A stretch of 64,000 nt of DNA from Trichaptum fuscoviolaceum. Taxonomy: Eukaryota > Basidiomycota > Agaricomycetes > Hymenochaetales > Trichaptaceae. This document shows, piece after piece, positions 1 to 64,000 of this stretch (the first letter of the stretch is position 1; each line of letters begins with the position of its first letter). The notes under the pieces were generated by a model, which was not told the origin of the DNA, did not search any database, and was given only the letters and a program-made list of their open reading frames with translations. Location: positions 915,981 through 979,980 of the forward strand of contig CAJSYZ010000006.1 in NCBI GenBank assembly GCA_910574455.1, read 5' to 3'. The position numbers and the translations under genes were made by a program.

Positions 1-897
1 CCTTCGCACAAATACGATCGAACAGCTCTCCTCCCGTACATAAGTCGAAACAAAGATAAAGATTGTGTGTGGTCTAATTGCCGATCGATGAGTCGGTGTG
101 CCGAGCAAGGATATATGCTATCGATTAACATCGACCTCACGAAAGAACGAGTCACACAACTCACCTCAAAGTAATCATGTAGCGTCACTATGTTGGGATG
201 GCCCTTGGATACCTTCTTCAACACAGCTATTTCATTGCGGACCTGGTCGAAGGGTTGTTAATTCAATGATCAAATACAACGCGCGCGCACATGTTCATGA
301 AGCGCTCCGCCCAGCTAAGCCTCACCATGTACTCGCGCCCCTCCATGAGCTTTTTGTTGATGACCTTGCAGGCATAGTATTTCCCGGTCTTGATGTGGAC
401 GGCCTCCTTCACGATAGCGTACGTGCCACTGCCGAGCGTCTTGCCTGTGCGGTACTGCGGGTATGTCGGGAAAGCGAACAACATCGGATTAGCAACCGCA
501 TCATTCCACCAGCTCACCCATCACGCACCTGGCAGGGAACTGTTGTTGCAGGAGACATTGCTGATGACCCAGAGTGGGTGGAGGGAGTTGAGGAAGAAGA
601 GTTGGACGCGTTCAGACGGGGAGCGCTGTTGAGATGCAGGTTTGCGCCTTTTGATGAATCCTCTTCCGCGCTACTAACCCCAACATTACCGTTTATGGCC
701 GTGTCCGGTGCCGGGACAACCTCCAATTTGGGGGCGGTGCCGAGAGACACGCCGGCTACCCCAGCACTGGCGGTACCAACGCCCTTCCCGTGAAGTCGAG
801 CTTTCCACTTCGCTGAGCTACCCGACCCGTTCGACGAGTTTGTCTGCGAGCGCGATGCGAGCGACCGCTCGTGTAGCTTGCTTGGCTTGTTCCCCAT
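1..897 (-). CDS. Ca2+/calmodulin-dependent protein kinase, N-terminal part (runs off left edge)
   Basis: Serine/threonine kinase of the CaMK-I type, a Ca2+/calmodulin-activated signalling enzyme. Exons on the minus strand are 897-529, 454-326, 242-165 and 73-1, joined by GT..AG introns of 74, 83 and 91 bases. The start at 897 is the only ATG of the first exon and gives MGNKPSKL, a good N-myristoylation consensus (Gly2, Ser6). A Ser/Ala-rich linker of about 120 residues follows. The kinase domain opens in exon 2 with the glycine loop GKTLGSGTYAIV, then YYACKVINKK holding the ATP-binding lysine (about residue 153). Exon 3 gives VRNEIAVLKKVSKGHPNIV (alpha-C glutamate) and exon 4 NLYLCFDLCTGGELFDRI (hinge). 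The catalytic loop and autoinhibitory segment lie beyond the window. Family assignment is firm; membrane anchoring is inferred from the motif only. Confidence 0.93.
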
Positions 898-2268
898 CAA
901 GTTGCTTCGGCTGAACTGAGTTGATTCGAGTCAAATCGAGTCCGTGTCGAGTCAGCGAAACGGCTAAGAAAGGAGCGGAAAGGCTGAGCTGGTGGTGGTA
1001 AAGAACGAAGGGGTGGGGGATGTCACGGGTCAGGCGTTGGATGATTGACGGCGTGCACGAATGTAAAATCACAATCACAGCTTGTAGGCTGTGCGCGCGG
1101 GTTGTGGCCGCTGTTTATAGCAGGTTACGAGACGAGGCAGCACCGCCTTCGGCGTCTGGCAACACCAACTTTGCACCGCGCTAACCGAGAACGTTGAGCG
1201 TATTCGGCTCGCCAGGCCACCTTCGGGTTGTTCTTTCTCCGCTGATGATGTGAAAAAGTGTATCTGGGATGCAATCTGCAGTTCAACTTGGCGGGAATGT
1301 CCGAGCTTTCATCCGTATTCAATCCCCACCAAGTATGCTGAGATACGGCAGTGGAGGTGCGGTGGTGATGGTGGTAGTGAAGAGAACTTGAACATGAAGG
1401 TTGAGTGGCACACGGGTACCGCTGTACAGTTAATATTCGCGGTTCAAAGTAAAATCCTGAATCCGGTATCAAGCGGCGACGAAGGCTGTTCATCAAAATA
1501 ACTGGACATTTGTTCGTACAAGAGGCAGTGATAGCACTTTTGAATACAGAGACATAAGTGTCTTTGGGTGGCAAGTAAAGAGTACTTGCCAGTACTAGTA
1601 GTTGGATTGCCACTTATAATCGTAATGTGGATAGAATGCAAACACATATACTTGCACTCTGTCTTTAATTTCCGCAAGTCAAGGTCATTATTCGCCCTCC
1701 GGATCAGCACGAAGTAGCACTACGGGCTTCGCTTGCACTTGCACCTAGTGTTTGAGTCTTGATAGATTTGACGCAAATCCCTTTCTTAGAGTGAGGGTAA
1801 GTATTGAGAAACGTCGTGGTGACCTTTTTCTAGCACAGCCTTCCTCCCCAAATTTTGGTTTAAATCCATACAGTCGTTATTTGATGACCAGTCTTCGACT
1901 CTACTCGTGAGCACTGCAGTTTAGAAGCAAATGAAGTAAATGCGAAGGCAAACTCAGCCTGAGTCGAGAAATTTGCTATCTTGCTATATCCCAAAGTCGC
2001 CTTGCCAGCTCTTTATTTGCCTTCGCGACGAAGACATGTGCACCAGATACAGAGGGCCCAGAGGGTTGTATTTGCTATTGTAAAGGCATAGCTTCTCTTG
2101 ACTTTGGGCCTTAAACAGATTTCGGTGAATTTTAGTAGCAGCGACGTAAAAGGAGGAAGAAAAGGATCGCTTGAATTTTGGTACGTGGACAGACGAGCAA
2201 AAGGCTTTCTAAGCAAGTTGTGGCATCTGCACCTCCACCGCCTATTCCACTTCCACCACCATCGCCAT
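898..2268. other. Intergenic region, no supported gene
   Basis: Upstream region of the kinase and downstream region of ATP3. Open frames here are short, overlap on both strands and match nothing I know. I see no RNA gene. The stretch near 920-950 has several GAGTC-type half words like those discussed in the findings. Confidence 0.5.
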
Positions 2269-3428
2269 TTACAAAGCGCTAGCACCTGTGAGAACACCAT
2301 TAGTTACATTGATCGATATACAGACAAGAAACGCACCAGTGATGATATCCACGAGCTCGTTCGTGATAGCAGCCTGGCGACCACGATTGTACTGCAGAGT
2401 GAGAGAGCCAATCATGTCGCCGGCGTTCTTGGAAGCATTGTCCATGGCGTTGCGGCTGGGGAGAAAAGAGTTAGGTGTGAAGAAACGAGTCAACCCTGCA
2501 CAACGTACCGAGAGCTCTGCTCGCAGGCGTGGGCCTCGACCAGTGCGGCATAGATAGCATTGGCAAGTGAAAACTCAGCAAGGTCCTTGGTCACATCGTC
2601 CTCCATCTCGTATGCCTTGTAACCAGCTGAACAGAAGGTAAGCCAGCTTCCTTTTCATGGTATACACAACCACTCACGAGCCTCCTTTAGCCCATTCTCG
2701 TTCAGCACTTCCATCTCGGTCGCCTCGTAGCTGATCGCAGACACAAACTTGTTGTACACGATGCGTATAGCATCATACTCAACGCCAGACTTGACGATGA
2801 GGTCCGCAACACCCGTCGCATCGGCGAAGGTCGGGATGTCGCGCCCGATCTGGTTGAAAGTAAGGACGAGGTTGTTTCCGAGCATACGGGACAACTGGGC
2901 TTTGGACTTGTCGCCAATAACCATGACGGGTTGATCATGCGATTCGGACTCGGCAATGGCGCGGCGAGTGTGCTTCGACACGGACGAGTGGACACCACCA
3001 CAGAGACCCTTGTCAGACGAGATGGCGAGGTACACGATCTTCTTGGGCTTCTCCTCAGGAGAGGCGTTAGCAAAGAGTTCTAAGTAAAAAGTAAGGAGAG
3101 GAAGGTAAGTCTGGCTGGATGACGTGCGTCGAAACGAATACGAACCAGCGTTGGCACCACCATACTGCTTGCCGGCCTGCATCGCTCTCTGCGCCTTTGC
3201 GAGCTTCGTCGAAGCAATCATTTTCATCGACTTTTATTTCAAGAATAAATATTTCACGCAACAGCTATTTAATATGACCAGGTGACATACCTTGGTGATT
3301 TTCTCGATGTTACGCACGGACTTCAAGCGCATCTCGAGTTCCCTGAGTGTAGCCATATTCCGGGCCAGCGGAGGGGCCTGCGCCTGGGCAGCAGCGCGGC
3401 CAAGCACAAGTGTGCTCCGGGCGAACAT
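2269..3428 (-). CDS. ATP3: Mitochondrial F1F0 ATP synthase gamma subunit
   Basis: Central rotor stalk of mitochondrial F1-ATPase. Six exons: 3428-3291, 3230-3146, 3079-2678, 2626-2509, 2455-2337 and 2285-2269; they total 879 bases, 292 residues, the usual size. The start at 3428 follows a pyrimidine-rich leader and gives [14 protein letters not shown], an Arg/Ala-rich mitochondrial presequence. The mature part begins [20 protein letters not shown] and continues [17 protein letters not shown], the conserved N-terminal helix. Internal signatures are [19 protein letters not shown] and [14 protein letters not shown]. The C-terminal helix reads [20 protein letters not shown] then [20 protein letters not shown], the family signature that sits inside the alpha/beta ring. 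The last exon is only 17 bases. All splice phases agree, so I regard the model as complete. Confidence 0.97.
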
Positions 3429-3818
3429 TGTTGGTGTACGTCGAGGGGAGGACGGTGGGGAGAGGATGTCGGCGGCAACGTACAAGTTGTTAACGTCAAA
3501 CGGATTCCCGTTGAGCGGAGTTCACAAAGTAAGGCTAAAATGGAAATTATTTTGTAATGATTTAGTAAGCACCATTTTAGGTACTATGATATACCTTTTT
3601 CGGGTGAGGAAACTTATCCGTGGCCTTAAGTACTTAAGTTATTACTGTAAGTCAGTAAAGCTACATTTCGTATACACTCAGGTTAATCACAATATGTTAA
3701 ATTACAGGGCTTTTAAGAGAATATAGAACAGCGGAACCCAAAAGATAAGGGGTATGCTAAAGAGCGGAAAAAGACCAGTGAATAAGTCGACCATCAGATT
3801 TTACCGTTCAGAAAGATA
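3429..3818. other. AT-rich intergenic spacer between ATP3 and the FHA gene
   Basis: Upstream of ATP3 (minus strand) and 3' of the FHA gene (minus strand). It is AT-rich from about 3540 to 3790, with no convincing coding frame or RNA gene. Confidence 0.5.
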
Positions 3819-6800
3819 TCACTTCCTGGCGGACCTCGTTCTTGTTGTGCGCGTAGGGATCTGGGTATCCTCGTCTGTCTGGGACCTCACAGACATACTT
3901 CGTGATGGAGGCTTTATGGTTCTTGTCGCCTTCCTAGCAGGCTTGATGGGAGCTTCACCAGCAGATTCAGTCGGAGACATGGTGGGATTGTCGGGGTTGT
4001 TCTCTTTGTCAGTTCTGTCTTCAGTCTCTTCAATAGATACCAGTGGTGTCGCCTTTGCAGCTTTGCGGCCGACGGCTCTCTTGACAGCTGGCGCTGTCGT
4101 CTCTTCATGACTCTCATCAGACTCCGTCTTCGCTTTTCTCGTCCGGCTTGCCGGCTTCGTCACCTTCAGACCCTCTTCTTCCGCGACAGTTTCCACTTCA
4201 GACGATGCCTTGGAGCGCGCGGTGCGTTTGGTAGTCTTGTTCGTCTTCTCGCCCGAATCAGTCGATGCAAGTGGATCAGCTTCTGGGTCGACGCTTTGTG
4301 AACGCGCTCTTGTCCCACGGCGTAGAGGCTTCGTTGGTGCGGTTAATTCATCATCTGTAGGTGTCGTTTTGCCCCCTCGGCGAGATGTTTTCGTAACTGG
4401 GGCTGCAGGTATCTCTATTTCGGAATCCGTCGCTGCATCTGCTTTTCGCGCTTTGCCTCTTGTCTTCGCCTTGGGTTGAGCATCCGCTTCCGAAGTTGGC
4501 AACGCAGGTACAGGCTCTTCTGCTTTAACTTTCGGAATCCTTCCTCGTCTTGTTGGTGTCTTAGCTGGAGGCTCCGACTCTGTGGCCTATAAGAACAGTT
4601 CATAAGTACAGACGTCAATGTTGCCTTACGAAAGGATACTAACCATTTCCTCAGCCTCTTGGATGGCAGCTTTTTTCTTCGTCGTTTCCTTGGGCTTCGT
4701 CTTGACGGGCCCTTCCCTGTCAGAGCCCGCGCTTGTTGTCTTTCGAACTGCACGGCCGGTTCTATGCACAACGGCTGCCTGGGGTACACCAAGTTTAATA
4801 TTACGGGTGGCTTTGCCCCGAGTGCCTGCGTTAGAAGAATCAGGTGTTGCTTCATCGTCTGCCAAAGTCGACGAGCCGGTCAGGGGAGTCACCCGCAAAG
4901 CACGAGTCGCTTTCGTACGGGCAACAGTCTTTGGTATTCGTGTTGGCACCCGATTAGGCTTCACGGATTGAGAATGTTCTTCGAGACCAACCCTCTGCTC
5001 TTCCTCAGCCTCTTGACCTTCATTGCCATCCTCTTCAGCATTAATCTCGTGATCCTCGTTGTCTTCTTTCTCCTCATCAAGGTGCATTAGCTCTTCTATG
5101 CCGTCAAATGCAGGAGTAGGAGGAACCTTCCTCTCAATGAATAGCTGCCTGACACCACTCATCCTCGGCGTTTTAGAAAGATTAACCCTCTCTGTATCGG
5201 CACGGAACAATTCCCGCACGCCTCTGACGGCTGGCGAAGTAATTCCTGCATCGGGTTGTGCTCTGCTGAATAGATGACGGAGGTCACCCAAACGTGGTGT
5301 GGCAGGCCCGTCCCGAGAAAAGTCAGGTTGTTTGTTCTCGTCATTTTCTTCTTCATCTGCATCGGTAAAGGCGTCCACTGCAGCGATATCCACGTTCTCT
5401 TTGGCATCGTTCTCTACATCTTCCTCGTCTTCCTCCATGAGTGCTTCCTCAAATCTGAGTGGCTTTGTTGGACTGCCCACGAACAACCTCTGTCCAAGAG
5501 CCCTCACGGGGGAAGAGAGAAGCGAGAATCCTGAAGTTGGCTTTGGAGGAGAATCGGGTCCGTTTCCACCCCTTCCTATGCCGATGCTGGGCCGTCCTAG
5601 ACCCATGCCTACAAAGGATTTCCTCCGCATGCCCTCCAGGGATTCCTCCATTTTCTTCATCACGCTCTTTGTATCTTCGCCATCGTCGATATTATCACGG
5701 ATAGACTTGAAGGGCGAGGGAGGAGCAAGTGGAGGGAGCGCAGACGAGCGACGCGCACCTAGCCCAGGTACATGTGCGAAGTCAGGTTCAGGCGCCTGGA
5801 CGGCAGACTTACGGCGCTCAATGATCGCCTTCCGCTCTTCTTCTGTGACCTCTGGCTTCTTCTTGGTCGGGGATGGCGGTCTCTCCTCTGTCTTCGGTTC
5901 AGTTTCTCGATAGCTGATCGTACCCGCACCGAGACCTGGTGCAAGCGATAAACGTGCTCCGGGAGGAGGTCTCTGTGGGCCAACACGCTCGCCCTTTGGT
6001 TGGTCTTCCTTACTCGGACGCTGAGGGAATAGGCGAACCTGAGGTGTCATAAATGACCCGAGGGGCCGTGTATGACTGACTTGAAGAGGTGTCCCAAAGT
6101 GTGGAGGGGGAGGAGGTTCATCATCATCTTCTGCGTCTTCTTCGTAGTCTTCTCGAGCCTAAAGACGTGACATTTATCTCAAGTCTGGGTAATCCGAGTA
6201 AAAGAATGCATACCTCGGTTATATCTTGTTCGACCTCTTCTTGCTCTTCGACTATAGGCTCATCAAGCCCGTCCAATATTGAATTTCGTTCATCTTCGTT
6301 GTATCTTTCTTCATCTGATTCGTCCGAGATTAGAAGCTCTCCGCTAACAGCTTCTTCCACTTCCACCTCCTCTTGCTCATCCTCATCTTCTTCGAGCATG
6401 ATCTCTTCAAATTCATTGCCCTGCCTGCGCTGATGTGCGACCATCTCTTGTAGATATGCTGTGCGCTGTGCTGAGCGGATGAGAACAGCCCGATGAAGAG
6501 AAGGCGCCGAGCGTCTTCTGGGGGTTTTGAAGACTTGTTGCTGGGGGAGTGATGGCATGGTCTGCGAGCGCGTTGGAGACTCCGGTGGCGGACTTGGCTG
6601 GACATCCTCAAGAATTATCAAATCTTGCTCTTCTTCTACAACTCGCGGGTGATTTCCATCCACAAGCTTGACCACTTCTGGCTGGTGCGCGAACGGTTTG
6701 AGAGGGCTTTGTAGTACGCGTAGGTTCTCGCGGGGATTCGCCGAAGGCCTTGGAGAAAAGACGTTTGCACTGAGAATCATGCTCATGCGAACACTCTTGC

Positions 6801-7249
6801 GTCGCTTCCCTTCGGGTGTAAACAGCTGCTGGCGAATTTCCTTCGGGGGATAGCTGAATTGAAAGCGCTTCTTGTGAACCTCAAAGTAACTTCCATTAAC
6901 GAGGGGGATGGTGGTTGGCGCGCCTTTGGAGATGTTTGCTGGATATACCTGGCACCCATCCACGATTGCACCAGACTCCCCAAAGACTTGGAGGAATGCC
7001 TGCTGATAGTTAAGCCACAGTCTGGATGTTTCTGAAATGAATCAGATTTCTTACCTTACGTTCCTCGAATATAATCTTGCAATGAAGTGAAGATACTTCT
7101 GGGTAGTACAGTCTAATGCTGCAGTCCGTGTTGCGTCCAAAAGTACACTCATCCTCATCAAGAGGATACGCAGCGATGCACGAACCTGGCTCCTTACGCT
7201 TCAAGACACGAATTGTGCCATATTTCCCCACTTCAGAGGCGTCCACCAT
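3819..7249 (-). CDS. FHA-domain chromatin-type protein with Ki-67-like architecture
   Basis: Exons 7249-7055, 6999-6214, 6158-4644 and 4586-3819 (introns 55, 55 and 57 bases) give about 1,087 residues. The N-terminus is a forkhead-associated phosphothreonine-binding domain: YGTIRVLKRKEPGSCIAAYP, then FGRNTDCSIRLYYPEVSSLH with the conserved GR, S and SxxH, ending LVNGSYFEVHKKRFQF. Next comes FSYPPKEIRQQLFTPEGKRR. The middle is acidic and disordered. Residues near the centre carry spaced repeats of a G-[VI]-[RE]-[EQ]-L-[FM] type (LRHLF, GVRELF, GVRQLF, GIEELM). The C-terminal 300 residues are rich in Lys, Arg, Pro and Thr with AT-hook-like RGK/RRG pieces, ending TRTTRTRSARK. The plan (FHA, possible PP1-type motif, short repeats, basic tail) resembles vertebrate Ki-67. 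The FHA call is firm; the Ki-67 comparison is inference. Confidence 0.88.
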
Positions 7250-7309
7250 TCCTAACAATGCGTTGAATTGGTGGCTTGCTAGGAGACTTGATGTAGGAAT
7301 GACGAAGGT

Positions 7310-7627
7310 TCAAAGTAGATGTTGAAGTCGAACAACAGTCGCGTCCACGAACGGAGGCGCTACGCGATCACGTGATTTGTAAGGCCACTTTGCATGTGTT
7401 TGGACTTTGCTTACTTTGGAAGTTACAAGTGTGACCGTGGAAAACTTGGTGCTGCGCCCCACGTGCCAGTGACCTCCAAAGCGAATCTCGCACAAACTTT
7501 ATAAGGCAGGTAGGATTGGTCAGCTGTATCCGACTGACCTGAGGTCGTCGCCGACACGGAACGCGTAGTCAACGTTGAACACGTCCTTGACGAAGATGTC
7601 GACGCCAAAGACTTCTAGCGAGAACAT
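7310..7627 (-). CDS. Possible small two-exon gene of unknown function
   Basis: An ATG at 7627 opens MFSLEVFGVDIFVKDVFN and VDYAFRVGDDL. A donor at about 7541 and an acceptor near 7501 could join it to CEIRFGGHWHVGRSTKFS, ending at 7310. It lies just upstream of, and on the same strand as, the FHA gene, so it could also be 5' leader sequence. I recognise no family. The frame is clean but short. Confidence 0.25.
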
Positions 7628-8952
7628 TGTTGCGCAAAAGGTATACCTACTACTAGACTCTGAAAATCTGCTCCTAATTCCGTCAATCTTGCTCAGTACG
7701 ATAGGTGCTGTGAGTAACGGGTATTGGTGTTCTGACAACATTCATAATTTGACACCATCCCGTAGTGGCTGACCTTGTGGTCAAGGCGTACGCATTTTCT
7801 TGATGTTATCAATGTGCTACTTACTTAGAAAATACTGTGCAGAGGTGTAGGATTTAGTGTGGGCGTAGTTGCTTCTGTGATCCTCTTTCGGAGTAAGTGG
7901 CCGCCTACATGGAAAGCTCAATCTGCTCACTATCATATCGCATTTGTTAGGACGGACTTGGCCTGTTGCTCTGTCCACTGGCTTTGGACTGGGTGCGGCG
8001 TACGCAGACTGTGACCGCTCTTTCAACCCTGCACGAGTTCCCGGTACTCGATTAGCTGTCATTCCAGCGGTGCCCTCGCCAAATGTAGAGCAAAAATGAG
8101 TTAATGTGGAGATATAATGGCAGTTTCTGTTACATATAATGGTGAGTGTTGTCTCAATGGAATAAGCTTGGTTCGTTGAAATACTATCCCAATTCAGATG
8201 CAAATTGTTCTTCGTCTGCTTTAGATCCCTACTACTATACACTTTTGCAACCACATTGTGTACTGTCATTTGCATGGAATCTGAACGTGAATATCTGCTA
8301 GAGTTCGTTCTTGTCGACGGTTTTTACGGTTCATCGACTAGCCGACGTTCTTCGCCTCTGCACCTCTGCATATTTTCGGGTACTATCTCCTCAACAGACT
8401 GCGCTACATTAAAACGTACTGCCACTCTTCTTGGATTGGACGTGGATCTAACGCCATCAGTCAGCGGAAGCTATGTTAAACATAGTCTCTGTCGCGAGTG
8501 TAGGCGACTTGCTAACCAACATAGAGTAAGTATCACAATCGTAATTGGTATTGCTATGATGAACTGCATTCCTTGAACAACACGGAAATTCTTTCTCGGT
8601 GCGGCATAAATTTGTTGTGAATATCTCAGTGATAGCAAGTTTCTGATCAACCGAGGTCCTTTGACGGTAGTGAGTTGGCATCCAATTTCCATTCCAATCA
8701 ATCCATGAACTAGTCGCTTACATTCCTTAGTGCGTAAGTGCAGTTGGCAGTACGCCCTTGAGGCTATCATATTTTTCGAGGCTAATCATACAAATTCTTC
8801 TATTTCCTTGTTCCGAATCTTCGTCCTTTTCTGTTCTCAGCGGGTATCTGACACACTACTACCAGCCAAAGGTGCGTTTACTCTCTCATCATCATTTTCT
8901 TGAAAACATGCGTATCTCTAATCTCATCTGAAAAACGACCTTTATTCATACC
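7628..8952. other. Region with no supported gene
   Basis: Many stops on both strands. I looked here for the missing first half of the terpene synthase (the Asp-rich metal motif and N-terminal helices) and did not find it. A short TA/CT-rich run with TACTACTAG is at about 7647. Confidence 0.45.
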
Positions 8953-9447
8953 ATGTGGAGCAGACGAAATGACTTTCATGGCATCGACCTTCCCGATGAA
9001 GTCTTCGAGGACGGGGTTTTTATGCGCCTCTACTATGCTGCCCTCGACTTATTTATCTTGACAAACGTGAGCAGATCTCACTTTACTTCCTCCAAGTCAA
9101 TTTGATATATTCGTTGCATACAGGACTTATATTCCTACAAGATGGAGAAGGAGAAAGAGTTGGCTGGAAACAATATCATGACAGTGTTCATCGAGAAGAA
9201 CGGGTTAGGTTTGCAACAAGCCGCCGATCTCATCGGGACGAAGTTCAAGGCCCTCATCGATCAATTCTTAAAGGACAAGGCCAGCATCCGGTCATTTGAC
9301 GACGACGTCGATGAAGGTATACGGAAGTACATCTTCTCCTGGGAGTGTACTGTCATTGGGAACGTTATGTGGAGTCTCGACTCACAAAGGTTCTTCGGTA
9401 CAAATAATGAGGAGGTCAAACGAACGCGGGTTGTAGATATATTGTAG
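8953..9447 (+). pseudogene. Terpene synthase remnant (C-terminal half of a class I sesquiterpene cyclase)
   Basis: Two exons, 8953-9066 and 9124-9447, split by a 57-base intron, encode 145 residues; intact fungal enzymes are about 320-350. The part present starts HGIDLPDEVFEDGVFMRLYY and carries the second metal-binding (NSE) motif, NDLYSYKMEKE, formed exactly across the splice junction, then GNNIMTVFIEKNGLG and the C-terminal helix signature CTVIGNVMWSLDSQRFFG. These are marks of basidiomycete protoilludene/trichodiene-type cyclases. The N-terminal 180 or so residues, including the DDxxD-type motif, are absent upstream, so no cyclase activity is expected. The surviving frame and splice sites are still clean, which suggests a fairly recent loss. 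It ends tail-to-tail with a P450 gene, as in terpene biosynthetic clusters. Confidence 0.82.
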
Positions 9448-9916
9448 AAACTCCGGTGGATATGCTGAAAGCTTTGTAAATCTTCGCAATGACTTAAAGA
9501 CGATTTCTTGCCAAACTATCAAATGTTATTATCTCTATTAATCAGTCAATTACTACTGGTAGTAGAAACAACATTGAATCTTTATGGTGAATATAAAAGT
9601 AACTTCTTGAGCTTGAGTTATCTATCGTTTACGCTCCGCGCAAACCTTATGTAATAAAGGTTGTTGCAATACTAGCTAGAGCAACTAGCGGTGCCATATT
9701 CCATAATGTGAGTACGTTGGGCATAATAGCATTTATAATCCGAAATTCTAAACAACTTATTCTGACAAAAAGACAGAAAAAGAGCATCTAGTTCCTTCTT
9801 CCCCAGGTAATTGCCACAACCTTCGCATCTTTCGAGTGTCGAACCTTGTAATTTTGTAGCTACGCAAAATTGATGAATACCAATTGGTGACAAATCGTAA
9901 GCCTATGTAGATGAGG
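9448..9916. other. Convergent 3' intergenic region
   Basis: AT-rich spacer between the terpene synthase remnant (plus) and the P450 (minus), both ending here. No gene seen. Confidence 0.5.
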
Positions 9917-12216
9917 CTAGTTATCAGGTCCATCGCGGATTAGCTGTGCATGCTTTTCACTACGAGGCGTGATTGAACACTTGAAGGGTTTGGGAAAGCT
10001 AGGTGCATTGACATGATCAGATTTGAGGTCCAATGGAGGTGACCATATATAATTACTCACCTTATCGGAGGGGCCTCCGAGTAATCAGCGATAGGAAGAA
10101 TCTCGTTCCCGGTGATGGGATCCGTGATTGGCTTTATGTTGAAAACAGCCAATGTGGAAGCAATGGTTAACCAGATCGTCCCTTCAGCGAAGAACCGTCC
10201 GGGGCAGATTCTGTAAACCAATCGACGATATTAGGCATAACCATCTTGTACATATATCTTAATGTGCAACGCCCTACCTTCTTCCAAACCCAAAGACGAA
10301 ATTACTCGGATCCGCGTTTATTCCGGTAGGTTTAGGGCGGTCCTCCGTGGAAACTGAGACCTTCGCATTCTCTAGATACCTATCAGGAGAGAATGTCTGA
10401 GGGTTTGGAAAGTACTCTTCGTCTCTCATCATCTGCCTGTGAAGAGCCCGTTAGAGATGAAATTAATGCTTTGGTACGGTTGCGAGGATATATTTATATA
10501 CCAAATATTAGGAACAATAAGTGCGCCCTTTGGGATGACCCAGTCTCTGTAGTGATCAGATTCTGTTGCCTTGTGGTCGAGACCTATGGGCAAAAGTCCT
10601 CTTTAGTCTTGAAAAGCTACTTCTCCTCGTTCAAGCTCACCTTGGGCGAAAATGGGATTGATACTTCGCAGATATTAAGATCTTAGCCAAGACTGGGTGT
10701 GTATGTGTATTAGTTTAGTACGCACCGGAACACTTCTTTGACAATGCAATCAATGTAGGGTAAATTGGGGCGATCGTTCATTGTCGGCAAACGATCGGCA
10801 CCGACCACGTTGTCGATCTCCTCCTGTGCTCTTTTGAGAACTTCTTGGTTCAGCGTCATCATCAAGAAAAAGGTGAGAATAGTCGCCCATGTCTTTTACA
10901 AACATCATATCTATAAGTGCATTCTCGTTAGGAATTAATATGCACTTACTGACTCGAATCCCGCTAAGAAGAAACCCCGGCAATAAGGTTATGTTGATCA
11001 AAGAAAATATCTATGAAAGCCTACCTGTGTAGGCTATTGCGCCGAGCATCTTGATATCCTCTTGTAATTCCGGATCGTTGCGCTGTTCTTCTTCGTAATC
11101 ATCCAGTAGTTTGGAGATAAAACAGGGCTCCGCAACACCTGCTGCCTAGTCGAGCGCGCAGTGAGTTTGATATGTTATCCGCGTGCAGGTGTAAGGAGCA
11201 TACCTTTTGAGATTTGAGTTCTTCAAACGGAACTGTGATTGCTTTGACGATGTTAGCCCGAGCCTTGATAGCGAATCTTCCGCCGGCCACTCCAGGGAAC
11301 CAATTCGGAAGCCAAAGTGGAACATAGCACACTTGAGGAAGCTGAAGGTCAGTTTAAGTCATGGAAAGTCAGTGGACATACAAATGGGAAGCATCTCAAT
11401 GGTAATCGCTCCATGATAGAATATCTGCGCAGCCTCAGTTGTTGCATGATGCAAAATATCGATTAAAGGATCGTTTTCTGAACGTATTGTATACCCATAC
11501 GTCGCCCTTAAAACCACACCAACTACCAACCTGTCGAGTGACATCAGACCATACGACTTTGAAGTTATCATATGCAGAGCAGCCTTTACGCACCTCTGGG
11601 AAGCCCCACGAAAGTCTTCAGGGTTACGAAGCAGTTCCCCTAGATACAACTGCACTCCACGTTCTTGAATTCCACTGAATGATTTGACACTTTGTGCGTC
11701 AAAGTAACGTTGCATTAGTCGACGTTGCCTTTTGAAGCGGTCGCCATAATCAAGGAATGGAAGGCTAGTGTTCCAGCCCAGCCTAGGTCAAGGTTATCAA
11801 TAGTCGCTCCAGATACGAAAAAGCCCTCAGATATGTACATTTCACCGGCGACAACCTGTCGAGGACGACCTGAGAAATTTGCGCTTCTCTTGTCCAAAAG
11901 ATCCCGAGCTGCGCTCAACGAATTGAGCACGATCTTCGGCGAGCCATAGAAATGGAGATAGATAACGTCCCCTAAGAGTCAAAGAGGTATAAACACGATT
12001 CCATATACAACTGATGATTTACTTACCGAACCTCTCCTTCCACGACGCAAATGTCTTCCAAGGGGTAGTCAACGGAACGCGTAAAGCATGTCCAATTATG
12101 GGATCACTCGGAGGACTTGGGGGCAATCGAGAACTACGCGAATAGCGGATATAAATGAGAAGCGGTAGAAGACAGAGAGCCGGGTACACAATCGCAGTAG
12201 ACAATTTCAAGTCCAT
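9917..12216 (-). CDS. Cytochrome P450 monooxygenase (basidiomycete microsomal type)
   Basis: Thirteen exons: 12216-12027, 11971-11839, 11782-11594, 11530-11382, 11331-11204, 11145-11025, 10963-10950, 10892-10726, 10663-10641, 10583-10502, 10436-10278, 10210-10061 and 9998-9917; total 1,587 bases, 528 residues. An N-terminal membrane anchor ([19 protein letters not shown]) is followed by the proline hinge [14 protein letters not shown]. Motifs seen: I-helix AGFEST near residue 305, K-helix ExxR as EVFR near 362, FSPDRYL (PERF region), and the heme loop FGFGRRICPGRF near 450 with the thiolate cysteine. Two exons are tiny (14 and 23 bases) yet keep frame and code for the I-helix core and a piece after ExxR. 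The ATG at 12216 is preferred because a TATA box lies about 50 bases upstream. Neighbour of a terpene cyclase remnant, so terpene oxidation is a reasonable guess. Confidence 0.95.
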
Positions 12217-13649
12217 TGTGAGGGTGATGATGTCTTGCATAAACAACGTCTAGGAGCAAGTCTTTTATATGAGTTTAGGTACCATAATCATCGGTCCCGG
12301 GGATGACTCCAGTGCCAAGAAAAATGTCCCGAAGCGAGCGGAGTAGTTTTGAACGGTAATGCAGCCGAGCTGAATGTAATATTGCCTTCAACTTCAAGTT
12401 CTGACTTCATTCAATCGTCGTGTGCGCGTAGGACCCACGAGTCATCTCAAGAAATTACTAAGTCACGCTCCACCAACTTGAGCCAGCGCGGAGCCGAACG
12501 AAGCTTGTCGTCGTGTGAAACTCGTGTACAACTTGCTGAATTAGAACATGCTGATCGATCCAAGCGACTAGACGTTCAAGTTGTACTGTTGCAGCGAAGA
12601 CGAGGAGACGTGTGGGCCCGAGCAACAGGAACGATTATCAGATGCCCCTCACTGCACGGCTCGGGCTGCAGCGTAACAAAAGAAAGTGAGTTCATGCCTT
12701 AACCAGATGTAAGAACAATGAGGCTTTGGATCTCCTCGCAAGCCCGCATCGTTCTGTACCCGAGAACGAGCATAGGACACGACGTATGTCACAAGGCGTG
12801 GAAATCGCCTAGAAACGCAAGTCAAATGACTTCTCTTGTGTCCACTGCATACTTTATACCAGATGAGTCTGGTTTGATAACAGTGTTGTTACACTCCTTG
12901 ATGACTGTCTGACACAACTTCAAATGCCGTTCCGCGACCTGCTTTCGAATTTGTACGTACCTCATAGAAAAGGAGCATCAAAATCTGCCTGCAAAGAAAG
13001 ATACAAATTGCCGCACCGGTACTCACTTGCTTCATTGAATTTAGGTGTAACTTTGGCCAGAGAAATATGCTTCACAGTTGTGGCCGCATTGTTCTCCTAC
13101 TCCGTCATAGGATAGTGCGTCGGACTGCTCTCCGCTTATGGAATCCATAAGTCCATCGTTCTCGACTTTCCATATTTTGCAGCTAGGTTCTCCAAGGCAC
13201 ACTTAGAATATAGTGTCGTATCCTCTTCAAGTCGAAGCCACGGTCCCCCAATTGTTTGCCCACTGGTTATCCAAGCCACGGACATCACGTCGAGTCGTGT
13301 CCACCCTTCCTTTAGAATACGGGTCATATGAAATCCGTGTCGTATGCATTCCTCGGCAATGGTTTTTCGTCCGATGCGCCTTGGCTGGCTCAGTACTCAA
13401 ATCATCTTCTTATAAGAACATCAGAAATACACTGAGTCAAAGAGACGAGCCACTTACCCTACTCAAATTTGAGCATTCAAAAAATTCAAAAGATGATGGT
13501 CGGTATACAACACCAGGCATGAACTCAGGTAAATGTTTGAATGAAAGCCGCGGCTAAATTTGAAAGAATCGAAACTTATGTTCAAGTTGTTATTAGTACG
13601 AGCGTGAGTAAGGAATCCCTTATCTGTCTATTGTAACTTGAATACTACT
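12217..13649. other. Flank of transposon A, no supported gene
   Basis: Region between the P450 promoter and the left end of transposon A. Open frames are short and unconvincing. It contains several perfect NN-C-nn-G-NN words: TTCAAGTT at 12393, 12575 and 13581, GCCGCGGC at 13547, and AACTTGAA at 13635, eight bases from the transposon end. Confidence 0.5.
12263..12271 (-). promoter_or_regulatory. TATA box of the P450 gene
   Basis: Minus-strand ATATAAAAG about 47-55 bases upstream of the ATG at 12216. Its position makes the in-frame ATGs at 12240 and 12246 too close to be used as starts. Confidence 0.5.
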
Positions 13650-13663
13650 ACATCAGGAAAACT
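13650..13663 (+). repeat. Left terminal inverted repeat of transposon A
   Basis: ACATCAGGAAAACT; the matching right end is the reverse complement of ACATCAGGGAAACT, one mismatch. Confidence 0.75.
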
Positions 13664-14259
13664 ACTTTCTGCTGAAACTGACTTAAGTGTTACTTAAACG
13701 TCCTGAGAGACTGAAGTCTTAAATAAGACAAGCTTCACTTATTCATGCATGTCCTCCCATTATTCAGGACAAGTTGGCTGAAATAAGTGCGGGCTGGCTT
13801 AAATAAGGAAAGATGGCTGAATCAGTGCTCTAAGTGTTTCAGGCATTCAGCACCCCAGTGCTCCAGTGTATCATCCTTTAATTACAGCAGTAGACAAGTG
13901 TTGTAAGACGAATTGCAGTGCTCAAGAGTCTAAGTGCATAAGAACGATCCAAGTATTTCATTGCATCAGAAATATATAAGACAACATTATGTAGCTATCA
14001 GTGCCTCAGTGTTCAAGTACATCGGTCATTTACGCAAGACTAAGCATAGCAGTCGCTATCATGGGATCCGCCACGACATTATCCTGAACCTCTTCCGTGA
14101 CGGGCAGTGGCAGGCCACATTTCCCTGCCGTGCCTTCGTTTCCACTGGTACGCCAAAGAACATGCAGAATTGAAGACTGCTCTGCGAGTCGATGGTAATA
14201 TAATATTGAGCGCACGGACAGAAACGAAAAGAAGAGGCTCACCAGTGATCAATTTGCCC
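13664..14259. repeat. Left subterminal region of transposon A with repeated short motifs
   Basis: Non-coding stretch rich in recurring pieces: CTTAAATAAG, GTCCTGA/TCAGGAC, GGCTGAA(A/T)TAAG, and a run of AGTGCTC / CAGTGCTCCAGTG units. The same pieces, inverted, occur in the right end of copy B (54890-55040). Such subterminal arrays in CACTA-type elements are binding sites for transposon proteins; that role here is inferred. Confidence 0.6.
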
Positions 14260-14329
14260 TTAGAAGTCTACGCAGTCCGTAGCCGAATCCCATTTTGAAG
14301 CGTCGTCCTCCTCCTGATCACCATCTCCA

Positions 14330-14384
14330 CCTAAATCCTCGCCCTCGCCCTCGTTCTCGCCCTCGTCCTCGTCCTCGCCCTCGT

Positions 14385-14418
<34 letters not shown>

Positions 14419-14420
14419 AA
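14330..14420 (-). repeat. Acidic Glu/Asp-Gly minisatellite in the accessory gene
   Basis: Tandem 6-base units of CCTCGC/CCTCGT type (plus strand) encode alternating E-G, E-D residues. Copy B has fewer units (38565-38610), so the array length changes in frame between copies. Confidence 0.8.
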
Positions 14421-17323
14421 TCTTGTCAACGCCCTCGTCCCTGCTCTCGCTCAGGTCGTCGTCACCCTTAGCATTAGCATGCTCGTCCTCTGCATCACCT
14501 TCCACCTCGCCTCTATACTCAGCCCCCTCATGCTCTTCGCCCTTATCGTCGGTTCCGTCTTCCCAATTATCAGCACCTTCGTCATACGCTTTCTCGCAGG
14601 TCGAATCTGCATCTACAATGTCAAAATACAAGGAAAAGTCCCTGCCAGTGATACCCGATCCAACAAGTTCGGTGTTCTTTCTCGTATCGATATCTGTACT
14701 GGCATCGTAAGCTAGGAGGCGGGATCGAACCTTTTCCCAGTTTGATTCAGTGAAGAAAGAGGGATTCGACAACAAGTTAACATAGTCGTCCGTATGAGGC
14801 TGCCACAGAGCGCTAGTGAAATACCACTCAGCGCCGCCAAGTTCTTCTTTGATATTTTGCAACCGAGCCACCTGTTTATCAATGGCAACCTTGACCTATC
14901 CATGAGAAGATCAGCGAATAAGGACAATATAAGTGCTGAAAAAAGTAGATACCGCTGTTGCCGCAAGGGCGAGGGCACCGATAGGCTTTCCTATGGTGTT
15001 TCTGTCCAGTTTTTATGCCGACCCATGGCCAAGACAATGTGTACGGACAACACTGAGACCACAAGGTCAGAGCAGAACAGTCCTTGCTTCTGTACATTTA
15101 GAGTCAATGCATGGACACAAAATGCGACAATAAACACTCTTTTACTTACCCTCTCCATACTATACCAGCTTTCCCATAGAAACGGTTCGGCTTTCTTCTT
15201 GTCAACTAGCGTCTGCAACGTCTTCACAATTGCTTCATTTTGCATCGACTTTGATTGTTCGCCGCTGATAAAACTTGCAACTGATTGCTCAGCTTTCTCA
15301 AAAAGTTTCTTGCGCCAGCTATCAGAGCATCTCTGGGCCGCCTGAAATACGAGGATTGCATCTCAATTTGGTAAAGGTAACTTGAGAATAAGTAAAAATG
15401 ACTCAACTAGAGAACAGATATCGGCGAACTGAGTTTCGTAACTGAGTTCCACAGAATCAAACACTTTCCCCCACAGTGAGCTGATGAGCTTATTGTCCGG
15501 GGTTTGCCATGGTGTGACGGACTTTCCAACTGCGCGAAATAGTGAAGGTAATAGAATATGAGTCCAACCTGCCTGAGTACCGGGAGGGAGACACTGGTTC
15601 GTCGCCCTTTTCCTGCCTGGCACGCGAGATCCTTCCCTTCCTTCATTTCGGTCCTTGTCCTCAAGTCCCACTGATGTCTGCATATCAGTAAATCAGCAAA
15701 ATATGTCATAGAAATGAATTTGATTCGACAAACTGAGCTAGTAGTCCGAGAGACTTTGCGATGACCTTGATAAGCCCCAGTCACTAACACTTCGGGTCCG
15801 GGGGTGCAGGATGCTCTCGTCATTGCAAGCGACGGTGCTCGAGGTGCTAACGACATCTTTCGACCACCAGACTATTAAGAAAAAAAGGTGAATGCTCGCA
15901 TTTAGAGTGTATCAATCGACTCTCACTTACTTCATTATCAGCCACCAGCGACTGCCTCTTGCGATTAGAGGTAGCGGATCCAAGCTCCGGCTGCAGCACG
16001 TCAGAAAGCTGTTATCCGTGGCAAGTGAACGACTCGAAAAGAAGCACTTACTGTCGTATCGGCCTCAGGCCGATAAGGAATGTCAGAGGGTTTCCTCTTC
16101 TTACTCCAGTCCTTTCCGCCTGATCAGATACGAACTTAAAATGCCGGTTACCATAGAATTGACACTTACTGTGGCACCGGCCTGTGTGTCCATGTCAGTC
16201 AACAATGACTTCTTGATCTTGACAGCCTTATTAGCCTATTGAGATGGTTTAAAATAAGTAAACATTTAAAAAGAGTGCGGTCTGGTTACGAGACTAGAAG
16301 GAATTCATTGCACGTGAAGGTAGAAGAATTACCACATTAACCTGAGAGTCGGTGTCTGGTGGCGACTTCCTCTTTCCGTTCTTTGTGACTGTGATGTCCT
16401 ATTCATATGCACACATTAGCGATCAACTTGAAGTGAAGAAGGAAACGAATAGTTGCCACAGGAGAGCACCGGAAGTGAGCCTAGGGTGCATCGACACTCA
16501 CACATACCTGTACACGGGGTTCCAAGGCTAGTGATTGCACCTTACAACCATAAATAAGGGGGGAACGAGAGAAGTTGAAATAAGATAGACTTACCGGTGC
16601 GCTAAGCTGCGAATTAGCAGTTCTCTTGTTTGCATCCTATCAAAATACCAATTCAGTAAGCAATGAAGGAAGGATGTACCATGAAGATCACTGTCTGGTA
16701 CTCACCTGTCCACCTGGTTTTATCTCGTTGTTCTTATCCTCGAGTACGGGAAGGGATTGCTTAGTAGAATGAAAAATGAAAAATGATATGACATCGCTTA
16801 CCGTTGAAACCTGCGACCCGGAAAGAGTGTCATGCAATAACTTCCTTTTCTTCGAGTTGAGGTTGCTGCTACCTCCATCCTGTTCATGACACGGCAGTTG
16901 GCAGATAAATAATAACGAAGGGATATGAACAAACGGTCATGGAGTAACTGACGTGAATCGAACAGAAATAAGTCGTACTCACACAAGCTTGAGCCGGCCT
17001 TGTTAGCCTCTTCGGATTGCTTCCGCCCTATAAACAAGTTATTCAGACTGCATTTGCCATTCTAATGCTCCGTCAACTCACAACATTTGATTCCGAATCG
17101 ACAAGATGTGCCTTCTGTTGCACACTGATTGTGCTATTTTTTACACCATGATAGCTTGTAAGGGTGATTGTTTCTCCTTCATCCTCCCAGGGACTTAAGT
17201 TTTCATCATCTGGCAATGAGATGGTGTGTCTGGTGTAGCTTTGCGTCAGCAAGGCTCATAATACAGTGGTAACAAGGACAAGAGCGTCAATATTGCAGGT
17301 GAAGGACTTCCAAGTCGGGTCTT

Positions 17324-17390
17324 GGCCCGGGAGCGTCACGGTCAACTTGAACCGCTGGCACCGTGACCGCAGTGACACTGGCAGCCTGAG
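17324..17390 (+). repeat. Cluster of six NN-C-nn-G-NN words
   Basis: GGCCCGGG 17324, GTCACGGT 17335, AACTTGAA 17344, ACCGTGAC 17360, CACTGGCA 17376, AGCCTGAG 17383. All six fit one rule with five different dinucleotides (GG, GT, AA, AC, CA, AG). The same cluster is in copy B near 41501-41567. It lies in a non-coding part of the accessory gene, probably an intron. Confidence 0.85.
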
Positions 17391-18541
17391 TGGCAGGCTC
17401 ATTAGTAATCTAGTACTACTACTAGTAGTAGTCGGGATGATGTTTAATCGCACTCACCATTACATTGACTTGACAGTACAAGATACTGATTCAGACGCAA
17501 TGCAAGATTCAAACTTCAAACTCACAAATTGATCCTTTCTGAGTCTATCCCTGCCACTGGCACCTCAAGACCTCCACCCTCTTCACCGATGAAAGTGGAA
17601 TCATCTGTGTTGCGAAGCGCCCTGACAGGGCGTTTTGTCTTGTCGTTCCGCCTTGACGTAGCGGGCGAGTCTATTATGTCCGTTTCTTCACCAGAAAGAC
17701 TCTCGTTCGGTCCTGCAGGAGCGTGAAAGAATGCGTCGCTGGGAGTGGCGGCAGACCTGGACATCTTTGCGGTCTGCACACGTGTGCGAAATGGAAGTTC
17801 ACCTTTGGAATCTTCTTTCCTAGCCTTTTTTGCAGGCTTCCTGTTTGGCTCATCCATACTCGCTGCTTCGCATTAAGGTGAGTCACAGTGTTCAACCTCC
17901 AAGCTTTGAGATGATCTGAAAATGTATAGGCAATGTTACTCACGAATATCCAAGTCTTCGTTGTGTCCATCTTCACAACCCGATACGTCTTTAACATCGT
18001 TCTTCGAGCCTGTTAATGCCAGTTCAAATCTGTGTCATCATTGATCTAAAGTTGAAGACTTACAGCTAGCTTCGCCTTTCGGCTTTCTACGTCCACGTTT
18101 GCCAGTGAGTTTAGGCACTGTTGAACCCATCTGGGTGCGTGTCTCAAGAGCCTTCGACAAGTTGTTTTCAAGCTCTACGGTCTCTAGCATCGCTGCTTCT
18201 TGGTTCTCTGCTGCAGTCACCTTCTTGCGAACCTTGTCAGCTGCCTCTTGTTCTTTTGCTGCCCGTTTTTGCTCCGCAGCGAGTTTTTTCCTCTCTTTCG
18301 CAACCGCGACTTGCTGGGCCGCAGCTCTGCGGAAAGCTGCCCGCTCTTCCTTCTGCTTTTCCTTCTCTTCCTTCCCTTCAATGCCTCATCCCGCCTTTCT
18401 GCCTGCCGTACTCTCCTTTTCTCTTTTTTCTTCCTTCTCCCGCAATATCTCCTCCTGTGTTCGTCTTGTTCTGAGTTGGTCAACGACTGCTCCGGGGTGC
18501 TTTTCCCTGTTCTTAGCCCTTGTCTGTCTTTGAGTTGACAT

Positions 18542-18819
18542 TTTGTGCAGTGTTTTGAGACTTGTATGATGATAAGATGTGTCGAAGGTGCAAGTTCAAG
18601 ATCAGGGAGGCGGGGGCGTCTATCTTAGACAAGTTGAAAATTTACGCCCACTACTACTGTGACTCAGGCTACTCTATGACTAATTTTAACTCAGGTTCAA
18701 GTTCACTGGCACTCCGAGTCCGAGTCACTGCCAGTGCTAGCAGCCTGCCAGTGCCAGTGAGGCTCAGCTGTGAGTCCCAATTGTCGACGTGTACTACTAC
18801 TGAGGTTACATTCAAGTTG
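18542..18819. promoter_or_regulatory. Divergent promoter region between accessory and transposase genes (copy A)
   Basis: About 280 bases separate the two divergent starts. The segment is dense in the 8-base words (CTCAGGCT 18663, CACTGGCA and TCCGAGTC near 18700-18720, TGCCAGTG near 18746). An open frame crosses it in frame with the transposase from 18562, but the ATG at 18820, just before the zinc finger, is the better start. A promoter role is inferred from position. Confidence 0.45.
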
Positions 18820-21800
18820 ATGCCAGCGACACGGAAAAAGCACGATCCCTTTCATTTTCCACCAACTATTCGATGCACCTTGCCCGGCTGTAGTAGGATG
18901 TTCAAGAGTCAATCTGGAAGAGCAAGACATGAATATTCAGCTCATCCAACGTCATTCTTGGCAAGTTCTTCTGCTTGTGGTCATGAATATGAATCGTCAC
19001 CTATTCGACCCATTCGAGCTCCAAGTCCTCAACTTGAAGCTCTCCTGAGGTCGTCCGAACTTCCATCAGAGGGTCATCTTGAGAGCGGCTCTGACTCCTA
19101 CGATTACGATATTTCCATGCTTACACAGGATATCTCGATGCTCAGTATAGGCCGAGACGAGCTGCTTCAAGATTTGGACAGACCTGATTCTCTGTCCCAT
19201 TCTGTCACCGGAAGTGACAGTGGCCGTTCTGAAGACTTGGATTCCGACATTGGAGATTATAAGGAGAGCGAGGATAACTTGAAGGTGTATCACAGATACT
19301 TGAATGGTGCGCGCCAAATCAATTGTTCCCGGTTTACTGTAGCATTTTGACACCAAACATTGTGCAGCCATTCCATGCGATGCAGAAGGGAACTTCTTAG
19401 AATATGAAGACTCACCCGCTCCGCGAAACGAATCTGCATCAAATGACTGGTTTCCCTATTCATGCCGAGCAGATTTTGAGCTCGCAGATTTTCTCTATCG
19501 GGAAGAGCAAATGTCTGCTGGGAACATAACAAAGCTTCTGGGAATCATGAAGGCTTATCAACTGATTCAGGTGGCGGAGAATGTAAAATCTGGCGGATAT
19601 TCCGAATTGGATGCGACAGAGCCTGACAATGACTTGGATCAGGATACAACTAGTAGTACGCTACTCGATGGAGACGCGCAAAAAATGTATAACGCCATTG
19701 ATGCTACGAAAGTTGGTGATGTGTCTTGGAAATCCTTTAGTAACTTCTACACAGACGACAATGGCCAAAAGGCGACAAACGAGAACACCGAGTCATGGAA
19801 GAGGAAAGAATATGATGTATGGTATCGGGATCCTCTGGAAGTGATCCGGAATTTGGTGGACAATCCGGCGTTGGAAGGCGAATTCGACTATGTCCCGTTT
19901 CGCGAGTATCAGCCGAAGGAGGACTCTGATGACAACAAAGAACGAGTCTTCAGAAACTACATGTCCGGAAATTTTGCTTGGGAACAGGCTGTAAGTCATA
20001 AATCATGCAGCATTCGAAGTTCGAGGAAGTGTTCTGATTATCCTTGACTTAGAACAAAATCTACGCCGAAGATAAAGCAGTCCATGGGTCCATGTTTGTT
20101 CCGGTGATCTTAGGGAGCGACAAGACAACAGTCTCCGTTGGCACTGGCAACAACGAATATTATCCGTTATATCTCTCAATAGGAAATGTATCTAACAAGG
20201 CCCGGCGGTCCCAAAAGTTGAATACAGTCCAGCTCGTAGCATTTCTAGCAATACCAAAGAGTGTGTGTTACAAGCTTGAAGTGACCTATTCGATTGTGTT
20301 CTGACACTTCAAGTTTGCAGCTGAGCGGCAATACGAAAAGTCAGATGACTTCCGTCGCTTTAGACATCAAATCTTTCATTCATCTATATCAAGAATCTTG
20401 AGTCCACTGAAGACCGCAATGTCTATAAACAGTGAACATACCATTCTCCGGTGCCCTGATGGTCACTTGCGTAGGTCGGTTCTCGGACTCGGCTCGTATA
20501 TAGCCGATTATCCGGAACAGGTGAGTCTATGCGCAATATGCACTGGATGGTGCTGCAAGTAAGTATTGTCCTTTCCAAAAATCACATCGACTTGAGTTCG
20601 AGGAAATGGCTTAATGCGGCTACTATATAGATGTACAGCACCTCACAAGAACCTAGATAATCCGGAATTTGTTACAAATCCTCAAACAAAAGAGCTGCAC
20701 GAACGATTGATAGAACAGGTGGATGACAATAGCATAAGTAGAGCCACAATTCGTAAGGAGTATGGGTTCCACCAAGATATCGTCGTATGTGTTCCAACTT
20801 CAAGTTGTCCATTAGATGCACTTACCGCAACTATGTCCCGTAGCCCTTCACCAATGATTTTCCGCGTGCAGATATATGCGATCTCATTTCTCCAGACCTA
20901 CTGCACCAAATCATCAAAGGCGTATTCAAGGATCACCTTGTTGAGTGGATTTGCCAGAGCTTGACCACGACAGAGCTGGACGTTGTGGATAGAAGGTACT
21001 CTTCTCTCACAAGACATATAATGCAAATGCCTTTGCTAACTTCCACGTAGAATAAGAGTTGCTGCTCCCTTTCCTGGACTTCGTAGATTCCCCGAAGGCC
21101 GAGGCTTCAAGCAATGGACAGGCAATGATTCTAAGGCACTTATGAAAGTATGTGACCTTTCTATCTTGTTTGAGGCGGGGGTTTGCTGATATTTGATGCA
21201 ATTTGCTTAGGTGTATCTTCCGGCTATCGTGGGCATTGCGCACGATGATATGATTCGCGCATTGAGTGCATTTCTGGACTTCTGTTACCTTGTGCGTCGG
21301 TACACGATTACAGCCTCAACTCTTGATCAAATAAAAGCCTCTCTGGATCACTTTCATCAATTTCGGCAAATATTCATAGCCAAGGGCATCCGGGATAACT
21401 TCTCACTGCCACGACAGCATGCCATGGTCCACTATCCTACAATGATCCCTCTCTTTGCTGCACCGAGCGGGCTGTGCTCGTCAATCACAGAGAATAAACA
21501 CATTTACGCGGTCAAGGAAACATGGCGACGCTCAAACAGAAATGATCCTTTGGGTCAGATGATCACAGCAAACGAACGACTAAGTAAACTCATTGCAGCC
21601 AGGGCAGACTTCAAAAGGCGTGGAATGCTGGACAATTCGTTGGCGGAGGCTTCGTGGAGAGCTTTGCGTGATGTTCTGCGCAAGAATATGTCAGAGTCGG
21701 AGGAGGATGAAGCTGAGAGGACCTCAAATTGGAGGGAGCAGGTGCAACATTGTGGTGCTCCATTGGCAAGGGCAAGCGATGATACAGAGGACTTCTTCGA

Positions 21801-22835
21801 TGACATTGTGGGCAAGAATGAACTCAACGAAATTGCAGACCTGGAAGATCCCGGGAGCTTAGTGCATGGGCCACAGCATCTTGCGGTTCAAGGCATACAA
21901 CATGCTGAACGCCAGATGCGCTTGGGTGGCAGAAATGACCCTTTGAGCTTGATGTTAATGGCTTCGAAGCAACGTTAGTATTACTTAGCAACCCATGCTT
22001 TTGGTGCTGCACATCTGACTTCTTTGTTGTCATCCTTGCAGAGTCCAGTACGGTGTACCCTAAGCAGCTCAACGCTCTTGCGGCGATAAAAGGCCATCCA
22101 GAGCTCCGACAGCTCCAACAGCTCATTAAAGAATACTTATTCAACAAGGTCGAGAAGCGCAACTCCAACTTAAGGGGCTCCTCCGGCAGAGCCGAACCAG
22201 CAGTTGAAATGGACATGTGCAATGACTTTTCAATTTTCCATTCAGCCACCGCTTTCTTTGCCTACCGTGGCGAATCAATCCCTATAGAACAAGCAATGAG
22301 GGAGGTGATCAGGTCCAATCCCTCTTGGCGCGGAAAACCTCGACGAGATGCCGTTCTAGTCCGAGTTAATTCCCGCAAAAAGGGGTTTGCAGGAATGCGA
22401 GCCGCTCGCGTTATGCTTCTTTTCTCCTTCACCGCTAAAGGAAACCATCACGAATGCGCTCTCGTTCAGTTTTACAAGCGCGTTGGAGATTCGCCTGATA
22501 CAAAGTCAGGAATGTGGATTGTTGAACCAGAGTATGAGTTAGAGACCTCTACCGCCTGTGTCGGAGCTTGTCCTCAACTAACTCGGAGCGGCAGTGACAC
22601 TAGTAACCACTCTACTACTAGTACTAGTAGTACTAGCAAGACTCCGAAGCTATCTGTAATAGCTCTAGGGCTTATCTTTCGATTAGCTCACCTTCTTGGG
22701 GTTACAAAGGGTGATGAATGTCCTCCAAAGTCATTGACACCTGAGGAGTCCCTGGACTTCTACGATAGATTCTATGTTAACCGATTTGCTGACATGCACA
22801 TGCATGAAACATTGTTCGAAAGTAGACAACAATAA
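18820..22835 (+). CDS. Plavaka-family transposase, copy A (intact)
   Basis: Nine exons: 18820-19306, 19368-19990, 20053-20260, 20321-20558, 20631-20784, 20844-20995, 21051-21147, 21211-21973 and 22042-22835; total 3,516 bases, 1,171 residues with no internal stop. The N-terminus has one C2H2 finger (IRCTLPGCSRMFKSQSGRAR then HEYSAH; C-x4-C-x12-H-x4-H). The body carries the family signatures: FELADFLYREEQMSAGNI, WYRDPLEVIRNLVDNPA, DYVPFREYQP, GSMFVPVILGSDKTTVSVGT, YYPLYLSIGNVSN, CPDGHLRRSVLGLGSYIADY, DLLHQIIKGVFKDHLVEW, FPEGRGFKQWTG, FSLPRQHAMVHYPTMI, GLCSSITENKHIYAVKETWR. The tail ends DFYDRFYVNRFADMHMHETL. It should bind the element ends and cut and join DNA; I did not assign the catalytic acids. 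Confidence 0.95.
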
Positions 22836-23330
22836 AGATAAACCTCTATTTAGCACACAAAGTGCCTTGAAACCTATGAAGGATACAACTTATTGAGTTG
22901 CTTGATAGTCCTCGATATACCAGCCAGAGTACTTTATGTAAACTGGAAGTTGCGACTTTTAACTTCAACTTCACCTTGAAGTTCAACTTGAACTTGAAGT
23001 CGTACTGCTACTAGGCGACTAGTAGTATCAAACATAGTATATAAATAAATAAATAAATTTTTAGTAGTATATAGTAATCAAGAAAACGACCTCACACAGT
23101 TGCTACTAATACTACCGATAGTAGTGCAGCGTAGTGCGAGAGGAGCATACTAATAGGACAGGATAAAAGAGTGGCATAGGAAGTAGAAAAGTCGTGTTAC
23201 ATTTGTAGCAGTGTACTAACAATTTGAACGAAATGCTCGGACTTTGGTAGCATGAGTTAACGACTGAAAAATACCATAATACATACGATGAAGGAAAGCG
23301 CTAACATACCAGATGCATATCATTGCACTA
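22836..23330. other. 3' region between transposase and cargo gene, copy A
   Basis: Copies A and B stop resembling each other right after the transposase stop codon. The stretch holds AACTTGAA-type words around 22940-23000 and an (AAAT)n microsatellite near 23042. No gene. Confidence 0.5.
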
Positions 23331-25372
23331 TTACGAGCTCGAAGAATGTCCTACTAGATCATGATGCGACCGCCATACTGACATCATCACCAGAACCCGG
23401 CGTTGAAGGGAGTAATTTCTCGAGAAGCGCCCGCAATATGTCGTAGTCGTTACACAGGCATTCGTCGGATGCCAATAAATCGCACCGGCAGTGCTAGTAG
23501 TACCGCTCAGAGTGTGGACTCCGTGTGACACGAAACTGTCAATTTGACGTTCTGTTGCGATAAGGTCGTCTCCGTGATAGTCGCCATCTCTGAGGCAATT
23601 GGTAACTTTTATCAGAATTCTCTCGTGGCTAACTTCGTCTTCCGCTCCAAATAGGCCTTTATTGCGTATCCTTGCCAAGGCCACAGCTAAAAAATCCAAG
23701 TGCGAGGTGTCACTATCCGAGTTAGCCCTCAGGCTGCGTTGAAAGAGACTCATTGCGGCATCATTCGTGAGCAGCAAGTCCAAAAGATCAACATCAAGGA
23801 GGATGGTCAGACATTTCCTGACTATATTAAACTTCTTCAGGAGGGCCTGATGTTCTTCGCGTAATTGATCTATTTTCCAGGATTTTTCTGCATCCTTCAC
23901 AGTTCGTCTGGCACTGTCGACGGCATCACCGGCGACCTGAGTGAGCGACTGAAAGGTTTCGTCTGTGCGTTTGAAGTGGCACCGTACGTCAAGCGCAGAC
24001 CCATATCGAAAGACAGAAGCACGATCGAGCTGTGTATAGGTTTGTGTCGGCGGGCCGTTTGTATTAATCCGAGTCATGAGCAGGGCTTCCGTGACGAGCA
24101 ACCATTCCTTGCACTCGTTGTATGTCCAAATAAGTAGAGGGACAAAGAACCTGAATGCAAGCTTCAGATACTCAATTTCTTGAGGTATCGTTGCATGTTG
24201 TGGGGGCAGAGAGACAAAACTCCGGTGAGGAACAAATTTGTCGGTGATTGCCTTCCAATAGGAGCTTGATAAATGTGTGCAAGGAGGTGTAAGTGTGCTA
24301 GTGTCCGCGTCTGACTCCGCAAAATCACGGAAGACTGAATTTACTTGACACTCGTAAAATCTGTCATTTTCCTTTCCTCGAACCGAGACGCATGATTGGT
24401 ATTTTCGGTGTAAGCGAATGAGGAACGTATTCCAAATGACGCCACCATTGAGCCGATTGATGGGTAGTCTTGAAAACTTTGTATTGGGGAGAAGAGTTGC
24501 AAAAGCAGATGCCACAGCAAGCCTGAGTTTGCCCACACTGTCCCAAACTTGAAGTGCTAAGTGCGCCGCCTGTATCAGGAGCAAAAATTAGTATTTGATA
24601 GTTTCAATGCCAAGTTCAAGTCAGCAACTTGAACGCATTTGCCACTCACCACAGTCTGATCCTGGGATCTAGCCGTGCACCGGCCTAGGTGCACGAAAGG
24701 ACTTGGGAGCCAATCTGAAGTTACTATGTTCGGTGTGTCATGCCCACTGGCATATCCAGTACCAGCGCCACTGCTTGCTAGTAAGGCAGCATCAAGTTCC
24801 TCTCTGAGCAGTGCCTTGGGATGATTCGGGAGTGGAGTGTCCACTTCAACAGCCTGAGGATCACTGTCAGTGGCAAGTCCACATTTGAGCAACGCCAGCT
24901 CTTCGGCTTGCGAAATGACCAAATCCCTGAGCTCAATCCTTTCAACACGGTTTCGGTTCAACGCACGTGCCACCCTACTCTCAGTCCTTGCGAAGCGTGT
25001 ATTCACAGCTCGGATTGTGGCGGAGAGGGATTCGGCCAAAGCAAGCGCCACGCGATATTCCCTCGTCTGAATGGTGTACCCATAGCGTTGATAATGCAGC
25101 GCAGCACGTTGGATTAACGAACGCAAGTTATCCACTACATCTTGGTCGAAAAGCGGGTTGAAATGAGTTGCAGCCCGGTCATCTTCACCTGTCAGTGATT
25201 GCAAGGATAATCCGAGTCGTTCATCTGTATCCAGGATGAGCTGGTTTATCATCGACAAATGCATCATGTCTATGATTCGTACCTTCCAACGGATTTTCGT
25301 CCCAGTCACTCCGCGAAGCTTGAGCTCGAATCGCTGCCAGTGTCCGAGTCACTGTCACTTAGAATTGGCATC
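23331..25372 (-). CDS. Transposon A cargo protein C1, unknown helical family
   Basis: Two exons are well supported: 25240-24650 and 24569-23331, joined in frame, about 610 residues ending at 23331. A 5' exon from about 25372 (MPILSDSDSDTGSDSSSSFA) probably precedes them, but an apparent one-base shift or an unseen intron near 25306 leaves its join unresolved. The first large exon is helical with a coiled-coil feel (SATIRAVNTRFARTESRVAR, then ISQAEELALLKCGL). The second has YWKAITDKFVPHRSF, LKLAFRFFVPLLIWTYNE and LREEHQALLKKFNIVRKC. These pieces line up in order with parts of cargo proteins C2 and C3. No known domain recognised. It lies tail-to-tail with the transposase, inside the variable part of the element. 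Confidence 0.6.
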
Positions 25373-27519
25373 TTCGGAGATGACTGATAAAACGGGTGGC
25401 AGAGTGGGTGCAGCAGAGTGGGTGCAAAATATGAGCTCGAATATTCCTTCTGATAGTGTGCGCGGGGATTCGGACTTAATGATATACAAAGGCAAGTTGG
25501 TCGTGACCACGCCAATCGATAATGCACGCTGATGATCGATTTTTGCGGTCCTTGTATGAGGAGGGAAGGAGATTCAAGTTGCCCTTTACTACTAGTATGA
25601 TGGTGACCTGAAGTTGGTGACGGCTCGGGGCCCGGAGGCTGCCAGGCTCAGGCTGCCAGTGGCATCAGTGCGCCGGTGCCAGTGGTACTAATCAGCTCCA
25701 ACTTGAACTTAAAGTTCTCAGTGACCTCTGAAACTCTTCATCATGACTCGGATGCAGTGTGGAAGCGGCAGTCTCATCACTGGCAGGAGCCAGCCAATGT
25801 ATCAGGCGAATACTTCTACTACTAGTACTAATATCACTTACTACTAGTTGTACGTTGCTACGCTCTTCATCAACTTCCATTCCTACTAGTACGGCAGAAC
25901 GTAACTACCTCAGTTCAAGTTGCCGCAGCGCTAGCATCATGATCATCTTCGAGCCATGAGTACGCCGGTAGCAATACTACTATACTACTTATCAGTAGTA
26001 CTAGTAGTATTCCGGGTCGTAAAGATCCGATTCAGTCGGAGTAATCTATTGTGACTACTTTTTCTGGCTCGCTGCTGGCATAACTTTAAATTTTCACCGT
26101 AGTACTACTTCTACAGCATATTCAGAAAACTTGAAGGATGACAGCCTGAGTGCGCACTTTTGTGCTTTTTTTCTATCCGACCCTGATTCCTTTAGTACTA
26201 CTAGTAGTATGGGGAAGCTCGGACGTACCCACTGGCAGACAATATTCTCAACAGTGTGAGCTGCGTGCCGGTGACCCTTGTTTCTTGAAAGTCGTTTGTG
26301 ACCGGAAGCCTTTGTCCATCCACAAACTTAGATACTCTACTGCCTTGACCTTTCAAGTTGATACTTAACTCCATGCAAATACAATAGTATACTAGCTAAT
26401 ATAAATGTAAGAGCTTCAGCAACTACATATAAGATCATAGGACTTTCCCAGCACGTGAACTTCTTCATGATAGTACGGTACTACTCAGGCTAGTAAGGCA
26501 ATCAGGGTCGGGTAGAAAAAAAGCACAAAAGTGCGCACTGTCATCCTTTTCTGAATATGCTGTAAGTTCATGATCAATCAAGCCCCTAACTTGAGAACTA
26601 CGCGCCTGAGGCTTGTGCTGAAGTACCGGACAACGGTGATTAAGAGAAGTTCGGAAGCCCTTTAACTGAATGATGTTCTAGTTCAACCGGCGCTGGCTTC
26701 AATATGAACTTCGATTTTCCCACTCCAGTCTTCTCTTCCCGGCCGCAGGCTCAAGGTTTTACAACTGTGACTCAGGCTTCATGTCGAAGAAGCGTTCACA
26801 CCACTGGCAGATGTTTATATCAGATTCAAGTTATAGTGAATTCCCACCACCTGGCCGTGCCTCAGGCTCCGAGTTTACTACTAAGTAGTACTACTACTAG
26901 TAGAACGCCGAAGTGCCGGCATCATACTACTACTCTAGTAGTACAGTAGTACTAGCCTGAGTATGATATGACAGTGATACCGGGCCGTGACGCCGCCTCC
27001 GAGTCGGAGTTCGAGTTTATCCGACTGCCATGGCAGTGCACTGGTACCGCGCCGCACTCAGGCTGGCAGCCTGCCAGTGAGTAGTAGTAATTAGTAGTAA
27101 TAGTACGTAACTTCAAGTTGAACTTGAACCTGCGACTCGGACTTCTTCATGTTTCAATTCAGTTGAACTTGAATTCAAGTTTGAGACTCCGCCTGAAAGC
27201 TGTACTTGGAAAAAGCCTTCCTCGTTCACTGCCAGTGGCGACTCGGACGAACTTCTTCGACTTCTACATCTGTACTCAGGCCGGAAACGGAGAATTGGTT
27301 CAACTGGCTGCTTGAGACGTGATCGGGGAGCATCAACGTGGCAACGACTTCAAGTGTATAAGAAGTGTCAGCAATAACTACTTCAAGTTAGTAAGAACGT
27401 ACGCACTCTTTGTTTCTCTTTCATCTTCAACATCCTGCCAGTGGCGGTGACGCTGACTCTGCATACTGTCTCAACTGCTATACCCCTGACTCCCGTACGA
27501 CTGTTCGTAAACTACGACC
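25373..27519. other. Word-rich non-coding region of transposon A
   Basis: About 2.1 kb without a supported gene. It is packed with the 8-base words: TACTAGTA near 25590, 25824 and 26202, TGCCAGTG 25660, CACTGGCA 25781, 26229 and 26803, GACTCGGA 27133 and 27238, and TTCAAGTT. The words are often adjacent or overlapping. It also contains the inverted repeat 26111-26565. Confidence 0.7.
26111..26565. repeat. Inverted repeat with arms of about 80 bp, possible small non-autonomous element
   Basis: Left arm from 26111 (CTACAGCATATTCAG...) to about 26196 (...CCGACCCTGATT). Right arm from about 26493 to 26565 is its reverse complement. Spacer is about 300 bases with no frame. The left arm carries two perfect words missing from the right arm: AACTTGAA at 26128-26135 and AGCCTGAG at 26143-26150; the right arm has only AA and AG at these points. 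This makes it direct internal evidence that the words are insertions. Confidence 0.8.
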
Positions 27520-29794
27520 ATGAAGAAAACCCAGGCCCAATCTTCAGCGAAAGGGAAGGAGCATCCGCGTCGTCAGCGGCAGTCCCAAAGTCTCCGAGAC
27601 ACAACGCAGGCGCCTCTGGCAGCTGCCAGTGGAAGCGACCCGACTCAGAGTGTTAGTGTCAGCTCACCCGACCAACTAAGCAGAGTTGGTCCTGTTGGTA
27701 CGCATGTCATCTCATAGTCTGCCAGCCCAAGCACTGATTCTCATATTTTACGAACAGCCAGGCTCTATTCCACAGGCCTACTTCCCGCTAAGGCGTTTGC
27801 TGAGCAAAGGAACATCGACGACACCTTGGCAAAGATTGTCGAGAAGCCGGTTGCGCCTGTCCCCCCTCGTCCCATTCCTTCCTCGAGTTCAAGGACTCCA
27901 GCTCGGCGCACCAGCGAGTCAGACGAGAGTACCGCACTTTCGAGCTCATACAACTCGCAACCAGCTTCCACAGCCGATACAAGCTTGGACAGCTCGATGA
28001 CGCAATCCAAAGTCGATACTAACAGCACAACGGCTCTTTCTGCGACTCCGCCCGACACGCATACTCGTGGAGCTACGTTTATAAGGCACCTAATGGGTGC
28101 TTTAAATTCGTTGTTGACAGGTGACGATGCCCATTATGACAAGCTCCATCGTTTAGACAGCATCTGTAACGACATGGAGGACGAATTCCGCTCTTACTTG
28201 AAGAGCATGGTTGCCGAGAACGCAAACCCAGTGCCAAAGGAAGAGAATTCCTCTCATGCTGCAATCGATACTGCTACGCGGCTGGAAATGGGTTTACCCA
28301 TGACTTCGCAGTGGCCCAACGAAAAAGCGGTCACTACCTCGGCCGTGTGGGCAAATTGTCGTTAGAGGAGACTGCCTGGATCGTCCAGGAGAAGAAGCTT
28401 AAGGAGTTGGAGGAACATCACAAGAAGAGTCTTTTACTTTTAACATCGATAGAGGCAAAGCAGGGCTGTCTCGACCAGACCTTTCGTGAACAACGCGATG
28501 CCACATCATTATCCATCGAGGCAAAGTTCAACTACCTGGTCCATCAGAATTTCAGTCTTGAATCCCGGCTTAACACAGCTTTGCGAGCTATAGAGGGCGT
28601 GAGTGCAACTTAAATCATCTACTACACTTCAATTTGCTCACGCCTACCATTTAGTCTTTGTACGCCCTCTGCACGATAACGTTGCGAAGGCTGTTAGAAG
28701 ACGGACGAGGCTACGTATACCAGGGCATGGAGGCTGTGTTTCCTGCATGGGAAAAGTTTCGGTTTCATACCGCTGTCCCTTACGAAGTGTCTGGAATGAG
28801 TGGCATCAAGACCGAGAATTTCTTAGACTCCGTCCAGAACTTGTTCAACCATTTCCATGATCCCATCACGATTCGGTATCTCTTCGACGATCTAGTGGAC
28901 TCGGATGGCGATAGTAACAAGACGGTGAAGGATCTCCTTAGTGAGTCGGCACTTCCGTTGAAAGAGGGCGCGTCAAGAGATTCGACAGTGAGCGATGTGT
29001 ATGATCTTTTCTCCTTTTTTTTGCCGCGGATCGAGTTGGTCCATCTCTTTTTCCATCTCCTATATCAAAAGCTGGATATTACGGTGCAACGCCTGGAAAG
29101 TGAAATGTCCGGGCAGCTCGTGAAGGTCGATGAATCCAACTACAATAATCCCGTCAAGGTGCACTTAAAGCAATTGCCAACTGAGCTAGACAAGCATACG
29201 ACGCTCAAGTTCTTGTTCGAGGATTTATTGGACGCCATGTCCGAAGCTGATTATGAAGGTCCTATGCACATACCCATTCGCGACGTGATTTACCCTCCCC
29301 CACCGACTCCCGAGTCATCTGAATCGACACCATCCGGTACAAACCCGACGCAAAACCCGACGCAAAACCCGGCTAAGACAGAGCCTACTACTAAACTAGT
29401 CCAGGATAACGCCGATAGCGCTTATATAACTTCGAGGAGACCGGTCAAAGTCAAGGCGCTCGAGGCTCAATTTAGGGCATTGGATGTCAAAACAGCTGCT
29501 ATTCGGAAGAGGATATCGGAGGCGGAGAAGGATCAGGATTTGCGCAATGCCATAGAGGGGCTCAATTTCGAAGGGTCCAAAACCTCGGATGTTCAGAGGC
29601 TGATGAAGGTGCTGAGGCGTCGCAACGAAGCTAGACAAACTTCGACTTCGCTTAACTACCTCATCAAGATGGTGGAGAAGAAGCTGCTCCTGAAGGAGGT
29701 TTTAGATGATGGGAAGCTCCGGAATCTGCTGAACCGACATGCCCATGACCGCATCCGAAACACCGATCAACAGTTCGGTTTTTGCTCTCATTGA
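27520..29794 (+). CDS. Transposon A cargo protein C2, unknown coiled-coil/helical family
   Basis: Exons 27520-27697, 27758-28291, 28366-28598 and 28655-29794 give 694 residues with matching phases. The N-terminal 230 residues are Ser/Thr/Pro-rich and disordered (IVEKPVAPVPPRPIPSSSSR). Then comes a coiled coil (EETAWIVQEKKLKELEEHHK). The C-terminal 380 residues are helical: LYALCTITLRRLLEDGRGYV, VYDLFSFFLPRIELVHLFF, and a Lys/Arg-rich end with VQRLMKVLRRRNEARQTS. The FFLP-type helix parallels FFVPL in C1 and FFIPLF in C3. The 28292-28365 intron has a weak donor (GTTTAC) and is the least certain join. A further open frame in another phase (29739-30044) follows at once. No known domain recognised. 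Confidence 0.6.
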
Positions 29795-30044
29795 TGACTG
29801 CGAGCGTCTTTTGGGCATGCGTCTAGAGCCGGGACAGAAAGAAAGGCTGGTCGAGATCAACCATTTAATGGGGAATAGTCGTCCCTATGGGCGCGAGTAC
29901 TCCACGAACATTGAGATTGAGTGCCCTCAATCCCTCATCCATCTCGAAGCCCACAGCAAACTCGATCTGACCGTCATGAAAGCAGGGCTAACGAAGCTAA
30001 ACTCATCGTATACTAGTGGCTTAGTACGGAACTCAAAGAAGTAG
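29739..30044 (+). CDS. Open frame overlapping the end of cargo gene C2
   Basis: Starts MPMTASETPINSSVFALI and continues ERLLGMRLEPGQKERLVEIN to 30044. It overlaps the C2 end by 56 bases in another phase. It may be the true C-terminus of C2 after a frameshift or unrecognised splice, or a separate small gene. Composition looks coding. Confidence 0.35.
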   Translation: MPMTASETPINSSVFALIDDCERLLGMRLEPGQKERLVEINHLMGNSRPYGREYSTNIEIECPQSLIHLEAHSKLDLTVMKAGLTKLNSSYTSGLVRNSKK

Positions 30045-30419
30045 TGGGGATTTGCATGTTTGGAATTACAGTCTGTCGACTCTAATAACTTGGCGTCCTC
30101 CATCCTGTCATTTTTCCTGGCGATTTGCGAGTATTTGTTCCTGTGTTTGTATGCGCTGTCTGCAGAGATTTCGATATAATATTTATTAACTGAGATACAC
30201 TGGTATGCATCGTGATATCTCCTGTCAGTGAAGTTGAAGTCCGCAAATTCTTCTGCCTGAGTATCCCCGAGATCAGAACTTGACATTTTGGAGATTAGTA
30301 GTAGTTGGCAGTAATGAGTGGCGGCTTCGACTTCTATACTGAATCTGCTGATGAACTTATCTTCAAAGTTGTACTTGCCATTTTACTTAAACTGTGCACG
30401 CTCGTGCTTAAATCTCACT

Positions 30420-30615
30420 TGAGCCTGGCTTGGCGCCTGATGTACAACTTCCCTCCTTATGCACTGATTTCGTCCTGAAACACCGTGTTCTAAGGCCATC
30501 AGGCAGCCAGGCAACGCTTCAGGTAGGCATGGCATCGCTTCATCCCATTTAAGGAAGCTTCAGGACGCGCCAGGACGCGCCAGTCGCCGTAAGCAAACGG
30601 AAGTTTCCCTGATGT
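30420..30615 (+). repeat. Right terminal region of transposon A
   Basis: About 195 bases similar to 54697-54850 plus 55010-55072 in copy B. Contains tandem AGGACGCGCC units, CAGTCGCCGTAAGCAAACGG, and ends AGTTTCCCTGATGT at 30615. Copy B has about 180 more bases between the two parts. Confidence 0.75.
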
Positions 30616-30651
30616 ACGCCGAGTCGCAGCGCCTCTTGAGTGTTGACTTCC

Positions 30652-31841
30652 ATGGCTTCAGGCTACGTAGCGGTTGAGCCAGACGATGTAAGAGAGATAA
30701 TCTTGCTTCGTGAAAAGTCATCTAACTATTTGCCTTCAATTATAAAGCGTGTGGAACAAGGCGACGGCTTGGAGTTCAAATGTGAGAATATGGCACGTTC
30801 TGATGACCGACCATACTCATTTGAATTAAATAGCTTTCTTACCTGAAGGAAATACAACGACTACTGGTGGAAGAGGCTCTTCGAACGTAAACAGGGGTGT
30901 GTCCGCTAATGTACCATCCCCCCCATGCGACGACTGCTAACGTTTGGAAGGCTACCTGAACGATCAACCTCAGCAGAGGTCGAGCGGCTTTTGGACATTC
31001 GAATACTACCAGCAGTATTTTGACGTCGACACCAAAACAGTGCGTAGATAGACTTGGCTTGCGGCGAGCAGGACTCACCGCTCTATAGGTCTTAAAACGT
31101 TGCTATGCGACTCTCATTCCTACCTCCTCCGCTCACTACGTGGCGAACCATCTATCACCAGCGCCTGACCTCTATGGACCGTTTTGGACATTAACGACCG
31201 TCATTTTCTCCTTATTCGTCTTCTCTTCGCTTGCTTCCTCGATTGCATCATACCTATCAGACCCAAATGTCGAATACAACTATAACTTCCAGCTGCTTTC
31301 GATCGCAGTGTCTTTAGTTTACGGTAAGATTCTCACTTGAAGCAGCCTCGTGGCGAAAGTTCTGATCGTCGTAAATTAGCATATGGGCTGGGATTGCCAG
31401 CTTTACTCTGGGTGACTTTGCGGTATCTGGGAGTGGCCGAATGGAGTTTGGTTGAAGCTGTCGCTGTTTGGGGCTATGGCCAATTCGTCTGGATTCCAGT
31501 TGCTGTGCGTGATTCTGAGACGCTAGACCACTATTTACGCTAACAATCGATATTAGGCACTTTGTATCATCCCTATCCCACTCTTCCGTTGGATTCTCGT
31601 CGGTGTTGCCTTCGGTCTGTCGGGTTACTTTTTGGTAGCGAATGTCTATCCCATCCTCGCCACAGCAGAAGCAAAGGCCACACGCCTTCTTGTCATCATA
31701 ATCGCCCTTCTTCATGCTGCTTTAGCGTTGACATTCAAGGTGCTGTTCTTCTCGTATTACGTCGTCAAAGAGGTCGGGATTGAAGATCCACTGGGGGACG
31801 ACCAGCCGGGCGGAAGCCCAGCTTCCATTTTCCGGTTATAG
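30652..31841 (+). CDS. YIPF1/YIPF2-type Golgi membrane protein (Yip1 domain)
   Basis: Seven exons: 30652-30687, 30748-30781, 30834-30896, 30951-31039, 31089-31323, 31380-31504 and 31557-31841; total 867 bases, 288 residues. The soluble N-terminus has SFLPEGNTTTTGGRGSS, then the family landmark FWTFEYYQQYFDVDTKT. The Yip1 domain follows with five hydrophobic segments: DLYGPFWTLTTVIFSLFVF, LGLPALLWVTLRYLG, VWGYGQFVWIPVA, ALCIIPIPLFRWILVG and LLVIIIALLHAALALTF. Members sit in the Golgi and early secretory pathway and act in Rab-linked membrane traffic. The first intron is a multiple of three, so exon 1 could also be read through. Its ATG lies only 36 bases beyond the right end of transposon A, so its promoter must lie within or at the edge of the element. 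Confidence 0.9.
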
Positions 31842-32277
31842 CTTTATGCATATAATCTGATACTTTTTGTAACGAACTGCAATTCTCATTTCACGTACTT
31901 TTCCGATTCATCTGAGTTCACAGATCTGTGCCAATTATATTGTCAAGATGGTGGAATGCCACTTGAAGGCTCTTCTTAGTACATACTAGCACGAAGTTAG
32001 GCGCCCGAACGCGTCTGAGCCTGAGTCGCGACTCGGACGCGCCGCGCCGCGCTTAGACTCTGACTCGGAAGGACGCTTGCTATTAGACTCCTACCATTCA
32101 TTTTTCAAATGAGTTACCATCCCCATCAATTCTTTGTGTCTTCTACCGTCAAAGGTTTGCCCCCTCTTTGTTCTCAAATGCGTCAAACAATCTGTTGAAA
32201 GTCTGGTTCGCGACCAGGCTTGTGGCACGGGTATAAAGACACGAAGTCTTTCTTACTTCCCTGCCCTTTCAGTCACT
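31842..32277. other. Intergenic spacer with permease promoter
   Basis: 3' flank of the YIPF gene and 5' flank of the permease. Holds words AGCCTGAG 32018, GACTCGGA 32030 and 32062, and a TATAAA at 32232-32237, 40 bases before the permease ATG. Confidence 0.5.
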
Positions 32278-35072
32278 ATGGGGAACCCGGACCAGATAGC
32301 TACTGAAGCATTGGACACGGCGATAGAACTTCCACCTGTCAACATTATCTCGCATTCGCTATCTCAAAGTTAGTTCTTATTAAAAATTATTTTTGAGCTT
32401 AGAAAGGACATTGAACGCTACAAACTAGATGCCAGTGCGGGCCCTTCGTCTGCGTACCCGCCATCCTTCGCAGAGTCGCAGTTCCATATTATTCTTCGTC
32501 GACAGAGTCTTCGCCACAGGCACAGCGGCATAAAGTCTTCGACCGCTCCTTCTCGCTTCAACACGTTGTCGAATGACTTTGAGTTTGCCGGCTGGGGATC
32601 CGTGGCTTATATCGAGCTTCGTGATGCCGAAATTATGAAGGGCGAGGAGATGATCAAACGAGGAAAGGACACCCCTATATTCGGGCCCTGGATAGCCAGC
32701 GCTGTGGCAGCAAACGAAGTCTTTGGAAGTGTATTCTACGCGTTTCCACCCGTTGTGGCAGTTGCGGGTGTCTAGTAAGCAGCTTTTGTTATATCATATT
32801 CATTTCGCCACTGGCAGATAATAACGGAACAAAAGCTCTCCTTTGAGTCTCCTATTCGCCACTCTGGTACTGTTTTTGTGGCGACCCATAGTTGAAGAAC
32901 TTACCTCTGCGTTTCCGACCAACGGTGCGAATTATACGTACCTGTAAACCCCTTTCCATCTTCACATTTTAAATTTTGCGTTAACATTCAAATAGAATCA
33001 ACTCAACTTCAAAGGCATTTGCTCTTGTCGGAAGTGCATTGACAATCTTGGACTATGCTACTACAATTGTTGTATCTGCATCTACGGCAGCTGCGTATAT
33101 CGCAGCAGAGACAAAGCTACCGTTTCCAACTTATGTTGGAACTATCATCATTGTCGCATTTCCTCTTACTGTTAGCCTACTCGGACTCAAGGAAAGCGCA
33201 AGGACTGCCTTTGCAATCCTCACATTTCACGTATGGCTTCCTTCTCTGATCTCAAATACTTCAAATTGACTTCCTTTCCTTACGCCTACAGTTGACTACT
33301 ATGGTTGCTTTAACGTTAGCCTCGTTTGTGGCGTGGATGAGGCTAGGTAACGATCAAATGCACGAGAATTGGGTTTCTGGTCAGCCTGGCTCAGTTGCGG
33401 CGATTCTAAAGCAGATTTTCTATGGATTTTGCTTGGGGATCTTGGGGCTGACTGGATTTGAATGTGAGCTACTAACACTGAATGCCGAACGTTTTTGCAT
33501 GAGGCTCATGTTGGCATTACAGGTTCTCCTGATTATGTGACGGTTGTACGTCCCGGCAATTTTCGAAAAGTTCTGCGTAATATACACTTGCCTACGATTG
33601 GGCTATATGGGCTCTTAATGCTAATGGTCATCGCAAATTTGCCACTCGAACTGATCAACTCCGGCGCGAACGTACTCAGCGTTCTTGCAGAACACGTAAG
33701 CCTATCCCTCTCTTCGCTGTGCGATCGAGCTACTCATTGAGTTTAGTCAGTAGGGAGGTGGATGCGCATCTGGGTAGTCGTTGATGCAAGCATTGTTCTC
33801 AGCGCCGGAGTTTTGACTGGTATGTAATGTAACTCTTTTTCATCAGACAAACGGCGGCATCTAACGCTATTTACAGGCATTCTGAGTGCTTGTGCTTTGT
33901 TTGAGAAGTTAGCGCAGGACAGGATCCTTCCCCAACTATTTTTGCGCCGCATTCCAGCAACGAATGCGCAGGCCGTAACCATTTGCGTCTTCACTCTTTT
34001 CAGTGGTGTTCTATATGCGAGCGTGGGCGCAAACCTCCAAATCATTTCGAAAGTGTATGTCATCTTCCTTATTTTTCTTCTACGCCACAAACAAACGATT
34101 GAAGCCTGATGTTGGTATTTTTTTTCTAGTTTTGCTTTGACTTGGCTTTCGGTCATGACACTATTCCCGGTGTCGTTGTTATTGGTTAAGTTCAACCGAG
34201 GTCGTTTAAACCGCATCAATGGCGCCTCGCTGTCTTTGACGTTCGTCACAATCATGCTGTGCCTTGTCGCCTTCGGAGGGAACATTGCAATCGATCCTAC
34301 CACAGTCGGGTGTGTGCCAGTCCTGATTCGTCAATCAACTCTGAACCATTGTCTTACGTATAAATCCCTAGCTATTTCTCTGCTTATGCTGCTGTGCTCA
34401 TTGCATTCTTCTACCTAACGAATAATAAGGTCAGAATCATGCGCTATATGTACTGGGCGTACGACCAGACACCGTTACTTCACAAATGGCGTTGGTCGCG
34501 GCGAAAGACAGAAAGTCTGGCCAAAGCGTACAGACGGCACCGGCGACAGCCTGTTTGTGTGTTGGCAAAGACAGATGAGGTATGGAATTTCTTCTGATAC
34601 CGGCTCTCGCTGTGCGATCCCCTAAACGTAAAATCCAGATTCACCATCTGTTCCGTATGATCACCTATGTCTCCAAAAACGAACAGACATCTTGCGTGAA
34701 ACTTGTTCATCTCTACGAAAGGATCGAAGACATACCTTCTGAGATAGAAGCTAACTCAAAGTGTAAGCACCTATTCGTGAATTGAAATGTACAAAACAAG
34801 AGTTGATCCGCTAAACTCTGTAGTACTTGACGAGGCATTTCCAGAAATCACAGTCGACCTTGTGAGTCTTATCTGTTGAATCCATTGATATCATAAAGCT
34901 GAAGGATATCTTCGACCTTCAGGTTTTCATCCAAGCGCAGTTTAATCCTGCCGTTGTGGCTGCAGTGGCGGAAAAACTTCAAATTCCACGATCACTCATG
35001 TTCATGTCATGTCCTGGCGCAAGCTTTGATATGAATATAACCGATTTTGGTACAAGGATCATTGCGTTGTAA
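32278..35072 (+). CDS. APC-superfamily amino acid/polyamine permease
   Basis: Thirteen exons: 32278-32368, 32429-32774, 32836-32943, 32996-33230, 33292-33463, 33523-33695, 33747-33819, 33877-34054, 34130-34309, 34372-34579, 34639-34762, 34824-34861 and 34923-35072; total 2,076 bases, 691 residues. After a soluble N-terminus the transporter core begins GPWIASAVAANEVFGSVFY and runs through about twelve hydrophobic spans, including YATTIVVSASTAAAYIAAET, FPLTVSLLGLKESARTAF, FYGFCLGILGLTGFE, GRWMRIWVVVDASIVLSAG and AYAAVLIAFFYLTNNKVR. A soluble tail of about 170 residues ends RSLMFMSCPGASFDMNITDF. Likely a plasma-membrane or endosomal transporter; substrate unknown. Intron 2 contains a perfect CACTGGCA word (32809-32816). 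Confidence 0.92.
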
Positions 35073-35366
35073 AATAAGATACTGGTGAAAAGCGCCAATA
35101 TGAATTTAGTATAGTAATCTAGTAAGTACTACAAAGAGCACCCATGAACAGAGGAATGGCCATAATAGCAAAGTTCTCACGCTATTTGAATCGAACATGT
35201 CATGCCATTCAAGTTGAACTTGCTTTTGCATTCTTGTCATCTAATCCGACGAAGGTAGAACAACTTAAAGCCAGAAATGCTCCTAGCTTAACGCGTTCTC
35301 TCCATCTGCGTTTACAAAACGTAGAAAACTGTCGTCGTCGCATTGTCATATTTTTTTTGCAGGAGA

Positions 35367-36200
35367 ATGAAACTCAGAAAGTCTCGACCATTGCCATCTC
35401 CAACTCTAAGGGAAAGACCACCGTCGACTGTAGTAGTCGACAAAGGGAGCCCGGCCCGTGGAACTTCTGTGAACGCTCGGTCGTGGTCATCGGCCAGTAG
35501 CTTAAGTACCAAATCGATGACGCTACAATATGCAGAACAACCTGCAGCCTACCAGTTATCTAACCGAAAAGCAGTTGAGCATAATTCTGGATTGACTAGG
35601 CAACTCACCCCCTTGAGCACTGAGGACCAGTGGTCCCAGGGCACGCGTATCGCACCGTCGACAAGAAGTGAAATGTACTGGGCCGGGCGTGCATTAGTTG
35701 CGGAAATGCAGGTTTCCGAGAGAAATAGAGCACAAGTGAGTATCAATACTTGTGTTTGTGTTTACCTTCTCGTTAACGTTATCTAGAGCCAACTTGAACA
35801 TGCTCAGCGAAACCACGAAGAGCGTGTTTCACGTTTAGAACGCTTCGTTGTTAGTATATTCGATACTCATCAGCTACTGAGAGTTGACGTTTCTTTGTAG
35901 ATTGCTCTGACTACAATGCTGGCCTTCATCATAATCGTATTGCTATTCCGGAATAATGCTTCTACGGGCCATACGCCCGGAGGTTCTGCTTTCCGGCCGC
36001 ATCTTACGATTCCTCTCCTATCGCCCTTTACTACCATAGTACGTGGATTACTTGTGTCCAAAGTTATTCATTGATGTGATCTCCAGGTGGAACATGAAAT
36101 GTCTCATATGAGTTTTCGGACAACAGCGCTATTAATTAATGTTGGAGCTTTCGTGGTGTATTTGCTCGTATGTCGCTGGCTCGACAAAAAGAGAAAGTAA
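35367..36200 (+). CDS. Small membrane protein of unknown function
   Basis: Exons 35367-35735, 35787-35849, 35901-36038 and 36087-36200 give 227 residues with matching phases. The first 125 residues are basic and Ser/Pro-rich (MKLRKSRPLPSPTLRERPPS). A short coiled coil follows (SQLEHAQRNHEERVSRLERF). Two hydrophobic spans are seen: IALTTMLAFIIIVLLF and ALLINVGAFVVYLLVC, ending DKKRK. I do not recognise the family. The start could lie further upstream, because TTTTTTTTGCAG just before 35362 looks like a splice acceptor. Confidence 0.65.
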
Positions 36201-36271
36201 ATGATGTATGTACAATATTGTCTCTTCAGCTTGTTTATCGTTGCACGGAGTGATCTATCTATCATCTATTT

Positions 36272-37473
36272 TCATTGTAACTTTGATACTTCAGAGATCA
36301 CATTTTCAACAAGTTCACGCATGACGTTCGCTTTCTTCTTTCCAATGTCCAGCACTTCCTCATGGGATACGGTCGGCGTTGGCGCTCGATGGATGTTCTG
36401 GCCAGCAAGCTGTGAATCAACGAGGGTTCAGCTTAAGATTTAAAAAATCGCCGATGTAAAGACCAAACCTCAGCCTCAACTTCTGCCTTGATACTCCTGT
36501 ATTCATCGGGGATGACGACCTTGTTCGTCACGAGGCTCAGTACCATAACCTGCATTCCCTCCTCTCTCGCCACGACAACCTCCGGGATTGTGCTCATGCC
36601 AACGACATCAGCACCCGCCAAGCGCAGAAACCGGCCCTCCGCAGGCGTCTCGTACGTCGGCCCACTCACCCACGCGTACGTACCCTCCGCAAGCGCGTCC
36701 GTGCCCAGCCCGAGCTTGTGTGACGCGAGGAACGCCAGTCGCCTAAGTACGACAGAGTAGGCGTCGGAAAGAGGGAGGAACCGGAGATGCGAGGGCGAGG
36801 TGACGGGTCCGAGAAGAGGATGCAGCGCGCCCGCGAGATTCGGGATCGCGAAGTGGTCCCGGATGACGACGACTACTAACATGAGTACGAGATGGATGAT
36901 GCGAGATTATCTACGCACTGGTTCCAACGGGGATGTTAGGATTCAGCGCCCCCGCCGCGTTCGTAACTGCAAGTGCAAGGTTCATATGTCGCATAGAATC
37001 GTATATGTTGGTTGACTCACTGATAACATACTCAACGCCGAGCCTCTTCATTACGCGTAAGGGATATGTGACGGTCGATAGAGGGTAGCCTTCATACGGA
37101 TGAAACTAGCGGGGTTGACATATAGGTTGCGAAATGGAGCCAATGTCACATACCCGTCCCAGCATTGCTACCACAGGCACTCCGACGTCACCCATCAAGC
37201 CAAATGCAAGCTGACTCTTATGACCCGCAACTGCATCAAGAAATGAATTATCATAATAGAGAATATATAGATAGCATACACACCTGTGCTCCTCCCGAAG
37301 CCTTCCAGTTCGTCGTACGGGACCAGGACTGCATCTTGCAGACTATCCGCGAGGGTGCTCAAGCCTGATCCACACACAATTCCGACTTTCGGAGACAATA
37401 GCTTCTCCGGAAGCTTTGACTTCAAGGTAGAGTATGTCGATTCGAGCAGCTCAGACAGTGGTTTGACAGACAT
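36272..37473 (-). CDS. PNP1: Purine nucleoside phosphorylase
   Basis: Six exons: 37473-37284, 37230-37154, 37105-37021, 36966-36919, 36875-36469 and 36409-36272; total 945 bases, 314 residues, the normal size for the trimeric enzyme. It cleaves inosine and guanosine with phosphate to base plus ribose-1-phosphate in purine salvage. Signatures: phosphate loop [20 protein letters not shown] across a splice, [29 protein letters not shown], and [20 protein letters not shown], the purine-binding and catalytic segment. The last intron has a poor donor (GTTTGG), yet the join gives the expected [19 protein letters not shown] end. Transposon B begins about 400 bases upstream of the start codon. Confidence 0.95.
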
Positions 37474-37875
37474 TTTAAAGGGGATGATGGAAGGAGATAA
37501 GAAGTCTCTAAGCCTGAGGCAAGGGTTGAGCCGACCGGACTCGGAGTCCTTGAAGCGTCCAATTAGAGTATTATGTAACTTGCATTTTGTTCCAGCCTTT
37601 TGGCCGCTGATTATCCTTGCAACCTAAGGGCTTGTGCAATTTAGACACAGTGAGTATCTCAAGAATGGTCGGGCTTCTGAACGAGATGGCAAGGTTAATA
37701 GGAAGATTTTCTTTGACTATACTTTTCTTGAAAAAAGCGTTGAATAGCAATGCAAGGAGCATATGCATCACAGCTCATCCTACAGTAAATTGAAGACTTT
37801 CGCTAGTTAATCTAATGAGCTACTTGCAAAGGACTGAGCTGATCGAAGCCTGAGGGCCTTGGTCACGCTGCAACT
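37474..37875. other. Upstream region of PNP1 up to transposon B
   Basis: No gene. Contains words AGCCTGAG at 37511 and GACTCGGA at 37538. Confidence 0.5.
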
Positions 37876-37889
37876 ACATCAGGGAAACT
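37876..37889 (+). repeat. Left terminal inverted repeat of transposon B
   Basis: ACATCAGGGAAACT, a perfect match to the inverted right end at 55072. The following subterminal motifs (to about 38480) are the same as in copy A. Confidence 0.78.
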
Positions 37890-38485
37890 ACTTTCTGCTG
37901 AAAGTGACTTAAGTGTTACTTAAACGTCCTGAGAGACTGAAGTCTTAAATAAGGCAAGCTTTACTTATTCATGCATGTCCTCCCATTATTCAGGACAAGT
38001 TGGCTGAAATAAGTGTGGGCTGGCTTAAATAAGGAAAGATGGCTGAATCAGTGCTCTAAGTGTTTCAGGCATTCAGCACCCCAGTGCTCCAGTGTATCAT
38101 CCTTTAATTACAGCAGTAGACAAGTGTTGTAAGACGAATTGCAGTGCTCAAGAGTCTAAGTGCATAAGAACGATCCAAGTATTTCATTGCATCAGAAATA
38201 TATAAGACAACATTATGTAGCTATCAGTGCCTCAGCGTTCAAGTACATCAGTCATTTACACAAGACTAAGCATAGCAGTCGCTATCATGGGATCCGCCAC
38301 GACATTATCCCGAACCTCTGCTGTGACGGGCAGTGGCAGGCCACATTTCGCTGCCGTGCCTTCAATTCTGCATGTTCTTTGGCGTACCAGTAGAAACGAA
38401 GGCTGCTCTGCAAGTCGATGGTAATATAATATTGAGCGCACGGACAGAAACGAAAAGAAGAGGCTCACCAGTGATCGATTTGCCC

Positions 38486-38562
38486 TTAGAAGTCTACGCA
38501 GTCCGTAGCCGAATCCCATTTTGAAGCGTCGTCCTCCTCATGATCACCATCTCCACCTAAAT

Positions 38563-38597
<35 letters not shown>

Positions 38598-41500
38598 CCC
38601 TCGCCCTCAATCTTGTCAACACCCTCGTCCCCGCTCTCGCTCAGGTTGTCGTCACCCTCAGCATTAGCATGCTCGTCCTCTGCATCACCTTCCACCTCGC
38701 CTCTATACTCAGCCCCCTCACGCTCTTCGCCCTTATCGTCGGTTCCGTCGGTTCCGTCTTCCCAATTATCAGCGCCTTTGTCATACGCTTTCTCGCAGGT
38801 CGAATCTGCATCTACAACGTCAAAATACAAGGAAAAGTCCCTGCCAGTGATACCCGATCCAACAAGTTCGGTGTTCTTTCTCGTATCGATATCTGTACTG
38901 GCATCGTAAGCTAGGAGGCGGGATCGAACCTTTTCCCAGTTTGATTCAGTGAAGAAAGAGGGATTCGACAACAAGTTAACATAGTCGTCCGTATGAGGCT
39001 GCCACAGAGCGCTAGTGAAATACCACTCAGCGCCGCCAAGTTCTTCTTTGATATTTTGCAACCGAGCCACCTGTTTATCAATGGCAACCTTGACCTATCC
39101 ATGGGAAGATCAGCGAATAAGGACAATATAAGTGCTGAAAAAAGTAGATACCGCTGTTGCCGCAAGGGCGAGGGCACCGATAGGCTTTCCTATGGTGTTT
39201 CTGTCCAGTATTTTATGCCGACCCATGGCCAAGACAATGTGTACGGACAACACTGAGACCACAAGGTCAGAGCAGAACAGTCCTTGCTTCTGTACATTTA
39301 GGGTCAATGCATGGACACAAAATGCAACAATAAATACTCTTTTACCTTACCCTCTCCATACTATACCAGCTTTCCCATAGAAACGGTTCGGCTTTCTTCT
39401 TGTCAACTAGCGTCTGCAACATCTTCACAATTGCTTCGTTTTGCATTGACTTTGATTGTTCGCCGCTGATAAAACTAGCAACTGATTGCTCAGCTTTCTC
39501 AAACAGCTTCTTGCGCCAGCTATCAGAGCATCTCTGGGCCGCCTGAAATACGAGGATTGCATCTCAATTTGGTAAAGTGATTTGAGAATAAGTAAAAATG
39601 ACTCAACTAGAGAACAGATATCGGCGAACTGAGTTTCGTAAATGAGTTCCACAGAATCAAACACTTTCCCCCACAATGAGCTGATGAGCTTATTGTCCTG
39701 GGTTTGCCATGGTGTGACGGACTTTCCAACTGCGCGAAATAGTGAAGGTAATAGAATATGAGTCCATCCTGCCTGAGTACCGGGAGGGAGACACTGGTTC
39801 GTCGCCCTTTTCCTGCCTGGCACGCGAGATCCTTCCCTTCCTTCATTTCGATCCTTGTCCTCAAGTCCCACTGATGTCTGCATATACGTACATCAGCAAA
39901 ATATGTCATAGAAATGAATTTGATTCGACAAACTGAGCTAGTAGTCCGAGAGACTTTGCGATGACCTTGATAAGCCCCAGTCACTATCACTTCGGGTCCG
40001 GGGGTGCGGGACGCTCTCGTCATTGCAAGCGACGGTGCTCGAGGTGCTAACGACATCTTTCGACCACCAGACTATTAAGAAAAGAAGGTGAATGCTCACG
40101 TTTAGAGTGTATCAATCGACTCTCACTTACTTCATTATCAGCCACCAGCAACTGCCTCTTGCGATTAAAGGTAGCGGATCCAATCTCCGGCTGCAACACG
40201 TCAGAAAGCTGTTATCCATGGCAAGTGAGCAGATCGAAAAGAAGCACTTACCGTCGTGTCGGCCTCAGGCCGATAAGGAATATCAGAGGGGTTCCTCTTC
40301 TTACTCAAGTCCTTTCCGCCTGATCAGATACGAACTTGAAATGCCAATTACCATAGAATTGACACTTACTGTGGCACCGGCCTGTGTGTCCATGTCAATC
40401 AACAATGACTTATTGATCTTGACAGTCTTATTAGCCTATTGAGATGGTTCAAATTAAGTAAACATGAAATGAAGGAATTCATTGCACGTGAAGGTAGAAG
40501 AATTACCACATTAACCTGAGAGTCGGTGTCTGGTGGCGACTTCCTCTTTCCGTTCTTTGTGACTGTGATGTCCTATTCATATGCACACATTAGCGATCGA
40601 CTCGAAGTGAAGAAGGAAACGAATAGTTGCTACAGGAGAGCACCGGACGTGAGCCTACGGTGCATCGACGCTCACACATACCTGTACACGGGGTTCCAAA
40701 GCTAGTGATCGCACCTTACGACCATAAATAAAGGGGGGAACGAGAGAAGTTGAAATAAGATAGACTTACCGGTGCGCTAAGCTGCGAGTTAGCAGTCCTC
40801 TTGTTTGCATCCTATGCAAATACCAATTCAGCAATGAAGGATATAGAATGAAGATCACTGTGCTTCGCTGTCTGGCACTCACCTGTCCACCTGGTTTTAT
40901 CTCGTTGTTCTTATCCTCGAGTACGGGAAGGGATTGCTTAGTAGAATGAAAAATGAAAAATGATATGACATCGCTTACCGTTGAAACCTGCGACCCGGAA
41001 AGAGTGTCATGCAATAACTTCCTTTTCTTCGAGTTGAGGTTGCTGCTACCTCCATCCTGTTCATGACACGGCAGTTGGCAGATAAATAATAACGAAGGGA
41101 TATGAACAAACGGTCATGGAGTAACTGACGTGAATCGAACAGAAATAAGTCGTACTCACACAAGCTTGAGCCGGCCTTGTTAGCCTCTTCGGATTGCTTC
41201 CGCCCTATAAACAAGTTATTCAGACTGCATTTGCCATTCTAATGCTCCGTCAACTCACAACATTTGATTCCGAATCGACAAGATGTGCCTTCTGTTGCAC
41301 ACTGATTGTGCTATTTTTTACACCATGATAGCTTGTAAGGGTGATTGTTTCTCCTTCATCCTCCCAGGGACTTAAGTTTTCATCATCTGGCAATGAGATG
41401 GTGTGTCTGGTGTAGCTTTGCGTCAGCAAGGCTCATAATACAGTGGTAACAAGGACAAGAGCGTCAATATTGCAGGTGAAGGACTTCCAAGTCGGGTCTT

Positions 41501-42722
41501 GGCCCGGGAGCGTCACGGTCAACTTGAACCGCTGGCACCGTGACCGCAGTGACACTGGCAGCCTGAGTGGCAGGCTCATTAGTAATCTAGTACTACTACT
41601 AGTAGTAGTCGGGATGATGTTTAATCGCACTCACCATTACATTGACTTGACAGTACAAGATACTGATTCAGACGCAATGCAAGATTCAAACTTCAAACTC
41701 ACAAATTGATCCTTTCTGAGTCTATCCCTGCCACTGGCACCTCAAGACCTCCACCCTCTTCACCGATGAAAGAAAGTGGAATCATCTGTGTTGCGAAGCG
41801 CCCTGACAGGGCGTTTTGTCTTGTCGTTCCGCCTTGACGTAGCGGGCGAGTCTATTATGTCCGTTTCTTCACCAGAAAGACTCTCGTTCGGTCCTGCAGG
41901 AGCGTGAAAGAATGCGTCGCTGGGAGTGGCGGCAGACCTGGACATCTTTGCGGTCTGCACACGTGTGCGAAATGGAAGTTCACCTTTGGAGTCTTCTTTC
42001 CTAGCTTTTTTTGCAGGCTTCCCGTTTGGCTCATCCATACTCGCTGCTTCGCATTAACGTGAGTCACAGGGTTCAACCTCCAAGCTTTGAGATCGTCTGA
42101 AAATGTATAGGTAATGTTACTCACGAATATCCAAGTCTTCGTTGTGTCCATCTTCACAATCCGATATGTCTTTAACATCGTTCTTCGAGTCTGTTTATGC
42201 CAGTTCAAATCTGTGTCATCACTGATCTAAAGTTGAAGACTTACAACTAGATTCGCCTTTTGGCTTTCTACGTCCACGTTTGCCAGTGAGTTTGGGCACT
42301 GTTGAGCCCATCTGGGTGCGTGTCTCAAGAGCCTTCGACAAGTTGTTTTCAAGCTCTACGGTCTCTAGCATCGCTGCTTCTTGGTTCTCTGCTGCAGTCA
42401 CCTTCTTGCAAACCTTGTCAGCTGCCTCTTGTTCTTTTGCTGCCCGTTTTTGCTCCGCAGCGAGTTTTTTCCTCTCTTTCGCAACCGCGACTTGCTGGGC
42501 CGCAGCTCTGCGGAAAGCTGTCCGCTCTTCCTTCTGCTTTTCCTTCTCTTCCTTCTCCTTCAATGCCTCATCCCGCCTTTCTGCCTGCCGTACTTTCCTT
42601 TTCTCTTTTTCTTCCTTCTCCCGCAATATCTCCTCCTGTGTTCGTCTTGTTCTGAGTTGGTCAACAACTGCTCCGGGGTGCTTTTCCCTGTTCTTAGCCC
42701 TTGTCTGTCTTTGAGTTGACAT
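38486..42722 (-). pseudogene. Transposon accessory gene, copy B (4-base duplication in third exon)
   Basis: Homologue of the copy A accessory gene. Exon 1 (from 42722) is intact here: about 160 residues of charged coiled coil, with RRDEALKEKEEKEKQKEER and LETVELENNLSKALETRTQ, to a GTAAGT donor. The next exon gives SKNDVKDISDCEDG, and the third gives MDEPNGKPAKKARKEDSK. Near 41769 a 4-base duplication (TTTC on the coding strand) relative to copy A shifts the frame and gives an early stop after DDSTFFHR. Downstream exons remain recognisable to the acidic tail (38486). Thus both copies have lost this gene, by different lesions in different exons. Confidence 0.6.
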
Positions 42723-42994
42723 TTTGTGCAGTGTTTTGAGACTTGTATGATGATAAGATGTGTCGAAGGTGCAAGTTCAAGATCAGGGAGGCGGGGGCGT
42801 CTATCTTAGACAAGTTGAAAATTTACGCCCACTACTACCGTGACTACTCTATGACTAATTTTAACTCAGGTTCAAGTTCACTGGCACTCCGAGTCCGACT
42901 CACTGCCAGTGCTAGCAGCCTGCCAGTGCCAGTGAGGCTCAGCTGTGAGTCCCAATTGTCGACGTGTACTACTACTGAGGTTACATTCAAGTTG

Positions 42995-45900
42995 ATGCCA
43001 GCGACACGGAAAAAGCACGATCCCTTTCATTTTCCACCAACTATTCGATGCACCTTGCCTGGCTGTAGTAGGATGTTCAAGAGTCAATCTGGAAGAGCAA
43101 GACATGAATATTCAGCTCATCCGACGTCATTCTTGGCAAATTCTTCTGCCTGTGGTCATGAATATGAATCGTCACCTATTCGACCCATACGAGCTCCAAG
43201 TCCTCAACTTGAAGCTCTCCTGAGGTCGTCCGAACTTCCATCAGAGGGTCATCTTGAGAGCGGCTCTGACTCCTACGATTACGATATTTCCATGCTTACA
43301 CAGGATATCTCGATGCTCAGTATAGGCCGAGACGAGCTGCTTCAAGATTTGGACAGACCTGATTCTCTGTCCCATTCTGTCACCGGAAGTGACAGTGGCC
43401 GTTCTGAAGACTTGGATTCCAACATTGGAGATTATAAGGAGAGCGAGGATAACTTGAAGGTGTATCACAGATACTTGAATGGTGCGCGCCAAATCAATTG
43501 TTCCCGGTTTACTGTAGCATTTTGACACCAAACATTGTGCAGCCACTCCATGTGATGCAGAAGGGAACTTCTTAGAATACGAAGACTCACCCGCTCCGCG
43601 AAACGAATCTGCGTCAAATGACTGGTTTCCATATTCGTGCCGAGCAGATTTTGAGCTCGCAGATTTTCTCTATCGGGAAGAGCAAATGTCTGCTGGGAAC
43701 ATAACAAAGCTTCTGGGAATCATGAAGGCTTATCAGCTGATTCAGGAGGCGGAGAATGTAAAATCTTGCGGATGTTCCGAATTGGATGCGACATTGCCTG
43801 ACGATGACTTGGATCTGGGTTCAACTAGTACGCTACTCGATGGAGATGCGCAAAAAATGTATAACGCCATTGATGCTACGAAAGTCGGTGATGTGTCTTG
43901 GAAATCCTTTAGTAACTTCTACACGGACGATCATAGCCAAAAGGCAACAAACGAGAACACCGAGTCATGGAAGAGGAAAGAATATGATGTATGGTATCGG
44001 GATCCTTTGGAAGTGATCCGGAATTTGGTGGACAATCCGGCGTTGGAAGGCGAATTCGACTATGTCCCGTTTCGTGAGTATCAGCCGAAAGAGGACTCTG
44101 ATGACAACAAAGAACGAGTCTTCAGAAACTACATGTCCGGAAATTTTGCTTGGGAACAGGCTGTAAGTCATGAATCATGCAGCATTCGAAGTTGGAGGAA
44201 GTGTACTGATTATCCTTGACTTAGAACAAAATCTACGCCGAAGATAAAGCAGTTCATGGGTCCATGTTCGTTCCGGTAATTTTAGGGAGTGACAAGACAA
44301 CAGTTTCCGTTGGAACTGGCAACAACGAATATTATCCGTTATATCTCTCAATAGGAAATGTATCTAACAAGGCCCGGCGGTCCCAAAAGTTGAATACAGT
44401 CCAGCTCGTAGCATTTCTAGCAATACCAAAGAGTGTGTGTCAAAAACTGAGCTATCCATTTGTGTTCTGATGCTTTGCAGCTGAACGGCAGTACGAAAAG
44501 TCGGATGAATTCCGCCGCTTTCGACATCAAGTCTTTCATTCATCTATATCGAGAATCTTGAGACCACTGAAGAGCGCAATGTCCATAAACAACGAACAAA
44601 CCATTTTCCGGTGCCCTGATGGTCACTTGCGTAGGTCGGTTCTCGGACTCGGCTCGTATATAGCCGATTATCCGGAACAGGTGAGTCTATGCGCAATATG
44701 CACTGGATGGTGCTGCAAGTAAGTATTGTCCTTTCCAAAAATCACATCCGACTTGAGTTCGAGGAAATGGCTTAATGTGGCTACTATATAGATGTACAGC
44801 ACCTCACAAGAACCTAGATAATCCGGAATTTGTTACAAATCCTCGAACAAAAGAGCTGCACGAACGATTGATAGAACAGGTGGATGACAATAGCATAAGT
44901 AGAGCCACAATTCGTAAGGAGTATGGGTTCCACCAAGATATCGTCGTATGTGTTCCAACTTCAAGTTGTCCATTAGATGCACTTACCGCAACTTGAACTA
45001 TGTCCCGTAGCCCTTCACCAATGATTTTCCGCGTGCAGATATATGCGATCTCATTTCTCCAGACTTACTGCACCAAATCATCAAAGGCGTGTTCAAGGAT
45101 CATCTTGTCGAGTGGATTTGCCAGAGCATGACCACAACAGAGCTGGATATTGTGGATAAAAGGTACTATTCCCTTACAAGTCGTGTGAATACCATTGCTA
45201 ACTTTCACGTAGAATCAGAGTTGCTGCTCCTTTTCCCGGACTTCGCAGATTTCCCGAAGGTCGAGGCTTCAAGCAATGGACAGGTAATGATTCAAAGGCA
45301 CTTATGAAAGTATGTGGTATTTTCATCATGATCTTGTTTGAGGTGGTGGTTTGCTGATATCTGATGCAATCCGCTTACTAGGTGTATCTTCCGGCTATTG
45401 TGGGCATTGTACATGATGATATAGTTCACGCATTGAGTGCATTTCTGGACTTCTGTTACCTTGTGCGTCGGTACACGATTACAGCCTCAACTCTTGATCA
45501 GATTAAAGCCTCTCTGGATCACTATCATCAATATCGCAAAATATTCATAGCTAAGGGCATCCGGGATAACTTCTCACTTCCACGACAGCATGCCATGATT
45601 CACTATCCTACAATGATCCCTCTCTTCGCTGCACCAAGCGGGCTGTGCTCATCAATCACAGAGAATAAACACATTTACGCGGTCAAGGAAACGTGGCGAC
45701 GCTCAAACAGAAATGATCCTTTGGGTCAGATGATCACAGCAAACCAACGTCTCAGTAAACTTATTGCATCGAGGGCAGACTTCAAGAGGCGTGGAATGCT
45801 GGAAAGTCCTCTGGCTGAGGCTTCATGGAGAGCTTTGCAAGATGTTCTGCGCAGGAATATGTCAGAGTCGGAGACAGATGACGCTGAGAGGACCCGAATT

Positions 45901-46980
45901 CGGAAGGAGCATATGCACCATCATGATACACCCGTAGCTGGCGCAGCTGATGATACAGAGGACTTCTTCGATGACATTGTGGGCAATAATGAACTCAACG
46001 AAATTGCAGACCTGGAAGATCCCGAAAACGTAGTGTATGGGCCACATCATCTTGCGGTTCATGGCATACTACATGCTGAACGCCAGATCCGCTTGGGTGG
46101 CAGAAATGACCCTTTGAGCTTGATCTTAATGGCTTCCAAGCAACGTGGGTATTACTTGGTAACCCATGCTTTGGTGTTGCACATCTGACTTCTTTGTTGT
46201 CATCCTTGCAGAGTCCAGTAAGGTGTATCCTAAACAGCTCAACACGCTTGCGGCGATAAAAGGTCATCCAGAGCTCCGACAGCTCCGACAGCTCATAAAA
46301 AAATACTTATTCAACAAGTACGAGAATCACATCTCCAACTCAAGGGGCTCCTCTGGCAGAGCCCAACCAGCAGTTGAATTGGACACAAGAATGACTTTTC
46401 AATATTCCATTCAGCCACTGCTTTCTTTGCCTACCATGGCGAATCGATCCCTATAGAACAAGCAATGAGGGAGGCGATCAGGTCCAATCCCTCTTGGCGC
46501 GGAAAAGCAAGACGTGATGCAGTCCTTGTTCGAGTTAGCTCCTGCATAAAGGGGTTTGCAGGAATGAGAGTTGCCCGGGTTATGCTTCTTTTTTCCTTCA
46601 CCGCTAAAGGGGAACGTCAGGACTGCGCTCTCGTCCAATTTTTCAAGCGTGTTGGAGATTCACCCGACCTGAAAACAAGAATGTGGATAGTCGAACCGGA
46701 GTATGAGTTAGAGAGCTCTACCACCTGTGTCGGATGCTGTACTGGAGTGAATGCCAGTGGCAGATGTCGCTATCACCGCGACTGCAAGGCTCCGAAGCAA
46801 TCTGTGATAGATGTAGGGGACATCCTCCGTTTGGCCCACCTCCTGGGGGTTCCGAAGGGTGATGAATGTCCTCCAAAGTCATTGACACCTGAGGAGACCC
46901 TGGATTTTTATGATAGATTCTATGTTAACCGATTTGCTGACATGCACATGCACCAAACACTGTACGAAGCTAGACAATAA
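42995..46980 (+). pseudogene. Plavaka-family transposase, copy B (frameshift in last exon)
   Basis: Same nine-exon structure as copy A: 42995-43481, 43543-44162, 44225-44432, 44481-44718, 44792-44945, 45011-45162, 45213-45309, 45382-46144 and 46212-46980. The zinc finger and all body motifs are present. In exon 9, near 46384, one base is missing relative to copy A, so the last 200 or so residues (from HSATAFFAYRGE to the end in copy A) are out of frame. The exon length of 769 confirms the shift. Downstream of the lesion the original frame is still open to the expected stop, so the loss is recent. Differences from copy A elsewhere are mostly substitutions. Confidence 0.88.
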
Positions 46981-47212
46981 TTACTAAGTTAAACTCTTCC
47001 GTTAGCACTTCAAGTTGCCACATAGTACTACAAAGTGTATTGAGACTTGTTGTACAGTTTACATTGCCAGAGCCAGCGGCGACGACATCATGGTATTCAT
47101 TGTTCGAGGTAATATAATTATCAACAAATCTCAAAGCAACAAAGGGAGAAACTGGAGATGCAAGCATACTGTGTCCATTGTCAACCCACCACCTACGAGA
47201 GGGCTAATTCGG
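46981..47212. other. Short spacer between transposase B and cargo gene C3
   Basis: No gene; convergent 3' ends. Contains CTTCAAGTT near 47008. Confidence 0.4.
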
Positions 47213-49441
47213 CTAGTAGTTGAGGCAACCTTGAGGACTTGAAGGCTTGGAGTCATCCTTTGACTTTATCGCCAATTCTAAATAATTGCGATACCCTAGA
47301 ACTTCTTTAATATCAATTTTCATCGCGATGCCCTTCGGGGTTTGTCTATCGAATGACGAGCACACCGCCTCCATCAGATACATTTGGTATCTGTGCATGT
47401 CCGCCTCCTGCAAGAAAGTTGTTCGAGTCGTCTGGCTATCTAAGGACCCTGCTGACGTCGATGCTGCCGTGTCCTGTCTTTCCTTCCCCTTGCCCTTCAA
47501 GTTCGTTTGATAGGCCTCCAATTCGTCCCTGTTATAGGCTGCTAACATATCAATAGAATCAAGGACAGCATCAGTCGACTCCTGCCCTTGATGTATGATC
47601 TTGTTTAAGAGCCCTTTTATGACCACGCCTTTCCCATTCTGCATGACGACATCGAAAAGACCCTTTGTGGAGGCAATTTGCAACCATCTCTTGACAATCC
47701 TAAGCGCTCCTATCAATCTCCTCTGAAGATAATCCAATTCCTGGAAGCAATATTGAATCTTGTCAGCAGAATTATCTGCCAAAATTGCTGCTTCGGCGTT
47801 TTCCAAAAGCTCCAGAATATCTCTTGCCTCGAAAATAATTGCATAGTCGTTGGAGGTAACAGCAAATGCATCCCTCCTCTGGAAGAATGCGTCGTGAATA
47901 TTGCACAGATTAATCGCCATTTCCCAAGTTTCTGCGTGTTGTCAAACTGTAGTAGCGTTTGATTGACCTCAGTTTGCTGGGGCTGAAAATGAAGCTGTCT
48001 AACCGCAGGCGTATTGTATTTCGATTGCAAACTCCCTGCTTCCGATATCGGTTGATAGAATGGCCTCAATGTCAGGGGCCGAAGATCGGGACGACGACGA
48101 TTGGGAGGCTGAGATTGAGCCACGAGAATCTTAGAGATGTCGACTGACATTCTTTGGAGATCGGCGTCAATGATTGCGATGAGTTCGTAGATTACGTCGT
48201 AGTAGGCCTGGAAGAGCGGTATGAAGAATTGGAAAGCCTTAAGATTTTCGGCATCCCTATCGTATGAGTTCAATACTGCGAAAAACCCTTCTGCCTTCTC
48301 TTCTCTATAATGTCCATATTGAGATAGCAGTTCTCTAAGACCTTCCGAGCCGTTGCGAGAATGAAGTCGGTAGTATTTATTCATGATTTTCTGAAACGCG
48401 CCCTCGTTCACCTCGAAGTAGTAGGAACCGAAGGGATCTTCAGTGCTCCGGCTGTCAAGGCATTTCTGTATGTCCGAATCTTTGAACCCAAGGACAATTG
48501 CGGAGGATTCCATGAAGAAGAACCTTAGACTATCCAAGGTCTTCCTTACTCTAACAGCGTCGCCTGCTGCCCGTGACTAACAAGCGTAGGTTATTAGACG
48601 TTCTTTTTCGAAACATGATCCTATTACTTACCCCAGCAACATTACTAGTCAAGAGATCGACATAAGAAGATATCTTGCTAAGAGTTTTTTTCATCGTATC
48701 AACCTGACCCTCCAAACTCGCAATCCTATCATCCGATGAAAGGCCTGGATGGCCTGAAGTCGAGCGAACCGACTCGTTGCCTTCTATGCCAGTGTGCGAA
48801 GCACTTTGTGCCATATTTTTAAGCAGTTCACCTATAGTATCTCCGCAATCTCCGCCAGTGACAGGTGTTTGGACAAAACTGCCAGGTCCCGTGACGCCAC
48901 TCACATTATCGGCCAGTGATGATGGTGGCCTTGATGGTGGTGGAACAGATACCGGGAACGGTGCCCAATGACTCAGCGTTTCGTCATCCTTCTCAACTTT
49001 ACGCCTTTTGCTGTCACTGGCAGGAGTACCTTCAGGTTCATTGTGATGGTGGCTACTAGGACTCCGAGTTGAAATGCGATCTTGAAGACGTTGGCTACCA
49101 CTACTCCGTTTTGGAGGGCCGGCAGAAATGCGATCTTCAAGAGCCTGAGGTCGGCTATTAGGACTCGGACTTGCAGGGCCAGAGAAAATGCGTTCTTGAA
49201 GAGAGCCATGACTCCCAGCTGAAGGGTTGTTCGAAGATGTATGTGCGTACGCTCTAACCCAGTCTGGAATTTGCGACGGGGGGCGCGATTGGTGCCCCCA
49301 GTTGCCTCGACCTCCATGATTTGATCTCGCCCGCGGGGCAGATGTGCGTTCCTCAACTGTCTCATGTTTCCTTTTATCTACAATTTAGCTATTGTCAGAA
49401 CCAACAAGGGGGTTCGACTCAAACTCAGGCTCACTGGACAT
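47213..49441 (-). CDS. Transposon B cargo protein C3, unknown coiled-coil/helical family
   Basis: A large exon ends at 48632 and is joined in phase to an exon starting 48576. The N-terminal part is disordered with three copies of an L-[QE]-[ED]-R-I-[SF] unit (LQERIFSG, LEDRISAG, LQDRISTR), then a coiled coil (DRIASLEGQVDTMKKTLSKI). The second exon is helical: GAFQKIMNKYYRLHSRNGS, then NLKAFQFFIPLFQAYYDVI. Near 47920 the frame shifts by one base at GGGAAATGG, after which INLCNIHDAFFQRRDAF and LQRRLIGALRIVKRWLQI continue to 47213. The shift may be a real lesion. The start is unsure (ATG at 49441, or later after an intron). The pattern matches C1 and C2; no known domain recognised. Confidence 0.5.
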
Positions 49442-51590
49442 TTTGGATATTTTGAACAAAACTGTGACTTGAAGCCTGATAGGAGGTTGTTTCGCTTTCT
49501 CCAACAGCTTCAAAATGGAGTTAAAACTGGTGCAATAGTATAGTAGCTGTGAGCCTACCAACTCCGAGTCCGACTCCGAGTCGTCGGAACCGAATAGTAG
49601 TATCTTGAACTTCGGTTCAAATTTAGAGATCAAGTTCCAGTATACTAGTAGTAGTAGATAGTACTACTCAGGCTACAACTTGAAGTTTGAAGATCTCAGT
49701 CAGCGGATGAAGTTGAACTAGGAGACTGATTGACTCACCGCCAGCCTGAGTACCGCCAGTGGCAGCCTCTGAACTAAAATTTAGGTGGCAGGGACTTCGA
49801 CTTTAAGGTGAGAGGGCTTCAAGCTGTTGAAAAGAACAACCTTGAGTACTACTAGAGTACAGTACTACAGAGTATAGTAGACAAAGACACAATACGTCGA
49901 TGCCACTGGCAGGGCATGGGGTAGTCAGGCTACTAAATGCGGAACTTGAATCTGAACTTGAAGCCAGACTTCTCAGGCTCACGCCACTCAGCCACTGTAT
50001 TTGGCAACAATTGTCGGAGATGCGCACCTCCGGTTACGGTGATATTCTTTCGGATTCGAATCACAAAAGGATGATGCAGTGATGTCGGAACTTGCGGAAT
50101 ATCATCCACAGATTAAGGTAACTAGGGCTAACAAGGGCTCGAGGACATGGGAAGCGTGGTTTAATGAGGAGCACCACAAGGTTGAGCGGGAACGAGCAGC
50201 ATTGGAACCTTTTAATTCACTTAAACCGCAGACTCGGAGTCAGACGAAGTAGCCTGCCAGTGAGGACTCAGGCTTGTACTCATACTATTTCTAACTGTTT
50301 TCTTTTCGTAGTATTACCTCATACCAGTGCATACCACTAGTATTCAAGTTGTGTCTTTGTATGTTTGTCTCCTGTTCTGTGTTCGTCGACCTTATACTTG
50401 TGTTTTCTGTGCATCGGTATTCAAGTTGTTGTATGACTGTATGTAAATAAAAAACGATATGAATTGTTTACTAACTATTCCGAGTCGGACTTGGACTCAC
50501 TGGCACCAGTGATGCTCTAATTACTGCTTGATAAATTCACGACTGGCTCGAATCCGGGTCTACCAACCTGAAGACCGAACATCGTTACGGGTCACTGTTC
50601 GGCAACTTGAACTTTTGAGCTGAACTTGAAGTCCCACGACTCGGTCTCAGGCTCAGACTCGGAAGTTCTTCCGACTCGGAGGTCAGCTTGAAGTCGGAAA
50701 CTACTAGTACTAGTAAACTAAGCCTGAGGGGCGAAGGTCGGTCCGGCTACTACTACAACTGCTCTGCTCGACAACTATTAGGTATAATAATTTTAATGGA
50801 ATGACCGGTTGTTATTCTCGGGACGTTCTAGGTCAGAGGGAACTGGACGGCTTGACTTATGCTATTGCCTTCTGGCAGACGACGGAGGAGCTGGATCAAA
50901 TGGGCTTTGCGACCAACCTTGATTCAAAGACAGACACGCAACTTGGTAGTAGTATTGTTTTCCCGACTCCGAGTCAGCAAGAGCCCGACGTGGACATCGC
51001 CGCTCGCCTTTTCCCAGACTGAGCCCCTTCCTCAACTCCCCCACCATGCGCACAAACTCTCTCATCTCATCCTCTTGCACTACCTTGAGGCTTGTCATTT
51101 TCTTCAACCTTGGCGCTGTCTCCTTCACATATGACATCTTCCATGCGCTGCTCTCCTGCACTTTGTACTAAATTATGTCGTAACAGATCTGGGCGGAATG
51201 GGAGACAGAGGTCTGCACGAGCATGGCACAGGAGTTCAAGGCTGGTGAGTTTATTCTCCTTCTCAATCCTTTTACTTCACGTTATTTACATACCATTTGA
51301 TACAGAATCCTAGCTCACACCGTTTACAGCGCACGCAAGATGGTGCAATTCTGGAACACCGCCAGACAGCACCACCACCATTGCCATCGCACTCCTGCTA
51401 CTAGTAGTACCCAGCATCGACATGATGACTTCCCACGTGGGGTCTGACACTGGCATCACAGGCCCTCCGTCGTCCGCTACCACCACTGACAGCCATGGTC
51501 AGGTTGGAAACCAGAGACTTCCGGAGACACTTTCATTGTTGTGGGGACTGGTAAGTAGCCCTAGTAGTTATCCGCTATTGCAACAATAGC
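49442..51590. other. Word-rich spacer of transposon B
   Basis: Mostly non-coding and full of 8-base words: TCCGAGTC twice near 49563, TACTAGTA 49643, CACTGGCA 49905 and 50503, GACTCGGA 50236 and twice near 50660, TACTAGTA 50702 and 51399. A 56-codon frame at 50082-50252 (MSELAEYHPQIKVTRANKGS) looks coding but is unassigned. Confidence 0.6.
50082..50252 (+). CDS. Small open frame in transposon B spacer
   Basis: 56 residues, charged: MSELAEYHPQIKVTRANKGS, then TWEAWFNEEHHKVERERAAL. It may be the tail of a lost gene. A GACTCGGA word lies inside its last codons, adding residues near TRSQTK. No family recognised. Confidence 0.3.
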   Translation: MSELAEYHPQIKVTRANKGSRTWEAWFNEEHHKVERERAALEPFNSLKPQTRSQTK

Positions 51591-51595
51591 TCATG

Positions 51596-52670
51596 ACCCG
51601 ATGAACACAACTACATGACTGGCTGATGCTATGGTTGTTGAAGCGCTTAGAATGCCAGCACGCTTACGAGTTCGAGACGACAGCGCGCACCATCTTGCCG
51701 GGCAAGTCTTCTTTTAGAGACAAGTCATTCGGAGATGAGGAGCTCAAAGGCTTCCAGTTTGCCTCACCAGACGACCATCAAATTCATATCTATTTCGCTG
51801 ATTCCATGGCTCATGGCGGGGATTTAAGAGATGCTCCTTGCCGACACAAGGGACTTCTTGCAATCAGAGAAGGTATGTACATGAAGTGCCACACATCGAC
51901 TGAAAGTTTAACCTCTCTTTCTGAATCAGTGGTGCGCTGACCGTGGTAACCACTCTCGTCGCGACAATTTCCTCTATCGTGTCCCTGGCTTGGGCAGATC
52001 ATCGTTGATCCATGCCCTTGCTGGCGCGCTCATGCTCGACATTCTCGCCATCTCACGTTCCGCTTTTTGGATGAACGATGTGACGTTGTCGTCGCTTATG
52101 GGCCGTGTGCCTGCCCCGTGTATTGTCCTTCTCGAGGACCTTGACGCTGCATTCACTCGCTCAACTTCGCGCGACGGGTCCTCAACCTGTGTTCCTGGTG
52201 GTAAGAAGAAGAGATCTTTGTTGTCCGACAACAAGGATAAGATAACGATGATGACGACAATGAAGAAATTGGCAAGAAGAAGAAAAGCAAGAAATATGAC
52301 ACTCTATCCGACGTGAACACGCTCTCTCTTTCTGGCCTTCTTAATGCACTTGATGGTGTCGCCGCTGCTGTTGGCCGCTTCCTCGTCCCGTCGCAGCGAC
52401 GAACCATCTTGAGCGTTTCGACCCCGCGCTCTCGCACCCCGGTGGTATGGATGTTTGGATCGAGTTCAAAAGCGCAAGCCCTAGGCAGGCTCAAGCGCTC
52501 TTCTGCGACTTCTTCCTGTACGCGGACGTCAAGAAGCCCGAGATCACCAAACGCGAAGGCGAGCTCGATGGGATCAGCCTCCCCACCCCACCCCATCCTC
52601 TGGATCGATTTCGGAAATTCCGGTGTCGGTATTTGCGTCCGATGCCTCGAGTACCGCAACCTTGAGCTCG
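51596..52670 (+). pseudogene. BCS1-type AAA+ ATPase, degenerate
   Basis: Pieces of a BCS1-like protein in several frames. 51600-51800: WLMLWLLKRLECQHAYEFET, SSFRDKSFGDEELKGFQF (BCS1 N-terminal domain). 51965-52200: LYRVPGLGRSSLIHALAGAL, the Walker A region where the usual GSGK lysine is Arg, then MGRVPAPCIVLLEDLDAAFT, an intact Walker B. 52313-52670: NTLSLSGLLNALDGVAAA, then after a frameshift ATNHLERFDPALSHPG and MDVWIEFKSASPRQAQALF. Family members are mitochondrial or related AAA translocases, and basidiomycetes have many copies. Frameshifts and the broken P-loop mean it is not functional. Its place inside transposon B suggests a captured host gene. Confidence 0.8.
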
Positions 52671-52708
52671 AGCTCATTGATGAGAGGTGCGTCAAACAGT
52701 CTACCTGA

Positions 52709-53573
52709 CGTTGGCAAAGCAGCTCACGACGCAAATTGCGAATTCATCAAACGGGAAAAAGTATTACTTCATCTTAGATATCGTTCAAGTAGTCATGTCC
52801 TATTCCTCGACAAACACCTCTGTGCCACCACCATTGCCGCCGAAACGGAGATCGCTCGGTTTCAATATGCAGAATAAGTCGATTATCGGCCGACAGCGCA
52901 ATCCCCCCAGCTCTAAGGACAAGAAACGCTCCTTCATTTAAACTACTTCTTCCATAGCGGATTGGGATGCATTGATCCCATTTCCCACATTGGCATGGTT
53001 CCGGTTTCGAGTTGTATCCAGGGATGACTGATTGTATGACGGCTTACTCGTGGCTTTGCCTTCTAGAGCTGATGGAACAGCTTCTTGTGCAGTGGGCTAT
53101 GTCTTCCTGACTTCTTCGGAGTTAACCTGACTCACTTTCTTGTTTGTTTGTGCATAAAATGAAAAGAAGCCTCATAATCGAGTCATCTAGAAGAAATCCT
53201 TCTTATCTCCTGTCAGTTCAGCTTGAGGTTTATCCGAGCCATAGTATAATGCACTGATAGTTCCTCTCTTCTTTTCCCAGAAGAATAAGGCATCAGAAAA
53301 ATGCGTGCAAGAGCTTTGTATAAATGTGAACTCGGAGTGGGTGTCGCCCCTCCCCGCCACCCACCCACCCATTCAACCCTTCGCCATGAACTTTTATCAC
53401 ATTCTGTTGGGGCTCCACATGCTCCTATTGATTGACCATGCTGTGCTTCGAGTACGCATCGCGCGAAGACTTCCTTGGACACAAAGGAGGATATCTAGGA
53501 TGCAAAAAATCGTGCTTACTTTCCATTTCCTCTCAAAATCACTGCACTGACTTTTTGCCAGCTTCACAAACAG
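52709..53573. other. Spacer between AAA pseudogene and exonuclease gene
   Basis: No supported gene. A 5' exon of the exonuclease may lie near 53388-53520, but I could not define it. Confidence 0.4.
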
Positions 53574-54431
53574 ATGCAACATCTCCTCGACTACCTGGGG
53601 GTTCCGCCAACGCCTCTTCTTCAACTTCGCAGTTATACACTCGGACCTCTTGTTCCTGAAGTATGTCTGACCACCGCGACGATGGAGAATGCCGTAGACG
53701 TCATCTATGCTTCCTTGCCGGATGCCCCGGAACGACGCTTCGTTGCCCTCGACATTGAATGGGCGAGTAACTCACCAGAGCTATATCGCGTGGACCTCAT
53801 CCAACTCGCGGTTCAGCAACATGTGTTCCTCCTCCGGACTCATCTACTTAATGCTCTTCCCCCAAGATTGGAACAATTATTAGGTGATGAAACTGTATGG
53901 AAAGTGTCAGCAGGAATCGCTGGTACGACAATCCCATTTCTTCTCTCATTATGCGGCATAACTGAACTAATTGGCAGGTGATGCGACTCGCATCAGGAAT
54001 AAATTTGACATTCCCGTATCCTCCTGTGTCGATTTGACAGATTGGGCGCGCTTCGTTTACCCCGATTTCTGGCCAAGAACGCCAACTTGGCTCCAGCTGC
54101 TTCTGAACCCCCGTCTCTGGTTCAAGTTTCCGCAACCGTTTATAAAGCTGGAGGAGATGGCGGGCAGGCTCCTGCAGACAAACATCAAAAAAGATGTCTT
54201 GGTCACGATGAGCAATTGGGCCGAAGTTGAGCTGTCGGCTGCTCAAGTCCATTGTAAGTTATCCTTTTCAAGTTGTCACTCAGGCTGACCATCTTCTCAC
54301 TTGCATCTGCTCTATTAGATGCGGCAATCGACGCGCACAGCACGTTTGCTGTTGCTTCCGTCTTGAATCAAGATGCCTTGGCCTTACCGGATACAATAAT
54401 CCATCACTTCCCAATGCTCGATATTGAGTAG
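53574..54431 (+). CDS. DnaQ/WRN-type 3'-5' exonuclease domain protein, cargo of transposon B
   Basis: Exons 53574-53922, 53978-54253 and 54319-54431 give 245 residues in one frame; TTTTTGCCAG before 53564 may be an acceptor for an upstream exon. The RNase H-like exonuclease fold is marked by three motifs: Exo I FVALDIEWA (Asp and Glu), Exo II GDATRIRNKF (Asp), and Exo III HYAAIDAHSTF in DEDDy form, where the Tyr-x3-Asp is completed across the last splice. DLIQLAVQQHVFLL is the second beta strand pair. All four acids and the tyrosine are present, so activity is plausible. Substrate could be DNA or RNA. It lies in the variable part of transposon B, 260 bases from the right-end block. Confidence 0.85.
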
Positions 54432-54686
54432 GCTGAGGCCCGTTTGAATAGTGCTAACGGTGTTATCTTGTTGAGTAAATTGTTGAGTGCATGCTCTTGT
54501 CTTCAAAAGTTGCCAGGAGCATCGTGATTGTATCTATTATTGAATTGCTTCTCGTTGAATGATCATTGTAGACTGAGGTTGTCAATGGTGTTTGCTGTCG
54601 CTTTCAAGATGTCAAAGATGAAGGTAGCTTGAAATCTCAAAACAGAGGTTCAAGTTCACTTGAGTACAGTAGTGGTAGTAGTAGTA

Positions 54687-55072
54687 AATCTCACTTGAGT
54701 CTGACTTGCCACCTGATGTACAGCTTCCCTCCTTACGCACTGATTTTGTCCTGAAACGCCGTTTTAAGGCCATCAGGCAGCCAGGCAACACTTCAGGCAG
54801 GCATGACAACGCTTCAACCCATTTAAGGAAGCTCCAGGACGCGCCAGCCGCCGTTAGCAATCTCTGATGTATTACACTTGAGCACTGAAATCCTGACTTG
54901 CATTCTGATGCACTGAGAGACGGCTTGCATCCTGAAACACTCCTTATTTCAGTGAGATAAGGCAATCAGTGTATTTTCAGACGAAGTAGCGACCCTTCAG
55001 ACAGGTGCCAGCCAAATCAGGACGCGTCAGGACGCGTCAGTCGCCGTAAGCAAAAGGAAGTTTCCCTGATGT
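54687..55072 (+). repeat. Right terminal region of transposon B
   Basis: Starts like the right end of copy A, then has extra sequence (about 54850-55010) with inverted versions of left subterminal motifs, then the shared AGGACGCGTC tandem units and CAGTCGCCGTAAGC, ending AGTTTCCCTGATGT at 55072. A degenerate extra terminus (GCCGTTAGCAATCTCTGATG) lies at about 54850-54870. Confidence 0.75.
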
Positions 55073-55507
55073 AACGGTAGGATTCCTGTAGTACACTCAG
55101 CAGTAGGTACTAACCTGAGAATAAATACAGAAGTATACCATATTCGCCTCCAGTTGACAGTCTAAGTTCATCTTCGGTTTATTTTGTAGTGCCCAGAGCG
55201 AATCAATACGAAGCGTCACGGTTAGACCTGTTGTGGTAAATGACAAGATAGAATAAATCCAAGAAGCCAGTGATGCGGTGAATTGGTGTCATTACGTACT
55301 AAGTACATATTCAAGCAGGTGTACAGTGTGTGAGTCTGATCTGCCTCCGTTTGGATTCGACGGTACATTTATCCCTTCGACTTCCAAGGCAAACGTCAAA
55401 CTGAACCAGACGAGGCTCGGAAGGTTCATATACAATCCGAGATGGCATCCTTGGAACCTTGTCAAGTGTCATTTTCTCGGTACCATCCTAGCGCCGGGAT
55501 GCTTTAG

Positions 55508-55513
55508 TATAAA
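55508..55513 (+). promoter_or_regulatory. TATA box, heme-thiolate peroxidase gene
   Basis: TATAAA about 100 bases upstream of the ATG at 55615, and 460 bases from the end of transposon B. Confidence 0.45.
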
Positions 55514-55520
55514 GGCAACC

Positions 55521-55568
55521 ATGTTCTTGGCCGTCGTGTCTTCTTCCCCATCCTCGCCTCCCATCTGA
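55521..55568 (+). other. Possible upstream open reading frame
   Basis: ATG at 55521 opens MFLAVVSSSPSSPPI and stops at 55568, before the main ATG at 55615. If transcription starts about 30 bases after the TATA box, only part of transcripts would include it. Confidence 0.35.
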
Positions 55569-55614
55569 CGAGGACAGATAAAACGACAAGTCGTTGTCCA
55601 TCAACACCACAATA

Positions 55615-56674
55615 ATGTTCCTTCTTATAGCGCTCAAGCGTATCTTTGGTGGGATTGGGGGCTTTTTCGGTAATCTGGGAAACACGAGCTACGTTCTCGC
55701 CTGGGACTTCGGCCTCTTCTTACTCAACCTTGTCTCGTTCAAGCGAAAGGTTGGGAAAGTGACACTGCAAGGACATCCAGGATTCGGAGGAGTATGGCCG
55801 GAGTACATAGCCCCGAAGGGCACGGATAGCCGTTCAGCGTGTCCGGCTTTGAACGCATTGTCTAATCACGGTATGTTTGCTATCTTGGAATGCTCCATCC
55901 GCCCCATGCCACAAATCCTCAGCACTGACTGGACGCCTCATCCCCAGGTATTCTGCCTCGCGATGGACGCAACATCACCTACCCTCAGATGGGCGCAGCG
56001 ATCCGGGATGTGTACAACTTCGCGCCTTCCTTCTGCTACTTCGTTCCGAACTACATGTCGAACCTCCTTACCCGGGACTACTACAAAGACACGATTAACC
56101 TGAGCGACATCAGTGTGCACAATGGCATCGAGCATGACGCATCTCTTACTCGTACGTTGGGCGAATGTAGCTCGTACAATTCAATAATGTTTAATGTCTT
56201 CCCCTTTAGGTCACGACCTCGCTCACCAGCCCGATCAATCTAAACCTGCGATCGATCTCATCGACGAATTGTTAGCCTCGGCGACGGGCAAGAACAACAC
56301 CTTAACGCCACACGACCTCTCCCTGATCTCAACCAAGCGCCGGCGTGAAGCGCGTGCAAACAATAGTGAATTCACTCTTTCGACATTCCACAAGCTGTTT
56401 GGAAGCTCCAAGTATGTACTCAAAAGTTTCTGTGATTGAACTAAAAATAATAATGAGCCATTCCTCCTTCAGTTCCTCGACAATGCTCACCATCTTCGGC
56501 GGACGGGTAGACGACCTCGAGGTTATTCTGAAGGAAGAACGGCTGCCGGATGGCTGGGAGTCCCGCATCCGTGACCCGTGGGGCCTGACTCTTGCTGCAT
56601 TCAACCGGACGGTCTTCCGAGTTGAACTTGGGATTGATGAGAGTAAGAATAAGAGTGGTTCAATCAAGCTCTGA
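55615..56674 (+). CDS. Heme-thiolate peroxidase (chloroperoxidase/UPO family)
   Basis: Four exons: 55615-55870, 55948-56151, 56210-56411 and 56473-56674; total 864 bases, 287 residues. The proximal heme ligand motif is CPALNALSNHGILPRDGR, with the thiolate Cys. The distal acid and Mg site are in SVHNGIEHDASLTRHD. Also typical are FGGVWPEYIAPKGTDSRSAC, YPQMGAAIRDVYNF and STMLTIFGGR. It lacks a clear cleaved signal peptide; the N-terminus MFLLIALKRIFGGIGGFFG is hydrophobic and may anchor it in a membrane. Enzymes of this family use H2O2 to halogenate or oxygenate organic substrates. Complete by splice phase. Confidence 0.93.
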
Positions 56675-58766
56675 GCATGTACTAAATGAATGGGTTTTAT
56701 TTCTTCTTTTTTTTTTGCTTCACCTGTTTAATCGGATAGCAGATATAATTTGTTTCTTGCTGTTAGTAAACGTTCTTAATAGTTTCTTGTAACATATCAA
56801 GTATTGCGTTGAAGATTTAAACTATGACAGTGAATCACTGTAGTGCAATAGTGACAACGGACCTGTATTGAAAAAGAGATCAGTAAGGTATCAACGTGCA
56901 CACCATCCCAACGACCGTTGAAGGTCAATCCTTGTCTAAGCCCTCGCAACTGCAGAGGGGTTGAGCAGCCACTCAAAATCATAGACATTCCAGCCTCGAC
57001 TGTTGTGTGTCAGTGGGTGGCTGAACAGGCTGGCATCGGCATTTGTCTGTATTCCACCGCTCTGGGCCCCCCGAGCACACCGTGTCTCGCCCAGTACAAA
57101 ACAACCAGCCCAAATTGTTTGTTTGTTCGCACCAAACCCACAGGGTATAAAGGAGTGCCACGCTGTTCGACGAAGCCCCACCTCCTCTTGACCTTCTACC
57201 TCCACCACCGTCGACTTCAGCAACCAGATGCAACATCCACTTTCGCCGAAGACGCCCTACGGGTAGTAGTCCCACCGATCCCCGACATCGTTGCGCTTGT
57301 ACTCTCCCGTAGGGCCTCCATTATTTCCTGGGTACTTCACGTCATGTCTATACGCCGCCATGGTAGCACTGGCAATGCCACCCTCTGTACGGTGGAACGC
57401 ATGACGGAAGACGGCCGTCGGTCCCCTGCTTCATTCAGGGCAACGTACCCGATCGACGGCCACCCCGTACTCCCAAGCCGCGTCTGCATGTCCGGCTTCG
57501 TGGAAGTGCAGTGTGCCGAACTTCCTGGGCGAAGCGGTCTCTGCGGCGGGGAAACATGCGTAGAATTAGGTAGAATTAGTGTTCTGGATGGTGGTGGACC
57601 GAGTCCAATTCTCGCTTCCGGGAGGTTTTTCGCGCCTAGCAAGATCCAAATGGGTCTAAACTTGGGTGCCGGTTATCCCCCCGAGGCTTCCGCGTTTCCC
57701 CCTCCCCATCCTGCCTTCGATGGCGAGAACTTATTTTTTCTTTTTTTTGTGCGGGGAAAAAAAACAAAACCCACCACCGCATTTTATTCGTGTGATCGTG
57801 AAGGTGAAAACCGACTAACGCATCCAAACTTGAGATGTAGCGTGCGACACAAAACGTAGTCTGCAGTTGTCTGATTTCTTGTGCAGTGCAAAGTCTGGAT
57901 CTCAGTGGCATGTAGAAGCCGTCCATCGCACGGATAGTCGATATGCAGCAGCAATAGCTGACAGATGCTGGCGTAGACTGAAAGTCGTTATTTGGATGTT
58001 AATTATTAGAGGTAACTCATTCACGAACCTTAAGTTTCATGCTACCTAGCGAGTTTCTGAACTCTCGTCACTGCGCAGATCTGCTCTACATAACTCTTTG
58101 AGATCGGTTGCAAGGACCACGAGCAAGTATCCCGCAGTTAAGCCGTTGTCCCAGCCGGACATAGTAGCACAGTACCAACGCGACCAAGCAAGAGTGGATG
58201 TGTGCGATGATAGTAACAGTAGCACAAGCATTGAACTAACGACAGGGTCACCTTCACTCCACTGGTCTCGCAAAGTCCCACTTTGTTTTGTTTAAGCAGT
58301 CTCGCGAGCACCCGTCGTCGGATCTTTCTCTCGCTGAGAACGCGGCGTGATGCACTGGATGTCGAACTCACCGACATAATGGCGCACACCGAGCAAAGGA
58401 CAGTAGCCCGAGAGTCGGTACTAGTAGTACCAACAACGCTGATCATATTCAAGTTTCGTGTCATGATGGGCTTAAAGTTCGTACGGATCCAGCGCCAAGC
58501 TCCTATGCTGGTGCAAGAGAAAGAAGCAAAGCAGATAAGAAATGGAAAAGAGTTGAAAGGAACAACCAAGTGTTCATGTAAACTTGAATAGATCCAATTT
58601 CTCACGCATTCAGTATTGAGCATTTGGACAAGCCATTCGAAAACTTGGACTCATACCTACTAGACTCGCACTAACTATCAACTGTAACGACTGGTTTACG
58701 AGTCTATCGACATACGCAGCATCTCTTCATGTGCGCTGGAGACTGACCACAAACTCTGCTTGCATC
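56675..58766. other. Region with no firmly supported gene
   Basis: About 2.1 kb. An open frame runs on the plus strand to 57859, with its first good ATG at 57344 (172 codons, MSIRRHGSTGNATLCTVERM) and a TATAAA near 57147; it matches nothing I know and its composition is odd. Between 58046 and 58623 frames overlap on both strands. A TACTAGTA word is at 58419. Confidence 0.4.
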
Positions 58767-59828
58767 ATGGCAGTAAATGCAAATGCGGAGTATGTGCCGC
58801 TCATGGCCATCGAGGACCGCGAAAATAACGACGTCGATACTGAAGGAAACATACGACATGATGGATACAAGCATGCAATGTCACAAAATCAGCGCGTAGG
58901 CTTTTTGAATATCTCTTCCATCACTACAGTCTCAGTCTACTCTGCACTTGCCATATCCTTGGTCGCATTCTTCCTATCCTCGCTATCGTTCTGGTCTTTT
59001 GGGCGCCCATCTGCTTCATCCTTGGAAATAGGTCCTCAAGCTCTGCGCCGACCGAGCCTCTACTTGGGCCTTGAGCGCGTACCGGAAATAAAAGTGCGGC
59101 TGGACGCCGAGGCTCTTTTGAGGCCAACGCCTGATCATAGCGGCTCAGGTGGTAATGGACACGGAGGGATGCATGAGAATGCGGGAACACCGGAAGTCGA
59201 TGGGATGGTGAAGCCCAGCACTTTTGTGAGGATTAGCAGACTGTACCCTGACATGAACTGGACAGACGAAAAGATTGTCTTGAGCGAATCAGTACGTGTT
59301 TCGCGCATGTCATTTTGGCGCTTGATACTTACTTCAAATATGTGTATTGCTCAGGACTTGATGATTCTCTACTTCCCTCTCCCTAACAATGTTATTTCCG
59401 ACCCAAGTCAATGCACACTACGAGCGTCTTTCCCTGCACAGTCCGCCCTCAACGGTAGGCTGTTGACGGTCGAAGGGCGCTCGCCTTCCATCACTTTATC
59501 CCAGGTGACATTACCAGAGACCTTTCACGGCTCAGCACTGGGGGAGCTCACCTGGAACAGGAGGCCGCAAACTCAGCTTGTCCTTGGGACGGTACCTGCT
59601 ACTTTTAGTTCAATGAATAACTCGTCAATGAGATGGCTATGCCCGAGGGATAGAGCTATTATTGAAATGCAGCTGAGGTGCGAGAATGATGATCTAGTGA
59701 GTGGTGAAGGATGCAGAGTTGAGTTTAGAGGTTCTGATGTCTCTGATACATTCGGTGAGCTTGATTTTTCTCTCTCCTGCTTTATTTATGTTAAACATAT
59801 CGCAGGAATCGCATTGTTCGTTGACTGA
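58767..59828 (+). CDS. Single-pass membrane protein with lumenal/extracellular beta-type domain
   Basis: Exons 58767-59291, 59355-59754 and 59806-59828 give 315 residues. A 50-residue cytosolic start (AEYVPLMAIEDRENNDVDTE) is followed by one membrane span (VYSALAISLVAFFLSSLSFW). The rest is predicted outside or lumenal: RPSLYLGLERVPEIKV, then a domain with CTLRASFPAQSALNGRLLTV and WLCPRDRAIIEMQLRCEN, whose Cys pairs suggest disulfides. The layout resembles a family of basidiomycete proteins related to But2-type ubiquitin-like-binding domains; this likeness is tentative. The last exon is 23 bases. The first intron is 63 bases and in frame, so retention would still read through. Confidence 0.7.
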   Translation: MAVNANAEYVPLMAIEDRENNDVDTEGNIRHDGYKHAMSQNQRVGFLNISSITTVSVYSALAISLVAFFLSSLSFWSFGRPSASSLEIGPQALRRPSLYLGLERVPEIKVRLDAEALLRPTPDHSGSGGNGHGGMHENAGTPEVDGMVKPSTFVRISRLYPDMNWTDEKIVLSESVRVSRMSFWRLILTSNMCIAQDLMILYFPLPNNVISDPSQCTLRASFPAQSALNGRLLTVEGRSPSITLSQVTLPETFHGSALGELTWNRRPQTQLVLGTVPATFSSMNNSSMRWLCPRDRAIIEMQLRCENDDLVSGEGCRVEFRGSDVSDTFGELDFSLSCFIYVKHIAGIALFVD

Positions 59829-60961
59829 GTAAGTTGATGACTTGTATACTATGTACACTATGAATCGAGATGTAGTTCACTGTAGAGTATGAATAATGAA
59901 TATCTTCTCTTGCACTTTACTTAAATGTGCCGATAAATAGTGTATGCACCTTCGCCGTTTATATCAAGGCCCGAGAATTCTGGGTGCCTCCTCCTGCAAG
60001 TGGGGTATACTGAGGCATTGGATTTAAAGGGGAGTTTCGATCCGTGAACTCCTTGCGCCAACGTGAGGTCCAAACTGCGGTACGTGTACGGGAATTCAGA
60101 GTTGCGAACTCCTCGAGAGCATGTTTCGGTTCCTGTGGTCCCCTTTTCGTTCACGATAAGCGTTCCCTGCGGTAGATGCGATGATAAATTGTTTTGAGGG
60201 AAAAGAAGGAGGGTAGTAGTGCGTGGAACTACTGAAGTAGAAATCAAACTATCGCTGTAGTCTACTGGATTGTAGTATGCATGTCCTCGAATTGCATGAT
60301 CTTGAGGGATGATTGTCACAGCCAGAATGGTTTGGATGTCAAGTTCCAGTTAGTACCTGTACGCAGAACCATGGTGGAACCCCCATTACATGTGTACGTA
60401 TGTTCTCCAGTTCGTTGAACAAGAGTGTAGGATGTACGGCTCCTATAGCCTTAAGATGGGAGATGCGTAGGGAGTGAACGCAACAGCTGAATGGTACGGC
60501 GGATCTGAAGATCAGTCTATAACGACACTGATGGCGGCCGTTGACCACAGATATAATGAGCGAGACGTTGTTGAAGAGAAACGCGAGGATGCAGACGAAG
60601 TCGAAAGATTTGGCCAACTTTTAAGATGAGATGGAGAGACATATCGTCAACCGATGGAAGCCAGAATTGAGGACAGCTCGGAACTTGTAGAGAGTGGACA
60701 GCGCTCTGCGAAAGCCAAGATCTTAAGCAAGGAATCTTGGGTAGAAAACACAGCCCGAGGTTGTGAAGATACCGTGACCGCTAGCCATGACGTCTGATGA
60801 GCATGCAAACTTTATATCACAGGCGCTTGGACCCAAATTTGTGGATGAAAGATCTTGGGATGAGCTGAGGCTGTGAGGCGAGATGGTGTAGACAATCTAG
60901 GTCATGATTGCTATGATGAAAACATAGGAATTGGAATGATCAAAGCCATAGGTACAACGCA
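59829..60961. other. Region with two unassigned minus-strand open frames
   Basis: Minus frames 60617-60339 (MAKSFDFVCILAFLFNNVSL, a hydrophobic start like a signal peptide) and 60319-59921 (YYNPVDYSDSLISTSVVPR) could be one gene split by a short intron, but I could not find splice sites in matching phase. No family recognised. Confidence 0.35.
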
Positions 60962-61710
60962 TTATCGAAATGCGTCAGGATGAAGCGAAATATCGGACGT
61001 GACAAAATCTGACGACCAATCAAACTCCAGAGGATCGATCGAAGGCGAATAGAATAAGATTGGTGTGCTTGCGCCAGAAATATCGGGTTTATGAGGCATG
61101 GTAGGCAAAACTCTGGATGGTGTGGTTGAAGCCTATGATAAAGATCAGCGCCATGAGAAATGCGACATAATTCAAGGAAAATGCTTACCCGCGGCGTCCA
61201 ATGAGCAGATGGTGGCGGATATGAAAACGAAGCTGATGGATCGAAGTTTGCTTGTCTTCTTCCAAAGGCAGGATGAGTCATCCGAGGATCGACGTAAGGG
61301 GTGTTCGTGTCCAAAGTCTCTGGAGGGGAACAAGTGATGGTCGCTCCTGAACCCTCGGGAAGCCCTTCGTTGTCGCGTCGCGTCTTCTCCAGTTCAGCTT
61401 GGATGAAGAATTGACTCCGATATTCAGGCGTAGCTTCCCGCCACATTCGTGCAACCTCGATAGAGACATCGTTCTGGTGGATCTTCGGAGGAAGTAGGCT
61501 GTTCTGCAGGACGAAGGATCTGAATAGGATGAAAGCGTTTGCGGGCCTTTTCCTTCGCACAGCTGATTTTGTGCGTGACGGAGTGGCAACAGAACAAGAT
61601 GGCTTCTGAGCGGTACGAGATTGTGAGAGAGAGGTAGAGGGGCGATGAGTCTGAGTCGGCGACGCATCAGGGTGGTAAGTCGACAAGCAAGTCTCTCGGA
61701 TGGCAGGCAT
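60962..61710 (-). CDS. HMG-box transcription factor
   Basis: Exons 61710-61189 and 61132-60962 (57-codon second exon, 56-base intron) give 230 residues. The HMG box of the SOX/MATA type is near residues 55-120: RRKRPANAFILFRSFVLQNS, then NDVSIEVARMWREATPEYRS and FFIQAELEKTRR. The N-terminal region is Ser/Thr/Pro-rich. The C-terminal part, SPSIDPLEFDWSSDFVTSDI, is acidic and may activate transcription. Start: the ATG at 61710 (MPAIRETCLSTYHPDA) is the first in frame. Such proteins bind the minor groove and bend DNA; some basidiomycete members control mating or development. No pheromone, receptor or homeodomain gene is seen nearby, so a mating-type role is not supported. Confidence 0.88.
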
Positions 61711-62056
61711 ATTTAGCAGGCAATTCAAGAAGGCTGATTACAGTGCTTCTGGGTGCCATTCTGCCTTGTGGTTTACGAGAATTTATACGCAGATTCATGT
61801 CGACGAGGAAGACCTGGAAAGGAGAACTACGCGTTATTATCACCTCGTGTTTTTCGCTGAATGAACCTAACCTTAAGAGGCAATTCCCTCTCCGAAGTCA
61901 CACTCCCTTTTCTAATTAGAAATTTGGTTATGTAAAAATGTATTGAACCAGATGTAGTGTAACTATTCCACGGGTTTAACTTTAGGGCTAGCGTTTCTTA
62001 ATTGACCCAATAATTTACTGCAAATCATTCCGTTTGCATACTCAAAGTCTTCTAAA
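61711..62056. promoter_or_regulatory. Divergent upstream region of the HMG-box gene and NOP53
   Basis: 346 bases between two divergent starts. No TATA box recognised and no gene. Confidence 0.4.
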
Positions 62057-63664
62057 ATGTCCATCACAGCGGCTTCAACAAAGAAAGCAAACATAGGCAC
62101 TCCAGCTCAGTATTCACAACCGAGTCGGAAGGGAAAGAAATCATGGCGAAAGAACGTCGACATTCGAGAAGTCGAGTCGGGGATGGAGGAAATCCGTGCG
62201 GAGGAGCGAGAAACTGGGTGCGTTGAACCTATGCCTCGTTATGCAATATATTCTAACACATTTTCTCTTGAAGGTCGTCACTACAGAAGAAGAAAGACAA
62301 TGAGCTCTTCCAGATAGATGCTTCCGGAGATGATAAAAGTAGGAGTGATCATCCAGTCTACTTATGCCTGCTCACACAGCTGTCTAGTTCGCAATTCATT
62401 GCCGAAGTTCAGTAGCGCGCAGCTATCATACAGCAAGATCCTAGCGCAGCGCTCTGCTGTTCCGGCTGTCTTTTCTCGTCCGGAGAAAAGAGGAGCTTCA
62501 GTGAGCTACGAGGATAAGACACGTCTTCTACGAATCGCTAAACGAAAACGTCGTGGACTGCTGAACTCCGTTGAAGACCCGACAGAACTTGGAAAAGGAA
62601 GTGCTCTTTTAGATCCGAGCCATGCGGTCAAGGAAAGTGGGAGCTATGATGTATGGGCATCGAGAGAGGAAGATGCCGACGTAGATGAAGAAAAGAAAGA
62701 CTTCCTGCTACCACTCGTGAGGAAACCGGCGGTGAAAGCGCCCCCTCTCCCCCACCCCCGAGTGGAAATCGAAGTTCCTGCTGTGTCAACTCCACACCAG
62801 GGCGCGTCGTACAATCCACCCGTGGAAGCCCACCAGGAACTGCTGAGGCTTGCGCATGAGAAGGCGGAGGCGGAGGAGAAGATGCTGGAGAGATATGCTT
62901 CGGTAAAGGAAAAGATGGAGGCGGCGAGGAGGGTACATGCGGAGGAGACGAAGCCAGGCGTTCCGACGGGAATGTCTGTTGATGATTTGGCTAAAATCGA
63001 GGAAGACGAGGAGGAGGGGGGGACTGCGGAGGGCGTGGCAGCGAAGAAAGCTCCGGCCCGCAAAACTGCAAAGCAACGTCGGAAAGCGAAAGAGCTTCAG
63101 CGAGAGGTGAGGTATCTCACTGCGTAAAGCACTATATTTTTAACTGACGGTATACAAAGAAACGTGCACTTGCAGAACGTGCGGCGCGAAAACGCATGCT
63201 GATGTCCTTCGGTGCAATTAAGAGTATCCGGAAATCGATAACTCGAAAAATGACAGAAAACGAAAAAGAGCGACTGCAGCGAAGAATAGCGTTGCAACAA
63301 AAGATGAAGCAATCAGGCTTAGCGGGCCGCAAGCTAGGGAAGCACGTTGTGCCGGAGGACCAACCAATTGTACAATTAGGAGAGGACCTGGCTGAGAGCC
63401 TTAGGGAACTGAAGGTTTGTTGTTGTTTGCTCTGGTCCGCATCGCACATTCTGACGGCAACGCATAGCCTGAGGGCAACCTCTTCAAAGATCGCTTCCTC
63501 AGTCTCCAACAACGAGCCTTGATAGAACCACGCGTTCCAGTTCTGTACGTATCTCAATTCCAGTATGCGTTGCACCTCATGCTGAAGATTCGTAATACAG
63601 GCCAAAAAGGCACAGGAAAAAAACAAAAGAGGTGGAGAAATTCGCCTGGAAACGTTTCGAATGA
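62057..63664 (+). CDS. NOP53: Ribosome biogenesis protein NOP53 (GLTSCR2/PICT-1 homologue)
   Basis: Six exons: 62057-62217, 62274-62338, 62388-63106, 63160-63414, 63468-63544 and 63601-63664; total 1,341 bases, 446 residues. N-terminal landmark SRKGKKSWRKNVDIREVESG, then NELFQIDASGDD. Middle: KTAKQRRKAKELQRE and ARKRMLMSFGAIKSIRKSI. The C-terminal landmark, PEGNLFKDRFLSLQQRALIE, is followed by the basic end KFAWKRFE. NOP53 acts in 60S subunit assembly in the nucleolus and recruits the exosome with Mtr4 to process 7S pre-rRNA. The exosome-arch (AIM-like) region would lie near residue 60, around LFQID. Complete by splice phase. Confidence 0.94.
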
Positions 63665-64000
63665 AGATCTTGAGGCTTCCCTTTCTACCTATCTTATGTT
63701 GTACTACATACTTACGTTTATCGAGGATAGACTTCTGATCAGACCGACACACTTTGATCGATCTTCATTGTTTCTGTATGTTTCTCTCCGTCAGTGCGTA
63801 TTCTGTTATTGCATATAGATATATCACTTTTCCTTTAGCTTCAGCGTCTTTTACAATATGGCGTACGATATCAGCTTCCACTGGACTAGTGCCATTTTCT
63901 ACTTCACGAAAGTGGAAAGCTGGAGAGCGGAGGCCAGGTGTCGCATACATTTAGTGATGAAGCGTTGTATGGAGTGCCATATTAATTGATTTCGGCAAAC
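63665..64000. other. Right edge; possible minus-strand exon
   Basis: A minus frame at 63950-63765 reads ATPGLRSPAFHFREVENGTS, then ADIVRHIVKDAEAKGKV. It looks coding and may be the 3' exon of a gene running in from the right, but I cannot name it. Confidence 0.3.

Follow-up and report, generated by a model that had tools for sequence, protein, structure and literature searches.

When copies of the same DNA in the genome of Trichaptum fuscoviolaceum are compared, a dinucleotide X in one copy is found replaced in another by the eight-letter word X-C-rc(X)-G-X, where rc(X) is the reverse complement of X, with a net gain of 6 bp. The observation is confirmed, and these words are very probably the excision scars of transposable elements of the PlavakaB type, which belong to the RAG1/CACTA clade. 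The enzyme behind them is most likely of a known kind, but we have not found its footprint described in this form. The analysis started from a stretch of 64,000 nucleotides, here called the window (positions 915981-979980 of contig C6), and was extended to the whole genome of 59.1 Mb in 12 contigs.

The insertion rule and its events

The original prediction drew the rule from five events, all of which are present in the sequence exactly as written there: two in the left arm of an inverted repeat belonging to a MITE, and three between two large repeats, A and B (Table 1). A further event, absent from that account, was found at 45325 in B. The prediction had also seen in these events a single uniform process acting on a 2-bp target and looking like a repair signature or the footprint of an enzyme, and in this it was right. 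Its statement that no described process or enzyme fits is unsupported: resident Plavaka elements, among them A and B, the very repeats compared, have the same 2-bp duplication and the same C and G. Two ways in which the rule might fail had been proposed, namely that the words would be no commoner than in randomized sequence and that 6-bp indels would mostly be unrelated to it. The rule survives both, the former run against Markov-simulated sequence and the latter on paralogous copies instead of alleles or strains.

Judged by TA alone, the MITE is Tc1/mariner-like. Several copies of its family, among the matches listed, have inverted arms of at least 50 bp, and 11 further copies have intact ends, five of these lying in near-identical copies of that part of A.

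Table 1. Features of the window, in window coordinates; TSD, target duplication
Feature	Position	Strand	Basis or remark
Plavaka element A, 16,964 bp	13651..30614	+	CATCAGGAAAAC left end, GTTTCCCTGATG right end
TSD TA of A, left copy	13649..13650	.	sequence
TSD TA of A, right copy	30615..30616	.	sequence
Plavaka element B, 17,195 bp	37877..55071	+	ends CATCAGGGAAAC..GTTTCCCTGATG
TSD TA of B, left copy	37875..37876	.	sequence
TSD TA of B, right copy	55072..55073	.	sequence
A ORF, first part of Plavaka transposase domain	19343..20047	+	PF18759 profile 4-102 of 325, E 6.9e-25
B Plavaka transposase domain	44237..45118	+	PF18759 profile 102-325, E 2.5e-65
MITE with inverted arms, flanked TA/TA	26114..26562	.	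inverted repeat of the original prediction
Putative scar AACTTGAA in MITE left arm	26128..26135	.	arm comparison; AA at matching right-arm place
Putative scar AGCCTGAG in MITE left arm	26143..26150	.	arm comparison; AG at matching right-arm place
Putative scar CTCAGGCT in A	18663..18670	.	A/B alignment; CT at 42844 in B
Putative scar TTCAAGTT in A	20308..20315	.	A/B alignment; TT at 44474 in B
Putative scar AACTTGAA in B	44990..44997	.	A/B alignment; AA at 20829 in A
Putative scar ATCATGAT in B	45325..45332	.	A/B alignment; AT at 21163 in A

Six-base indels among paralogous copies

Alignments of paralogous copies within this one genome contain 13 distinct 6-bp indels, and 12 of them fit the rule; five of the 13 are those of the original prediction, and among the eight others seven fit. 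By chance, 370 of 400,000 random 6-bp insertions fit, as do 4,071 of 400,000 random 6-bp deletions from the word-rich window. The core shared by A and B (13647-22833 and its partner, 93.6% identity) contains five 6-bp indels; four fit, and the misfit is TTGAAG at 20275; A/B gaps of 6 bp at 12521 and 13216 lie outside the BLAST-aligned part and were excluded from this count of five. A and B also differ in length by 36 bp at 14335-14371, in a simple repeat of the TCCTCGCCC type. Six near-identical copies of another part of A (3.7 kb, one of just 2.2 kb) have a single 6-bp indel, which fits, and 3-bp TAC/TAG differences that resemble slippage. Both 6-bp indels of the MITE arms, read by eye, fit as well.

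The remaining cases come from a repeat on contig C3, of which there are about 27 copies at C3:130000-757600 (L015, L118-L142), many of them 7.5-9.6 kb apart. The repeat matches at 28 places, and two of these are the flanks of a resident element. At the Rfam gathering thresholds copy L015 matches nothing, so by that test it is not ribosomal DNA. About 155 bp were aligned in 25 copies, L015 and a copy that holds an element, 27 rows in all. Five separate 6-bp insertions are present in this alignment, at AA, TA, TT, another TT and GA, and all five fit; indels of other lengths (22, 14 or 13, 8, 7 and 5 bp) are off the rule as single events. Such gains by single copies among paralogs speak against an artefact.

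Excess of the word in the window and the genome

The word occurs 172 times in the window, against 16.2 expected from order-1 and 15.0 from order-3 Markov simulations. Among the 16 combinations of X-?-rc(X)-?-X, the 12 spacer pairs not composed purely of C and G occur 12-27 times each, and CC, GG and GC occur 63, 65 and 51 times. These last three counts fit words nested in words (e.g. AAC-TTCAAGTT-GAA) together with the self-complementarity of TA, and since nesting accounts for them the CC, GG and GC forms were rejected as processes of their own. Fifteen of the 16 dinucleotides are represented as X. Element A (17.0 kb) holds 79 of the words, B (17.2 kb) 65 and the other 29.8 kb 28, so that 144 of the 172 lie within A and B, some of them common to both by descent.

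Outside the window, twenty 10-kb stretches taken at round coordinates (200 kb) served as a genome sample. The C/G form occurs 164 times there, while the 12 other pairs average 61.4 (CC 94, GG 92, GC 65), and its spread is uneven, from 0 to 36 words per 10 kb. Iterative removal of words gained little, raising the count from 172 to 185 in the window and from 336 to 356 with the sample added. On both strands genome-wide, AACTTGAA occurs 18,963 times, against 5,773 for the mirror word. One stretch (C7:800001-810000, L021) is dense with long nested inverted repeats, with arms of up to 723 bp among the matches listed.

Forms of the word were compared in 117 kb of DNA picked for many words, a choice that inflates the ninefold excess of the full form (268 against 29.5 expected) but does not bear on the comparison between forms. 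Of the forms tested in this DNA, the full one alone shows a strong excess. X-CG-X, X-C-rc(X)-X, X-rc(X)-G-X and X-rc(X)-X stay at 0.93-1.06 of expectation, and with X-C-one base-G-X, taken with either base of rc(X), the range is 0.91-1.06. One-base variants are in mild excess there, X-C-rc(X)-A-X at 1.96 times expectation, X-C-rc(X)-T-X at 1.62, X-T-rc(X)-A-X at 1.46 and X-T-rc(X)-G-X at 1.41, and are read as decayed scars. The excess of X-G-rc(X)-C-X (2.25) and X-C-X-G-X (2.72) in the same DNA is expected because of nesting and self-complementary X.

Plavaka elements in the window and the genome

PlavakaB elements have a TSD of 2 or 3 bp, CATCA..TGATG ends and motifs in common with EnSpm, Transib and RAG1, and are included in the CMCT clade, with its C(2)C and H(3-4)H motifs (PMC12730594). 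Both A and B have the PF18759 transposase, the CATCA..TGATG termini and a 2-bp TSD. The nine stops inside the transposase domain of B are presumably introns. CMCT motifs were located in B by pattern only, unaligned (CAIC at 44690 and HDDIVH at 45412), and further H(3-4)H matches exist. The window also encodes a Nop53 protein at 62318-63127, whose closest named relatives, at about 60%, are from Coniferiporia weirii and Phellopilus nigrolimitatus, both Hymenochaetales.

The ends of the elements read 5'-CATCAGG..CCTGATG-3', i.e. C ATCAGGG..CCCTGAT G, and the CATCAGGG element is the proposed source of the scars. A blind scan for terminal inverted repeats was noisy, although among the matches listed it first revealed the common end at 30602/37889 and at L039/L040. 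The 12-base end CATCAGGGAAAC has 504 exact occurrences genome-wide and its mirror one; with up to one mismatch there are 1,090, against 113 for the mirror control. At least 165 matches to the Plavaka transposase PF18759 are present in the genome, with 123 of 834 candidates scored.

From the first 100 end matches listed, 30 facing pairs 17-60 kb apart were taken and 80 bases fetched per end; one pair 53 kb apart (C2:4447449/4500696) and those more than 100 kb apart were left out. Identical 2-bp target duplications flank 29 of these 30 pairs and, with A and B, 31 of 32. In the 29 fetched pairs the identity is that of the dinucleotide only, with no longer match up to 10 bases. The failing pair, L114/L115, spans 60 kb and is possibly mispaired; L116/L117, with the same spacing, matches. 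For 28 of the 30 pairs the distance between facing ends is 17 to 45 kb, and these may be very large elements or elements that contain others.

Elements and words compared

Given such ends and a 2-bp TSD, the word can be read as the target X, the first base of the element (C), rc(X), the last base of the element (G) and X again. The link between Plavaka and the words is strong. AC/GT, CC/GG and GC, which make up 28% of the background, are absent from all 31 TSDs (p = 6e-5) and account for 17 of 319 distinct words, and over the ten dinucleotide classes the TSD and word ranks correlate at 0.75 (p = 0.012). The enrichments themselves differ between TSDs and words: TA (5.2x against 1.7x), AT (2.0x against 0.6x) and CG (1.1x against 0.3x) are commoner among resident elements, and GA (0.2x against 1.1x) and AG (0.5x against 1.2x) are commoner among words. 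The neighbouring base is also shared. On either strand, C lies directly outside the target at 24 of the 62 flanks of elements (39%, p = 0.011) and at 35% of 472 flanks of isolated words, where the other positions show almost no bias.

Two of the 31 resident elements sit inside existing words, TTCAAGTT (L070) and TGCCAGTG (L088), against a background of 492 of 199,640 positions (0.25%) in the 200-kb sample, and this agrees with what nesting requires. The C3 repeat offers a clean empty site, a single AT, to set beside the element at C3:462845-502591. In the occupied copy, about 30 bp from the element site, an independent word TTCAAGTT stands where L015 reads TT.

No site with an element in one copy and a scar in another was found in three joined-flank searches and in pattern searches. 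The joined flanks of A and of L070/L071 have no paralog, and no empty or scarred copy; the paralogs read for L112/L113 are only empty or deleted sites; and a pattern search for elements at three of the five C3-array scar sites gave none on C3 and one match on C9. L051, a candidate flank paralog of L058, was rejected: it repeats the flank but also has an element end. Copies L129, L137 and L138 have in common an 8-bp deletion whose end falls at the AT occupied by the C3 element, and in L132 a deletion of 7 bp spans that AT; at a guess, these may be imprecise departures. It is thus from matching features that we infer excision as the origin of the words.

A possible route from excision to scar

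Other relatives in Plavaka's clade make flank hairpins, and a similar route could produce the word, although each of its steps, from excision through hairpin formation and opening to repair, is one that we infer. On each side the transposase would cut the strand with the element 5' end, one base into the element, leaving the flank with X and C. The 3' end of the flank would then attack the other strand where element meets flank, giving a hairpin tipped by C, like those that RAG forms at coding ends. Opening of this hairpin by a host nuclease, 2 nt past the tip, would leave C-rc(X) as a 3' overhang, and the symmetric event on the other side would leave C-X on the other strand. The rc(X) and X of the two overhangs would anneal, a single G would be filled in opposite C on either strand, and ligation would yield X-C-rc(X)-G-X. 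Because both target copies are identical, the overhangs would always pair, whatever X is. Later insertions into scars, and departures from them, would build the nested chains.

The uniformity of the words counts against excision, since joining of hairpin ends is seldom so regular. We consider it somewhat more probable than not that RAG1-clade excision is here near-deterministic, with one element base per tip, one fixed opening place and matching ends supplied by the target, and that the element has acted as a 6-bp, frame-keeping insertion mutator, almost independent of sequence, leaving about 30,000 scars, a figure obtained by scaling an excess of about 103 words per 200 kb to 59 Mb and valid if the sample is representative. 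Coding ends made by RAG are closed as hairpins, and these are opened by Artemis, either at the apex or 2-4 nt away (PMC13041557). The genome has nine matches to PF07522, the Artemis/Pso2-type domain.

Other explanations of the word

Plavaka excision might break the DNA and a polymerase then copy rc(X), the broken ends folding back or switching template. This is close to the snap-back copying suggested in the original prediction and would give the same product, and the present analyses separate neither from hairpin opening. Snap-back copying could give rc(X), but opening of a flank hairpin needs fewer steps; if the C were added without a template, this would have to happen at both ends each time, whereas the element itself already ends in that base, and copying should vary in length, of which there is no sign among the forms tested. 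We regard it as unlikely. Other elements with C..G ends and a 2-bp TSD might also have left the scars, or aborted insertions might have done so in place of true excision. In favour of this, only one family was followed, and its ends are variable, with 1,090 matches at up to one mismatch against 113 for the mirror. The MITE was rejected as such a source: its 12 copies with both ends intact are all flanked TA/TA, so that it is unable to make any other X (a 13th, L038, has decayed ends), and Transposase_21 (PF02992, CACTA type) has just three matches in the genome. Such origins seem quite improbable.

A host or foreign enzyme unrelated to Plavaka might instead make 2-bp staggered cuts that are mended to the same word. 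The want, in the flank and pattern searches, of an element and a scar at one site and the imperfect agreement of the TSD and word spectra would suit it, but the length of the TSD, the terminal C and G, the avoided dinucleotides and the neighbouring base would all be left to coincidence, and we think it very improbable. The words could, lastly, be functional motifs, such as binding sites inside elements, or products of microsatellite slippage; their concentration inside A and B and the slippage-like 3-bp indels point that way. X varies, however, the C3 repeat has single-copy gains, the units are whole 6-bp ones, several at isolated dinucleotides, and single words are present or absent among otherwise equal copies, so that this origin is barely credible. 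Excision of PlavakaB elements remains the preferred reading.

Comparison with known systems

The transposase family, the CATCA..TGATG ends and the 2-bp TSD are those of PlavakaB (PMC12730594), for which that paper describes no excision footprint, the word 'footprint' occurring 0 times in its main text. A Plavaka-related deletion has been reported, but it is not an excision (PMC9674265). In the literature searched, a single paper contains both 'Plavaka' and 'footprint', the latter in a reference title about viruses. Judged by titles and the openings of abstracts, no paper on such a scar was found in that literature, which hardly covers older plant work on CACTA footprints.

Coding ends in V(D)J recombination are unrelated in sequence and their joints are diverse, whereas here both flanks carry the same X, one element base would lie at the proposed hairpin tip and the joint is nearly constant. 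The likeness to RAG1 and Transib is in common transposase motifs (PMC12730594), and palindromic nucleotides beside the break are an outcome of hairpin opening (PMC13041557). Footprints of Ac/Ds (hAT) likewise have palindromic flank nucleotides explained by hairpins (PMC4561436), but the TSD of hAT elements is usually 8 bp (PMC12730594). The scars here have a 2-bp TSD, a single form and one base per element end, and a hAT footprint was rejected on the TSD length.

Tc1/mariner elements are known to target TA, and we know of no inverted target copy in their footprints; with 15 of the 16 dinucleotides serving as X, such a footprint was rejected for these scars. Tc1/mariner footprints do resemble them in keeping the TSD copies with some end bases (PMC4561436). 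With mPing/Tourist the likeness is repair guided by pairing of the two TSD copies (PMC4561436), but the site is then mostly restored, and here there is a fixed addition of 6 bp. The soybean CACTA element Tgm9, of a related superfamily, leaves short excision footprints as well, but these are reported as 4 and 0 bp in two lines (PMC4015899) and so are not of this fixed form.

Implications

PlavakaA elements have TGT..ACA ends and a 2-bp TSD (PMC12730594) and, if our reading is true, should leave X-T-rc(X)-A-X, as relatives with a 3-bp TSD should leave the 3-bp version. The first form occurs 41 times against 28.2 expected in the 117 kb of word-rich DNA, no higher than other one-base variants, and for the 3-bp form the C/G pair occurs nine times against 1-8 for the other 15 spacer pairs, an excess that is not clear.

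If the words are excision scars, genomes with PlavakaB would keep a readable tally of past excisions, even where the element itself is gone, with the target dinucleotide preserved in each scar. Since a 6-bp scar keeps the reading frame, excision may yield two-residue insertions in proteins. The fungus would also offer a relative of RAG1 in which the outcome of repair is set by the target duplication, and hence a simple system for the study of hairpin opening and joining.
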